A stretch of DNA of 64,000 bases from Onthophagus taurus (taxonomy: Eukaryota > Arthropoda > Insecta > Coleoptera > Scarabaeidae), in the NCBI RefSeq assembly GCF_036711975.1, contig NC_091967.1, positions 19,778,001 to 19,842,000 on the forward strand. Reading direction: 5' to 3'. The position numbers and the translations under genes were made by a program. The notes beneath the pieces are model-generated. The model had not been told where the DNA came from. It did no database searches and saw nothing but the letters and a program-made list of their open reading frames with translations. Positions 1 through 64,000 of this stretch are shown in pieces. Each line of letters begins with the position of its first letter. The stretch's first letter is position 1.

Positions 1-406
1 TTTCGGCCTCTGTTTTTCTATTTGTATACAGTTTTTAATTATTGGTAATAATAAATAAAATATAAACGACTTATTTAATTTTCTAACCTTAAAATATACG
101 TCAAAAATCAATATCAGTGTCGCCCTCTTTGTATAAATAGCAAAACTTAATAAAAGAATACTTTTACTCCCACTACTTTTCGTAGTTACCATTAAATGTT
201 GTTGGTGGCGTTCCTAGCGTTCGTATTTATACTTGGTAGTGCATTTTGACAGAATCTACAACAATAAATAATAATCAAGATAAAACCTGAATACTAAAAA
301 TTTCCTTTACTAGTATTAACCTTGAAATAGAAGTGTATGCGTGCCAAAATTATCGTTTACTAACACGGTTTAACTGACGTTATGCGACAGCTGCTTACAG
401 CGTGCG
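1..406. other. 5' flank / promoter region of the DNAJC14-like gene
   Basis: AT-rich non-coding sequence immediately upstream of the ATG at 407. No long open frame and no convincing TATA box were seen. It should contain the 5' UTR and promoter of the J-protein gene that follows, but no transcription start can be assigned from sequence alone. Confidence 0.4.
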
Positions 407-1697
407 ATGGAAGACTCAGAGCGGAACCGATCAAGTGAGCGTATACAGTATCCTGATTACATGTTTTCGGAGATTCGCAACCAAAATGACCAATTTAGAC
501 CGATGGGTTTTCAACCTCAGCAAAATTCCGAAGTTTGGACCAATTATTTACCCCAATTCAACTCCACCGAAGGTCACCAAATCAACATGTCCCGTATCAA
601 CAATCCATCTGGCTATAATTTTTGTCATACAAATCAAGTATTTCATGATCAGGCTGATATATTTCCGATGCATATGCACCAAAACATCCCAAATACGGAT
701 CTGAATGATTTAACTGGAATTTATCCCCAAGATTATAAATATCCTGGAGTCAATCTTTATTCAAACAACCCTGAGAATGGTTTTTTAAATCGAAATTGTA
801 TTTACCCTCCATCTACTCAAATTCCAAGTCGTCCTCAAGGAAGCAACACAGCTATTTTAGAAAATGTACTTGGAAATTGGACTCCAACATCATCTGGAAC
901 TTATTCTCCTTTTGGTAATGTACCCTCGCCAAATTTAAATATATTCGAGCATAAAAGTCATTTAAGTCCTGATGATTTAAATTTAAACCATGAAAGACCC
1001 AATAATGAAGATCTGCACTTTCAATTTGCGAATAGAGATACAAGAAAACCACGAATGGTTGCTGAAGTAAAACCAATGAGACCAACTTATTCAGATGTTT
1101 TATTAAAATCAGTTCCTACAAATGGAAATGTTAAACCAGGTAAAATCGATCATAAAGATATAAAGATAAAAAAAGACACAAAAAAATGTGTTAAAAATGA
1201 AAAATCTCAAAAAATTAATGGTTTAAATCGAAGTAACACCACAAATGAAATAAAGGAAGTCACAAATGATAAGAATCATACTAAATCCTATGATAAAAGT
1301 AAAGAAAATAAATCGAATCAGTTGAATAGAAAATGGGTTTCTTTGGATGATGTTTCTGAACCATTTACAATTGCCCAAGAAGTGAAAGAAAAGAAAACCG
1401 AGGAAAATGCTACAAATAAACCAATACAAAAAAATATTAATAATCATAAAAAACAATCCACCACAAATAACGTCAATAATAAATCTTTAATTGAAACTGT
1501 TGATACAGATTCCGGATTACAAACTAAAAATGAATCTTATTTCTCTAATAATCGTACTACTGTGAAAAAAAATAATCAAAAAAGTGCTTCAAAACAAAAA
1601 GGAGGAAATTCTTTAAACTCAGATTATCAAAATTTTAATAATAATGGAAATCGAAAAGGATTTAGGGGGAGGAAGAAAGAAAATCAAGTTCCTTTTG
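407..1697 (+). CDS. DNAJC14: DNAJC14-like exon 1: disordered N/K-rich N-terminal region
   Basis: 430 codons rich in Asn, Lys, Ser and Pro, without recognisable domains. The frame stays open to a TGA at 1726, but a donor (TTTG|GTAATA) at 1697/1698 pairs with the acceptor at 1758. That joins in phase to the hydrophobic exon 2, which supports splicing over termination. Confidence 0.75.
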
Positions 1698-4600
1698 GTA
1701 ATAATTTAATAAGTCGTTATTTATGAGGAAAAAAATATAATTTTTTTTTTATTTTTAGATGTATACAGGCAAAAATTGGCTATTTATTTGAAAAATTGGT
1801 GGAAATTTTGTGTTAGTTTTATTTTGTGGCTGTTTCATCTCGTTGCTGATATTTGTAGCTTAAGTTGGCAAATTTGGCGTGATAGGTAAGTCAATTTTTT
1901 ATAATTTATTATGAAAACTTTACTTTAAAATGAAATGTTTCTATTTATACACAGTGTGACCTATTTAAAAGTTGATAAAATTTATATTTATTAATTTTTA
2001 AATTTGATTTAAAATCAATGATTAAAAATTTTGTACTTTTGTACTGGTTTTATTATTAAAAATATATCCGCTTCATCTTCAGAAGCATTTAATTAGAAAA
2101 AGTTGGCGTTCAAAAACCTCCCACATATCGTGAAATTTGGGACATCAAAACACAAATTGTTAATGTAATATATGTATAAAAGTAATACAAATCTTAAGTT
2201 AAAAATTATAAAATTAACACATTTAAATTAATACGACGTTACAATGTAAAGTAAAAAAACGTCTGAAGATGATCCTATAAGGTCGAAACATGTAATATAT
2301 AATATTTTTAATAATAAAACCAGTACAAAAATGTTTAATCATTGATTTTAAATCAAATTTAAATTCTTAAAACTACTGGTAAAATGGATTTTGTAGTCAA
2401 TATTGATCAAATTTATATTTATTGTCGCATTTTAACTTTTTTTGAATTGCAGAGTGTAAAAGCTTTTTGTAATTCGCGACGGTAATGAAAGCTGTTACAG
2501 TACTCAAACGGATGCTATAATGAGAGTCCTTACATTTTGTGAAACCAGTTCAAGTTGGTGACATTGGGTCATTAATTTTTCTTGTTGTCAATGTGACAAT
2601 TTTTGTCTATGGATGTTTAACACGTTCTTATACAAGGTCCACAATGATGAGGACATTGAACTCTGAGCAATTTCTCTTATTTTGGAAGGTGTACAAGAAA
2701 CATTTTTTTCTGGTGAATACATTTTGTGTTTTTTCAAGTGTTACAGTGTTACCAACTGCTAGATACCTATTTCCCTACATTGTCAAAATTTATTTTATTT
2801 TTGTTTAAAAAAGAAGGAAAAAATGCGAATTACAAAAAATAGCATAAAAACGCGTTTCATAAGATTAAGTAAAAAATTAAAGGTAAATTTAAAAATTTAG
2901 GAAATTTTTTTAGAGATTTTTTTGTAAGAAAAATGAGTGCACCACTGAATTAAGCGCCCTTTGGTTAATCTGCCTTGGTTTTTATAATAAAAATCTGACA
3001 CTAAGTAATTATAATTATCCACTAAAAGAAGATTTTCAAAATAGCATGTTCCCATTTTGGAAACATTGGCAGTTTTAGTAGGTAACTATGGCATAATAAT
3101 TGATTATTAGAAAGCAATTAAAGAAGTGTTAATACGTATACAGGATCTCTCACGTAACTGGTTCGTTAGAACTTTTTCAAGTTCCTCTATTCGTAGAGAT
3201 TTGAAATCTTGGTAGCATGGGTTGCTCATTCGGAACTTCTCAATTCATTCAAGATGGCCGCCACTTCCGGTCTACCGGAAGTAGACCATAACTTCGTTAT
3301 TTTAAATGGAATGCTATAGTTTTTATTACACCGTTTAATTGTACGTAAAAAAATATGTTGACTTCGATAAAAGTTATTAGTACCTAACGTTTTTCGTTTT
3401 CAAGTTATTATGGTTAAAGCTTTTTTTGGTAAATTTCAACCAACGTTCATTCAAAAAAGATCTACATTGGCATGATTACTCTTCAGATGCTGTCATAAAG
3501 ATTGTCATTTGTTGTATCGGAGTATCTTATACAGGACGACGAAAGAACGACATACAAGACAACGAAATAAACATTTTATCGTATTTTATTGCATTTCCAT
3601 TTTCAATTTAATGACAAATTTATATTATAAATTCATATTTTTATCCAAATCTAATTTTTTGTTTTAATTGTTTCATTTAGGTATTTGATTTTCTGTTTGT
3701 TATTTTTGGTAAGTAAAAGCTAGTAAACTAAAAGATTATCAATAGTAGTTAATAGTACAAATAATAAAAATAAATTAAACGAAAAACTATCAAAATTTCA
3801 TGGCCTTCTAATAAAAATACAAATGATTTCATGCATTTTCCACATGTTTTGATAAATTTCTCAATATGAGAGAAACTGCAATAAATAGATATAGAAATGT
3901 TTATAGATAAATTATAGAAAATTAAATTCTCTTTCGAGAAGGCTAATAATATTCCATTTAAAATTTTTGACTTCCTTGCGGTTGAATATGGAGAAACGGT
4001 AATACAATTTTTGACCACCCTGTATAAGATACTCTGATACAATAAATGACTTTCGATTTGACAGCATCTGAAGAGTAATCGTGCCAATTTAGAGCTTTTT
4101 TGAATGAACGTTGGCTGGAAATGGGGTTTTAAAGAGCATGGCGAAATTTGTCAAAAAAAACTTAAAATCAAAATAACTCGAAAACGAAAGACCGCTAGGT
4201 ACCAATAACTTTTATAAAAGTCAACATATTTTTTTACATACAATTAAAAGGTATAATAAAAACTAGAGCATTCCATTTAAAATAACGAAGTTATGGCCTA
4301 CTTTCGGTAGACCGGAAGAGGCACCTACCATGAAAATATTTTAGATTGAAAGTTTGGATCCTCAAGGTTATCAAGTCTATTGAAACAAACTTCAGCTTTT
4401 AAATAGCCCCAACGGAAATAATCTATAAAGGTTAAGTCCGGAGATCTTGCCTGCCATTCAACATGTCCGCGTCTCCCTATCCACCGATTACTAAATATTT
4501 GGTTGAGGACCATCTTGCTGGAACCAAATTCTTGCATGCGGTAAATAGGGATTTTCTGCATTAGGATAAATAATTTGATTATCAACTATTCCAGCCCACA

Positions 4601-7600
4601 CGTTTATCTTTTGGGGATATTGGGTTTTCGCTTCGATCTTCCAATGGGGATTTTCAATTGCCCAATAACGGCAGTTTTGCTTATTGACAGTACCATGTAA
4701 GCAAACGTTGCTTCATCAGAAAAGAGAGTGTTCTTAATGAACGCAGGATTTTCGTTGGGTAGTTCCTGCACCAAGTGCATTTTATAGAGGCGATATTTTT
4801 CTCTTTTGAATAATTTTGATACTATATTTTTGGATGAATTCAAATTAGTAGCAACATTCATAAGGGTTGAATATGGATGTTCCTGTACTTTTAGCAGAGC
4901 ATCCAATTGCTTGCTGATCTTCATTTAAGGACGATCGACGTCCGGCCTTAGGTTTATGTCGTACATGTCCAAGCTCACGAAATTTATTGTCAATTCGGCT
5001 TATAGCTGATTGTGATATTGGCATGCCATTTGGATGACTTTCTTTCAACAACGTTGTGTGTTCGAACTCTATCTCCGAAACCAATCATCATTAGAATTTC
5101 GATTCTTTCAGTTTCAGTAACTGTCATTGTTACTTTCTTATTTGTCGATATGTTGAAGAAATCGAATTTTGACACTTGGAAAATTGGAAGCAAACAATTG
5201 GTTGGTATGGTTGCGCTTGGCTACTGCTATTTTTCTATATCATGTGAGTGGGAGATAATGAAACTTTTTGTCCAACATAAAAATTTTATATTCTGATGAT
5301 CCAAGGTGCTCAATTCTTCTACATCTTCATTTTTCACCACTATAATTGTCTTTTTGTCAACGGTTCTGTTTCACAGGATGCTTCCTCACTGGTATCAGTT
5401 TCATGTAATTGTACTTCACCAGCTACTTCTTGTGGTAAACCCGCTATCTGGAAATTTTCATCAACAATTTCTTCCTCATCGCTTTAAATTCTTTGATTAC
5501 TGAAATCTGGTGCAAGTAGCACAACATCCTGCAAATTGTTTGATGTAGAAGCTTATAGTACATACAAAGCATCATTCAAAAAATAAAACGATATAATAGA
5601 ACACCTTTACATAAAAATCAATAATATTATTATCACAGAACGTTCCTAAAATGAGACGTTTCAATTTCGTCACTAGGATAATGTTTGATAGGATTGATGA
5701 GTACTAATCAGCTAATATCCACAAATGTCTATTTATACTTTTGGTAACATGTCAACCAAAAGTTTACAGAAACAAACAAGGTAATGAAAAAAAATGAATT
5801 GCAATGAAAGGGAACAAAAATCTCAAAAACGATTAACTTTACAATGTTACTTTTCAATATTTTTGGAACATTTAGAATAATAAATACAAATTTTATAAGT
5901 GTGTCCTGTTTTGTTAAGTGTATCTGTATACTATTTTATTTAAAAGCTTATTCATTAACTTTAAATTAAAAATTTTTAGTCATGATTAATAACGCAAAAT
6001 TTTCAAAAATCAAGAAAACTAAAATTAAAACGATAAAATACCATTTTTAACTATGCATAGCTGACGTCAATGTAACAATGAGTCGTAAACATTCTTTAGA
6101 TTAATTATGGTGAGAATATGTTCAGAATTTTATTTCTAATTCTCCCATTGTATTAGTTTGGCGTCAACCGATTTATTTCCATGTTTAAAAATGTAATTGA
6201 TTAAGAGAGGAAAATACTTTCTTACTAAAAAAATTGAGTTTTGATTTTATTTTTTTGTTGATTTTAATAAAATAAAATATGGTGAATTTCTTTAAAATGT
6301 CTTATCTCTAACACAAACAGTGGTTATATTAACAAGGAAATATTATCATAGTTGTCAGTTACAAAAACATGATACGTTACTTTTTCTAAACATTTTTTAG
6401 AGATAAGTTTTAAATAAATAAATCAATCGATGTTTTTATAATTTTTACAAGTGAATCATAAAACTAAATATTTTGTAAATTAATTAAGTGGCTTACACTC
6501 AACTTTCTCAACTATTAATAATTAACAAATTATTCGGCAAAACGTCCATAACGATAACTCGATATGATACAATTATTGTGTACAAATTTTTAATACAAAA
6601 TTCTTCAACAAGAACATAATTCGGGTGAATAGCCAAAATAAATTAATGAAGACCTATCAAATAAAATTAATAGACATAAAGGAGTAATAACATTTTTACA
6701 TCTGTATATTGTAACCATTTTTCAATGTTCTTGACCAAAGCATTTTTCTATCTCAAGTATACAAAAAGTAAGATTAAAGGGGAAATGTTTATCGTTCTTT
6801 ATACGCATTCTTTAATCGTGCATGATCTTTGCCAAGCTTAAACTCATTAATCAGTTATCATTTAATTTAATTTCTGATTATGCAACAAATCCCACACACG
6901 TTTATGTAATATCCTTTAATTTAAATTGGAATTTAATTCTATCAAGAGATACATCAATTTAGTAATTAAACTATCACTCATAAATGTTGGCTCTCTTGAC
7001 ATTTCCTAATCCGATACTTAAGCTCACCGCGAACTTCTTATTCCTTTATGCCAAACTATCGCTAATCCACGACCTATCTCAGAGTTTCATCATGCTTTTA
7101 GAATTACTTTTACATAATACTTAATTGCGTGAATCACATTTTATTTTTATTAAACTTGCCGTCAAGATTAATAATTCGTTTAGGTTATTTTAAGAATTTT
7201 TTATTAATATGAATCATTAAAACAAATTTTTTATGTTTAACAAAAATCTTTTAAAAATATTTCTGTTTAACTATTTTTTACCCCTTTTATCTTATTTTTC
7301 TTAATTAAGCGAAGGAGTATCTGTAGCCTACCACAATAGAAAATGTTAATTCACATTATAAATTTAAAATTGCTTTGTCATTATTATTATCTCGGGCATT
7401 TCATCGTTAGACAGCATATTGTAAATAATAATATTTAATTTTATTTTTAAATGTAATGTGTAACACTTTTTCATAAGTTGTATTTATTTAGCCTTCGCTA
7501 GATGATTATATCTAATAAAAGTTCAACAATTTGTGTAACGTGCTCTTTAATATTATTGATGGTTATTTCAAGATCTTTGCAGAATAGTTTTTGGAGGTGA

Positions 7601-10600
7601 GGTAAATACTCATTAGATATTACTAAAATGTTGAATTCTAATTTGCAGAATACGAATTTTTGTAACTTGGCAGAAATGTTGAACTACTAAAGGTAGCAAT
7701 TTAATAAAATTTTGCAGAATAAAGAAATAAAATATAATCTCAACTTTTATTAATGACACTGGTCAACAAGTTTTTTTCTTATACTCGGATTCGTGTATGT
7801 CATATACTTTTTTATTCTAATTCTGAAAATATTTTCAAAAATTGGCAAAATATCAAGATATTTTTAATCTAATTGGGCTACTCAAATCGAGTGAATTTAT
7901 GATAGTAACACTAGTTAACCGTATTTTGTATTTACAATGTTCCGTATGTGTGTAAACAATCCCAACAGTTTTTGTTATGTACGAGTATGTGGAGAATTCA
8001 TCGTTCAACAGTATAGGCGAAATATTTCACCTTTAAGAGAAAAAGAATCTCTATTTTAAATTAAAAGTATCAAGACAAGTTGTGGACTCCTTACAATTGC
8101 TGTGCACGATGTGGTGTTACTTTGAAGAGCTTGTTACAAAGTAAGAGCGTTGCTGTGTCATTTGCGCGACCTATGATTTGGTGAGAACAAAAGGACCATT
8201 CACCAGACTGCCACTTTTACTGTATAAAGACCTTCGAGTTTTCCAGAAAAAAATAAGAGGGTCCAGTTCCTACTACTGGTCCAGTTCCTCATTCGGAAAC
8301 TTTACCAATACCAAATCCTATGGATGTTTCAAACCTAGAACATGTTGATACTGAGATAGAAGCATATATTTCATAGTTGTCAAATACAGATGAAGAATGT
8401 TTGCCATCTGAAGAGAACCGCCTCATTAAATAAATCAATTGGAATATTGATCAAACCTAGAAAAATAAATCCTAGAAACATTGAAATATTTAAAACTTTA
8501 TTGAAAAACCTAAATTGGGCGCTTATGTATTTAAAAACAAATGACGCCAAAAACTGTTTTACAATATTCCACTCAGCCATAATGAAAAGCTTTCAGAGTG
8601 CTTTCCCTGAGGTGAAAGCTAAAAAAACAACTGGGGGTAAAAATCTTAAATGGCCAACAATAAATTAGACGCCTTGTATACAGTAATTAGAGTAACAAAG
8701 AAAAGCCACTTGAAGGAAATATACAAGACATTAAAAGCAGAATACGCAAAGAAATTAAATCAAACGAAGATTGAGAAAAGTCGATCCGATAATAAAATTT
8801 CGACTGCTTGGAAATTAATCAAACAAGAAACGGGAAAGTCTAGAAAAACGTCAATAGAGATTTAAACCTTTTCTTCTCTCAGGTTGAGACTATACCAGGA
8901 CACTCTACAGTCGACTACATAGATCCTATCAGCTTGATAGATTTGCCAACTTCAAGAATGGTATCTCTGGATGAAGTGGACGAACGGCAGATTGGGAATA
9001 TAATAAAAGGCCTAAAGGCAAAAAATATCAAGGACATATATGAACTGTCATCGGCACTAATAAAATAATTAGAACAAATCATAAGCAAACACCTATGTTT
9101 TGTTATAAACAAATGTCTATTAGAAGAAGTTTTTCCAAAGGAGCTAAAGTACAAAGATAACATCAGTACATAAGAAGGGAGATAAAAGTGTATGTAGTAA
9201 TTATAGACCAATATTTATATTGCCTACCTTATCCAAAAAAATCGAAATAGTATATAAGTCGATCCGATAATAAAATTTCGACTGCTTGGAAATTAGTCAA
9301 ACAAGAAACGGGAAAGTCTAGAAAAACGTCAATAGAGTACCCAGAGTTGAATGTTGAAGATTTAAACCTTTTCTTCTCTTAGGTTGAGACTACACCAGGA
9401 TACTCTACAGTCGACTACATAGATCCTATCAGCTTCATAGATTTGCCAACTTCAAGAATGGTATCTCTGGGTGAAGTGGACGAACGGCAGATTGGGAATA
9501 TAATAAAAGGCCTAAAGGCAAAAAATATCAAGGACATATATGAACTGTCATCGGCATTAATAAAATAATTAGAACAAATCATAAGCAAACGCCTATGTTT
9601 TGTTATAAATAAATGTCTACTAGAAGGAGTTTTTCCAAAGGAGCTAAAGTACAAAGATAACACCAGTACATAAGAAGGGAGATAAAAGTGTATGTAGTAA
9701 TTACAGACCAATATTTATATTGCCTACCTTATCAAAAAAAAATCGAAATAGTATATAAGTGATCCGATAATAAAATTTCGACGGCTTGGAAATTAGTCAA
9801 ACAAGAAACGGGAAAGTCTAGAAAAACGTCAATAGAGTACCCAGAGTTGAATGTTGAAGATTTCAACCTTTTCTTCTCTCAGGTTGGGACTACACCAGGA
9901 CACTCTACAGTCAACTACATAGATCCTATCAGCTTGATAGATTTGCCAACTTCAAGAATGATATCTCTGGGTGAAGTGGACGAACAGCAGATTGGGAATA
10001 TAATAAAAGGTCTAAAGGCAAAAAATATTAAGGACATATATGAACTGTCATCAGCACTAATAAAATAATTAGAACAAATCATAAGCAAACACCTATGTTT
10101 CGTTATAAACAAATGTCTATCAGAAGGAGTTTTTCCAAAGGAGCTAAAGTACAAAGATAACACCAGTACATAAGAAGGGAGATAAAAGTGTATGTAGTAA
10201 TTATAGACCAATATTTATATTGCCTACCTTATCAAAAAAAATCGAAATAGTATATAAGTCGATCCGATAATAAAATTTCGACGGCTTAGAAATTAGTCAA
10301 ACAAGAAACGGGAAAGTCTAGAAAAACGTCAATAGAGTACCCAGAGTTGAATGTTGAAGATTTAAACCTTTTCTTCTCTCAGGTTGAGACTACACCAGGA
10401 CACTCTACAGTCGACTACATAGATCCTATCAGCTTGATAGATTTGCCAAGTTCACGAATGGTATCTCTGGATGAAGTGGACGAACGGCAGATTGGGAATA
10501 TAATAAAAGGCCTAAAGGCAAAAAATATCAAGGACATATATGAACTGTCATCAACACTAATAAAATAATTAGAACAAATCATAAGCAAACACCTATGTTT

Positions 10601-13600
10601 TGTTATAAACAAATGTCTACTAGAAGGAGTTTTTCCAAAGGAGCTAAAGTACAAAGATAACATCAGTACATAAGAAGGGAGATAAAAGTGTATGTAGTAA
10701 TTATAGACCAATATTTATATTGCCTACCTTATCCAAAAAAATCGAAATAGTATATAAGTCGATCCGATAATAAAATTTCGACGGCTTGGAAATTAGTCAA
10801 ACAAGAAACGGGAAAGTCTAGAAAAACGTCAATAGAGTACCCAGAGTTGAATGTTGAAGATTTAAACCTTTTCTTCTCTCAGGTTGAGACTACACCAGGA
10901 CACTCTACAGTCGACTATATAGATCTTATCAGCTTGATAGATTTGCCAACTTCAAGAATGGTATCTCTGGGTGAAGTGGACGAACGGCAGATTGGGAATA
11001 TAATAAAAGGCCTAAAGGCAAAAAATATCAAGGACATATATGAACTGTCATCGGCACTAATAAAATAATTAAAACAAATCATAAGCAAACACCTATGTTT
11101 TGTTATAAACAAATGTCTATTAGAAGAAGTTTTTCCAAAGGAGCTAAAGTACAAAGATAACACCAGTACATAAGAAGGGAGATAAAAGTGTATGTAGTAA
11201 TTACAGACCAATATTTATATTGCCTACCTTATCAAAAATATTCGAAATAGTATATAAGTCGATCCGATAATAAAATTTCGACGGCTTAGAAATTAGTCAA
11301 ACAAGAAACGGGAAAGTCTAGAAAAACGTCAATAGAGTACCCAGAGTTGAATGTTGAAGATTTAAACCTTTTCTTCTCTCAGGTTGAGACTACACCAGGA
11401 CACTCTACAGTCGACTACATAGATCCTATCAGCTTGATAGATTTGCCAAGTTCACGAATGGTATCTCTGGATGAAGTGGACGAACGGCAGATTGGGAATA
11501 TAATAAAAGGCCTAAAGGCAAAAAATATCAAGGACATATATGAACTGTCATCAACACTAATAAAATAATTAGAACAAATCATAAGCAAACACCTATGTTT
11601 TGTTATAAACAAATGTCTACTAGAAGGAGTTTTTCCAAAGGAGCTAAAGTACAAAGATAACACCAGTACATAAGAAGGGAGATAAAAGTATATGTAGTAA
11701 TTATAGACCAATATTTATATTGCCTACCTTATCCAAAAAAATCGAAATAGTATATAAATCGATCCGATAATAAAATTTCGACGGCTTGGAAATTAGTCAA
11801 ACAAGAAACGGGAAAGTCTAGGAAAACGTCAATACAGTATCCAGAGTTGAATGTTGAAGATTTAAACCTTTTCTTCTCTCAGGTTGAGACTACACCAGGA
11901 CACTCTACAGTCGACTACATAGATCCTATCAGCTTGATAGATTTGCCAAGTTCACGAATGGTATCTCTGGATGAAGTGGACGAACGGCAGATTGGGAATA
12001 TAATAAAAGGCCTAAAGGCAAAAAATATCAAGGACATATATGAACTGTCATCAACACTAATAAAATAATTAGAACAAATCATAAGCAAACACCTATGTTT
12101 TGTTATAAACAAATGTCTACTAGAAGGAGTTTTTCCAAAGGAGCTAAAGTACAAAGATAACACCAGTACATAAGAAGGGAGATAAAAGTGTATGTAGTAA
12201 TTATAGACCAATATTTATATTGCCTACCTTATCCAAAAAAATCGAAATAGTATATAAGTCGATCCCATAATAAAATTTCGACGGCTTGGAAATTAGTCAA
12301 ACAAGAAACGGGAAAGTCTAGAAAAACGTCAATAGAGTACCCAGAGTTGAATGTTGAAGATTTAAACCTTTTCTTCTCTCAGGTTGGGACTACACCAGGA
12401 CACTCTACAGTCAACTACATATATCCTATCAGCTTGATAGATTTGCCAACTTCAAGAATGATATCTCTGGGTGAAGTGGACGAATGGCAGATTGGGAATA
12501 TAATAAAAGGTCTAAAGGCAAAAAATATTAAGGACATATATGAACTGTCATCAGCACTAATAAAATAATTAGAACAAATCATAAGCAAACAGCTATGTTT
12601 TGTTATAAACAAATATCTACTAGAAGGAGTTTTTTAACGCCAGTACATCAGAAGGGAGATAAAAGTGTATGTAGTAATTACAGACCAATATTTATATTGC
12701 CTACCTTATCAAAAATATTCGAAACAGTGCTAAACGAAAACTTGGTAGACTACATCAACAATAACAAATTGTTTACAAATTGTCAACATGGTTATTAAAA
12801 ACAAAAATCTGTTATAGCTGCTCTATTAAGTGTACTGGGAGCGGTAATCCATGGTTTCAATCAAGAACAGTTCACCCAAATCGTCATTTGTGACTTAAGT
12901 AAAGCCTTCGATTCAGTGGAGCATTCGATACTGACAGCCAAATTAGAAAAATATGGAATAAAGAACACTGCACTGGGGTTTTTGGTATCATATCTGGAGA
13001 CTAGAAAACAATCGGTCTTCTGGAGGGGCAAACAATCCACCTGGAGAGTAGTGAGAAGTGGAGTTCGATTTTGGATCCATTACTTTTCCTTATCTATGTA
13101 TATCAATGACTTACCAGGTAGTGTTCCAGCAGAACGAATTTGTCTTTATGCAGATGACACATCTTTTATTGCGAGAAGTGGTGTCATCAAGGAGCTCGAA
13201 GAAAAAACAAAACAAAATATAGAAAAAGCTGACCATTGGTTCTACATAAATAAATTAAAGATGAATAAAGAAATAACAAAGATACTTACCTTTCACACAA
13301 GACGATGCGATGGAGTGACAAATAATCCATAAAATTCCTTGGAGTTACTATTTCAGAAACTCTTAAATGGTCCTTAAACCTGAAAGGGTGTCTAGTGCTC
13401 TGTATTGCCTTAAAACAATACGTTCAAACCTTCCAGCCGAGACATGGCGAAGCGTATACTTCGCGTATTTCCATGCTATCGCGACGTATGGGATCATTAC
13501 GTGGGGTGCATTTAAAGAGATGGAAGCCATTTTCGTTATGCAAAAAAAGGCTGAAAAGAAAAGACCAAAAAGAGAGTTGTAGAACCCAATTTAAAAAATT

Positions 13601-15441
13601 AAAAATACTTACCTTGCCGTGCTGTTTTATATGCTCCTGTCTGGAGTATACTCACAATAATAAAGATTTGATGCTAAAAAACGCAAATAATCACGAACAC
13701 AACACCTGATACAAAGAAAATATTGTGACTCCATATCACCGAGTGGTCAAATCACAAAACACATACGATTATATAGCCGTCAAATTATATAACGCACTAC
13801 CATGGGAGACAAGAAGCATGGACGTAAAACAGTTTAAAATCTCTGTCAAGAATTTCCTCATGGAGAATGAATACTATACTGTGCAAGAATATTTTGAATG
13901 GATGAGCGAGAGATGAATCATCGGAAATTGTTATATTTTTATTATTTGTAATTTGCATTTCCTTTATGTGAACATTATTAATTATTTTCCTTTCTTTTGA
14001 CGTCAATACTGCACCATAAAACTTTGTTTAAATAAAGTTATTATTATTATCGTTTGACACTAATCCAGTACTAGACTGGATCGTATCGTTCACATTCTTT
14101 CTGTCCACTTAGTAATCCAGCGAGTCAATCCAATCCAGTGCTGGACTAGATGATATCGTTTACATTATTCCAGTCATTCAAAAGCTTGCAAACTGAAACA
14201 TTTGGTTTTCTCCACTTCAACTTGTTGCGCTTTCTGTAACATAACCATCTGTAATGGTAAATTTGATTAACACAAAAAACATTAAAATGACCACGTTTCC
14301 AAAAACATTGACTGTTTATTGATGAAAAATTAAATTCAAAATACTTTATGAATAAAGTTTTTATTTTCTAATCAAAATTTTCTTAGATTTCTTAAACGTT
14401 TAATTTTTTTTCTGTTTTTCAGTATGACATTTATGTGGACATGGACTATAATAAATTGGGCATCATTCAAAGAATCCTGCATTTACATAGTGCGTCGTGT
14501 ACGGTTATTTATGTGGATCTATGAAAAATTCAATAAACCGAAAGAAAAAGAAGAGAAAAAGCCGTTCGTACGAGCTGGACTTCAGTACAACATCAATATG
14601 CCCCAAACCGGCGAGGAAGCAATGAAACGCCTTTTAGCGTGTAAGGGTAAAGATCCTTATAGTATTTTAGGCGTAACTCCGGCATGTACGGATGACGATA
14701 TCAAACGTTACTATAAAAAGCAGGCTGTGTTGGTACATCCGGATAAAAACAAACAACCAGGAGCTGAAGAAGCTTTTAAAATATTAGTACATGCATTCGA
14801 TATGATTAATGAACCAGAAAGGAGAGCAGCCTACGATAGGGGTAAAACATATTTTTGTTATCATGATATAATTATTTTTTTTAATTTAATTTTCTTTGTT
14901 AGGTGTTGCTGAATCAGCTCAAGTAGAACAAGCATGGACAGAGTTGACAGAACTTTTAGCACAGTTTCAACAAAAAGTCGAAGCGGCAGCAAAAACGATA
15001 CGTTGTAGTTACTGTGGTTCAGGGCATAAAAGAACAAAAATAGAAAGACCAACATACGCCGCACGAAATTGCAACATGTGTAAGATATTCCACGCAGCTC
15101 GCGAAGGCGATATATGGGCGGAAGCAACTTGTTTCGGGTTGTTATGGAATTATTACGCGTGCATGGACGGAGGAGTGTATGATATAACGGATTGGGCGAG
15201 TTGCCAAAAAAACAGTTTGAAGCAACTAAAACCCGATTCGCATAACGTCCAATATAGAATTGCACTTGGAAAATCACAACCAGGCTCTTCTTGTAAACGA
15301 CATTCACCAACCGGGCGACATTCAACAGCCGGCGCTGAAGATCCGAATAATTTGGAGAATCTTTTGAATAAGTTTTACGGGCAGAATGTTGATGGAGGTG
15401 CGAATGGTCGACGCAGAAACAATAGGAAGAAGTTTAAGTGA
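407..15441 (+). CDS. DNAJC14: DNAJC14-like ER-membrane J-domain protein (4 exons)
   Basis: Exons 407-1697, 1759-1885, 14423-14841 and 14903-15441 join in consistent phase (1, 2, 1) to a 791-aa protein. Exon 1 encodes a disordered N/K-rich N-terminus. Exon 2 and the start of exon 3 give W-rich hydrophobic stretches (for example LWLFHLVADICSL) that fit the family's membrane segments. Exon 3 carries the J domain (about residues 550-613) with an intact HPD at about 578-580 inside VLVHPDKNK. Exon 4 has the family's cysteine module (RCSYCG ... NCNMC) and ends in a basic tail. Known for the family: DNAJC14 is an ER-membrane HSP70 co-chaperone that helps export of certain GPCRs, and its C-terminal region is known as Jiv. 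Intron 2 is 12.5 kb and full of transposons, while introns 1 and 3 are about 60 nt. The start is the first ATG of a long open frame. The link between exons 1-2 and 3-4 rests on splice phase plus the expected order of parts. Confidence 0.88.
1759..1885 (+). CDS. DNAJC14: DNAJC14-like exon 2: first membrane segment
   Basis: Bounded by a pyrimidine-rich acceptor (tttttatttttag) and a strong donor (G|GTAAGT). It translates to a W/F/L-rich stretch including NWWKFCVSFILWLFHLV, as expected for the membrane region before the J domain in this family. It is too short to be noticed as an open frame alone. Confidence 0.75.
1993..2370. mobile_element. Hairpin MITE with about 75-bp inverted repeats
   Basis: Sequence around 2000-2070 (containing ttgtactggttttattatta) recurs inverted at 2300-2370 (taataataaaaccagtacaa). 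The arms are about 75 bp around a short AT-rich centre with no coding potential. It lies in DNAJC14-like intron 2, about 100 bp after exon 2. Confidence 0.75.
2371..3137. other. Intron sequence, no gene seen
   Basis: Short open frames only. A weak inverted pair around 2463 (tttttgtaattcgc) and 2823 (gcgaattacaaaaa) may mark the ends of one more small non-autonomous element, but the arms are too short and diverged to call. Confidence 0.3.
3138..4330. mobile_element. Foldback (long-inverted-repeat) element, right end lost
   Basis: The left arm at about 3270-3545 (cttcgttattttaaatggaa, then the ttcattcaaaaaa region, then gtatcttatacagg) is repeated inverted at about 4010-4325, with a 460-bp loop. 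The left end begins tacaggatctctcacg, close to the ends of the element at 19975-22404, so both belong to one foldback family. No transposase frame lies inside. The right terminal sequence is missing where the mariner-like remnant begins. Confidence 0.7.
4325..5193 (-). pseudogene. Degenerate Tc1/mariner (IS630-type) transposase remnant
   Basis: Three overlapping minus-strand frames together resemble one transposase. The N-terminal HTH part includes ISQSAISRIDNKFRELGHV. A middle part has FSDEATF, around the second catalytic Asp. The C-terminal part has NRWIGRRGHVEWQARSPDLT and DYFRWGYLKAEV, typical of insect mariner-like proteins. Frameshifts separate the pieces, so it is not functional. It lies in DNAJC14-like intron 2. 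Confidence 0.75.
5340..5483 (-). pseudogene. Short acidic open frame of unknown origin
   Basis: A 47-codon minus-strand frame rich in Glu and Asp (SDEEEIVDENFQIAGL and onward) ends at a stop at 5340-5342. Its composition looks coding-like in an otherwise non-coding AT-rich intron and resembles the acidic N-termini of some transposases. No family could be recognised. Confidence 0.2.
5500..8239. other. AT-rich intron sequence, no gene seen
   Basis: About 2.7 kb of strongly AT-rich DNA inside DNAJC14-like intron 2. No open frame of note, no tandem repeat and no long inverted repeat were seen. Confidence 0.5.
8240..14052 (+). mobile_element. Jockey/CR1-like LINE, 5' truncated, internally expanded
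   Basis: The region opens with the linker before the reverse transcriptase (8390-8865, KSHLKEIYKTLKAEYAKKLN), passes through an expanded tandem array, then continues into RT motifs: SNYRPIFILPTLSKIFE, DLSKAFDSVEHSIL (12891 on) and LYADDTSF (about 13146). A C-terminal part follows (13367-13916, and YNALPWETRS). The 3' end is AATAAAG followed by TTATTATTATTA at 14031-14050, a usual LINE tail. Stops and frameshifts show it is dead. The target-primed end faces DNAJC14-like exon 3. Confidence 0.85.
8778..12735 (+). repeat. Eight-copy tandem array of a 500-bp LINE segment
   Basis: Copies begin with (gt)cgatccgataataaaat near 8778, 9258, 9758, 10258, 10758, 11258, 11758 and 12258. The period is 500 bp, so the same open frame recurs at 9847, 10347, 10847, 11347, 11847 and 12347. 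Copy 1 lacks about 22 bp (tacccagagttgaatgttga is absent). Copy 8 lacks about 25 bp and runs on into the normal LINE RT. Internal junctions read gaaatagtatataa|gtcgatcc. Each unit encodes part of the RT fingers, interrupted by the same stop, so the array is not protein-coding. The 98-aa antisense frames in each copy are by-products. Confidence 0.95.
14053..14422. other. End of DNAJC14-like intron 2
   Basis: Contains a short diverged direct repeat (ccagtactagactggat near 14065 and ccagtgctggactagat near 14136), each followed by atcgtt(c/t)acatt. It may be host sequence or a relic of an older insertion. The run tttttttctgtttttcag is the acceptor of exon 3. Confidence 0.4.
14423..14841 (+). CDS. 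DNAJC14: DNAJC14-like exon 3: second membrane segment and J domain
   Basis: The acceptor ends at 14422 and the donor GGG|GTAAAA follows 14841. It encodes MTFMWTWTIINWASF, then a KEKEEKK linker, then the J domain with HPD. The acceptor gives one T that completes the AG left by exon 2 (Ser). The ATG at 14424 is therefore probably internal rather than the start. Confidence 0.85.
14903..15441 (+). CDS. DNAJC14: DNAJC14-like exon 4: cysteine module and basic C-terminus
   Basis: Joins exon 3 by completing a Gly codon across a 61-nt intron. It encodes VAESAQVEQAWTELTELL, the zinc-ligand-like RCSYCGSGHKR and NCNMCKIFHA motifs, and GDIWAEATCFG, all conserved in this family. It ends with an RRNNRKKFK tail before TGA. 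Confidence 0.88.
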
Positions 15442-15494
15442 TTCTGATTTGTGACTGTACGTTTTTATTTTAATTAATAAGTGTAATAATGCTA

Positions 15495-15500
15495 AATAAA
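15495..15500 (+). terminator. Poly(A) signal AATAAA, DNAJC14-like gene
   Basis: AATAAA lies 54 nt after the stop, followed by T-rich sequence. This is the expected place for 3' end formation. Confidence 0.6.
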
Positions 15501-15555
15501 AAAGTAAAAGCTTCATATTTTATTTGTTTTATTATTAAAAATTTAATTATATTTA

Positions 15556-17049
15556 CAGTAAAACCTTAATATAATGGATTTTTAAATCATACTATTAATA
15601 TTATCTATTTAATACATCAGTATACAGTGTGTTAATTAATTATCGTACCCGACGTCATCATAGCAAGTATGCAACCAATATCACAGTATTGGTATTGCAA
15701 TATGCAAATTGCGTATTGTGTTGCATACTTGCAACAATATGTTTAAATTTTCAGAAATTTGTTGGGTCATTAACATATCATTTTCTATTTCTCTCAGATT
15801 CCGGAGTTCTAGCATAACGCCGTCGTCCAGAATTAATTTTGGTTGGTTTTAATTTACCTGTTTCTCTTAATCTTCTATCGATATTATCAAACATTTGCCG
15901 ATTTGATATTCTTCGTGCAGCAAACATTTCCCTGTACCGCCTAACTGCATCACGTGAAACGAAATTCACAACCCCATAACATAGATGCAATCTGTCATCT
16001 CTTGAAAGGCGTATTCGTAATTTATACTGTTATCGAAAATAGCGAAATAGCAGAAGTAATTGCACAACAACCGTAAAAGTGACAAAAAGAAGTCTATAAG
16101 CTAGCTTATTTAACTCACTTGCACACTTATATTGACATTAATGACAGCGTATGTTTAATTTTATTTTGAATAGCACAAGCCTATGAGAAACTAAAATGAA
16201 TTGGATTAACAAATTTTCTACAAACGTGTTTTTCTTTAAAACTGTTGCTTTAATCAAAGTTTTGTAAGAGACTCATTGATAGATAATTGATCCATTTACA
16301 CGAAAATAGTGCCTGTTTGACAAAATTAGTAGTGGCGTAGAAAATATTTTTAAAAAAGGGGTTTTATTGCAGATGTTGTTTAATTTTAGAGGACCTTTAG
16401 AGGACTGGGACCACCAGTTAAGTGATGGTCTATGTTAACAGTACTTTGTATATGATAAATATATCATATGAAGTAATCATAATCATCTTTATTCATTCAC
16501 ATACAATACCAAAAATGGTTTGGAACGTCAACAAAAATAATAATTACAAAAGTTTTAGTATTAGGAATTTCTCTAATGTTAACAAGTCACTTTTCCTTTA
16601 AAAAAGACGTAGAAAGCTTTTTCTATTAGATAGTCTTTGAGTTTTTTCTTTAGTATTTTTGATGTTAACTGTTTTAAATTATAGTCTAAATTGTTATAGA
16701 TGTTAACACATGCTGTCAAAACAGCTTAATTTTTTATGTATGACCTACTCTAGAAGTCTGTCAGCAGTTTTTTGAATCAGCTTGTATACTGAGGCAAAAT
16801 TGTTGTATATTTTTCATTAAACTACAATAACAACTAACCTAAACCTGGAAATATTCAAGTTTAGCCATCTTAAAAGACGCACTGCAAAACCAGAATGTTT
16901 CTGATTCAAATGTTAATTCTTGTTTTAGTTGTTATTTAGTGTTAGATTGAAAGTTTTGGGTTTAGTTGTGCATCTTCAGTCTAAATTAAAATTTTTTCAT
17001 ATAACAGACTTTTGTCTATAATGGACTAAGTTATATCAAGGTTTTACTG
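15556..17049. mobile_element. Pogo/Tigger-like non-autonomous element with TA duplication
   Basis: The ends are cagtaaaaccttaatataa at 15556 and, inverted, cagtaaaaccttgatataa ending at 17049 (one mismatch in 19), each flanked by TA. No pogo transposase lies between the ends. Instead there is a second element starting at about 15625 and a stretch at 16490-16720 that looks like a reversed LINE 3' end. It sits between the 3' ends of the DNAJC14-like gene and POLE4. Confidence 0.8.
15625..16100 (-). mobile_element. Nested element with DUF4817-type HTH remnant
   Basis: Begins TA|cagtgtgttaattaatta, the same terminal sequence as the MITE at 58102-58612. The minus-strand frame 15990-15778 encodes a 70-aa piece (RYREMFAARRISNRQMF, RRLRETGKLKP) matching the N-terminal HTH of arthropod mariner-like transposases (DUF4817). 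The catalytic part is absent. The right end could not be placed exactly. Confidence 0.6.
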
Positions 17050-17077
17050 TAGTTTTATTAAGGTTGTGTATGTACAT

Positions 17078-17083
17078 TTTATT
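17078..17083 (-). terminator. Poly(A) signal AATAAA, POLE4
   Basis: On the minus strand AATAAA lies about 37 nt after the POLE4 stop codon. Confidence 0.55.
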
Positions 17084-17119
17084 ATTACTTTTCTACAATT
17101 TAACTGAAACAAAAATTAA

Positions 17120-17550
17120 TTATAAATGAGCCATTGTACCATCTAAAAAACATAAATTAGGTTCATCATTAACAGCAGCATCAAAATCTTTTTTCATAAT
17201 AGTTTTTCGTTTGCTATCCATATGTTTATGAACGCTTTTAGTTAAATATTGAATAAATAACTCCTAAAAACAGAAAGATAATGACTTGACAGATATGATT
17301 ATAACAAAACTCAAACTGTAGCTTTTGTGACTAAAAAAGCAGCCTCTTTATTAACAACTTGAACATCGGGATCGATTTTCATAATCCTTTTTACTTTCCA
17401 CAAAGGTAACCTTAATAATTTTCGTTCTTGATTTGCGTGAGATTCCTTATTTTTCGAAGATTTTTGCGTTTCCTCGGTAAATTCATTTTCTAATGGAACG
17501 TTTTCTTCTAAAACTCTTATTTCTTCGTTATTTTCTTCGAATTCTTCCAT
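17120..17550 (-). CDS. POLE4: DNA polymerase epsilon subunit 4 (histone-fold)
   Basis: Two minus-strand exons, 17550-17317 and 17263-17120, join in phase 0 across a 53-nt intron (ACA|GTTTGA ... TTTTTAG|GAG) to a 125-aa protein. The first 40 residues are acidic. The histone fold follows: LPLWKVKRIMKIDPDV, then KEAAFLVTKATELFIQYLTK, KRKTIMKKDFDAAV and NLCFLDGTM. The LP..KVK..MK.DPDV opening and the F.LDGT end are typical of POLE4, whose human form is about 117 aa. Known role: POLE4 pairs with POLE3 in the leading-strand polymerase epsilon and acts as an H3-H4 chaperone at the fork. It is divergent from ARIP4, with about 1 kb between start codons. The second exon is too short to stand out alone. 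Other CBF/NF-Y-like histone-fold proteins are less likely. Confidence 0.92.
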
Positions 17551-18556
17551 TTCGCTTATTATTTACCGCCTTAACCTAAAAGAAAACATAACCTATAATT
17601 TATTTGGTGAAAAATAAATTTTTAGGTTGGTAACTAAACCCGCGAAATTTAAAATTTTGCTTTATCAAAAAAGAAAACGCAATAATGAATAGTTTTTAAT
17701 GACTTAAAAAGTGATAAGATTAATAAAAGAGTTAATTAAAACGTGGTGTAATATTTCGAGGTAATAAAGTAGTAATAAACAAATCCTGGGGTAATTAACC
17801 CATTAAAATTAACGATCAATAAGACACGCATGCTTTGATGAGAATTTCTTTAATTTTCTGGCCAAATTCAAATTTGCATTTAAAATTGTGTGAATAAGTG
17901 ATAAATGATAAAAGTGAAAAAAGATAAGGACAATACGCTTTTGTGTAATGTAACGTTTGAACGGGAGTATGAGTAGGTCCCCTTATAGATATGTTATTCT
18001 ATCTAGTTGTGTTAAATTTTCTTGCGGCGAGGACCGAACGCGATGTCAGCGCCTCTACTGTCGAAAATGATTGGTAAACGAATATAATTCCCTCATTGAC
18101 CGAACACAATGCCGTACTTCGTGAGTCCCAAATAATCAACACAACATCAATCCCTTCAAGTCAAAAAAAAACTTCACCGTGTGTGTTTACGCGTGCTTTA
18201 ATCATTTCCGTCTAATACACATTTCAAGAAAGAATATCCGCGAGTGAAATTTCGTTTGTGTTCGGTTTAGTTTGACAACACAAAGTGGCGTTTCTAGAAG
18301 ATCAACTTCGTTTGTGTTTTGTTTCCGTACGTTTCGCAACTGTTCTAACCTAACAAATTCCGATGGTTTTAAAACTTTTAGGTACTTCGTTTTGAAAAAA
18401 ATTCACCCAAACCGATTCTAATGTAAATAAACTGTATGTAATCATTCTCGGTATTGTTTACATAGCCGGTTCGGGTAGCGGCAAATTTAAAAATAATGTA
18501 ACTTTAACGTGAATAAACGTTGTGCCGTCTCGACTTTTTTTGTTGTCTCTTGGAGA
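17551..18556. promoter_or_regulatory. Divergent intergenic region POLE4 / ARIP4
   Basis: About 1 kb between the POLE4 start (minus) and the ARIP4 start (plus). It has no transposon signature and is less AT-rich around 18000-18340, as expected for a shared promoter region. No clear TATA box or initiator pair was found. The frame opening at 18509 puts an extra ATG upstream of the preferred ARIP4 start. Confidence 0.5.
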
Positions 18557-19157
18557 ATGGATCCTGTGTTTCAACGGCTCGGAGATGTTACAATTCAACG
18601 TTTGGATAAAACGAAAGACTCCAAGGTGGGACTCCAAAGTGGTGGTGATCTTGTGGATGACGAAAGTAAAGATGAAATCCATTCGGATATAAACCTCGAG
18701 GACAGTCAAGGAATAAAAAGAAACTTTGATAACCTAGCAGGCCCTTCCAACAAACGTACCAAATTTGAATTTAAGAAAACCGGAGATGAATCTAGTAATC
18801 TTAGCTACAGCGATCCAGAATTGAGTGATTACGATTCCGAGAGCGAAATTGAATCAGATGAGGATATTGGAATTAAATCTCATATTAGAGAACCTGCCGA
18901 GATTAGTTCAGAATTGGAAACAAGCACTGATTTCTTAGATAAGTTGGTCGACGAACCCTATCCCAATGAGGAAAGTGAAGAGATTAAAAATCCAAGCGAA
19001 ATTAAATGTGAAGTTGATGACTACGAGTATGATATTAAGGAGAAATTAAAAGAAATGGGGGAGATTAGTTTTGAAACTGTTAAAAAAGGCGACAAACCTA
19101 AGAAAAGTGAGGAAACATCTGTTAATGAAGTTAGTGTTACACCTGCTAAAAAAAGTG
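18557..19157 (+). CDS. Arip4: ARIP4 exon 1: acidic N-terminus
   Basis: 200 codons rich in Ser, Asp and Glu (LSYSDPELSDYDSESEIESD). The donor GTG|GTGAGT at 19157/19158 leaves one G, which completes Val with the TT that opens exon 2 at 31697. The frame then leads directly into the known ARIP4 stretch NLRRNIREVMDETKL. The 12.5-kb intron holds the composite transposon. Confidence 0.8.
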
Positions 19158-22100
19158 GTGAGTTAATTCACTTTTATTTAAAAGTACAATTCCATGACAA
19201 GCGCCACTTTGGTATAATCAAAAAATTATTTACAATTATGAGGATTCATCAAAAATGAAACTCAAGAGACACTAATAAGTGTCATAAAAGAATGAGCTTT
19301 ACATTTCATACTTTTTTATGTTAATATTCCACGCTGCTAAAAGGTTCTTATAAAAAATTCAAAAAGATTGTGAATTTCATCACCTTAGAAGGCGCTATTG
19401 AAGCTTAAGGTATGCTTGGAAATAAGGTGATAACCAGTAGTAAATACATACAAATTTTCAAATTGTATGGTTTACTTATAGCTGAAATATAAAATAAAAT
19501 GTAAATTTTTGGCTCAACTTTGATCATTCATAACTCAAAAACAAAAGAGTTGCGACTCTATGTTTATGTGTGTTATTTTGGCAAGTACTATAGTTCGTTT
19601 TTTTTCTATAATACTTGTCAATGTAAATTTTTTAGGGTTTCTGTTGGTATTATCTAGGATCCTTATAAAATTTATGTTATTTTCCTGATTTTTAGTAACA
19701 TTTTCAGTAACTGAATAATTGAGGTTAAAATACTAATAAATTTTTAGATAAATACGATTTTAACGAAGTACATATTTATTGTAAAAACGTGCTAAAAAGT
19801 AATTAAATAGAACAAAACACCTTTTCTAGGACATATCTATTTCAAAACATGATAAAACAAAACTCCCTGTTAATTTTGCCAACTTTACAACAATTTGACA
19901 GGTATTATAGAAAAAAAATGAAGTTTACGTCCTAGTAAAGTTTCCCAATTAAAATCTGAACCACCCTGTAAAGGGTTTGTCACGACGAGCTGAGTCTACA
20001 GTGTGTCCCCGGATTGTGTCCCCGTAAGGTATAATTGACGATACATTTTTGAATTCAAATTCCATCTTTTGCAATTAAAGTCTGGATGTCATAAAACGAA
20101 ATATAACCAAGTTTTACGTCAAATATCCTCAGAGTACCAAAGTTAACGCAAGAAGTTTGTTAACCGTTGCAGGTAAAGTGGTCTTTCTGAGCAATGTACA
20201 ACAAAAGTTGATTAAGATAAAATGTTTGTTATGTTAAATCATAGCGATATGCCGAATTTTATTAATTTAGCATATAAAAGAAAAAATGAGCTGTCTTGAA
20301 AACTTTTTTCTAATATTCCGTTTTACAAAAAAACAAAAGATCTGAGTTTTACGTCACAACATAAAATATTTATAGCGCAGTGCTATGGATTGGGGAACAT
20401 TAGTTACAATGCAGTCTTAAGGCAATTTGAGGAAAAATTTGGATTTTTAGTAGATAAAAAAACAATAAAGAGAGTTGTTAAAAAAATTTCGGAAACGGGT
20501 AATGTGGAAAATAAAAGGAAGGAAAAAAAGTTTTTAGATGAACATAATGCTGGGTCGATTGTTGCAGTAACGAACGCAATGGATTACGGTAAGGTGTCGT
20601 ATTATAAACCAAAATTTAACCACACTATGGATTTAGGTGATGAAGCAAAACGTTTAGATTATTGTTTGTGGCTTGGGTACAAAATTTTGAGACATAACTT
20701 TTTTAAAAAACATAATATTTTCGGACGAAGCATCGTTCACCACTAATGGAGTGGTTACATCACAAAATTGTCGATTCTGGTCAAAGACTAATCCACATTA
20801 TCGCATAGCTTGTAAACGCCAGTATTCCCAGAAGGATACAACAAGGATAAAAGGTAATTTGAATCAACACCGATATTTGGAAATACTAGAAAATTGTTTA
20901 TTTAATTATTTTCACGGCGTGGATTTAGAAAAACGCAATAAATTATATTTTTAACAAGATGGTTGCGGCCCACATTCGACCATTTTAATTAGAAATTTGT
21001 TAAATACGTTATTTGGAAAAAAAATGGCTTGGTAGATATGGCCCGCAACCATGGCCGCCAAGAAGTCCGGATTTATCTATTATGGATTTTTATTTTTGGG
21101 GTTATGTAAAACAAAAAGTGTACACTGAAAATTTTAATAACAGTTTAGACCGTTTAAAACAAAAAATTGAAACCGTTATTAGAGACATTCCTTTGGACCA
21201 TATTAGAAAAAGTTATAAACAATGTCGGAAAAGGGCTGAATTATGTGTTAGTGTTGGTGGTGGTATCATTGAATAAGCTTTTATGTTAATTTAGTTTAGA
21301 TCGAAAATGTTTTGTTAATCTTATGATTTAAAAATCTGCAGTTTGCTTTTATATCCTAAATTAATAAAATTCGGTATATCGCTATAACTTAACATAACAA
21401 ACATTTTATCTTAATCAACTTTTGTTGTACATTGCTCAGACAGACCACTTTACCTGCAACGGTTAACAAACTTCTTGCGTTAACTTTGGTACTTTGAGGA
21501 CATTTGACGTAAAACTTGGTTACATTTCGTTTTATGACATCCAGACTTTAATTGCAAAAGATGGAATTAAAATTCAAAAATTTATCGTCAATTATACCTT
21601 ACGGGGACACAATCCGGGGACACACTGTATATGTATGTGGTAAACTACGGGCACTATTTTTCAGAAAATTTGCATATAGCGTTTATTCGAGGTGCTCGTT
21701 TTAGCTAAAATATTTTCAGTTTTCTCCAACTTCCGGTTATACCGGAAATGGACCCCAACTTCGTTATTTTAAATGGAATGTACCAATATTTATTGAATTT
21801 TCGAGATCCCCGCTAAATTTTAATATAATTTGATATAAATCATCATATGTCTAGAGTACAATATTTTTGAATTATTTCTGCTTTTTCGAAAATTTTGGCA
21901 GATGCAACTCTTCACAATAAAAATAATTTTTCAAAATAACATTCGAGTACGGCAAGTAAATGTTCTCAGGGTGTTCACAGAGAGGACCCATAGCTTACAA
22001 CAGCCTTGAAAAGTTTTTTAAAAAAGTATACAGGCTGGTCAGAAATTTGCGCCGAATTTCCCTATCTCAAAAAGTCTAAAACCTCATTTTTTTAAATGGC

Positions 22101-25100
22101 AACCCCAATTTTAATTACTTTTTAAAAAACTTTTCAAGGGTTATGTAAGCTATGAGTCCTCTCTGTGCAAACACTGAGAATATTTGGCCGGACTCGAGTG
22201 TAATTTCTAAAAATTATTTTTATTGTGAAGGATTGCATCTGCCAAAATTTTCGGAAAAACAGAAATAATTCAAAAATGGTGCAAAAATTCAATACAAATT
22301 AGTACCTTCCATTTAAAATAAATGTTATATGCAAATTTTCAGAAAAATAGTGCCAGTAGTTTTCCATATACATGTAGATTCAGCTCGTCGTGACAGATCC
22401 TGTATATGTACCAAAGAGTAGCCTGCGGTTTGCGGTTGTGGTTTGTAGTCCGCCGCCTGTCACGAAATTGTACCTTTATGATTTTAATTAGTTTTTGCTG
22501 TATTAATCCATATAGAAATTCAATTAAAAAAAATTTTCGTAGTCATTCAAGAAACCTTACAACTTAATTAATGGATGTTGAAAATGAAGTTAAGAATTAA
22601 GAAATTAACTCCCACAGTTATGTGACCTTGACTTGGTTGTCATGCTATATTCCAATCGATCAGCTATCATTTACATTCACTTTTACCAATTTCCTGATAG
22701 GAGAGCATTGTCATAGCTCCAGAGGTTTTAATCGCTGTTATTCTAAGAGCTGGATTTTTCTAAAAGTATTCCTTTTGTAGAATACATATATTAATCTATA
22801 TGGTAAAAACCCAGAATGAAGCTGTTATAACACCACATTCTGAAGCACATAACAATAAGCGAGGAAGAACAGGGGTTTTGAAAAAACGCGGTCTTCGTAG
22901 TTAACTAATTAGGGGGAAAAGCAATAGAATATAACAAACCAGTATACTTATCCCTCCAGTACACGCGTCTGAAGGCGCACGACTAAACCCGAAACTTTCT
23001 AGTAGCAACTTAGCACTGTATAAGAACTAAAACCAAAACTAACACTAGACCTAGAACTAGAAACATTCTGATTTAGGCCCACTTTTACCACCTCTTGATA
23101 AATTTATCCTATAGATAAATTGGCGCTCTTAGCCAATGAGAGCGCTTAAAACCGCTGTAACCATGGCAATTATCCCTTAGATAGTTTATCAGGAGGATGA
23201 TAAAAGTGGACCTTAGTCGTCCGTCTCTCAAGAAGAAGAATCATTTGGCGAAAATTTACCAATCTTTTCAGCTTCATTGTATCGTTGAGGAAGTGGAGAC
23301 GACCGATCTTGCAGCGTCGAAGCTTTAGCTTTCTTCCGACGATGTTCCAAGTGCTACCGATACTTACCGATACCGTCGTTATGCATAATGCCTTTCGGTA
23401 TGCGGCTTTTTTTGCCTATCGACTACCTTAAGGTACGTTTATGTTGGAGCTGCGATAAATGATAAGAGCAGCGCAAAATACATTCACAAGTGCAGAAAGA
23501 TTGTTCTGCAGAAACTCCAAGTAACGGTGACTTGTTAACGTATCGTGGTATAAATAAGGTCCTACCAAAGTTTCATTGATTATCCCACACCAAACATTGA
23601 CCCTATAAATCGTTTGATTCTTTGTTTGTGCAGTCCACCTAGGATTGTCCTGAGACCAATATCCATTATTTTGTTTGCATACTATTGCATTATTATGGAA
23701 ACGACTTTCGTCGCTCCATAGAATGTTATTCAGAATGTTGTCTCTTTCAGCCAAAACTGAAAATTCCGTTAAGAATTGAAGCCTACGGATATCTTCGCCT
23801 GGTCGTAAATGTTGCACAAAATTGCACTTAGATGGTAAAAATGTATTGGTTTTTAAAATCACGTGTATTCTTCCATCGCATGATCTACCCACAAAACATA
23901 GGACTGGATACAGTTCTATACACCCGGAGTAATCTCTGATCCTAGGGTAGAAAGTTCTACCAGTTTTATCAGAGGCTCATTTGTTAAAGCAGCGTTTGTA
24001 CCATTAGAATTTGAGGTTGACTTTAGTATGAAAGATTATGTAGATTATAGTATAGGGCCTATAGGCCTATATGGCTATATTATGGATTAAAGAACGCAGA
24101 TTGCTTAGTAGCTTTTACGCCTTTTTCTGGAACTACTTTCCCAAATTCTCTAAATCGGCTGTCAGGATCTTCTCTAATTATTCCAACGATCTATATCTTA
24201 CTGCAAAAGCCCAGACTTCGGTGTAGCTGTGCTTTTTGATCTTGTATCTGGCATGTCTGCGATATATAGATTTAAGAGGAGCAGTGCGAGTACCAACTCT
24301 TGTGGTAGGCTGGTCTTGAGTTACGTTATCAAGCATGTTTCTATGGTTAAAACTCAATATTCATAAAATTTGTTTTCAGTTTTAGTTCCATAGACTGAGG
24401 TAAGAAATTATCTTATTGATATTAGTTGGAAATGGCTGATCCAGTTTTTCTGATCAAGTTTGATCAAACTTAACGTTATGCTGATTAACTGGTGTGAAGT
24501 TATCCATAAATCCCAGCAATAAACTTAAAACATTAATAATTCCGTAACCAATACGATTTGGGTAACTAAATTTCACACACAGGTCACTCTTACCCTCAAG
24601 AACAGCTAACCACCCCCATTTGGTAAAAAAAAAATTTTTCAACCCTCACCCCCGAAAAAGGGATGTTTTCGCCCTGATGGGCACCTTCGAATTAAACGAA
24701 ATTCTACCACATAATAGAACACACTTCTAAGTATTTTTATCAATTTTCAAAACACCGTAAGCCCTAACGGTTTTCGAGAAAAAAAATCAGTATTATAAAC
24801 CGCGGATGGGACTTTAGGGGTGAATTTGACCCCGTTGGGCACCTCCAAAATTGACGAAATTTTAGGATGATTTAGAGGATGCCTTTAGCGATTGAAATCA
24901 ACCATCCAAACACCGTAATGTATTACGGTTTCCGAGAAAAAAAATGTGTTATTAGACACTATAGGTATACAGCGCGGCGCGGACTTTGGGGGTGAATTTG
25001 ACCCCGTTGGGCACCTCCAAAATTGACGAAATTTTAGGATGATTTAGAGGATGCCTTTAGCGATTGAAATCAACCATCCAAACACCGTAATGTATTACGG

Positions 25101-28100
25101 TTTCCGAGAAAAAAAATCTGTTATTAGACACTATAGGTATACAGCGCGGCGCGGACTTTGGGGGTGAATTTGACCCCGTTGGGCACCTCCAAAATTGACG
25201 AAATTTTAGGATGATTTAGAGGATGCCTTTAGCGATTGAAATCAACCATCCAAACACCGTAATGTATTACGGTTTCGGAGAAAAAAAATGTGTTATTAGA
25301 CACTATAGGTATACAGCGCGGCGCGGACTTTGGGGGTGAATTTGACCCCGTTGGGCACCTCCAAAATTGACGAAATTTTAGGATGATTTAGAGGATGCCT
25401 TTAGCGATTGAAATCAACCATCCAAACACCGTAATGTATTACGGTTTCGGAGAAAAAAAATGTGTTATTAGACACTATAGGTATACAGCGCGGCGCGGAC
25501 TTTGGGGGTGAATTTGACCCCGTTGGGCACCTCCAAAATTGACGAAATTTTAGGATGATTTAGAGGATGCCTTTAGCGATTGAAATCAACCATCCAAACA
25601 CCGTAATGTATTACGGTTTCCGAGAAAAAAAATGTGTTATTAGACACTATAGGTATACAGCGCGGCGCGGACTTTGGGGGTGAATTTGACCCCGTTGGGC
25701 ACCTCCAAAATTGACGAAATTTTAGGATGATTTAGAGGATGCCTTTAGCGATTGAAATCAACCATCCAATCACCGTAATGTATTACGGTTTCCGAGATTG
25801 TCTGAAATTTTAGGATGATTTGGAGAGTGGATTTTTGATAGAAAAAAAAACTTTTGATAAAGAATGAAATTTATTATATTAATGGTCTGTTTTACTTATA
25901 ATTAAATTGTGTAATGGATTGAGAATATTATTATAATTAGTTGCTACCGCGTTCCAAACCGCTTCCAATCCTTGTTCATTTAAGTGAATGCCATCCCTGT
26001 GTAGAAATTTGTATTAAACACATAAGAAAAGAAAAATTTTCACGTTGTGTTACCCTTCCATCATGTTTCTGTTAACAATTGCTTCAATGTCGGTACAATT
26101 GATTTGCTTTTCAGCACAAAACCGTCGAATGTAATGATTGATTTCCTATAAAGGCATAGAGAGTATTTATTTATAGCATGACATAGAAATTATAATATCT
26201 TACGTTCACAGACTCGAAGTTTTTGCAGGGAGGAATTGTGCAAATTTGTATTCCTTTAGGATTTAAGGAAAGAAGGAAGCGGAAGAGGTGAGAATATTGG
26301 GACTTTAGTTGGGATGGTGATGTTTTGTGGAGTATATCGTTAGTTCCTATCATTATAACGATATGTCGTTCAACAATATCTCCACAAAACCAAGGGGAAC
26401 ATGTTTTTGGAATACACTTTGCGCGCCGCAAAAGTTTTAGTATTGTTTGACCGCCTACTGCTAAGTCGAGGAAATATTTTCCGTTGCTTGTCCGTTTTGA
26501 TTGTCGTCCTAAAAATATATACCATTAGTAGGAATTAACTTCATATCTGTTAAAACAAATACTTACTTTGTATAGTACGTAGCATTCGGCAAAAATTACT
26601 ATCGCCCAAAAACAGTAATTTCGTCGGCATCTTCGCTGGTCACTGGTTTTAACAAGAGATAAGCAGAACAACTGATCTCTGCAATAGCTGAGGAACCTTT
26701 ATATATTATTAAGTTCTTACCTGTGTTACAGTAATATCGATGGCTATGATTGGTCAAAGCCGGTGTAAGTGTACTTACAATGCACTAACTCGTAAGCCAC
26801 GTACCTGCTTAAGTGACCTTTTTACTGAAAAGAAGTTAAAAAGGAATTCCCTGTACATTTATTAACATCAAAAATAAGTTTCTGAATATCACTATTTCTT
26901 TATTAACTTCGCGCTTCTAAATGAAGACGTCGTTACCTCGCCAAATATTAATATATATATATTATATATTTAATTAAATATAACTATATTTGTAATTTAT
27001 AATTTATATTATATATAAATATAATAACTTATTTATACACAATATATTATATACACAAAAATATTAACGAAAATATCGAAGCAGATTGATTCTAAAAAGA
27101 ACCGATAAAATATCCATAAAGCGCGAACTACAGCAAAATATATCAACTAGTGATCTCCGTCCCCAATAGAATAGTTTAAGCACATTTATAAGTTTACTCC
27201 TCACCCTTCTGGCAAAATCTAAAAAAAAACAAAGGCGCTCTAAAACAACGCCGAATAAGTCGGCAACTATTTTCCCGGAATGCACTTATAATGCAAAAAA
27301 TATGGACATATTTTTTCCTTAATACCTGCGCCTTTTGTAACTGCACGTGGCGGAGTTCTTACCCTTTGTCAGTAACGACTAAAAGCACATAAAACTACAA
27401 AATGCCTTTCTTAACAAAATTTATTTTTTCCATGAAATATTAAGAGTTTCGCAGTTTTCATAATCTATTAAAATCGCTAAAGGCACCTGCTATCTGGTCT
27501 ACATACGTGTACAATTTAATAACAAATTTTTTTCTCTGAAGCCGTTAAGGGTTACGGTGTCTTGACGGTCGATTTAAATCGCTAAAGGCATCCTCTAAAT
27601 CATCCTAAAATTTCATCAATTTTGGAGGTGCCCAACGGGGTCAAATTCACCCCCAAAGTCCGCGCCGCGCTGTATACCGATAGTGTCTAATAACAAATTT
27701 TTTTTCTCGGAAACCGTTATACCTTACGGTGTTTGGATGGTCGTTTTAAATCGCTAAAGGCATCCTCTAAATCATCCTAAAATTTCGTCAATTTTGGAGG
27801 TGCCCAACGGGGTCAAATTCACCCCCAAAGTCGACGCCGCGCTGTATACCTATAGTCTAATAACAAATTTTTTTTCTCGGAAACCGTTATACCTTACGGT
27901 GTTTGGATGGTCGATTTAAATCGCTAAAGGCATCCTCTAAATCATCCTAAAATTTCGTCAATTTTGGAGGTGCCCAACGGGGTCAAATTCACCCCCAAAG
28001 TCCGCGCCGCGCTGTATACCTATAGTGTCTAATAACAGATTTTTTTTCTCGGAAACCGTAATACATTACGGTGTTTGGATGGTTGATTTCAATCGCTAAA

Positions 28101-31100
28101 GGCATCCTCTAAATCATCCTAAAATTTCATCAATTTTGGAGGTGCCCAACGGGGTCAAATTCACCCCCAAAGTCCGCGCCGCGCTGTATACCTATAGTGT
28201 CTAATAACAGATTTTTTTTCTCGGAAACCGTAATACATTACGGTGTTTGGATGGTTGATTTCAATCGCTAAAGGCATCCTCTAAATCATCCTAAAATTTC
28301 ATCAATTTTGGAGGTGCCCAACGGGGTCAAATTCACCCCCAAAGTCCGCGCCGCGCTGTATACCTATAGTGTCTAATAACACATTTTTTTTCTCGGAAAC
28401 CGTAATACATTACGGTGTTTGGATGGTTGATTTCAATCGCTAAAGGCATCCTCTAAATCATCCTAAAATTTCGTCAATTTTGGAGGTGCCCAACGGGGTC
28501 AAATTCACCCCCAAAGTCCGCGCCGCGCTGTATACCTATAGTGTCTAATAACAGATTTTTTTTCTCGGAAACCGTAATACATTACGGTGTTTGGATGGTT
28601 GATTTCAATCGCTAAAGGCATCCTCTAAATCATCCTAAAATTTCGTCAATTTTGGAGGTGCCCAACGGGGTCAAATTCACCCCCAAAGTCCGCGCCGCGC
28701 TGTATACCTATAGTGTCTAATAACAGATTTTTTTTCTCGGAAACCGTAATACATTACGGTGTTTGGATGGTTGATTTCAATCGCTAAAGGCATCCTCTAA
28801 ATCATCCTAAAATTTCGTCAATTTTGGAGGTGCCCAACGGGGTCAAATTCACCCCCAAAGTCCGCGCCGCGCTGTATACCTATAGTGTCTAATAACAGAT
28901 TTTTTTTCTCGGAAACCGTAATACATTACGGTGTTTGGGTGGTTGATTTCAATCGCTAAAGGCATCCTCTAAATCATCCTATAATTTCATCAATTTTGGA
29001 GGTGCCCAACGGGGTCAAATTCACCCCCAAAGTCCGCGCCGCGCTGTATACCTATAGTGTCTAATAACAATTTTTTTTTCTCGGAAACCGTTATACCTTA
29101 CGGTGTTTGGATGGTCGATTTAAATCGCTAAAGGCATCCTCTAAATCATCCTAAAATTTCGTCAATTTTGGAGGTGCCCAACGGGGTCAAATTCACCCCC
29201 AAAGTCCGCGCCGCGCTGTATACCTATAGTGTCTAATAACAGATTTTTTTTCTCGGAAACCGTAATACATTACGGTGTTTGGATGGTTGATTTCAATCGC
29301 TAAAGGCATCCTCTAAATCATCCTAAAATTTCATCAATTTTGGAGGTGCCCAACGGGGTCAAATTCACCCCCAAAGTCCGCGCCGCGCTGTATACCTATA
29401 GTGTCTAATAACAGATTTTTTTTCTCGGAAACCGTAATACATTACGGTGTTTGGATGGTTGATTTCAATCGCTAAAGGCATCCTCTAAATCATCCTAAAA
29501 TTTCATCAATTTTGGAGGTGCCCAACGGGGTCAAATTCACCCCCAAAGACCGCGCCGCGCTGTATACCTATAGTGTCTAATAACAATTTTCTTTTCTCGG
29601 AAACCGTTATACCTTACGGTGTTTGGATGGTCGATTTAAATCGCTAAAGGCATCCTCTAAATCATCCTAAAATTTCGTCAATTTTGGAGGTGCCCAACGG
29701 GGTCAAATTCACCCCCAAAGTCCGCGCCGCGCTGTATACCTATAGTGTCTAATAACAATTTTCTTTTCTCGGAAACCGTTATACCTTACGGTGTTTGGAT
29801 GGTCGATTTAAATCGCTAAAGGCATCCTCTAAATCATCCTAAAATTTCGTCAATTTTGGAGGTGCCCAACGGGGTCAAATTCACCCCCAAAGTCCGCGCC
29901 GCGCTGTATACCTATAGTGTCTAATAACAGATTTTTTTTCTCGGAAACCGTAATACATTACGGTGTTTGGATGGTTGATTTCAATCGCTAAAGGCATCCT
30001 CTAAATCATCCTAAAATTTCGTCAATTTTGGAGGTGCCCAACGGGGTCAAATTCACCCCCAAAGTCCGCGCCGCGCTGTATACCTATAGTGTCTAATAAC
30101 AGATTTTTTTTCTCGGAAACCGTAATACATTACGGTGTTTGGATGGTTGATTTCAATCGCTAAAGGCATCCTCTAAATCATCCTAAAATTTCATCAATTT
30201 TGGAGGTGCCCAACGGGGTCAAATTCACCCCCAAAGACCGCGCCGCGCTGTATACCTATAGTGTCTAATAACAATTTTCTTTTCTCGGAAACCGTTATAC
30301 CTTACGGTGTTTGGATGGTCGATTTAAATCGCTAAAGGCATCCTCTAAATCATCCTAAAATTTCGTCAATTTTGGAGGTGCCCAACGGGGTCAAATTCAC
30401 CCCCAAAGTCCGCGCCGCGCTGTATACCTATAGTGTCTAATAACAGATTTTTTTTCTCGGAAACCGTAATACATTACGGTGTTTGGATGGTTGATTTCAA
30501 TCGCTAAAGGCATCCTCTAAATCATCCTAAAATTTCATCAATTTTGGAGGTGCCCAACGGGGTCAAATTCACCCCCAAAGTCCGCGCCGCGCTGTATACC
30601 TATAGTGTCTAATAACACATTTTTTTTCTCGGAAACCGTAATACATTACCGTGTTTGGATGGATGATTTCAATCGCTAAAGGCATCCTCTAAATCATCCT
30701 AAAATTTCGTCAATTTTGGAGGTGCCCAACGGGGTCAAATTCACCCCCAAAGTCCGCGCCGCGCTGTATACCTATAGTGTCTAATAACACATTTTTTTTC
30801 TCGGAAACCGTAATACATTACGGTGTTTGGATGGTTGATTTCAATCGCTAAAGGCATCCTCTAAATCATCCTAAAATTTCGTCAATTTTGGAGGTGCCCA
30901 ACGGGGTCAAATTCACCCCCAAAGTCCGCGCCGCGCTGTATACCTATAGTGTCTAATAACAGATTTTTTTTCTCGGAAACCGTAATACATTACGGTGTTT
31001 GAATGGTTGATTTCAATCGCTAAAGGCATCCTCTAAATCATCCTAAAATTTCATCAATTTTGGAGGTGCCCAACGGGGTCAAATTCACCCCCAAAGTCCG

Positions 31101-34100
31101 CGCCGCGCTGTATACCTATAGTGTCTAATAACAATTTTTTTTTCTCGGAAACCGTTATACCTTACGGTGTTTGGATGGTCGATTTAAATCGCTAAAGGCA
31201 TCCTCTAAATCATCCTAAAATTTCATCAATTTTGGAGGTGCCCAACGGGGTCAAATTCACCCCTAAAGTCCCATCCGCGGTTTATAAGAATGATTTTTTT
31301 TCTCGAAAACCGTTAGGGCTTACGGTGTTTTGAAAATTGGTAAAAATACTTAGAACTGTGTTCTATTATGTGGTAGAATTTGGTTTAATTCGAAGGTGCC
31401 CATCAGGGCGAAAACATCCCTTTTTCGGGGGTGGGGGTTGAAACAAATTTTTTTTACCAAATGGGGGTGGTAAGCTGTTCTTGAGGGTAAGAGTGACCTC
31501 TGTGTGAAATTTGGTTACCCAAATCGTATTAGTTACGGAATTATTAATGTTTTAAGTTTATTGCTGGGATTTATGGATAACTTCACACCAGTATGCTGAT
31601 TAATATTGTTAGTCAAGGTCACACAGCTGCAGAAACATTACTATTAATATAATTTGTCAAATCTTCAAATTAATTATTGTACTTTTATTTTTAAAGTTAC
31701 AGAAGATGATTTAAACGACCGTAATAAACTCGCTGGAAACTTACGAAGAAACATTCGCGAAGTAATGGATGAAACTAAACTCGACGAATCCACTTTGGCC
31801 GCGCAACGACAAGAAATGGAACGTTTACGACGCGTCCAAGAACAACAACGGATCCTGCGTGATTATCAGCGGCAAATTCAACAAGAACGCGTCATATCGT
31901 TGTTGCAGGGAAACGTCCCGAAAGCAGGAACTTCCGGAGCTCGCATCGGAAGTACGGTGCTGGTTAAGTTGCCCAATGGCCAAACGATGACGAAAGTAAT
32001 CAAGAAACCGTTTGAGTTGGTTAAAGTACCGAAAAGCGCCGTTCCACCACATAAAAGTCCGAAAAATTTGATAGCAATTAAAAAACCATCCGGAAATTTA
32101 ACGCCATCAGTTAGTATAGCGCCCGTTATGAAACGTCCACCGCAACTTGAACAAAGGTTTAGTGATAGTGACAGTGATAGTGAAGATGCGATGAGTACAA
32201 GGGTATCTTTACAAAAACCAAAACGTAAATACTTTAATTAAAAAGATTTTTTTTCAACGAGTTTAGAATAAACGCCAACTAATCAAAATTGTTTTATTAA
32301 CAACAAAGTAATTTATGGCGTTTAATCTAAAATTAATTATTATAAATATTTAGGAACTATTTTATTTTTCAGCAAAAGATCCTGTAACGACAATCGATAT
32401 TTCATCAGACGACGATTGTATAGTTGTTTCTGAATCAGAAAATGACCCAAATGATGACACAGATGAAGATCCTAGTAATTCTGGTTTGCATACAAACGAC
32501 GAATTTAATCAACCAGACGAGCAAGGTCGTGTTGTTGTGAATGTTGGTCACGCTGAAGATGAACAAGACGTGTATGTAGCGCCACAAATCGCTAGAATTA
32601 TAAAACCTCATCAAATCGGCGGAGTACGATTTTTGTTCGATAATGTAATTGAAAGTGTAAATAGATTTGAAAGTTCAACGGGATTCGGGTGTATTTTAGC
32701 GCATTCGATGGGATTAGGGAAAACGTTACAGATTGTGTGTTTTTCCGATATATTTCTTCGACACACACAATCGAGAACAATTTTATGTATAATGCCGATT
32801 AACACGTTACAAAATTGGATGGCGGAATATAATATGTGGTTACCAACTGAGGAAGCTGTTCCAAACAGTCCGTTAAATGCTCACGGAGAAGTTCGGCCTA
32901 GAAATTTTAATTTGCACGTTTTGAATGACAGTCATAAAACTTTGGCAGCACGCGCTAAAGTTATTCATGAATGGAAGGCCGGCGGAGGTGTTTTATTAAT
33001 TGGTTATGAACAATATCGATTGTTGTCGTTAAGAAAACATCCAAAAAGTCGAAAGAAAGTTCCAGTTATTGAACCCGTAGACGATGATAAAAGTAAATTA
33101 TTATTTGATGAGGTTCATGAAGCTTTAGTAAAACCAGGACCTGATTTGGTGATTTGCGACGAAGGTCATCGAATAAAAAATTCGCACGCTTCCATCTCTC
33201 AAGCTTTAAAACAAATGCGTACAAAAAGAAGAGTGGTTCTAACTGGTTATCCACTACAAAATAATTTAATGGAATATTGGTGTATGGTTGATTTTGTTCG
33301 ACCAAACTATTTAGGTACAAAGACGGAATTTTGTAATATGTTTGAGAGACCCATTCAAAATGGACAATGTATAGATTCTACAGAGGCTGATATAAAATTA
33401 ATGCGATATCGGGCGCATGTGTTGCATTCGTTACTTCTTGGTTTTGTACAAAGGCGATCTCACACCGTTTTACAAACCGCTTTACCACAAAAAGAAGAGT
33501 ATGTTTTGTTGGTTAGAATGACACCATTCCAAAGAACTTTGTACGAAACATTTATGAACGAAGTTGTGCGAACGCAAACCGTTCCAAATCCATTAAAAGC
33601 ATTCGCGGTTTGTTGTAAAATTTGGAACCATCCAGATGTGTTGTATTACTTTTTAAAAAAACAAGCTGGAGGAGAAACGGTGGATATTGACTTAGAGGAA
33701 GTAGCTTCGACCACAACAAATGAGACAACAGCAAAACCGAAAAAGGGATCAAAAAAAAGTACAGGAAAAGGGAAAAATGCAAAACCAGCCGCGTCGGTTA
33801 CGCCTTATAATTCTTCTGATATTGGAGGCAAAAATAAAAAATCGTCTGGAAAAAACCAAAACAATAACAACAATATTAACAACAATATTTCGCAAACCCA
33901 ACCCACGCCACAAACTCCAACCGAACAAAATAACTACCAAAATTATCCAGTGAAAATGGAATTTGAGTACTCAAACAGCTCTGGGTACGGTTCAAATCAA
34001 AGTTTCTCTTCAGGTTATCAATCGCAAAGTCAAAACATGGGTGAAAGTCCGAGTTATCCATATTCTAATCAAAGTACACCATCTTCACAATATCCAGCGA

Positions 34101-37100
34101 GTGGTACACCTCAAAGCGACTCGAATATATATCCTTATCAACCAAACACTGGTAATCAAAATTATTCTACTGAACCGTTTGCTGGGGGTCCAAACCATAA
34201 CTTTGATCAAAAACCGAATTTTAATAAGGGAAATGATTACCCTCCAAACTTTAATCAACAACCAACAACACCTCAATATAATCAAAATTCCCAAAATTAC
34301 AATCAACCACCAAAGAATTCTTTTCCTGAACATCAAGAGAATTACCCAGCGAACCAACAAGGAAATTTTACTCCAACTCAAAGTTCTTATCCACCAAATG
34401 AACAAAAGGGATTTAGAAACCCCGAAAATGAGTTTAATCACCAACAAAATACTGGGGGATTTCAAAATCAACATGCTACTTTTTATGATAATCAAAACCC
34501 CCAAGAATATCCTACTCTATACGAACCATGTAGATATCCAGTTGGAAGAAAACCTTCGCAGCCTGGTCCACCAAATAACGAGTCACAACAGCCCTTACAA
34601 CCACATTCTGGATATGCAACATCCAATAATAATAACTTACCACCGCAAAATCACAATTTACCACCGCAAAATCATAATTTACCACCACAAAATCATAATT
34701 TACCACCACAAAATCATAATTTACCACCGCAAAATCATAATTTACCACCACAAAATCATAATTTACCTCCGCCAAATCATAATTTACCGTCGCAAAATCT
34801 CAATGTTCCTTCTAATGGTCATAATATTAATCCTCAAGGTCATAATGTTCCATCACAAACTCATAATATTCCCCCTCAAAGTCATGGTACTCCACCACAT
34901 GGACATCACCAACATAATTCTTCTTATGAGGGACTTAATCCGCATTCACAAAATATGAATCATCCACATGGTGGGCATTCTCAAGGAGGAAATCATTCTC
35001 AAAGTACTGGACATCCTCAAGGAGGGAATCATTCTCAAAATATTGCGCATCCCCAAAGTGGGACACATCCACAAAATGCAGTGCATTCTCAAGCTGGTGT
35101 ACACCCACATACTTTACAAAGTGGACATCCTCAAAATTCAGGACATTCTCAACCTAACTCTCATCCTCCTCCACCGTTACCACATCCTCAACCACACAAT
35201 CCTTCAACTCCATATCCTCAACATCATTCAGATAATCCTGATCATCATCAAACTGGAACAAATCCTGGGTACCCGCCTCAACATAATCAACCAACCACCC
35301 CGTATCATCCTTCAAGTGTTGATGGATACCCTCAAGGTGTTGGACAAAATCCTGCCCCTGGAGTGCATCCTCTAAATGTAGGACATCAGCAAGCAATCCA
35401 AAATGTTCAGAACGTTCCAAATTCTCAACATTTCGGAAATTACCCGCCTCCTCAAAGTAATCAACCACAAAGTCACCAACATCATGGACATCAAACACCT
35501 CAAAATGCAAGGGAGCCACCTCAAAATATTAGAGATCAGACTCAAAATGTTGGTGGGCACCCCCAAAATCAACCTCAAAGTGTACCAGAAGTTACTACAA
35601 ACCCTGGATATGGAATGCCACCGAATAATGGCCACCAAATTCAAGCTCCGCCTGGACATAATAATGTATCTGGTTATCCTCAAAACGCGAATTATCAAGT
35701 GCAGAGCTCTGTGCCTCCTCAAAATGTAAATCATCCAACTCAAATTGTACCACCTCAAAATTTAAATCAGCCGCCTCCAAATATTCCTCCAACTTCAAAT
35801 GCACCCCAAAGTATTCAAAACTATCCTCCTCAACCAGCACAAACATATCCGCCAAATGTACCACCCCATTATAATTCTTCTAGACCGAATCAAGAGAATC
35901 CAACTTATCCATTGCCCCAAGATCAACAATCACCTTATCCAAATAGAGAAGCACCACAAAATCAACCCTATCAACAAAATAACACTCCTGGTTATCAACA
36001 TCCACCTCCAAATACTTATCAAAGTGGTAGTGGTCAAGGAGAATATACAACTAACCAATATAATGAAAATCAATATCACGGAAATTCGACGCAAAATTAT
36101 ACAAGTGAGAGCCCACCAAAAGGTTTTCAACCAAATTCTACGAATTCTTACCAAAACCCACAACAAAATCCCGAGTATTCATCACAACCTTACCAAAATC
36201 AACAACCGCCATATCAAAATTATCAACAGAATCAGTATCCTAATTATCCAAATGGAGGAAACAATTCTGGTGGTAAAGATAATACATTTCCTCAAAATTA
36301 TAAACAAGAAGTTCCTCAATCGCCATATAAACAAGAAGTAGGTCAGCCCCCATCAAATTATCCCAATCAAAACCAACAATTTCAACCACCTGGTAACTTT
36401 GATAACTATCAAAATCAACAACAACCTTATTGGAATCAAGAATATAAACCGAACGAAAATTATAACAAACCAAATGAAAGCTATAACTTTAAGCCGCCGT
36501 TTAATCAAAATTATCCAAATCAACAATGGAAAAAGGAAGAAAAGTCGCCGTCTTCAAACATTTGTCCGAGTCCTGTTAAAAGTGAACCCGGTGATATTAA
36601 ACCAAAAATAAACATAATAAGTGATATAAAATTAAGCGGAAATTCGGCGTACGACATGAATAAAAAGATTAATATTTTAAGCGATATTAAATTGGAGCCG
36701 AAAACGGAAAACGATGAAATCAAAGAGGAAGTTAAATCGGAAAAGGGGATCGACATCAAACAAGAACCCAGTGACGATGATATTAAAATTGTCGAAGCTA
36801 CACCTGCAATTAAAACGGCGACTAAAGAAGATACTGGTATTCCATACGATTGGGCTATCGAATTGTTAAAAGATTATGTTCCTGGTATTATTGAAAATTC
36901 CGCTAAATTAGAAATACTTTTTTGTATTATCAAAGAAAGTATTGCACTCGGTGATCGATTATTGGTTTTTAGTCAATCTTTAATTACTTTAGACTTGATT
37001 GAACAGTTTTTACAGATGAATGTTGTTCCAGGAGATACATTAAATTGGGCCAAAAATGTTAATTATTATCGTAAGTATTTTTGAATGAAAGTCTGTGGAG

Positions 37101-40100
37101 TAGTGTTGGATATAAGGTTCTGTATTGGGTAAGACGATGTTGGTAAGGCGTGAGACGAAGGATTGTGGCGAAAAATATAATTTTTCAGGATATTAGATGA
37201 AAATGGGGAATACTGGGTTAGATTTTAGGGTAGATTTGTACTGTTATAACCAATACTATTACCTAAAAGACTTGGTTAGAATTATTGATAAACAAAATTG
37301 TTCTTTATTTTGAAGGTTTGGATGGTTCAACAAGTGCATTGGAACGAGAAAAACTAATCAATGAATTCAATTCGAATCCAAAAATTTATCTATTTTTAGT
37401 ATCAACCAGAGCTGGTTCTTTAGGTATAAATTTAATTGGTGCTAATCGCGTCGTTGTCTTGGACGCATCTTGGAATCCTTGCCATGATACGCAAGCGGTT
37501 TGTAGAGTCTATCGTTATGGACAAAGGAAACCGTGTTTTGTGTATCGTCTGGTGGTCGATAATTGTCTTGAAAAGAAAATTTACGACCGCCAGATCAACA
37601 AGCAAGGTAATATAACTTGCTTCAATCCCCATCATTACACAAAGAATCTAAAAATTCAATTTTATTTAGGAATGTCCGATCGCGTTGTTGACGAATGCAA
37701 TCCAGACGCTCATTTAACTATTAAAGATGTTAGCACACTTTGTTGGGACGATAAAACAGAAGAAGGCGAAGAAAAGGATTGGTCACATTGTAAAGATAAT
37801 TATATTGATGTTGTTTTACAAAAAGTTCTCGTTCAACACGGGAAAAGATTGAACAAAGAACCGTTTCAACATGAATCTTTATTGGTTGATCGTAAAGATA
37901 AGCAACTTTCCCAACAAGAAAAAAGGTTGGCGAAAAAAGGATATGAAAGAGAAAAACAAGCGGCTAGACAACCCTCTTATAACGTTGGCGGAGTCTCGCG
38001 AGGACATCGACCTGTTGCTTCTGTTAGGCCAATGCAACAAGGTGGAGAGCGTCCAACTAGATGGATTCCAGCTGAGCACTGGCAAAGGCAAGGGATGACA
38101 GCACAAGAAATGACATTACCTTTAGACGTTGTTATTCCAACAAATCAACCCGACAAAGGAAACATTGTTCTTAAAGCTGGACAAAAAGTTTTAGTTTTGA
38201 AATCACCTAAAGGGGTTTATATGCAACTCGAAAGTGGAAAAATTGTCGCCATTAAAACAGCAATTAAAGTAAATTAATAAAATTAATACATTATTTCAAA
38301 TTTTAAAACTATAACATTTTTAGGTTCGTGGAAAAGTTGATGAAGACCAAGCGAAAGCAAAAGCGATGATAAAAAATAACACCGCAATCTCAGTATTACC
38401 TCAAAAACGTATCGTAAAGCCTTTCGCGCCCAACTTAACTAAATTAAGTGTAAAAAGTATAAAACAAAACGTCCCCAATTTAGTTTCAAAAATGCAAACG
38501 GTTACTAAACGCGTTCAAACGGCAAAAACTAAACCATATAACATTGGTCAAGAAATAACCAGGACTAGTACGCAGGCAAAAAGTGAAACGGAATCGCATC
38601 CAAGTAGTAGTGACGAAGAGCGAACTCTTCATGGCAATGAGAAAAGACACTTTAATTTTTCTAAAGATAATATACTTAACCTTGATAATAAGAAGAGCGC
38701 TCATAACTCGAGGAATAGTTCGTTAGAACGACGAGAAATGAGTACTGATGAAGATACTATTTCACCTATTGTTACTACTGCTATTAAACCGAAAAATGTC
38801 AGAGGTAAATCAAAAAGGGAGGCTAGTACTGCTTTGGAAAGATTGGATCAATGTGCTAGTACTATTATGGCTAAAAATAAACAAACGTTTCAGGTAAGAT
38901 TTTTTTAAAATTTTGTAAAGAAAAATTTATGTAGATTGTAATGGTGATCATTTAAAAGTTTTAATAGGCGATAAATACATAAACTTTTCATAGGCATGTT
39001 CATGATGGTTAATATCTTATGTTGTATTGAGACATCAACATAATCACAACTTATTATCTATGCATTTTGCTGTCTAACCTATACACTACAACCTTCTTCT
39101 TAAAAAAAATAAGTAATATAATCTGAAGCTTAACCGTTTCAGGACCGAGCTTGATTCGGTACCTCAAGGACCGGCACCGACGACGATGCGTGTTCGTTCG
39201 GTTCTGGTCCTGTGGTACTAACTGAATCAGCAATAGTATATGATTAGAAAACATGTATTAAAACAAAAAACATATCGCAGTTCAATAATATATCTCTTCA
39301 TCTAGTAGCAATGATAACACAAGGAGATCTATCACGAATATTTGCAAGCCACGACGGTCTACTACAAGGAGATAGGCTGTTATGTCTGCCCACTCCTTGT
39401 AACATTACCCTAGGAAAGGTAGTCAACGTGGATCTTGATTCGCCGACGACATACATATTATAGAGAGAACAAAAAACGAGGTGAAGGAAGATTTTACAAG
39501 GTTGAAAACGAAATTGGAGAAGATGGTTTTGTATACTTGGGATCCCTGATGAATAATAAAAATTCGGTTAGCGAGGAAGTAAAGAAGTGGATAATCCATG
39601 CCAACAAATGTTTCCACAGGCTTAAAAAACATCTTCACATCTAAATCTTCAAACTACCAAGAAAAAAAAACAAATTAGTCCTATACAAGATCTTAACACT
39701 ACCAGTACTTATTGGTCGGAAAAATGAATCTTATTTATTTGTTTATTTATTTAATGTATACAGTTGAGCACGGAACCAAGACGAACCCAAGGCGATGAAA
39801 GATAACAACAGAATAAAATATATCTATCAAAATATATAGAATTTACTTACATAAACTAATTATTATAATCAGCTTTACACGCCGCAATTATCAAACGTTT
39901 AAACGCGCGGAGCGAGTCGCAAAAGACATCAACCCCTGCGCTAATAATATCAATATGGAAGAGTTCTGAAAGATATTCGTAAGTGAAGTAGGCGTGTAAA
40001 ATAAATAATCGAGCCGAAGACACCGGGGAGGAACACGAAAATTAACGACCTCAAGAAGGCTAGGAGAATCAATACTACCATTAATGATTTTATGGAATGT

Positions 40101-43100
40101 TAAAGCATCACCACATAAACGACGCTGACGGAGCGATAAGAAGTTGAAGGAGGCACAGGCAGATACTTAATCAATATAAGCGATGTTGCTTTTAAAACAT
40201 AAATACATAGGAATTTTTTTTGAATCCTTTCATTTCTGGATATATATGTTTGATATAGATAGGGGATTCCAAACGGAGCTGCAGAAGCTTAAAACGCTAT
40301 GCACATACGCAAAATACAATGTTCTTATAGCATAAATATTTGTAAAATTTTGCGTGACTCTTATAACGAAGCCAAGCATGCGCCAAGCCTTAGCAACAGC
40401 TCCATCAACGTGGCCCTCAAACCTTAGTTTGACATCAAATGTGACGTCTAAACCCCTGATCTGAGTCACTCTAGGTATGGTATCATCACCTAGGCATTAA
40501 TAGTATCTGATCGTGCCTGCCTTCCTTGTAAAAGAAATAACATTACATTTTTCAGGGTTCAGTGTCAAGAAATTTGAGTTGGAATAAATACGTAGCCCAT
40601 CAATGTCGCGCTGTAGCCTCGAACAATCCAAAGGTGAAGAAACTCGTGTAAAAGTTTTAAATCATCAGCATACATCAAGCAATGAGAGTGTTTAATTATT
40701 GAAAAAATATCATTGATATAAATATTAAATAGAAGAACTCATAAGTGACTCCCTTGTGGTACACAGGAGGCAACAATCATGCTGTCGGAAAAATGACCAT
40801 TGATATTCACCTTTAGAATACTTCCCCGTGTATAGGAGACAAACCAATGCACAAGATGTTCGTCAATATCAAACACACGAAGTTTTGAAAGAAGCAGAGC
40901 ATGATCGACTCGATCGAAAACCTTACTAAAATCAGTATAAATGGAGTCAACCTGAAAGGAATCATCCATAGAGTTTAAAATATAATGGGTGCATACCAGT
41001 AAGTTGCTCTCGACCTAGCGACCTGCATCTTAAAGCAGAAAGGCCAAGAGGCACAAAGCAGATTCGAGAGGAAAGTGCTTATTTCTATATGACCTCGCTT
41101 TAAAATCCGCCATCTTATCGCGAGGAATCACAGACGCGATAAACGCACAATGAATGAGAGAGACAACACAATAACCAGAAGTAATACTGGGGGTATTCGG
41201 CCAAATCTGACGCCATATTGTTGCGAATAAGCAAGGTATTGCTGCTATTGGTGGTAAATTAAGTTGTCTCTCTCATTCATTGCGGGTTCATCGCGCATAT
41301 GGATCCTCACGATAAGATGGCGGATTTTAAATCAAGGTCATAAAACGAGATGTCGCCAACATCAAACGAATCGACGTCAGTGTCCTTTCTGCTTATTCTG
41401 TGGAGACAACTTCATTTACCACCAATAGCAGCAATACCATGCTTCCTCGCAAAAATATGGCGTCAGATTTGGCGCCAGTTTCACTTCTGGTTATTCTGTG
41501 ATATGGAGGAGGACCTAAGAACGTTGGCCAGGGATGGTAGACGACAGGCGCGTGATGGACAAGTTTGGAAGAAACTGTTAAGGAAGGCTAAGATTCACAA
41601 AGAGCTATAAACCTGACCATGATGATGTAGATAAGCCTTGTATTAGCTCATTTCAAGTGTAATGTCAAAAAAAGTATTTGTGATTAATTTGTTCTAAAAT
41701 TTCTAAAGGATCTCCTTGCGACACATTGATCTTACATCCTGAATTTGGGCTGGCAATGCTGAGAGAGAAACTGTGTACCTATAAAAGTATGTGAACGCAA
41801 TCGTATGCTTTCACTCCAATATTGCGTGTAGATACGGGTTTGGCCTAAAGGTCCTTAAAGGGTTTGATATCATCTTTGCTATCTTGATCTGTATTTATTA
41901 ATTTATTTTCAATTTTTTCTTAAAATATACATATTCTCTAGTCATTAGATTGTACTCTATGTATTCTTGTGTTTATGTGTGTTTATTTGTTCCTTATTTC
42001 CTTTAAGTAATATTTTTGGTAATAATTAATTGAACGTTGTTGATATTTTTGTTTAAGTCTCTAGATAAAGTATCTACAATATAATCTGGTGTATATTTCA
42101 TGGTTGTAATTTCAGCATTACTGATCTTATTCACTTAGAAACTTCTTAGAACTTACTCTACTTAGAAAATACTGCCTAAACTTAAACTATTCACATGCTA
42201 AAACTATTGCTAACAACTACTTTTCTATCTGCATATATCGTTGCCATTGGTTTGCCTCCTTGAATGATTTCTGCTCCTAAGCCTGTTCGACATGAATAAA
42301 TTGTTAATGTTATATATTCTTGTTGTTCTATTTATAATGGTAAGAATCTCGCTCAAACTCCCCTGTGACATTGGGCACGTTCAGCCGGTGTCAACTGTCA
42401 ACTTGCTATATTAGCAGTCGCGGCTGAACGATACGCTAAGTAAGGATTAAGTTAGGATTAACATTTTTTGTTTCTCGCCTTTAATTTTGAAACTGACCAA
42501 ACTGTATAAAAATGAATATTGTTAATGCAGAAACGCATCATCCACTATCTCTTGTAATAGCACAATATTTTCAAAAATATTATTGTTGGGCATAGTTTTA
42601 GGTTATGCAGAACCGCTAATTCTTAATTGCTTGTTCAGCCGATTTCGTTCCGCTGTATTAAAGCTCATACAACTAGCTGAGTGATTTAATTCAACTGTTG
42701 ACACCTGCTGAACGTATCCATTGATAAAACTAGACAATAAGTTTCTTGAGATGAAAAAGTCAATTACATCCAGGTTGTGGAGTAACTTTGAAATAATTTG
42801 AACTCTATTACTGTTGGGTCATTATTAGTTTTAACTTTGGCCAATGAAACCAGATATTCGTCTTTTTCTATCTTTTTTGTCTTCGTAATGTGAAATGCTC
42901 TTTTAACTTGTACCGCACTTCCTCCCGTTTCTCTGAGACATACATAAATTTTATGGTTTATTAATAGCATGTAGTGTATGTTATAGCAACCCCATTGGCA
43001 TTCCAAGTCATGACACAAAGTCTATTGACCATATGTTTTCTTGCTTAGACCTTTTCTATTTGCGGAGTCTATCTTATCAAGTCTAATAATAATATTGTCT

Positions 43101-44438
43101 TCATTAACTTTTCTTGTTTGTTTGGCTTTTCTAAGATCAACCGTAGTGTTTGATAAATATCTTATATTTTGACTACCCTTTCCTTCGCATAGTTCTCGTG
43201 GTACCGTTTTCGACTTAGAAGTTGGTTTTATTTTTGCTATGTACGCATAGGATTGAGAACTTGTGACCTTCTGCGCATTTCTGTTGTGATCTCCTGGATC
43301 TTATTGTATTTTGACGCTCTGGGCAGGGAAAATTATTTTGATTTTTCTTATTTCGACTTCTTCTTCGTAGCCTTTATAGCTGGCAGGATGCTTTTTCCAA
43401 GAATTGTAACATTTTGTTGTCATCTCTCGCACATTTCACGGTGAGATGATCTCCAGCGCATTTCAGGAGTTTCAGTTTTCAACTTTTATAAGTCTGCTTC
43501 TTTAAGCAGAGAATCAAAATTTTTTTATTTTGGGTGTCAAATTTTTTACTGAAATATAACGCCATACTGAAACTTATTTGAGAATATGAAAATCGGTTAT
43601 GGGCCATCACCAGCGAATCAAACATCTTACAGATGCCGCGATTTCAATCTAAAGTTCTCCATTAAATATGTAACCTTACCTGGTTCATATACAATCGCAT
43701 TTTATATCACTTTATACGCTTGCTGTAAAAGTGATCTTCCATATTAATACATAAATACAAAAAATTGCTTAATAATTATATTATTTGTGTATTATTTTTT
43801 AGGAGTCTTTAGATACGATAACAAGTACATACACGGAAGACGATAAACATCCAGAACCTTCACATTCCGCAACGAACCAATCGACACAAAGCATATCATC
43901 ATCCTCTGAACCGGAAGTAATCCCCGTAGACGATGTTACATACCCGGAAAATGAACCGACATCGACATCAACTGGTGAAACAACCTCGAAATCCGACATT
44001 CCAACTCCTGATTATGGCTATAATTATTACGGTTATGCCCATGGAGGTCATGTCCCATACCCTCCACCACCTCAAGGTTATCCTGGATATCCACCCCAGC
44101 CATATGAAATGATGGGTTACCAACAACCGCAGTACAATTACGCGATGTACCCACCTCAAGGTTATCCCCCACCTCCCCAGGGTTATCCACAAGGTCCTTA
44201 TGAATATCAACCTCCCCCACCACATCCTCAAGGACCACCTCCGCCGGTTTATGCTGGTTATCCGCCATATCCACCACAACAGTATCCTCCGCCACCACCT
44301 CAAGGTATGTATGTGGGAGCTCCACCACCTGGAGGTCCGCCACCGCCTCCACCGGGTCCGGGGTATGAATATGGGTATGTTGCCCCTCATGCAGGGTCTG
44401 CACCACCACCAGCAGCACCATATTATACGGGGCATTGA
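18557..44438 (+). CDS. Arip4: ARIP4/RAD54L2 SNF2-family ATPase (7 exons, 2640 aa)
   Basis: Exons 18557-19157, 31697-32224, 32373-37070, 37316-37606, 37670-38268, 38324-38893 and 43803-44438 join with consistent phase to 2640 aa. Lobe 1 has Walker A MGLGKT (about residues 489-494) and Walker B DEGH (about 639-642). Lobe 2 has LVFSQSL, STRAGSLGINLIGANRVVV and motif VI QAVCRVYRYGQ. WNPCHD, KIYDRQINKQG|MSDRVVDE and FQHESLLVDRK mark the ARIP4 subfamily rather than ATRX or RAD54. Known role: ARIP4 is a nuclear, SUMO-linked chromatin ATPase that modulates steroid-receptor transcription and clears trapped topoisomerase 2. The protein is much longer than human ARIP4 (about 1470 aa) because of a roughly 1040-residue P/Q/N insert between the lobes and a P/Y-rich C-terminus. 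Start: the ATG at 18557 (MDPVFQRLGD) is preferred over 18509. Confidence 0.93.
19258..19591. other. ARIP4 intron 1, no feature seen
   Basis: AT-rich intron sequence following exon 1, with no repeat or open frame of note. Confidence 0.4.
19592..19923. mobile_element. Small MITE
   Basis: ttttttctataatacttgtc at about 19600 recurs inverted at about 19900 as gacaggtattatagaaaaaa. The arms are about 27 bp with one or two mismatches, around 270 bp of AT-rich centre without coding potential. Confidence 0.65.
19999..21627 (+). mobile_element. Mariner-like (IS630) transposon with 280-bp inverted repeats
   Basis: The ends cagtgtgtccccggattgtg at 19999 and its inverse at 21627 are flanked by TA on both sides. 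The inverted repeats extend about 280 bp with few differences, so the element is structurally complete and fairly young. The interior holds a broken transposase. It is inserted in the left arm of the foldback element 19975-22404. Confidence 0.92.
20390..21276 (+). pseudogene. Transposase of the 19999-21627 transposon, frameshifted
   Basis: Pieces in order: an HTH region (20390-20746, VLRQFEEKFGFLVDKKTIKR), then IFSDEASFTTNG spanning a frame change near 20740, then CRFWSKTNPHYRIA (20751 on). A catalytic part at 21013-21276 has WLGRYGPQPWPPRSPDLS and DFYFWGYVKQKVY. Part of the middle is missing and several frame changes occur, so it should be inactive. Protein type: the Tc1/mariner superfamily clade common in insects. 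Confidence 0.8.
22405..23074. other. ARIP4 intron 1, low-complexity ACTAGAAC-rich patch at its end
   Basis: No open frame of note. At 23025-23070 the sequence becomes a degenerate repeat of actaga/ctagaac (for example ctagaactagaaacattctg), which recurs around 46720-46930 in the WDR91 intron. The two loci probably share a dispersed repeat whose nature is unclear. Confidence 0.4.
23075..23215. mobile_element. Very small MITE (about 140 bp)
   Basis: aggcccacttttaccacctc at 23075 has an imperfect inverse ending at 23215 (gatgataaaagtggacctta). Inner parts (tgataaatttatc and gatagtttatca) also pair. There is no coding potential. Confidence 0.55.
23428..23892 (-). pseudogene. Tc1/mariner-type transposase fragment
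   Basis: A 154-codon minus-strand frame with NILWSDESRFHNNA (around a catalytic Asp), then IYRVNVWCGIINETLVGPYL and TLTSHRYLEFLQNNL. These are the middle motifs of an insect mariner-like transposase. The last 20 codons are out of the proper frame and neither terminus is present, so it is a fossil. It lies in ARIP4 intron 1. Confidence 0.8.
23893..24477. other. ARIP4 intron 1, no feature seen
   Basis: Unremarkable intron sequence between the transposase fossil and the composite transposon. Its last ten bases (24478-24487) are the left copy of that element's target-site duplication. Confidence 0.4.
24478..24487 (+). repeat. Left target-site duplication, ATGCTGATTA
   Basis: Identical to 31593-31602, immediately outside the two inverted ends of the composite element. 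A perfect 10-bp duplication defines the insertion boundaries. Confidence 0.93.
24488..24809 (+). repeat. Left outer terminal inverted repeat
   Basis: About 320 bp, nearly identical to the inverse of 31271-31592. It includes the acccccatttggtaaaaaaa region and a divergent outermost satellite-like unit ending ccgcggatgggactttaggg. Confidence 0.88.
24810..25815 (+). repeat. Left satellite array, about 6 x 172 bp
   Basis: The phrase gacttt(a/g)ggggtgaatttg recurs at 24810, 24982, 25154, 25326, 25498 and 25670. Monomers carry the near-palindrome ccgtaatgtattacgg and the segment gcgcggcgcgg. All complete copies on this side are of one subtype. The last copy decays after 25790 into the unique centre. 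Confidence 0.95.
25870..25875 (-). terminator. Poly(A) signal of the hydrolase gene
   Basis: On the minus strand AATAAA begins only 3 nt after the TAA stop (taatataataaattt). This makes a very short 3' UTR. Confidence 0.6.
25879..26630 (-). CDS. SGNH/GDSL hydrolase, 4 exons, 192 aa, transposon cargo
   Basis: Minus-strand exons 26630-26567, 26508-26204, 26145-26054 and 25996-25879 are separated by introns of 58, 58 and 57 nt with GT/AG ends (GTAAGT, GTAAGA, GTAACA donors). The phases 1, 0 and 2 all match. The 192-aa product shows every SGNH block: block I LLFLGDS (Ser11), block II Gly in LAVGGQTI (about 40-41), block III IGTND (Asn78) and block V DGIHL (Asp155, His158). It has no signal peptide and no membrane segment, so a cytosolic or nuclear esterase or lipase-like enzyme is predicted; the substrate is unknown. 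Related SGNH domains occur as accessory domains in CR1-like retrotransposons. There is no frameshift or stop, unlike every transposase nearby. A core promoter lies upstream. A host gene captured by the element and a long-standing transposon accessory gene are both possible. Confidence 0.85.
26670..26706 (-). promoter_or_regulatory. Core promoter of the hydrolase gene (TATA + initiator)
   Basis: On the minus strand TATATAAAGG (26706-26697) is followed 33 nt later (first T to initiator A) by TCAGTT (26675-26670). This matches the insect initiator consensus TCAGT at the normal distance from a TATA box. The ATG follows about 43 nt after the putative start site. Confidence 0.65.
26707..27535. other. 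Unique centre of the composite element, AT-rich
   Basis: Upstream side of the hydrolase gene. It contains a nearly pure A/T stretch (26945-27060, tatatatatattatatattt) and a 73-codon minus-strand frame at 27064-27285 with no recognisable features. No transposase was found in any frame. Confidence 0.45.
27540..31270 (-). repeat. Right satellite array, about 22 x 172 bp, inverted
   Basis: The phrase ggtcaaattcacccccaaag recurs every 172 bp, and gccgcgctgtata occurs 21 times from 27667 to 31105 plus a terminal variant near 31275. Two subtypes are interspersed: ccgtaatacattacgg with ggttgatttcaatc, and ccgttataccttacgg with ggtcgatttaaatc. Left-arm monomers match the first subtype. The order of subtypes (for example alternation around 29090-30300) suggests expansion in blocks. 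Confidence 0.95.
31271..31592 (-). repeat. Right outer terminal inverted repeat
   Basis: Inverse of 24488-24809 with a few percent differences, ending ggataacttcacaccagt at 31592. Confidence 0.88.
31593..31602 (+). repeat. Right target-site duplication, ATGCTGATTA
   Basis: Perfect copy of 24478-24487. Confidence 0.93.
31697..32224 (+). CDS. Arip4: ARIP4 exon 2: basic/coiled-coil region
   Basis: The acceptor tttttaaag at 31696 lies about 94 nt past the transposon's duplication. It encodes NLRRNIREVMDETKLDESTL and a charged helical stretch (QEMERLRRVQEQQRILRDYQ) likely to form a coiled coil. A KKP-rich linker and an acidic Ser-Asp run follow. The donor AAAC|GTAAAT at 32224/32225 is used. The frame otherwise stops at 32241. 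Confidence 0.85.
32373..37070 (+). CDS. Arip4: ARIP4 exon 3: helicase lobe 1, giant P/Q/N insert, start of lobe 2
   Basis: A single 4.7-kb exon. It starts with an acidic SIM-like segment (DDDCIVVSESEND), then lobe 1 (HQIGGVRFL, MGLGKT, ICDEGHRIKNSH, VLTGYPLQNNLMEYW, and VCCKIWNHPDVLYYF). From about 33700 to 36820 it encodes about 1040 residues of P/Q/N/H/G/Y-rich sequence, including heptads NLPPQNH at 34634-34800. Several psi-K-x-E motifs follow (VKSEP, IKLEP, IKQEP). Lobe 2 resumes at GIPYDWAIELLKDY. The frame is open throughout. Confidence 0.93.
34634..34900 (+). repeat. In-frame 21-nt repeat encoding NLPPQNH heptads
   Basis: Six near-perfect copies of aatttaccacc(g/a)caaaatca are followed by about five decayed copies (NLPPPNH, NLPSQNL, NVPSNGH, NINPQGH, NVPSQTH, NIPPQSH). 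All are in the ARIP4 reading frame, so the length can vary without breaking the protein. Confidence 0.93.
37316..37606 (+). CDS. Arip4: ARIP4 exon 4: helicase motifs IV-VI
   Basis: Completes Arg across a 245-nt intron, then LDGSTSALEREKLINEF, STRAGSLGINLIGANRV and QAVCRVYRYGQRKP. The frame runs on through the following 63-nt intron without a stop. Confidence 0.9.
37670..38268 (+). CDS. Arip4: ARIP4 exon 5: post-helicase region
   Basis: Joins as KQG|MSDRVVDE, the subfamily signature. It continues through EPFQHESLLVDRKDK, a basic helical stretch and PTRWIPAEHWQ, and ends at the donor AAA|GTAAAT. Confidence 0.9.
38324..38893 (+). CDS. Arip4: ARIP4 exon 6: disordered basic region
   Basis: Phase 0 acceptor (tttttag|GTTCGT) and donor CAG|GTAAGA. 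It encodes VRGKVDEDQAKAKAMIKNN and a Ser/Lys-rich tail without known domains. Confidence 0.82.
38894..39428. other. ARIP4 intron 6, no feature seen
   Basis: Non-coding sequence at the start of the 4.9-kb intron. Confidence 0.4.
39429..39735 (+). pseudogene. RTE-type LINE reverse transcriptase fragment
   Basis: Encodes FVYLGSLMNNKNSVSEEV, a segment typical of RTE-like proteins after the RT core. It then frameshifts into a stretch resembling SIQDLNTTSTYW, where related elements have LYKTLIRPVL. It is a short fossil. Confidence 0.6.
39736..40985 (-). mobile_element. Jockey-like LINE fragment, antisense in ARIP4 intron 6
   Basis: Minus-strand frames show RT motifs: DSIYTDFSKVFDRVDHALLL (40739-40969), then VPQGSHL just before a frame loss. 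Further 3' (40230-40469) comes DVTFDVKLRFEGHV and TLYFAYVHSVLSFCSSVW. The left end carries an A-rich tail on the minus strand (complement of ttatttatttgtttatttat at about 39730), marking the LINE 3' end. It is 5' truncated. Confidence 0.75.
41080..41507. mobile_element. Complex foldback cluster
   Basis: ttaaaatccgccatcttatc (41100) is inverted at about 41308 (gataagatggcggattttaa). The neighbouring segment with caaatctgacgccatat and ctgctattggtggtaaatt (41195-41260) is inverted at about 41415-41480 (accaccaatagcagcaatac and atatggcgtcagatttggcg). Overlapping inverted pairs indicate nested or rearranged hairpin elements. Confidence 0.7.
41508..41610 (+). pseudogene. C-terminal scrap of an RTE-like LINE
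   Basis: About 34 codons, EEDLRTLARDGRRQARDGQV and onward, resembling the extreme C-terminus of RTE-like polyproteins. It is a fossil and may belong with 39429-39735. Confidence 0.4.
41640..43800. other. Rest of ARIP4 intron 6, one MITE inside
   Basis: Mostly featureless AT-rich sequence. A minus-strand frame at 42764-43018 (84 codons) has ordinary composition, but I could not assign it to any family. See 42376-42718 for a MITE. Confidence 0.35.
42376..42718. mobile_element. MITE, about 340 bp
   Basis: acgttcagccggtgtcaact at 42377 is inverted at the right end (gttgacacctgctgaacgta, ending about 42718). The interior is AT-rich and non-coding. Confidence 0.65.
43803..44438 (+). CDS. Arip4: ARIP4 exon 7: proline/tyrosine-rich C-terminus
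   Basis: Acceptor tattttttag at 43802, phase 0. Starts ESLDTITSTYTEDDKH, then low-complexity GYPPPPQGYPQGPYEYQPP, with many PPxY-like and PPPP runs, ending PYYTGH and TGA. These could bind WW or SH3 domains, which is an inference. That it is the ARIP4 tail rests on splice phase, position and composition. Confidence 0.8.
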   Translation, partial: ESLDTITSTYTEDDKHPEPSHSATNQSTQSISSSSEPEVIPVDDVTYPENEPTSTSTGETTSKSDIPTPDYGYNYYGYAHGGHVPYPPPPQGYPGYPPQPYEMMGYQQPQYNYAMYPPQGYPPPPQGYPQGPYEYQPPPPHPQGPPPPVYAGYPPYPPQQYPPPPPQGMYVGAPPPGGPPPPPPGPGYEYGYVAPHAGSAPPPAAPYYTGH

Positions 44439-45663
44439 AAAGTTAATTGAAAATAAGTGGGGAGTTGAATAGTGCAATCCTTTATGAAGAAACAAACACA
44501 ATAGACAAAGATGATTTTTTATTAGTTTGTGTTATTGATTATTATATTATTTTTTCATCGTAATGAAAAATATCTATGTGTGATCTTTTAATTTGAAGAT
44601 GATTATAAGAAAAATGAAAAAAAATCCAATTGCATGCTAAAAAATCGCTATTAAAAAAAAATAAGTAGCGTTTCAGTGTGTATTATCTTCTCACAGGCGA
44701 AAAAAATATTTAATGACGACTTAGTATTAGAAAGTCTCTCTTTCTCTCACTCTCTATTCCTTTTTCCCTTCTTTATAATTTTTGAACCCTTCATACAGAA
44801 TATATTTGACGCTTGATGATGGTAGCGTAAAGTATGTTGACATGACTTTGGGTGTCTAATTTTACGATTTATTTTAATTTAAACAAAAAGGAAAAACGAT
44901 TAAGGTGTAAAAGATTTTAATGAACTTGTTATAGTTGTATTAAAAAAAAGAAAAAAAGAGTACAAAATGTTTATTTTAAAAGTTCGGATTTTCTTGTAAT
45001 ATATGAAATAATAAAATGGTTTGCTTTTTTTAAAAAAACGCACGACATCCAAAGTGTATTATTAAAAGATGTATAAGTGTCGATCCAATTTTCCTTTATA
45101 TAAACGAGTGAGTGAGATCATGTAGACAGAAGAACTGATTTTTTTACTTAAATGCCGAACGAAAATGAACGGAATCACGTATTAATTATTTTTTTGATAG
45201 TTATAAGTAGATTACTGTGGCAAGCATTTATGTTTTAAATTAATTCATGTATTATTCGATCATAAATTATAGTGGTTATTTAATTAAAATATTGTATTTT
45301 ATTTATATATTTTAATGAAAACAGCGAATTATTTTAAACATTTTCAAAATTTAAATTGCAACATTTTGAGAGTTAGGCAACCAGTTTGATTTTTTTTGCA
45401 GTATTATAATTTATTGTTTAAAGACTTTCTTTAACTTTTAGTTTTTAATAAAAATAATTTAGGTATGTCTTTATCTTAATTTTATTTTACCTTTTTATTT
45501 TAATCTTTTTATAAATTGCATAAAATGATAACCATTTAATTTTTTATTATAAGACCAATAGATGGCAGTATTGATTTTTGACGTTTTACTGTCAGATTAA
45601 AGTAAATTATTTTTTAGGTTACATCAAAACAAATTCGATTATAAAGGAATTTTTCGAAAAAGA
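44439..45663. other. ARIP4 3' UTR and WDR91 upstream region
   Basis: AT-rich. AATAAA occurs at 45010-45015 among other candidate poly(A) signals. No open frame. The WDR91 promoter should be in the last several hundred bases, but no core element is obvious. Confidence 0.45.
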
Positions 45664-48600
45664 ATGGCTCATGTACAATATATGGATGAATTAATTAAGG
45701 AATATCTACTCTATAGAGGTTTTACGGCGACTGTTAAAGCTTTTGATAATGATTTAAAGGCTGATAAAGAAAAGGGGTTCCGTGTGGATAAAATAACAGA
45801 TCATATTGTTCATTTAATTAATAATTATGATTTGAATTCGCTGAGGGATTTGTGGGCGCATTTAGATAATCACATGTTCTCAAAATTGGAGAGCAATTTC
45901 ATCCCAGGTTAATTTTTTTATTGTTTTAAGATAATCAAAATAATTTTTTAATATTTTTAGGTGTTAAGAAACTGGAAAACGCTGTTCTTAAAATGTATTT
46001 AGTAAATACCATTGTTAATAATAAACCAGAAAAGGTTACAGAGTTCTTTAGCAAGATGACTAGTGAATTACAAAGTCGAGAAGAATGGAAAGAATGGTTT
46101 GTGTTGCCATATATAAAAAATCCTGAGGAAAATCCAACATTTTCACTTTATTTTACTAAACATTGGCAAGATATTTTATTGGTGTCTTTACATAACTTTT
46201 TAGCTTCCGTTTTTCAAGTACTCAAATTAATTTTTTTTGGGAAAATTCAAGAATCATCATGTGGCTTAAAAATCGACGTTTTTTTTTTAATCAATGTGAA
46301 ATGACCCAAAAAACACGTTAAAAATAAAAAGAAAGTGCGGAAAAGTGTAGAACATACCGAAAAATCACATTAAAGTTTCGATGTGACGTCACGTTTTGTG
46401 ACGTCACGAGGAATGTCTCGTTACCGCGGCCTGTAAGATCTATTGTAACTTTAGCCCTCCAAAAGTTAAGGGCAAATGTAGGTCTTTAATGCCCCTTAGT
46501 ATTGCCCCAAGGTCTTGTATCTTTATGTTGGTAGGTGTCAAAACAGCTTTACTGAAAATTTTGTGTCTTAGACGGCCTCTCGCGATGCAATTATACAGTA
46601 TATGTTCAGCCATTTCTGCACAAGCAATGTTAACCATGCATTTGTTTTTCTTAGGCTTTTGATGCGTAACTACTGACTACCTGTCGTTAGATAGACTGTG
46701 TGTCAGTAGACTCCATGTTAATACTAGAACTAATACTAGCCCTAGAACTAGAAACGTTCGAATTTAGCTCCACGTCTCTCTCAAGACGGCTAATCCCGAA
46801 TGTTTCTAGTTCTAGTTTTACTACAATAAAAAAATGCAACACAGTGATCTAATGCTAACTAACGCTACCTACCACTGTCACTAGAACTAAAGTTAGACCT
46901 AGAACTTTCTACCCAACTCAGAATTTACAACCCATTGCTCCATTCCCAACCCGACACTAGAGAAATTCGCACTGGTTTAAATCTTAATTAACCTAACTCA
47001 TAGTGGAATTTCTACACAAAATTCTGAAATAAATTAGGTGGATCCGAATGTAACGTTTAAGGAGGGGCGTAGGACATCTTCCCTCAGCTTTCTTCTCCTT
47101 TCCAAATTATCATCTTATAACAAACGATCGAGTGGACTCTCGCGGTGGGGGTGTGGCTTTATATATTCGTGATCACTTAAATACTAATATTAATGCACGA
47201 TCCGATGGCTCACTGCAAGGTGCTGATACTTGCTAATTGAAATTAAGATCAGTGGTAGTCGCATTCTTTTGGGCACGTTTTACTGTCCACCAAATATAAA
47301 TTACTTCGATCAGTTCGAGGATGTACTCGAGAGACAGACCAATAACTACGATAGTATCGTCTTTATGGGTGATTTCAACACATGCCTTTTGAGGTACGAC
47401 TTGCGTTGTGAAAGACTTCACTTTATTACCTCCTTCCTAAATCTCTCGATTCTGCCTACTCAATCTACTCATCACCTTCCAGCGTCGGATTCCCTTTTGG
47501 ACCTTATTGTGACATCTTGCCCAGATAGGATACTTTCTTATGGTCAATTACCAGCTCCGCAATTTTCTAATCACGACCTTATTTACTGCGCGCTTCAGGT
47601 CGGACGTCAACTGTACCCAAGTCGCACCATATCTACTCGTGACTACGCCCAAATCAACTACGAAACCTTGGTGTCTGATGCATCTGCGATCGATTGGTTG
47701 CCTTTATACTACATGTCAGATATTGACGCAAAAGTCGATTTTTTTAATACAGAAATGAAAAACTTATACGATCGTCATGCACCTTTAAAATTGCGAAAAA
47801 CGAGGCGTTCGCCTGCTCCGTGGCTCAATAACGAGATCAGAGATCTTATGCGTAAGCGCAACGTGGCTAAGGTCCTTCTTCGCCGAAATGCCAATATTAA
47901 TAGAGAAAACTACCGCGTTCTACGGAACCTCTGTAACCACCGCTGCCGAAATGTCAAAAAAACTTACATTTATCAGAAGTTATTTTATACAACACCGAAA
48001 ACGTTTTGGAAGACCATGCGTTCTCTTGGCGTAATTAAAACTCCTTCCTGCCATAGCTTCGATTGTAATTCTTTAGGTGCTTATTTTGCTAATTCGCCCA
48101 CTACTCTCGACGAGTCAATCAAGAAGTTAACATTGCTCACTATCAGTGGTTCTGCTCTCGTCAATTCTCGGTTTTCTTTCACCATGTTTGAGGAGTCTCA
48201 GGTTCGGGACGCTCTTGCAAAAACGCGCTCTACAAGTGTCGGTGCTGACGATGTTAGTGTTAGGCAACTCCTTCCCATCTTGGACGTAATTACTCCACCA
48301 TTGCTTCATATCTTTAATTTCTCCATAGAGTCTTCGACCTTTCCTACAATTTGGAAACAGGCCTGCGTTGTTCCCATTCCTAAGATTAAGTGCCCTACTC
48401 GACTGAGTGATTTTCGGCCAATATCGATACTTTCCGTATTATCTAAAGCACTTGAACGCTTGGTGTACAATCAAGTGCAGAATTACCTTGATGAGCATAA
48501 ACTACTTACAGACTATCAATCTGGTTTCCGACCGGGCCACAGTACCACATCGGCACTCATCAACGTTACTGATGATATTAAGCGTAGCTGTGACGATCGA

Positions 48601-51600
48601 CGAATAACCTTGTTAGTTTTGCTGGACTTCAGCAAAGCATTTGATGCTGTGGATCATAGCTTACTGGTGTCGTCTCTGTCTGCTATGGGCTTTGCCCCTG
48701 AGTGCGTTACTTGGTTTAGATCATACCTTTCTCAACGTTCCTTTTGTGTGCGTGACACTTCATCTTCTTCTTCTGTGTTTCAAAGTCATAGTGGTGTGCC
48801 TCAGGGAAGTGTATTGGGTCCATTACTCTTTTAAATTTTTATAAACAGTGTTACCAAATTCATTTCATGCAACTATCATTTATATGCGGATGATCTTCAA
48901 ATCTATACATCAACAACTGTGAATGAGCTCCCGGTATCCATGGCGCGGCTCAATGATGATCTGTCCAGGATACTTCACTGGTCTAAATGTTTTGGCCTGA
49001 GTTTAAATATTGCCAAGACGCAAGCTATAGCATTCGGCTCAAAACCTTTACTTGCAAAATTTTACTCTTCCAATAATACGCAACTGATACTCGGTGACAA
49101 TGTTATACATTTCACCAATACGGTCAAAAACTTGGGGGTGACAATGGACTCAGCGCTGTCTTGGCGGTATCAGATTCAGTCTGTTTGTAGGAAGGTCTAT
49201 TTTTGTTTTCATTCTTTGCGTAAACTTGGTTGTTTTCTTCCCCTTGCTGTCCGTCGTAATCTCTGTTACTCATTAATACTGCCCCACATAGATTATGCTG
49301 ATGCTGTGTATCCCGACCTGGCAATTACCCTCCGTAACAAATTAGAAAGATTGCAGAACAACTGTCTACGCTTTATTTTTGACCTGGGTAAGTACGACCA
49401 TGTTACGCAATATCGTAATCACCTTCAAATGTTGACTGTCGAAAAGCGCAGATCATTCCGTATACTGACAACGCTGTATAAGATACTTTCTTCTCGGACC
49501 CCAGGATACTTGTACACGAACTTTCATTTCATATCGTCTCGCGCTCTGCCTACTAGAGCACAGTCTGATACGTTACTCATATCGATCCCCATTCATCGCA
49601 TAAACTTATTATTATTATTATTACATCAGGTATAGATTTTAGGTTATCTTTAGTTTATAGATGGTAAACAACGACATTTTAGTCGTTGTGCGTCGAAAAC
49701 CTAAGAAACAACCGTATTTCACCCGAAAATATGCGTTTTAACCAAATCTGCTGCGAAAATACAGTAGATGCCGCTATATTGGACCACTGAATAAACGGAC
49801 CACCCGTTTACATTTGTTACCGGCAATCTCCGTGACGCCGGCACACCTCAGATTGACTAAGAATTCGCACATTGCCCGAGCATTTTTGACCAAGTTCGGA
49901 ATAACTTTTAATTTCGGGGTTTGCCAAATGATGCTCTGGAAAAGTCCGACAAGTGTAAATTAACTTCGGACTTTGCTTAAAGTGGGTCAGGCAAACTTGG
50001 GTTTCACGTGCTTTCCTTGGTAGTGATGCGCACGACAAGGAAAGTTTCAACTTATCGACGATTAGTCATTGCCTTACTGGGGTTGAGTGTACTTCGAGCT
50101 AAAAGTTTCAAAATGAGAAGTACTATAAATGCAACCGATTGTGTGCCTTTTAAAAACCAAAACGCCGAAACAGAATTGAGATCTAAATTTATGGAAAAAT
50201 TGATGAACAAGTCATCAAATTCATTTCTAATTGAAAGCCTTAAACGTTACGATGTGCTACGTTTAGGTGATAAAAAAAAGTTAATACTTCCGGTTTTTGA
50301 TCAAATTACTGACGTAAAATATTTTGTTACAAATGACGATCTTTTTGACGTAATTCACAACGATCATCGTGAATGTGGGCACGGTGGAAGAGATAGAATG
50401 ATAAAAGCGTTAGGCAATAAATATGCGAACGTAATACGAGAAACAATAATTTGCTATTTAGAGCTCTGTCAAGTATGCTACGAAAAAAGGAACCAACCTA
50501 AAAAAGGATTAACAGTTAAACCCCTGTTATTTAAAGAAGTGAATTCCCGAGGTCAGGTCGATCTCATAGATATGCAGACTTGTCGTGATGGTGATTTCCG
50601 ATATATTTTTAACTACCAGGATCATCTAACTAAGCTTATAATTTTACGTCCATTGAAATCGAAGACATCAGAGGAAGTGGCTCATACATTATTGGATGTT
50701 TTTTGTATTTTGGGAACTCCCAGTGTGTTGCAGTCGGACAACGGATGAGAGTTTGCTAATTGGCTAGTTGAAGAGTTAAGGGAAGTGTGACCCGAGCTAG
50801 CAATAGTCCATGGCAAACCTAGACACTCGCAAAGTCAAGGGAGTGTGGAGAGATCTAACCGGGACGTAGAAGGTATATAATTTGCGTGGATGGAAGACAA
50901 TAGGACTAAGCATTGGAGGTCTTCGTTTTTGTCAACTTCAGAAAAACAATGCATACGCCGAGACCTTACATTAGCACTAAAAATACAAATATTAAATAAA
51001 ATTAAAAATCAACCGCCTAATATCAGCCAACGACAGTTGGCTCAGATAACTGAAGTGCCAAAAACAACTCTTTTACGATTGATGAAGGAAAGAAATAAGA
51101 TTACTGATGAATGGGAAAATACAATTAAAAATTCCTCGCGAAAACGAAAGCGTGGAGGCAAAAATCCTGACTAGACGATGGTGCTTAACCGATGGTTCGT
51201 AACGATTACTAGTCAAAGTGTCAGACAAAAAGCAGACAATTTTGCTAAAAGGCTACCAGAAGCGGCAAAAAATGGAAAGAAGATTTACCAAGCATCTTAA
51301 GATTATATGAACCGGATAACATCTATAACGGCAGCAAAGCCGCGTTGCTTTAAAGGATTAAGGATGGATTCGTTACCTGTGCAATATGAATCCAACCGAA
51401 AAGCATGGATGATAGCGAACATTTTTTAGTGTTACCTAGAAACTTGGGATAAAGAATTGACGAAAACATCAAGAAAAATAATTTTAATGGTCGATAATTG
51501 CGCAGCACACCCTCCAGTGAATAATCTACAACACAAGAATTCAGTTCTTATCACCTAATACGACGGCAATAACGCGCCTTTGGATATGGGAGTTATTAAG

Positions 51601-53001
51601 AATCTTACAATATTGTACCGTAAAAAATTAACAAACTACATAACCGACAAGATAGAGGAAAACATATCGTTGTCCTCAACCGCAACAGAAGTAAGTGCAA
51701 AGTAAATATTTTCCAGGGTATTCACTTTATAGCTGACAATTGGAATAAAGTCATGAGCGATACAATACGTAACTGCTTTGGCGATTGCGGATTTAAATTG
51801 TATTCTGACAATAACGATGACACTCGAGAATGTGATAAAATTTCTAACAGTGACGATCTTGGAAATTTACATAAAATTGAAAACTTTGAAGAGTTTACTA
51901 ATATTGACGATACGCTGAAATGTGTCAATCGGTAATTATGAAGACGAGATTATTAGAGAATTCGCAGATAAGTCAGTTTTAGCAGTCGTTGAAGAAACAG
52001 ACAAGGAGACAGATGATATGGAACTCCATCCAGTCACTCATAAAGAGGCAAAATATTGTGTCAGTAAATTGCGGCGGTATTTACTGTAAGATGGCTGTCA
52101 GGCAAGTCGTATTACTTTATTTAGAAAAATGTTTCAAAATCTATTCGTCAAACAATTCTAGACGAATATAGAAAATTAGACCAGTAACATTTTAGTAGAC
52201 TGCAATAATGTTTCTTGTTTTATTAATTTTGTTTCTTATTTCTACGTATTTTGTTATTGTGCAAAAGAATGTTACCTTCGTTTATATTTTAATAAATAAA
52301 GTTATTATTATAAGAGTATTCAAGTGGTAATACTAATTACTTATCAATTTGTTTTTATTTAGCTATTTATAATTTCATGTAAATCCAACATTTTACGTAT
52401 AGTATGTATAAAGGGGCCACCCGTTTATTCGGACCAAACTGCGTTCGAACAGATGTGGTCCGATTAAGCGGAATCTACTGTATATGGTTAGCACGGTCGA
52501 TGACGTCACGAAAGTTTTACATTTTTTTTTTATTTGTAACGGCTTACATGAGATTTGTGCCGTCGATTTTTAATCGACATAGTGATTCTTGAATTATACC
52601 TTAATTTTTTATAAATTAAAATATTAATACTTATTTTTCAGTATATGCCAACACCGACTTTAATGAGTTTCGAAGAAGACGCAAATAAAATAAATAAATT
52701 AGAAGCTAAAAACGATTCATTAAAAAAAACTTTAGCTCTTTTAATTGATAAAGGCCCCGAAGCTGTCGCTCCGTGTCAAGTTGCTCCACCATCCCACGAT
52801 ATTTACGATGATTTTTATACAATAGCACAAGAAAACAATGCGGTTGAAAATCAAGCGAAAAGTTTAAAGAATTTGATACGGAATATAAGTAGCGGATCGA
52901 GTCCCATTTTGGGGAGAAAAGATGTTCATGGCGGGAAAAAGCGATTAGGATCGATCTCGGGAAAAAGTGGTAAAAGTCAAACTTCGCAATTTGAAACATA
53001 A
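45664..53001 (+). CDS. WDR91: WDR91 N-terminal region (3 exons, 286 aa), no WD repeats in window
   Basis: Exons 45664-45907, 45961-46217 and 52642-53001 join in phase 1 and 0. The product begins MAHVQYMDELIKEYLLYRGF, the LisH-like start of WDR91, with KADKEKGFRVDKI and EEWKEWFVLPYIKNPEENPT matching the family closely. Exon 3 (YMPTPTLMSFEEDANKINKL) gives the coiled coil and a Ser/Gly/Lys-rich linker, then TAA at 52999-53001. Known role: WDR91 with WDR81 restrains PI3K-III on endosomes and promotes early-to-late endosome conversion via RAB7. Human WDR91 is about 750 aa with a C-terminal beta-propeller, which is absent here. Either this copy is truncated, or a donor inside exon 3 (GTG|GTAAAAGT near 52966) leads to exons beyond the window. 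The 6.4-kb intron 2 is TE-filled. Confidence 0.85.
46218..46439. other. WDR91 intron 2 start, CRE-like palindromes
   Basis: Contains two TGACGTCA sites close together at about 46384-46408 (tgacgtcacgttttgtgacg). They may be chance or part of a repeat. Confidence 0.3.
46440..46637 (-). pseudogene. LINE C-terminal fragment
   Basis: A 65-codon minus-strand frame, AEMAEHILYNCIARGRLRHK then LGAILRGIKDL. This is the typical conserved H-C region after the RNase H part of jockey-like LINE ORF2. It is a fossil only. Confidence 0.55.
46680..46990. repeat. Degenerate actagaac-type repeat
   Basis: Repeated short units (actagaactaatactagccc, tagaactagaaacgttc, tagttctagttttacta) like those at 22980-23070 in ARIP4 intron 1. 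The parent family was not recognised. Confidence 0.4.
47100..49635 (+). mobile_element. Jockey-superfamily/CR1-like LINE, nearly open ORF2
   Basis: The endonuclease part has GTFYCPPNINYFDQF, VFMGDFN and SNHDLIYCAL. RT has DFRPISILSVLSKALERLVY, YQSGFRPGHSTTSALI, LLDFSKAFDAVDHSLL, GVPQGSVLGPLLF and YHLYADD, followed by LSLNIAKTQAI and LILPHIDYADAVYPDLA. One in-frame TAA at 48832-48834 separates the long frame 47230-48834 from its continuation to 49635, which is in the same frame. Upstream, VDSRGGGVALYIRDHL (47129 on) is in another frame, so a frameshift and 5' truncation are present. The 3' end shows TTATTATTATTATTA at about 49607. It lies sense-oriented in WDR91 intron 2. Confidence 0.9.
50113..50919 (+). 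pseudogene. KRBA2-like DDE integrase remnant inside a pogo-type element
   Basis: The frame open from 50008 contains a zinc-binding HHCC region (HNDHRECGHGGRDRMIKAL ... CQVCYEKR) and the integrase core (RGQVDLIDMQ, then FNYQDHLTKLIILRPLKSK, then LQSDNG). After TGA at 50746-50748 the same frame continues EFANWLVEELREV*PELAIV, then SQGSVERSN with the catalytic Glu, one more stop, and AWMEDNRTKHW. D, D and E are all still visible, but three nonsense codons inactivate it. Such integrases (KRBA2-like) are widespread in arthropod genomes and derive from retroelement/Ginger-type integrases. This is a chromosomal mobile-element fossil. Confidence 0.82.
50932..52170 (+). pseudogene. Pogo/Tigger transposase remnant
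   Basis: The N-terminal HTH (LTLALKIQILNKI, QRQLAQITEVPKTTLLRLMK) is of the CENP-B/pogo type. After several stops, ILMVDNCAAHP (about 51487) marks the second Asp of the DDE_1 catalytic domain, and APLDMGVIKNL (about 51575) the downstream block. It is clearly inactive. Confidence 0.8.
52481..52641. other. End of WDR91 intron 2
   Basis: Short remaining intron sequence with a T-rich tract and the acceptor ttatttttcag at 52641. Confidence 0.4.
52642..53001 (+). CDS. WDR91: WDR91 exon 3: coiled coil and linker, then stop
   Basis: Phase 0 junction Q|YMPTPTLMSFEED mirrors the vertebrate protein at this point. A helical stretch (INKLEAKNDSLKKTLALLID) is followed by a Ser/Gly/Lys linker. The frame ends SQTSQFET and TAA, followed by AT-rich sequence and AATAAA at 53110. 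Confidence 0.82.
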   Translation, partial: YMPTPTLMSFEEDANKINKLEAKNDSLKKTLALLIDKGPEAVAPCQVAPPSHDIYDDFYTIAQENNAVENQAKSLKNLIRNISSGSSPILGRKDVHGGKKRLGSISGKSGKSQTSQFET

Positions 53002-53011
53002 AATATACATA

Positions 53012-53017
53012 TTTATT
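53012..53017 (-). terminator. Candidate poly(A) signal of HR96
   Basis: AATAAA on the minus strand, 172 nt after the HR96 stop and only 11 nt from the WDR91 stop on the other strand. Confidence 0.45.
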
Positions 53018-53109
53018 TACGAAAAATACTTTTTTAATATTCATAATAGTAAATAGGAAGAACTAAAATGTATTTACATAAAAAATTATCTTAAAATTGG
53101 CCAAGAATT

Positions 53110-53115
53110 AATAAA
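53110..53115 (+). terminator. Candidate poly(A) signal of WDR91
   Basis: AATAAA on the plus strand, 108 nt after the TAA of exon 3. It lies past the minus-strand HR96 signal, so the two 3' UTRs would overlap. Confidence 0.45.
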
Positions 53116-53188
53116 ATTGCACCGTAATTAAAATTAACAACAAGAAATTGGCATAGGTTTTAATCGAATTTAATTTTTGCCTTCATTT

Positions 53189-53386
53189 TTAATGTTTTAA
53201 ATCAAATATTTCAATGAGCAACGGTTCAACTTCAGAAGGATTTACATTTAAATAACAACTAACAACCTCTTCATTTAATTTATGAAGTTCAGATATTTTT
53301 TGTATTAGTTTCAAAAACGTCGATTTTGCTTCACAACCCGGAAATGTACTTTCTAGATATCTTCTTAAAAGGTAATAATAGGAATT
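53189..53386 (-). CDS. Hr96: HR96 last exon: LBD helices 10-12 with AF-2
   Basis: 65 codons, NSYYYLLRRYLESTFPG then SEVEPLLIEIFDLKH and TAA. It is preceded by the acceptor tttgattacag. The exon is too short to be conspicuous by itself. Confidence 0.9.
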   Translation of the reverse strand, partial: NSYYYLLRRYLESTFPGCEAKSTFLKLIQKISELHKLNEEVVSCYLNVNPSEVEPLLIEIFDLKH

Positions 53387-56300
53387 CTGTAATCAAATAA
53401 AAATCATATTAGTGTATAAATTAGAAAATGTATTTATCAGTAACATATTCGGTTCAATCTAAAATACATTGAACATCCTTGAAATACACCTGTTCATATT
53501 AACGATAAAAGATAATTTTTTATATCTACAAATTTTTATTTATTAAATTACCACTTGTTTTTACAATTACATTTTTATTCTTACCTGTTCCAATTTTATC
53601 ACATCCTGATGAATTACACCTGGCCTATCTGGAGTAAACAACGCAATAGCGCACAAAATAAGAACGATATTCTCGTCCGATCTCCACTTCGGATCGAAAG
53701 TTTGTATGAACCTTTCGTGTTCTTTAAAAAAATTCCCCTTAACCTCTTTTAAAACATCCGCTTTCAAACTACTTAAATATTCCTTTCGGTGAGGTATCTA
53801 GCAATATGAAACATCCCAATTAAAACTTCATGATTAAGTTTCTTATTTTTAGTTTTTTTACCCTCCAAGTTTGTTTTGTATCGTCGTAAATCATCAAACT
53901 CCTCAACATTAACATTTCAGTACATCCGGCTTTTAATAAAGCCACTTGATCTTCTTGGCACATATTTTTAAAGGCATTTATTTTCTTTGCCATTTTTATT
54001 AATCGACGAATTGCTACTGCTGTTAAATTTATTATATCTACTAATGCGGGATTCGCCAATATTGCATCTGGACGACCCTAAATCACAAAATTAAGGTTAT
54101 ATTAAACATTAATGTATTATTTTAGATTTGGGTGAATTAATTTTAATGATAAAATATATATATAGTATATTATAATGAATTTGAATTGAATATGTTAAAT
54201 AACTTTTATTTAGGTTTTTGCATTGATAAAGTTCATGCTGCACAACCCAAATATCATTGGCATTCTTTTTTTCAGAATTTTTTGGCAGAGACATCATTAT
54301 TGAAGGTATATCCGACACCACAAGTCAAGATCAACAAGTCTAACAAGTTATTGGATAACCTGGATTACTCCTAGACGCTCAATTAAATGTGCCTATTTTT
54401 CAAAGCCAGTTGCAGTTTTGCAAGTGTATATTGAACAAGGTAGAAGAGGTCGTCTTCAAAGGTTGTATATTAATAACCATCAAATATGATTTTCTTTGAA
54501 AATATGGTAAATACTGGAGATTATCTCCATTTTTAAATAACAAGTTGTATAGTATATTTAATTCTGGAGAACTTTTTACATTTCCAGCGTTATCACCACA
54601 TGGTTAAAAAGCAATTTCGGTGATTTGTGGAACGTAATAATCTCAATAGATGTGAAAACACATTTGAAGCTATTGGTTTACACCGAAACAGCCCACAACA
54701 ATCATTTTTCTTGACTATTATCTAACACATTGTAGTGACGGTGATAGTTGTGCGGGGTTATATTAGAATCACTTTAAGATGGCTAATATTGAAGTCGCAA
54801 AAAAAACTTAGTTTCGCATAATTACAATCGAAGGTCATCACAAAATTGTATGCGAAATTTATTTGTATTTGCCACTATCCCAGTGTATAAATACATTTCT
54901 AAATTTAGATACAAAGGTTACGGGGTGGGATCGATCAGGGTATAAACAATGACTTCTTTAAACGAAATGGCTCCACATGAATTAAAAATACGAAAAGTCA
55001 AGTCCTACCTTGTACCCTTATCTCTCAATGTAAAGTTAATTATCACTCGGAGGGATACTGAGAGGTTTATATAAATTATTTATATTCGTTCCACAGAGAT
55101 ATATTTCTTCAGTCAAACTTTAATCATGTCACATTACTCATCAGTTCACAGAATCTTGCAGATTATGAAAATTGTCTCTCTCACTTAAAATGTTTTATGA
55201 TAATAAAAAATACCGCATAAGAAAAGTTAGCAATAGCATAAGTTGTAATAGCACATGTATTTTTTGAAACACCAGTTATTCAAATAAGTTTGAATTGGTC
55301 AATTTTCTGCCAAATCAATTCCATCAGATTAAAGTCGAGGTTAGTTGACAATAATTTTCTCATAGTGGACTTTGAAGGTTGAATACACTTCTGCACTCAA
55401 TTTGTGCATTAACTGTGCGATTCAAAGAAGCCCGACTGTTTTGAAAGACCTATAAGAATATAATGCATTGATGTTAGACACTCTTAGTAGATGTCTAAGA
55501 ATTTCATCAAAAAAACTAATTCGATTTTAGCAACCAGTTGCTTCGCTGTGTTCGTGTTTGAAAATTGTAAAAAGTACCAAAAAGATTCGAAAAATTTCAC
55601 TAAATAGTCTTCGTCCAAGTAAAGCAACATGAAAGAAGTTGGAAAAAAGAAAAACAGAAAAGTTAGATAACAAAAGATATCATAAAATAGATCTGGCGAC
55701 GTTTAACACTATTATATTATATATCGAGAACAACGGGGAGATGAGATAACAGAGGAGGAGGTGGATGCAGTACTGGGGGGATTGAAGAAGGGAAAGGTAC
55801 CTGGAGAAAATGGGGTCCAGAATGAGGCATAGTTGGAGGTGAGGGAGAGGTTGTGTCTTTTTTTTATTACTTTATGGAGTAACTTTGTGTATGTTAAAAA
55901 TTAACAGCTAAAATTTTCTAAATAATATCTAAATACGATTAATTTACGGTGAATGTCGCTGAAATTCTTCGGAAGCAGTATTATTATACAGACTGTATGG
56001 ATAGAATACAGTCAGATAGAATATGTGGATTTATACAGGCTGTTTCTAAATTGATTTCAATTTCCAACTTTATTGTCTTTTGACATTTCCTCATAAAATT
56101 GTTAGTTTGATCACAAAAAAAAATAATATGGCATAAATTCAGACTAATTATTAAAATTTCTAGAGTTTTATACGAATAGACTGAAAACATTTTGGATAAC
56201 TGAATGAGGTCTTATTGAAAGAATGGTATTTACTATTTAATTGAAAAAATATGTAAATTAAGAAGTATCACAATAATAATTGTTGCACTAATAACAATTA

Positions 56301-59300
56301 ACAAAACTACAAAAACAAATAACGATAACAAAATATCAATAATAAGTCATAATAAATGTTGAAAATGCCGCCCCTAAACAATTTAATTCTGGAGATCTGG
56401 CTGGCCAATTTTGAGGACCACCGCAGCCTATCCAACGATTTGTATAAGCTTCGTCTGAGTAGCGACAAGCCTTAATACTAAAATGTGCTGGCATGCCATC
56501 ATGCATGAGTCATAATTCTCGCCTGATTTGTATCGAAACATCATCGAAAAGCTGGGGCAACTCCTCTTCGAGGAAATGACAGTATGCGTATCCATGTAAT
56601 CTCATTAGAAGAAAATATGGTCCAATTCAATCACTGTTAATGACACCAAGCCACACATTTAATGAAAATTGGGGTTTCAACTTGGATTCAATAATTATAT
56701 GTGGATTTTCGCCATTCCATATGTGATTGTTATGGATTCTTTTGAGAAATACGCCTCATCAGTAAACAATATACGACATAAAAACTGCAGTGTTTGAAGA
56801 ATCCATTGGCAAAAAATTAAACGAGGTAAAAAACCCCGCGATAAGAGCGCATGAGGATACAACAGTTGTTTTTTTAAAATCCTAAGTACGCTGGAATAGC
56901 TTACGTTTAATTCTTGAGCTATTTTTCTTGTACTACTTCCGGTAGAGTTCTCAATTAAATCAAGAACTTCTTCCTCTAGTGCTACAGTTTGTACTTCTCG
57001 TGAACGTCCGCAATCGGCAGTTCTTCTTGAAAAATGTCCATCTTCTCGAAGACGTTGATGTATACGCGCAAATAGACTGTGATGGTGATACGTTCTAGAT
57101 ATAACTCAGCGTAAAGCCTTCGAGCTTCTAACCCATTTCCATTAGCACGACTATATACAAAATGCATGTCTGCCATTTCGAAATTTGTATAGTTTGCCAT
57201 TGAATTTACTTAACTTTACAGTTAGCAAGTGTCATTGCCGACAAGAAATATTGCAGTAATTCATCTTTCACGCATGCGCAAATGACGCATTCTTTTTGGT
57301 ATTCTTGCACTAGCAGATGATAGGTTTGGACATATATTTCTTGCACTTGCGCTGAAAGTATGGTGCGTTTTTTAGTTACCTTTTATGTTTCCAACTGTAA
57401 AATATAACGACATAACGTGTTTTGTTGGTTTGTTTGTGTACATGTGCCTCAATCTTTCAAAAAATATGTGTTGGCACCGTTGATTCCAACTGAAATATTG
57501 TAGTTAAAAGTTGCCAATCGCGCTAGATATTGCCGCAATAACTTCGTGCAAGAAAAATTGCTTACTGTAGAGTTGCCTTAATAATTGTTTTTAGTTCGCA
57601 AGAGATAGAAAAATAACACGGACAAAATCACAACAATGATATTTGTCATTATGACCCCAGCTTACTTGATATTTTAAATTAAATAATCAATCTAAATTTA
57701 TGCCAAATAGATCTGAGTATTATTTTGTTATGGACAAACTAACGATTTTAGGGGAAAATGTGAACAGACATAAAGTTGCGTATTGAATCCCTAAAATCTA
57801 TATTTTAAATAGAAAAATGTAGACGCATTAAAAAGTTTTGATGCAAAGTATTATAGGGGTGGATTTTTTTACCTTGTAAAAACATTTTAGTATTACAAAA
57901 ATCGTCAAAAAGTGTCATTTTATTATACTAATAGTTATCTGCCAAATTTCATTCTTCTAAATTCCCCCATACACTTTAGAGGGCTGTAATTCGGTGGGGA
58001 AGGCATTTTGAACAAAAAATTATATGAAAGACCCCCTTAATTTTTGCTGAAAAATCATCCCTTGAAATTTTTTGCATCAATTTAAAAACACCTATACATG
58101 GATATACACTGTGTTAATTAATTATCGTAACCCACGTGATCTGTGTAATATTGGCTGCATATCTCAATATGTAGTGGTAGTTTGGATAATTTTAAATTAG
58201 TAACCAGATGTTGACAGCTGATTGAATGTTATTGTTGTGATTGTCGTGCGCTTTGTTAGTTTCTGTATTTTCTTTGTTCTTTAATCGTTTTTTGCCGTCT
58301 TTATATTTTTCGAAACTTTTTAGAACTATCGTTGTTTCTAGCGGTTGCTTTAAGCGGTAAGTCAATAAACAAATCAAAACAACCACTACTTTCAACATTA
58401 ATTTCAATCTATGGGTGCACTAAAAATTATTTTAAATAAAAGGACCTTTTTTATATTTAAAATATTTTTTTAATTATTAAAATATATCTAAATATATTTT
58501 AAACGGCTTTTAAAGTTAATGAATCGTTTTTAGGAACTTTCGTCGCGTTGCAATACCAATCTGTGATATGGGTTGCATACTTTGTCGGGTATAATAATTA
58601 ATTAACACACTGTATGACTTTACAATGACATAATTGTGCATTCAAATTTCTCTCTCTAATTTAGTTGTTACAAATAACATGACAATGAAGACCAATCATC
58701 ACACATCCTTCAATACACTCCATAAAACATCAATTTTATTTATAAACTTACTTTAAATCTACATTCTTCAGCAATTAAAGTAGAGATATCATCATCAACA
58801 GGCGTTAATAAAGCTTTATTAGCAACAATAAGTTCGTTTAGCTTGGCTCTTTCAGCATCATTAAGCTCCCTAGAATTTCCTTGATACTGTGCTATAGAAG
58901 AATAAGCTTCATATTCTAGTTTAATAGCTTCACAAAGTATTGATTCAATAGAATTAGCTTCTATAGGAATATTTTGTACATCTTCTAAAATATCTTTAGG
59001 TGTTCGACCATCATCTTTTTGTACATTTTTTGAGTTATTGTTACAATTAGTTTCATTGTTATTAACAGGGCTTAAAGACTCATCAGGACTTAAACTACTA
59101 TTTGGGGTTGGGTTTAACATGTGCCTTATCATAGATTCATCAATAATCGATGTATTATTAGAAATATTATCCGTATTTGAATCAATTTTATCGATTGAAA
59201 TTAAATTATTTGTATCATTGGGGCTATAAATATCACCATAATCGGATGTTGTATCATATTCTTGTGAATCATCATCAGTAGATCCTTCCCGTTTAATCTT

Positions 59301-59639
59301 TTTAAACCCCTGTTTAAACCCATTTGAAGGATTTGATCGCTTTTTTGCTTTGTTTTCTTGGATTTTTTGACGCTTTAACACTTTTTCTTGCTCGGACATT
59401 ATATAATCTTTTCTCATTCCAATTGTAAAACATTTTTCTAATCGACATCGTTGACAAAATCTTCTGGTTACTGTATTAATTTCACATTGTTGATTAAATG
59501 GGCACCTCAAATCTTTATTAGCCAAAGCATTCCTTCTAAAAAACGCTTTACAACTTTCACAAGTAATCGCATTAAAATTATAACCTAAAGCTTTATCACC
59601 GCATACACCACATATCTTAGAATCCACTTTAACTTCCAT
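53189..59639 (-). CDS. Hr96: HR96 nuclear receptor (NR1J), 4 exons, 504 aa
   Basis: Minus-strand exons 59639-58752, 54077-53862, 53797-53585 and 53386-53189 all join in phase 0. The DBD starts ICGVCGDKALGYNFN and has P-box CESCKAFFRR, the diagnostic ESCKA of HR96/DAF-12 receptors. The second zinc finger (CPFNQQCEINTVTRRFCQRC) is complete. A long Ser/Asn/Asp-rich hinge follows, then an LBD (LVDIINLTAVAIRRLIKMAK, FKNMCQEDQVALLKAGC, FTPDRPGVIHQD) ending with the AF-2 helix PLLIEIFDLKH. Known role: HR96 governs xenobiotic responses and cholesterol/triglyceride homeostasis. Start: ATG at 59639 has A at -3 and G at +4; ATG at 59645 is possible. It is shorter than the Drosophila protein (723 aa), mostly in the hinge. 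A 4.7-kb intron separates DBD/hinge from LBD. Confidence 0.95.
53585..53797 (-). CDS. Hr96: HR96 exon 3: middle of the LBD
   Basis: 71 codons, PHRKEYLSSLKADVLKE then FIQTFDPKWRSDENIVLIL and FTPDRPGVIHQDVIKLEQ. Acceptor attgctag, donor CAG|GTAAGA. The DRPG motif is characteristic of LBD helix 8-9. Confidence 0.9.
53862..54077 (-). CDS. Hr96: HR96 exon 2: LBD helices 3-5
   Basis: 72 codons, GRPDAILANPALVDIINLTA, then FKNMCQEDQVALLKAGCTEM. This is the nuclear-receptor LBD signature (F....Q.DQ..LLK). Acceptor gatttag, donor AGG|GTAAAA. Confidence 0.9.
54078..55734. other. HR96 intron 1, first part, no gene seen
   Basis: AT-rich intron DNA with no repeat structure or coding frame that I could support. 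Confidence 0.4.
55735..55850 (+). pseudogene. LINE RT fingers fragment
   Basis: EITEEEVDAVLGGLKKGKVP then GENGVQNEA and a stop. This is the well-known ..EEV...L..LK.GKAPG.DG. block of LINE reverse transcriptases. The G-rich composition (gaggaggaggtggatg) differs from its AT-rich surroundings. It is an isolated fossil. Confidence 0.6.
55851..56369. other. HR96 intron 1, no feature seen
   Basis: AT-rich non-coding sequence between the LINE scrap and the mariner-like remnant. Confidence 0.4.
56370..57200 (-). pseudogene. Mariner-like transposase with DUF4817 HTH, frameshifted
   Basis: Minus-strand pieces: MANYTNFEMADMHFVYSRAN and GLEARRLYAELY (57200-57100) form the N-terminal HTH. A second HTH (IENSTGSSTRKIAQELNVSY, about 56960) and a ILFTDEAYFSKE region (about 56765) follow in other frames. 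The C-terminal NRWIGCGGPQNWPARSPEL (about 56430-56380) comes last. Frame changes inactivate it. Its start resembles the remnant at 60928, so the two are related families. Confidence 0.75.
57201..58101. other. HR96 intron 1, no gene seen
   Basis: AT-rich. Parts may be the untranslated end of the mariner-like element, but no terminal inverted repeat could be fixed. Confidence 0.4.
58102..58612. mobile_element. MITE with ACTGTGTTAATTAATTAT ends
   Basis: The left end (cactgtgttaattaattatc at 58104) is inverted at the right end (attaattaacacactgtat at 58590-58612). The next segments (gtaatattggctgcatat and atatgggttgcatac) also pair. The same end occurs at 15621 inside the pogo-like element, where it is linked to a DUF4817 HTH. 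That family is therefore the likely autonomous source. Confidence 0.75.
58752..59639 (-). CDS. Hr96: HR96 exon 1: DNA-binding domain and hinge
   Basis: 296 codons: DBD (about residues 6-80), a basic stretch (KVLKRQKIQENKAKKR) that probably serves in nuclear import, a long Ser/Asn/Asp hinge, and the first LBD helix (AERAKLNELIVANKAL). Donor AAA|GTAAGT, phase 0. Confidence 0.94.
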
Positions 59640-60913
59640 GATCATCACAAAAATTTTATTCACTCTTCAAGACTTGATCTATTCAGATGATTAATATTCT
59701 CGTTGTTGAATTAATCAAATAATCGTTTTTTATTAGCAACATAATTTGACAATTTCGTTGTTGGGTAATTTTAAGTTGTTTATGTATTATGATTCACTTT
59801 GTAGTGTAATTATGATGAAGTTTCTTCTGGGGGGTTTTTAACGTGTTGTTATAGTATCTTTTTTCTTTCTTAGATTTTTGACATTCTCTATTTTAGTGTC
59901 TTTATTTATCTTATTACCTTACGACGTGAAGTTAGCCGAGAAATAGAACTACGATAAAATTTTTGACGTGTTTAATGATAAGATTAGAAATTATTTATTG
60001 AAATTGGTCGAATTGTTACAAATAAAGATTAAAATAATCTTTGTTTAAGATGGTATTTAGTTTATTTAAAAATGTTATAGTTTTTTATAACAATAATTTT
60101 TAAATATTTCAATTTTAATTAATCAATAAGAGATGTCGCTGATCATTTTAAAATTTGCAATAACATAATAAATAACAATAACTACATTTATTATTAATAT
60201 TTTTTTTCTGTTTTAATATTTATTTAATATCGTTACGCTAAATTCTGGTGTGACATAAGACAAGAAATGAAATACGGATAATATTTTTGACGTCTTTTCT
60301 GATAAGATATGAATCCAATCTATATTTATTCTAGATTTTCTTTAGTTTATTTAAGAATCAATATTATAGTTTGTTTAAATGTTTCAGTTTAAATTGTATT
60401 AATTAAATACAATTAAGCTACATGCTCATAAAATTGAGTATGCAGTGGAATGGAAGATATACAGGTGTCCGGAAATTGCGTCTATACATTTATAGAGTCC
60501 GGTCCGAAAATGCTTCCTCTCCTAAAGGGCTAATGCTCTAGCCCTTTAAAGATGGCACTCAAAAAGTGCCGAAATTTGGTGTACAGGAATATTTTTACGT
60601 GATAAATATGATAATCAAGAGAAAAAAAAATAATTTATGGGATCCAACATAATATGTAGAGGGCGCATTTAATCTACCATATGTTTTTATCTTTATTTTA
60701 CTGCCATTTTAATTGCATCAATTAATTCTGCGGAAAAAAATACATAAAAAAGGTACTATTTAAAAAATTGTCTAAAACTAGTCGTTTCTAAGAAAACTTA
60801 CATTAACCGATTTACTGCAAAGTAAAAATACTAAATCTTTTTTCTAAATATCAGTAATATTCTTTCACGTTACAATTTTTACACTTGTAACCTATTTCTG
60901 AATTCAAATTGCT
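59640..60913. promoter_or_regulatory. HR96 upstream region with diverged direct repeat
   Basis: Two diverged copies about 310 bp apart (around 59950-60120 and 60255-60410) share tacgataaaatttttgacgt / tacggataatatttttgacg, followed by gataaga and a frtttagtttattta-like segment. Each copy contains a GATAAG site. No transcription start can be fixed. Further on, 60450-60913 is non-coding. Confidence 0.35.
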
Positions 60914-61705
60914 ATTAAAACTCTCAAAATGGTTGAATATTCATTCGAAGAGTATACCAATATCCATTTTATGTATGGAATTGCTCGGGAAGCTCGGAGG
61001 TTGTATGTAGAAGCGTATCCAAACATACAACTTCCTTGTGAACAAACTTTCTCGTCAGTTTATAAAAGACTGAGATAATAACTTTTAAACCTAATCGGGT
61101 GAATTGTGGAAGATTACGCTCCACCAGAACCGCAGATATTGAAGATAGGATATTAGATGCAGTAGACGAAAATCCTTTGGCTAGCACCAGAAGGTTGTCT
61201 GGTGCTAGCCAAAACGTACCGAAAAGTACCATTAGCTGCGGGAACAGCTACTGCAATCATATCACCATCAAAAGATGAGTCAATGTTTGTGGATTGTGGA
61301 ACAATGGGGGAAGACCGAAACTTTCCGGATAGGATTTTATTTAAGGATGAAACTGGGTTTACTCGGAATGGTGTCATAAATAAAAACCCTGTTTGAGTTA
61401 CTAGAGGATGTGTCATACCAAACACGGAGAAGAATGTATATACCGCATGATGGAGCCCCTCCTCATTTCAGCATTCAAGTTTTTCAATATTTGGATGAAA
61501 CTTTTCCAGAAAAGTGGATAGATCGAGGAGGACTCGATCCGAATTCGTAGGTTGGCCTCCTCGTTCGCCGGACTTGAACCCAATAGATTTTTTTCTGCAT
61601 ACTACCTCCGAGCTTCCCAAGCATTTCCATCGACCTTACCATACATAAAATGGACGTTGGTTTATTCTTCGAGTGAATATTCAACCAATTTGAGAGTTTT
61701 AATAA
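60914..61705 (+). mobile_element. Mariner-like fossil with inverted duplication of its 5' end
   Basis: The plus strand starts MVEYSFEEYTNIHFMYGIAR (60928) and RLYVEAYPNIQLPCEQTF, the N-terminal HTH of a mariner-like transposase. DENPLASTRRLSGASQN, ILFKDETGFTRNGV and GWPPRSPDLNPIDFFL follow in various frames. At 61605-61700 the first about 100 bp recur inverted (ccgagcttcccaagcatttc and gagtgaatattcaacca). The element is thus a broken transposon with a foldback end. Confidence 0.75.
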
Positions 61706-61794
61706 CAATCTGATTTCAAAAATTCCGAAAGAATGAATACAATAAATAGAAGAAAGCGGAGTTTGCGAAAGCTCATTTAAATAAGTCTTAAAGC

Positions 61795-62110
61795 TTTTGG
61801 GAAAGTGTAATGTTTACTGATGAGACTAAAATTAATCTTTGGGGTTCAGACAGAATTCAAATAGTTTGGAGGAAAGAAAATTGTGAGCTCAAAAACAAGA
61901 ATTTGGTGAGAACAGTTAAACATGGGGAGGTTCAGTATTGCTGTGGGGATCAATGGCAGCCAACCTGGAGTTTATTGAGGGAAATATGACAAAATTTGGT
62001 TATTTGGATAGTTTAAAATCAAAAAATCAAAAAAATTTCGCCAAACTAAAGCAAAAAGTTAGTGGATTCCAAGCCACGACAAATGCAGACGATAATTGAC
62101 GCCAATGTAT
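61795..62110 (+). pseudogene. Tc1-like transposase fragment A
   Basis: FWESVMFTDETKINLWGSDR then VWRKENCELK and VRTVKHG. This is the region around the second catalytic Asp of Tc1-like transposases. It ends with KKLVDSKPRQMQTIIDAN, the family's C-terminus, so the middle has been deleted. Confidence 0.75.
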
Positions 62111-62409
62111 TAAAACATAATACCAACCTAAACTGAATCACTATTGCTTAACTGTATACTCAATTTTATGGCATGAATTTCGTATCATTTGTTGATGAAA
62201 TTGCAGAACCTTTGAGCAGCGTCATAAACTGCTCTTGCAATACAGCAATACTATAGTAAGGCCGATTTATAAGAATGGCAGCCCCGCTGGCTGCCATTGA
62301 CCCCCAAAGCATTACTGAACCACCCCTATGTCTAACTGTTCCGTTAAAGTAAGCTTTGAAATGTATTTTGATGTTTCTGCGGCATATCTGAGTCAGTTAA
62401 TTTTCATAA
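62111..62409. other. Rearranged Tc1-derived sequence, partly inverted
   Basis: 62270-62345 (tggctgccattgacccccaa and so on) is an inverted copy of part of 61917-61990. This shows local inversion among Tc1 fragments. Confidence 0.45.
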
Positions 62410-63110
62410 TTTCGAAAATTATTGCTTGACAATGGCCACATTACGATGTGAAACAACGTTAGAAATAAGAAAACCTGTGGTGAAGCTAATATTCTGTAGG
62501 TAAATCCTTTAGAAATATTGGTAAAATTATTGGAAGATCTCATTTCACGGAGATTTGAAGGAACATTGAAAAACTCCACTGGCAAAGGCAGAAAGAAAGT
62601 GCTGACAGAATAAAATGGACGTAATATTATACATAAAGTTAATATAAATCCAAAAATAAGTGTTCCAAAATTCACTATGGAGATCTCTATTATTGAACTA
62701 TGGGTTCAATAATGCTGTAGAGATCAATGGCAGCCAGCGTGGAGTTTATTGAGGGAAATAGGATAAAATTTTGTTATTCGTATGTTTTAAAACGTAATTT
62801 ATGTCAAAGAAGTTCTCAAAAACTCAATCTTCCGACTGTGTTCTGGTTCTATCAAGATAATGATCCTAAACATACTTCATACCTTGTGAAGGAATGAACA
62901 ACTAAAACACCATCACAGTTTCCGGATATGTATCCTATTCAACATTTATGGGGAGAAGTTAAGTTTCAGTTAAAGAATAGCAAGTGCCGAAACAAAAGCG
63001 AATTGAAAAATGAAATTTGTAAGACTAGGGATAGAATCTAACCAAACTATACCAAAAAGTTAGTAGACTCCATGTCATGGCGAATGCAGGCAATAATTGA
63101 TACCAATGGA
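62410..63110 (+). pseudogene. Tc1-like transposase fragment B
   Basis: An N-terminal HTH part (LISRRFEGTLKNSTGKGRKK, NGRNIIHKVNINPKISVPK) is followed after a deletion by FYQDNDPKHTSYLVKE, with the second catalytic Asp region, and PDMYPIQHLWGEVK. It ends KKLVDSMSWRMQAIIDTNG. Nonsense codons and deletions inactivate it. It is a second copy of the family at 61795. Confidence 0.75.
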
Positions 63111-64000
63111 TGGAACGAATTCAAACTGGAATTGATAACAACGATCTTATCAGTTGTATAATGATGGACTTGGCTAGAACATATGACAGTGTCCATCATG
63201 ACATCTTATTGAAGAAGTTGGAAGCTATGGGGATACGAGGACTTCCGCTGGAGTGGTTACGATCTTACTTATCAGAAAGAAAATAGCGGGTAGTCTGGTA
63301 TGATCAAACTGGTGCTGAAGTTACTTCAGACATGACAAAGATTCTGCGAGATGTCCCACAAGGATCCATGTTGGACCTTTCCTCTTTATCCTAAAGATCT
63401 TCCAGAAGTGATAAAAGATCTACTAATCCTTTTTGCTGATGACTCCACTGCAGTATTAACTACAAAAACTGAAAAACAAATGTCAGAAATGGTTTTCAAA
63501 TAAGCACTTACAACTAAACTTACAAAAAAAACATACGTTATAATTTTCTGGGCCTACTCGGCGGACGTTGATCGCGTGTTCATAGCTCAAAAGAAGTGTC
63601 TCGGGTCAATATTTGGACTGAAACCCAGAGATTCGTGTAAACTAGTTTGTGAACATTACATCTTAACATTAACATCTTTATTAAATTTAGAAACTGCTAT
63701 ATTTGTAAAAAATTGCTATTAATTTCTTCTCCAAATAAGAGCAAAAACATTGGCATTTAACGCGGGGCGTTGAGCGGTCTTACCTAGTGGCACCGAAAAC
63801 ACAATATAGTAAAATACAAAAAAACGCTATTCACTTTTGTATTAAGGTGTATAACCGCATTCCAAATGAATTAAAAATAAAACCGACTATCTGTTTCAAA
63901 AAAATCCTTCAGAGATCTTTATTAAATAAAAACTTATATTCGGTAAACGATTTTTTTAGCGAAAAATTGTACATATTATTCCTCTGTATACTCAATTTTG
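63111..64000 (+). mobile_element. LINE reverse transcriptase fragment, runs out of the window
   Basis: In shifting frames: YDSVHHDILLKKLEAMGIRG, PLEWLRSYLSERK, VPQGSMLGP-like text, LLILFADDSTAVLT (about 63420) and, near the end, NRIPNELKIKPTICFKKI. This matches a jockey-type RT from the palm to the C-terminal region. It is heavily mutated and probably continues beyond 64000. Confidence 0.75.

Follow-up and report, generated by a model that had tools for sequence, protein, structure and literature searches.

The 64,000-nucleotide stretch of the Onthophagus taurus genome that we analyzed (the window) contains a real foldback transposon of 7105 bp, at positions 24488..31592. It is likely, in our view, that this element belongs to a non-autonomous O. 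taurus foldback family, probably mobilized in trans by a MULE transposase, that captured an SGNH hydrolase gene together with its introns and multiplied it as cargo. It would then be a high-copy, recently active animal foldback element whose only recognizable gene is a captured enzyme.

Structure of the element and its genomic copies

The limits of the element, a member of what we call subfamily A, are set by its inverted ends, arms, target-site duplication and genomic copies. The two flanks share the duplication ATGCTGATTA (24478..24487 and 31593..31602), and the borders read ATGCTGATTA / ACTGGTGTGAAG ... CTTCACACCAGT / ATGCTGATTA, where ACTGGTGTGAAG and CTTCACACCAGT are the inverted ends. 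Each arm starts with a distal end unit made up of the terminal inverted end and a divergent monomer-like stretch. The left unit (24488..24809, plus strand) was recognized from genome matches and from its local alignment to the monomer, which scores 185, while none of 200 shuffles exceeded 130; the right one (31271..31592, minus strand) is its inverted copy, found by inverted-repeat analysis. The rest of the arms consists of 172-bp tandem monomers, with 5.8 in the left arm (24809..25797, plus strand, by tandem-repeat analysis) and 21.8 in the right arm (27517..31271, minus strand, by tandem-repeat and inverted-repeat analysis). The exact inverted ends and oppositely oriented monomer arms described in a first-pass annotation of this DNA were confirmed, with 97% complementarity between 24488-25797 and 30283-31592. 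A palindromic 16-mer, CCGT[A/T]A-N4-T[A/T]ACGG, occurs 29 times between 24755 and 31325 (24755..31325), about once per monomer and once per distal unit, and nowhere else in the window; these 16-mers are candidate transposase binding sites.

The earlier reading of the element as a transposon was examined by searching the genome for other copies of its ends, and it stands. With up to two mismatches, the end 18-mer has 239 matches (116 forward and 123 reverse), and with zero mismatches but one base left free it has 93 + 90; the control gave 0 in both cases. From the 239 ends we put the number of copies in the family on the order of 100. The 100 end matches that were listed out of these 239, all of them exact, make up 42 inward-facing pairs spanning 2.8–11.8 kb and 16 singles; the pairing uses exact 18-mer matches, so that ends with mismatches are absent from it. 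For the distal unit, 40 genome matches scored among 255 candidates all have 99–100% identity.

Target duplications of 8–11 bp flank all 18 elements that we read at both ends, a sample consisting of subfamilies A and A' only. Fourteen of them are 9 bp and 16 are at least 9 bp; the single duplication that reads 11 bp lies within a TA run. Every one of the 18 genuine flank pairs shares 8 bp or more, whereas 306 mismatched pairs share at most 6 bp. The perfect 10-bp duplication reported for the window element is present, but the usual length in the family is 9 bp, and the tenth base may be real or a coincidence.

Relative to the window element, arm length changes in whole-monomer steps (within 0.1) in 16 of 17 right arms and 11 of 17 left arms, and of the 17 elements that we read from end to end, 16 are free of any stretch of 30 bp or more that is foreign to the window element. 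Element L029 carries a single 817-bp insert that looks like a nested transposon: it is bounded by inverted termini of its own, and reading it revealed neither a hydrolase nor a MULE. The monomer has 1254 genome copies, of which the 100 listed are all exact, on contig 1 and inside nine elements (94 sites in eight end pairs, and the remaining 6 behind the unpaired left end C1:25595448). A free-satellite origin of the arms was considered and rejected, as all 100 of these listed sites fall within element arms. The family shares with foldback transposons its long inverted ends, which consist of tandem repeats and differ in length between copies, and its dispersed copies, each with its own target duplication (18/18).

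The hydrolase gene and its subfamilies

The centre of subfamily A (25798..27516, defined by genome search) holds the hydrolase gene and its upstream region. The gene is on the minus strand and has four exons encoding 192 amino acids, which we placed from a gene model and a comparison of copies: exon 1 (26567..26630) with the ATG and the GDS block, exon 2 (26204..26508) with the LAVGG and GTND blocks, exon 3 (26054..26145), and exon 4 (25879..25996) with the DGIH block and the stop codon. Its introns are 58, 58 and 57 bp long, with GT..AG boundaries in all three. A candidate TATA box (TATATAAA, 26698..26705, minus strand), about 70 bp before the ATG, and an AATAAA poly(A) signal (25870..25875, minus strand) were assigned by consensus only. 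The protein is a predicted SGNH/GDSL hydrolase, with the catalytic blocks GDS, G, GxND and DxxH in order (block names follow the part of PMC4021074 available to us). Residues 21-163 match the Pfam family Lipase_GDSL_2 (PF13472) with an E-value of 2.9e-12, scoring 47.9 bits where the cut-off is 32.9. This alignment does not include the GDS block (residues 9-11), and GDS, GG, GTND and DGIH were all read by eye. The spliced gene with catalytic blocks, splice sites, promoter and poly(A) signal noted earlier is therefore upheld, its promoter and poly(A) signal at the level of consensus. With E-values of up to 10 allowed, a protein homologue search retained one match out of 56 candidates; a search of solved structures gave no significant match, and NCBIfam no match above a cut-off. 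An AlphaFold model of P0001 alone had a pLDDT of 37 and was left unused.

A hydrolase centre is shared by most of the copies examined, the point on which the first-pass annotation had asked for evidence: it is present in 39 of the 42 pairs of listed exact ends, 17 of them A (including A' and partial centres) and 22 B, which makes B at least as numerous as A in this set. The remaining three pairs comprise one with other cargo, one with arms only and one unclassified (C2:15420786-15425188). Pairs C1:19229729, C3:4191416, C7:31980382 and C7:37343182 at first seemed centreless and hold B; four further seemingly centreless pairs are L049, which is B by reading, L047, which consists of arms without a centre, L048, and the unclassified pair. 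L048 shares the 18-bp ends and has a duplication of 9 bp, with a piggyBac fragment (PF13843, E = 1.2e-17) in place of the hydrolase, so other sequence can sit between these ends.

The A copies are recent, because 17 young A centres are 99.6–100% identical over the 1653-bp query (25798-27450). Reading frame and splice sites are kept in 15 of these 17 copies, and in 2 of 4 A' copies. In the search for B, 40 copies scored among 112 candidates were all 98–100% identical over all or most of 824 bp. In B copy L005, GTND has become RTKD and DGIH has become DGIY, and the part of L049 that was read also shows RTKD; loss of catalytic residues has apparently left the gene dead in those B copies that we read. 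As a caution for annotators, the O. taurus protein LOC111429034 is a letter-for-letter match to a dead copy of this transposon.

The A and A' master sequences differ by two synonymous changes and one conservative non-synonymous change in the coding region (dN/dS ~0.14), and by 16–17 non-coding changes, 8 of which are in one cluster. Private changes are near neutral, with ratios of non-synonymous to synonymous changes of 19:5 in A' (counting two frameshifted copies) and 14:3 in the B copy L005. A Fisher test of master-lineage against private changes gives P = 0.12 with only three trunk changes; its count omits 11 changes (1 synonymous and 10 non-synonymous, uninformative for dN/dS) seen within the set of 17 young A copies, and two shared by two A' copies (1 non-synonymous and 1 synonymous). 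The three master changes only hint at selection on the hydrolase. The earlier proposal that the gene is kept under selection found no support, given the abundance of B and a master difference (2:1) that is too small for a test.

Mobilization of the family and role of the hydrolase

The genome has 16 matches to MULE domains. We found no convincing shared end within 1.5 kb in the 8 of these 16 loci that we read, where the best chance matches had 3 and 5 mismatches of 18; the 18-mer with 3 mismatches at L041 was rejected as marking an autonomous partner, as it sits in a different palindrome and aligns no further. Of the 16 MULE positions, 10 can be compared with the pairs of exact ends, and all 10 fall outside them; the other 6 are where no ends are listed. 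Because no transposase with these ends was found, the target duplications are our sole basis for assigning the family to MULEs: they are mostly 9 bp (8–10 bp, apart from the one of 18 that reads 11), as MULE-type transposases produce, and mobilization by such a transposase is probable. The P superfamily makes 7–8 bp duplications, and the prevalence of 9 bp counts against a Galileo-type foldback with a P/THAP transposase. We found no donor gene outside the elements: all 21 PF13472 matches in the genome are element copies (20 assigned by position and the 21st by reading), in a search that treats each exon separately and overlooks genes divided among exons.

A non-transposon gene lies between mobile ends and has been multiplied by transposition, as in Pack-TIR or Pack-MULE elements. 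MULE-type gene capture, as first proposed, is the best reading of the shared ends, the 9-bp duplications and the different cargo in L048; its selection component is not supported. A transposase encoded elsewhere would bind the ends, and perhaps also the palindrome repeated in the monomers, cut the element out and paste it with a 9-bp staggered cut, while the arms would lengthen and shorten through unequal exchange or slippage of monomers. The hydrolase gene would have been taken between the arms as genomic DNA, since its introns are kept, and then amplified; it would be transcribed from its own promoter and be dispensable in cis for movement.

Our searches turned up no donor gene and no transposase with these ends, which leaves some probability for the other earlier proposal, an accessory enzyme of a new transposon family. 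In this reading the hydrolase would be a working accessory gene comparable to the esterases of CR1/L2 retrotransposons; dead copies would receive it in trans, and selection on the spread of the element would maintain it. The low master dN/dS (2 synonymous and 1 non-synonymous change, against 16–17 non-coding changes and near-neutral private ones), the 15 of 17 intact young A copies, and the recurrence of SGNH genes in unrelated transposons (PMC4021074, PMC5408684, PMC3905857, in the parts available to us) all fit; but the trunk changes number three, the test is at P = 0.12, 8 of the non-coding changes are clustered, B, dead in the copies read, equals or exceeds A in number, and L048 moved without a hydrolase. 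We therefore judge this unlikely. An active role for the SGNH hydrolase as accessory enzyme to a cut-and-paste DNA transposon, in which it would act in trans on a membrane, lipid or modified-protein substrate and so help the family to spread, is likewise unlikely; this would mean an independent acquisition of an enzyme class also known from CR1/L2 LINEs, from rotifer LTR and Penelope-like elements, and from fish Helitrons.

The near-universal hydrolase centre (39/42 paired elements with listed exact ends) would also be expected if the copies were remnants of an autonomous transposon that had both transposase and hydrolase and lost the transposase part. We regard this as very unlikely: the seven other open reading frames of the A centre have no Pfam match at E 0.1, six-frame reading adds nothing besides the hydrolase, and the piggyBac pieces in L048 belong to a superfamily that makes TTAA, not 9-bp, duplications. 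Chance, an assembly artefact, or segmental duplication of a host gene with satellite could appeal only to the problems that inverted tandem arrays commonly pose for assembly, and is refuted by 239 end matches against 0 in the control, by different flanks with matched duplications in 18/18 elements, and by the confinement of the 100 listed monomer copies (of 1254) to nine elements. Captured cargo moved in trans remains our preferred reading. There is no agreed explanation for the occurrence of SGNH enzymes in several transposon classes that are unrelated to one another, and the intact and apparently dead subfamilies in one genome form a natural experiment on whether such a hydrolase is a helper or a passenger.

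Comparison with known systems

The following comparisons draw on the parts of the cited papers that were available to us. Like the O. taurus family, Tetris of Drosophila virilis is a non-autonomous foldback with tandem repeats inside its inverted ends (~220 bp, with duplications of 8–10 bp) and a transposase that was not found (PMC4079207). In the text available, Tetris apparently encodes no protein, and free satellite arrays arose from its repeats (PMC4079207), whereas the 100 listed O. taurus monomers of 1254 are all in element arms. Tm1 of Meloidogyne likewise has composite, repeat-built inverted ends of variable length, 9-bp duplications, and non-autonomous members that carry other sequence, but it includes a member with a Phantom-type MULE transposase, and we found none in O. 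taurus (PMC3169594). The esterases of CR1/L2 LINEs and the GDSL open reading frames of bdelloid Vesta and Athena elements are also SGNH/GDSL enzymes present as an extra transposon gene; they accompany a mobility enzyme, which the O. taurus element lacks (PMC3905857, PMC5408684).

The Texim genes of fish are intron-containing SGNH hydrolases, of unknown function, that were multiplied with a DNA transposon (seven copies in platyfish), although their carrier is a Helitron, a rolling-circle element of an unrelated class (PMC4021074). Ssk-FB4 of Drosophila melanogaster, classed as a Pack-MULE and carried by FB4, which is moved by an unknown transposase, is a foldback with long repetitive inverted ends that carries a nearly complete, intron-containing host gene and has jumped repeatedly, with duplications of 9–10 bp (PMC8277862). 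It differs in having four polymorphic copies and a known parental gene (PMC8277862), whereas the O. taurus family has copies estimated to be of the order of 100, a donor that was not found, an SGNH enzyme as cargo, and a whole subfamily (B) that spread carrying a hydrolase that is dead in those copies we read. Ssk-FB4 and the Texim genes are the closest precedents.

A foldback element within a helicase gene

The foldback element occupies positions 24488-31592 of the window (C2:19778001-19842000 of genome G000, 290.8 Mb in size). As the first-pass annotation had described, its ends, ACTGGTGTGAAG and CTTCACACCAGT, are flanked on both sides by ATGCTGATTA target duplications, and its arms consist of tandem 172-bp monomers in opposite orientation. 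The left arm has 5.8 copies and the right arm 21.8. The central spliced gene that it reported, with all SGNH catalytic residues, promoter and poly(A) signal, is also present in the sequence: an SGNH hydrolase gene on the minus strand is split into four exons by GT-AG introns of 57-58 bp, encodes a protein of 192 aa and is accompanied by a TATA-like box and AATAAA. The product matches Pfam Lipase_GDSL_2 (2.9e-12) and the Oskar-type OSK domain (1.1e-5, under its cut-off); seven further open frames of this centre matched no Pfam family.

The element lies inside the first coding intron (19157-31692) of an ARIP4-type helicase gene, between an exon at 18557-19156 and the next from about 31693, from which it is separated by about 100 bp; the hydrolase is antisense relative to this host gene. 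The adjoining stretch 32354-37084 has 99% identity to the helicase, Onthophagus taurus LOC111415174. Elsewhere in the window, about 7.6 tandem copies of a 500-bp repeat (8858-12634, 96% identity) adjoin an open frame at 12799-13332 that we take, from its sequence, to be reverse-transcriptase-like, and a LINE at 47227-49635 encodes its endonuclease and reverse transcriptase in two neighbouring open frames (Pfam covering the first).

Ends, arms and cargo of the family

The element belongs to a real, young, high-copy foldback family in which the SGNH hydrolase is the only recognisable gene. Allowing up to 2 mismatches, the end 18-mer matches the genome 239 times; with no mismatch permitted but one position unconstrained, it matches 183 times. 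The reversed control gave 0 each time. Among the 100 end matches listed, all exact, 84 face inward in 42 pairs that span 2.8-11.8 kb, and the other 16 are single ends, which probably have partners with mismatches, outside the exact matches listed. Of the 39 centre loci beyond the window, we read the 20 that scored best, all belonging to subfamily A, which has the window's type of hydrolase centre, or to its older group, A'. Both ends were readable in 17, giving 18 elements with the window's. Each of these A or A' elements has its own duplication of 8-11 bp (exactly 9 bp in 14), and the longest in 306 mismatched control flank pairs was 6, so the earlier transposon reading holds.

In 16 of 17 elements the length of the right arm differs from the window element's by a whole number of monomers, to within 0.1 unit; the same holds for the left arm in 11 of 17. 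Those that depart from this are A' copies, a pair of A copies half a unit off, and locus L029, which has an insert. This 817-bp insert (L029 6161-6977), in an arm and with inverted termini of about 130 bp, is probably a nested transposon, presumably of hAT type to judge by its termini. No stretch of at least 30 bp foreign to the window element was found in 16 of the 17 outside elements with both ends. The palindrome CCGT[A/T]A-N4-T[A/T]ACGG is present at 29 sites within the element, roughly one per monomer plus one per distal unit, and is absent from the rest of the window. The distal end unit is similar to the monomer, aligning to it with a score of 185 where the highest among 200 shuffles was 130, which suggests that the monomers may derive from the inverted end itself, an origin proposed for Tetris (PMC4079207). 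Allowing up to 3 mismatches, a 47-mer taken from the monomer matches the genome at 1254 sites (control, 0). The 100 sites among the matches listed all lie on contig 1, within nine elements, and no free satellite array was seen among them.

Among the best 40 of 129 candidates, the A centre is full or near-full length in 21 places (97-100% identity) and partial elsewhere. A second subfamily, B, is about 95% identical to A without some 470 bp upstream of the gene, and has at least 40 copies (best 40 of 112 candidates). By position, the 42 pairs from the end matches listed include 17 A and 21 B centres; the other four, when sampled, proved to be one B, one with arms only, one with piggyBac-fragment cargo and one left unclassed. 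Copies thus share the hydrolase centre between their arms in 39 of the 42 pairs. The one with piggyBac-fragment cargo, at C6:1792081-1795584 (loci L050, L048 and L051), is a nineteenth element with its duplication read, here 9 bp long (AGGATAATT). It has the same 18-bp ends and arms about 82-88% identical, and no hydrolase; its cargo is a 682-bp unit that contains a fragment of a piggyBac transposase and is present twice in full and once in part.

State of the hydrolase gene

Frame and all splice sites are kept in 15 of 17 A copies (the window and L017-L030), the other two (L031, L032) having frameshifts. The gene is intact in two of four A' copies (L033-L036), and in another copy, L052, exon 1 is interrupted by a stop codon. 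The B copy L005 has lost the oxyanion-hole asparagine (GTND to RTKD) and the catalytic histidine (DGIH to DGIY), and its first splice donor is altered. Another B copy, L049, also has RTKD and keeps the first donor (the part read ends short of the histidine). We infer that the remaining B copies are dead as well, because they are 98-100% identical to L005 (best 40 of 112 candidates). The translation of L005 is identical, over all 176 residues, to O. taurus LOC111429034; that nr protein corresponds to a dead B copy, and its annotated start falls in the stretch that serves subfamily A as intron 1. Together with the helicase match, this points to O. taurus as the source of the genome.

Shared differences between A and A' number 2 synonymous and 1 non-synonymous in 579 coding bases, and 16 or 17 in non-coding sequence, eight of them in one cluster (eight in nine bases at 27227-27235, resembling a single replacement event). 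Private changes are 19 non-synonymous versus 5 synonymous in A', and 14 versus 3 in L005. With site numbers of 123.7 and 452.3, dN/dS is by arithmetic roughly 1.0-1.3 for the private branches and about 0.14 for the master branch (three changes, p 0.12, not significant), a pattern that would fit a gene maintained in the master that decays once inserted.

Mobilisation, capture and known systems

Since no transposase was seen in the elements apart from the piggyBac fragment and the nested insert, movement of the family should occur in trans, by a transposase encoded elsewhere. Duplications of nine bases suggest an enzyme of MULE type, and a MULE link to the family is what we infer. Of the genome's 16 MULE-domain matches, one includes a ZSWIM-type open frame of 464 codons. 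No convincing family end lay within 1.5 kb at the 8 of these 16 loci read, and a MULE transposase between the arms, raised earlier, was not encountered: none of the 10 MULE positions, of the 16, that were comparable falls inside a pair of exact ends, among the end matches listed. A 28-bp unit repeated 27.5 times in tandem (L040 2500-3288) lies beside one MULE match, which may represent a separate MULE lineage whose flanks are also built of repeats.

The first-pass annotation had offered either gene capture kept under selection or an accessory enzyme of a new transposon family. Capture is favoured, and the selection part did not reach significance on the master branch. The introns suggest that the gene would have been taken as DNA, not via mRNA; the piggyBac-cargo element shows that these ends can also bound unrelated sequence, and to judge by subfamily B, a functional hydrolase seems dispensable in cis.

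Among the matches listed from the open-licence PMC literature we found no precedent for a foldback element with an SGNH gene, and the main text of a 2026 arthropod MULE survey has neither 'hydrolase' nor 'Onthophagus' (PMC13359780). CR1/L2 and rotifer retroelements encode SGNH/GDSL enzymes as well as the enzymes for their own mobility (PMC3905857, PMC5408684). The nearest system in architecture is Drosophila Ssk-FB4, a foldback-carried gene in four copies with 9-10 bp duplications (PMC8277862), and the nearest in gene and situation is Texim, an SGNH gene with introns that has spread along with Helitrons (PMC4021074).
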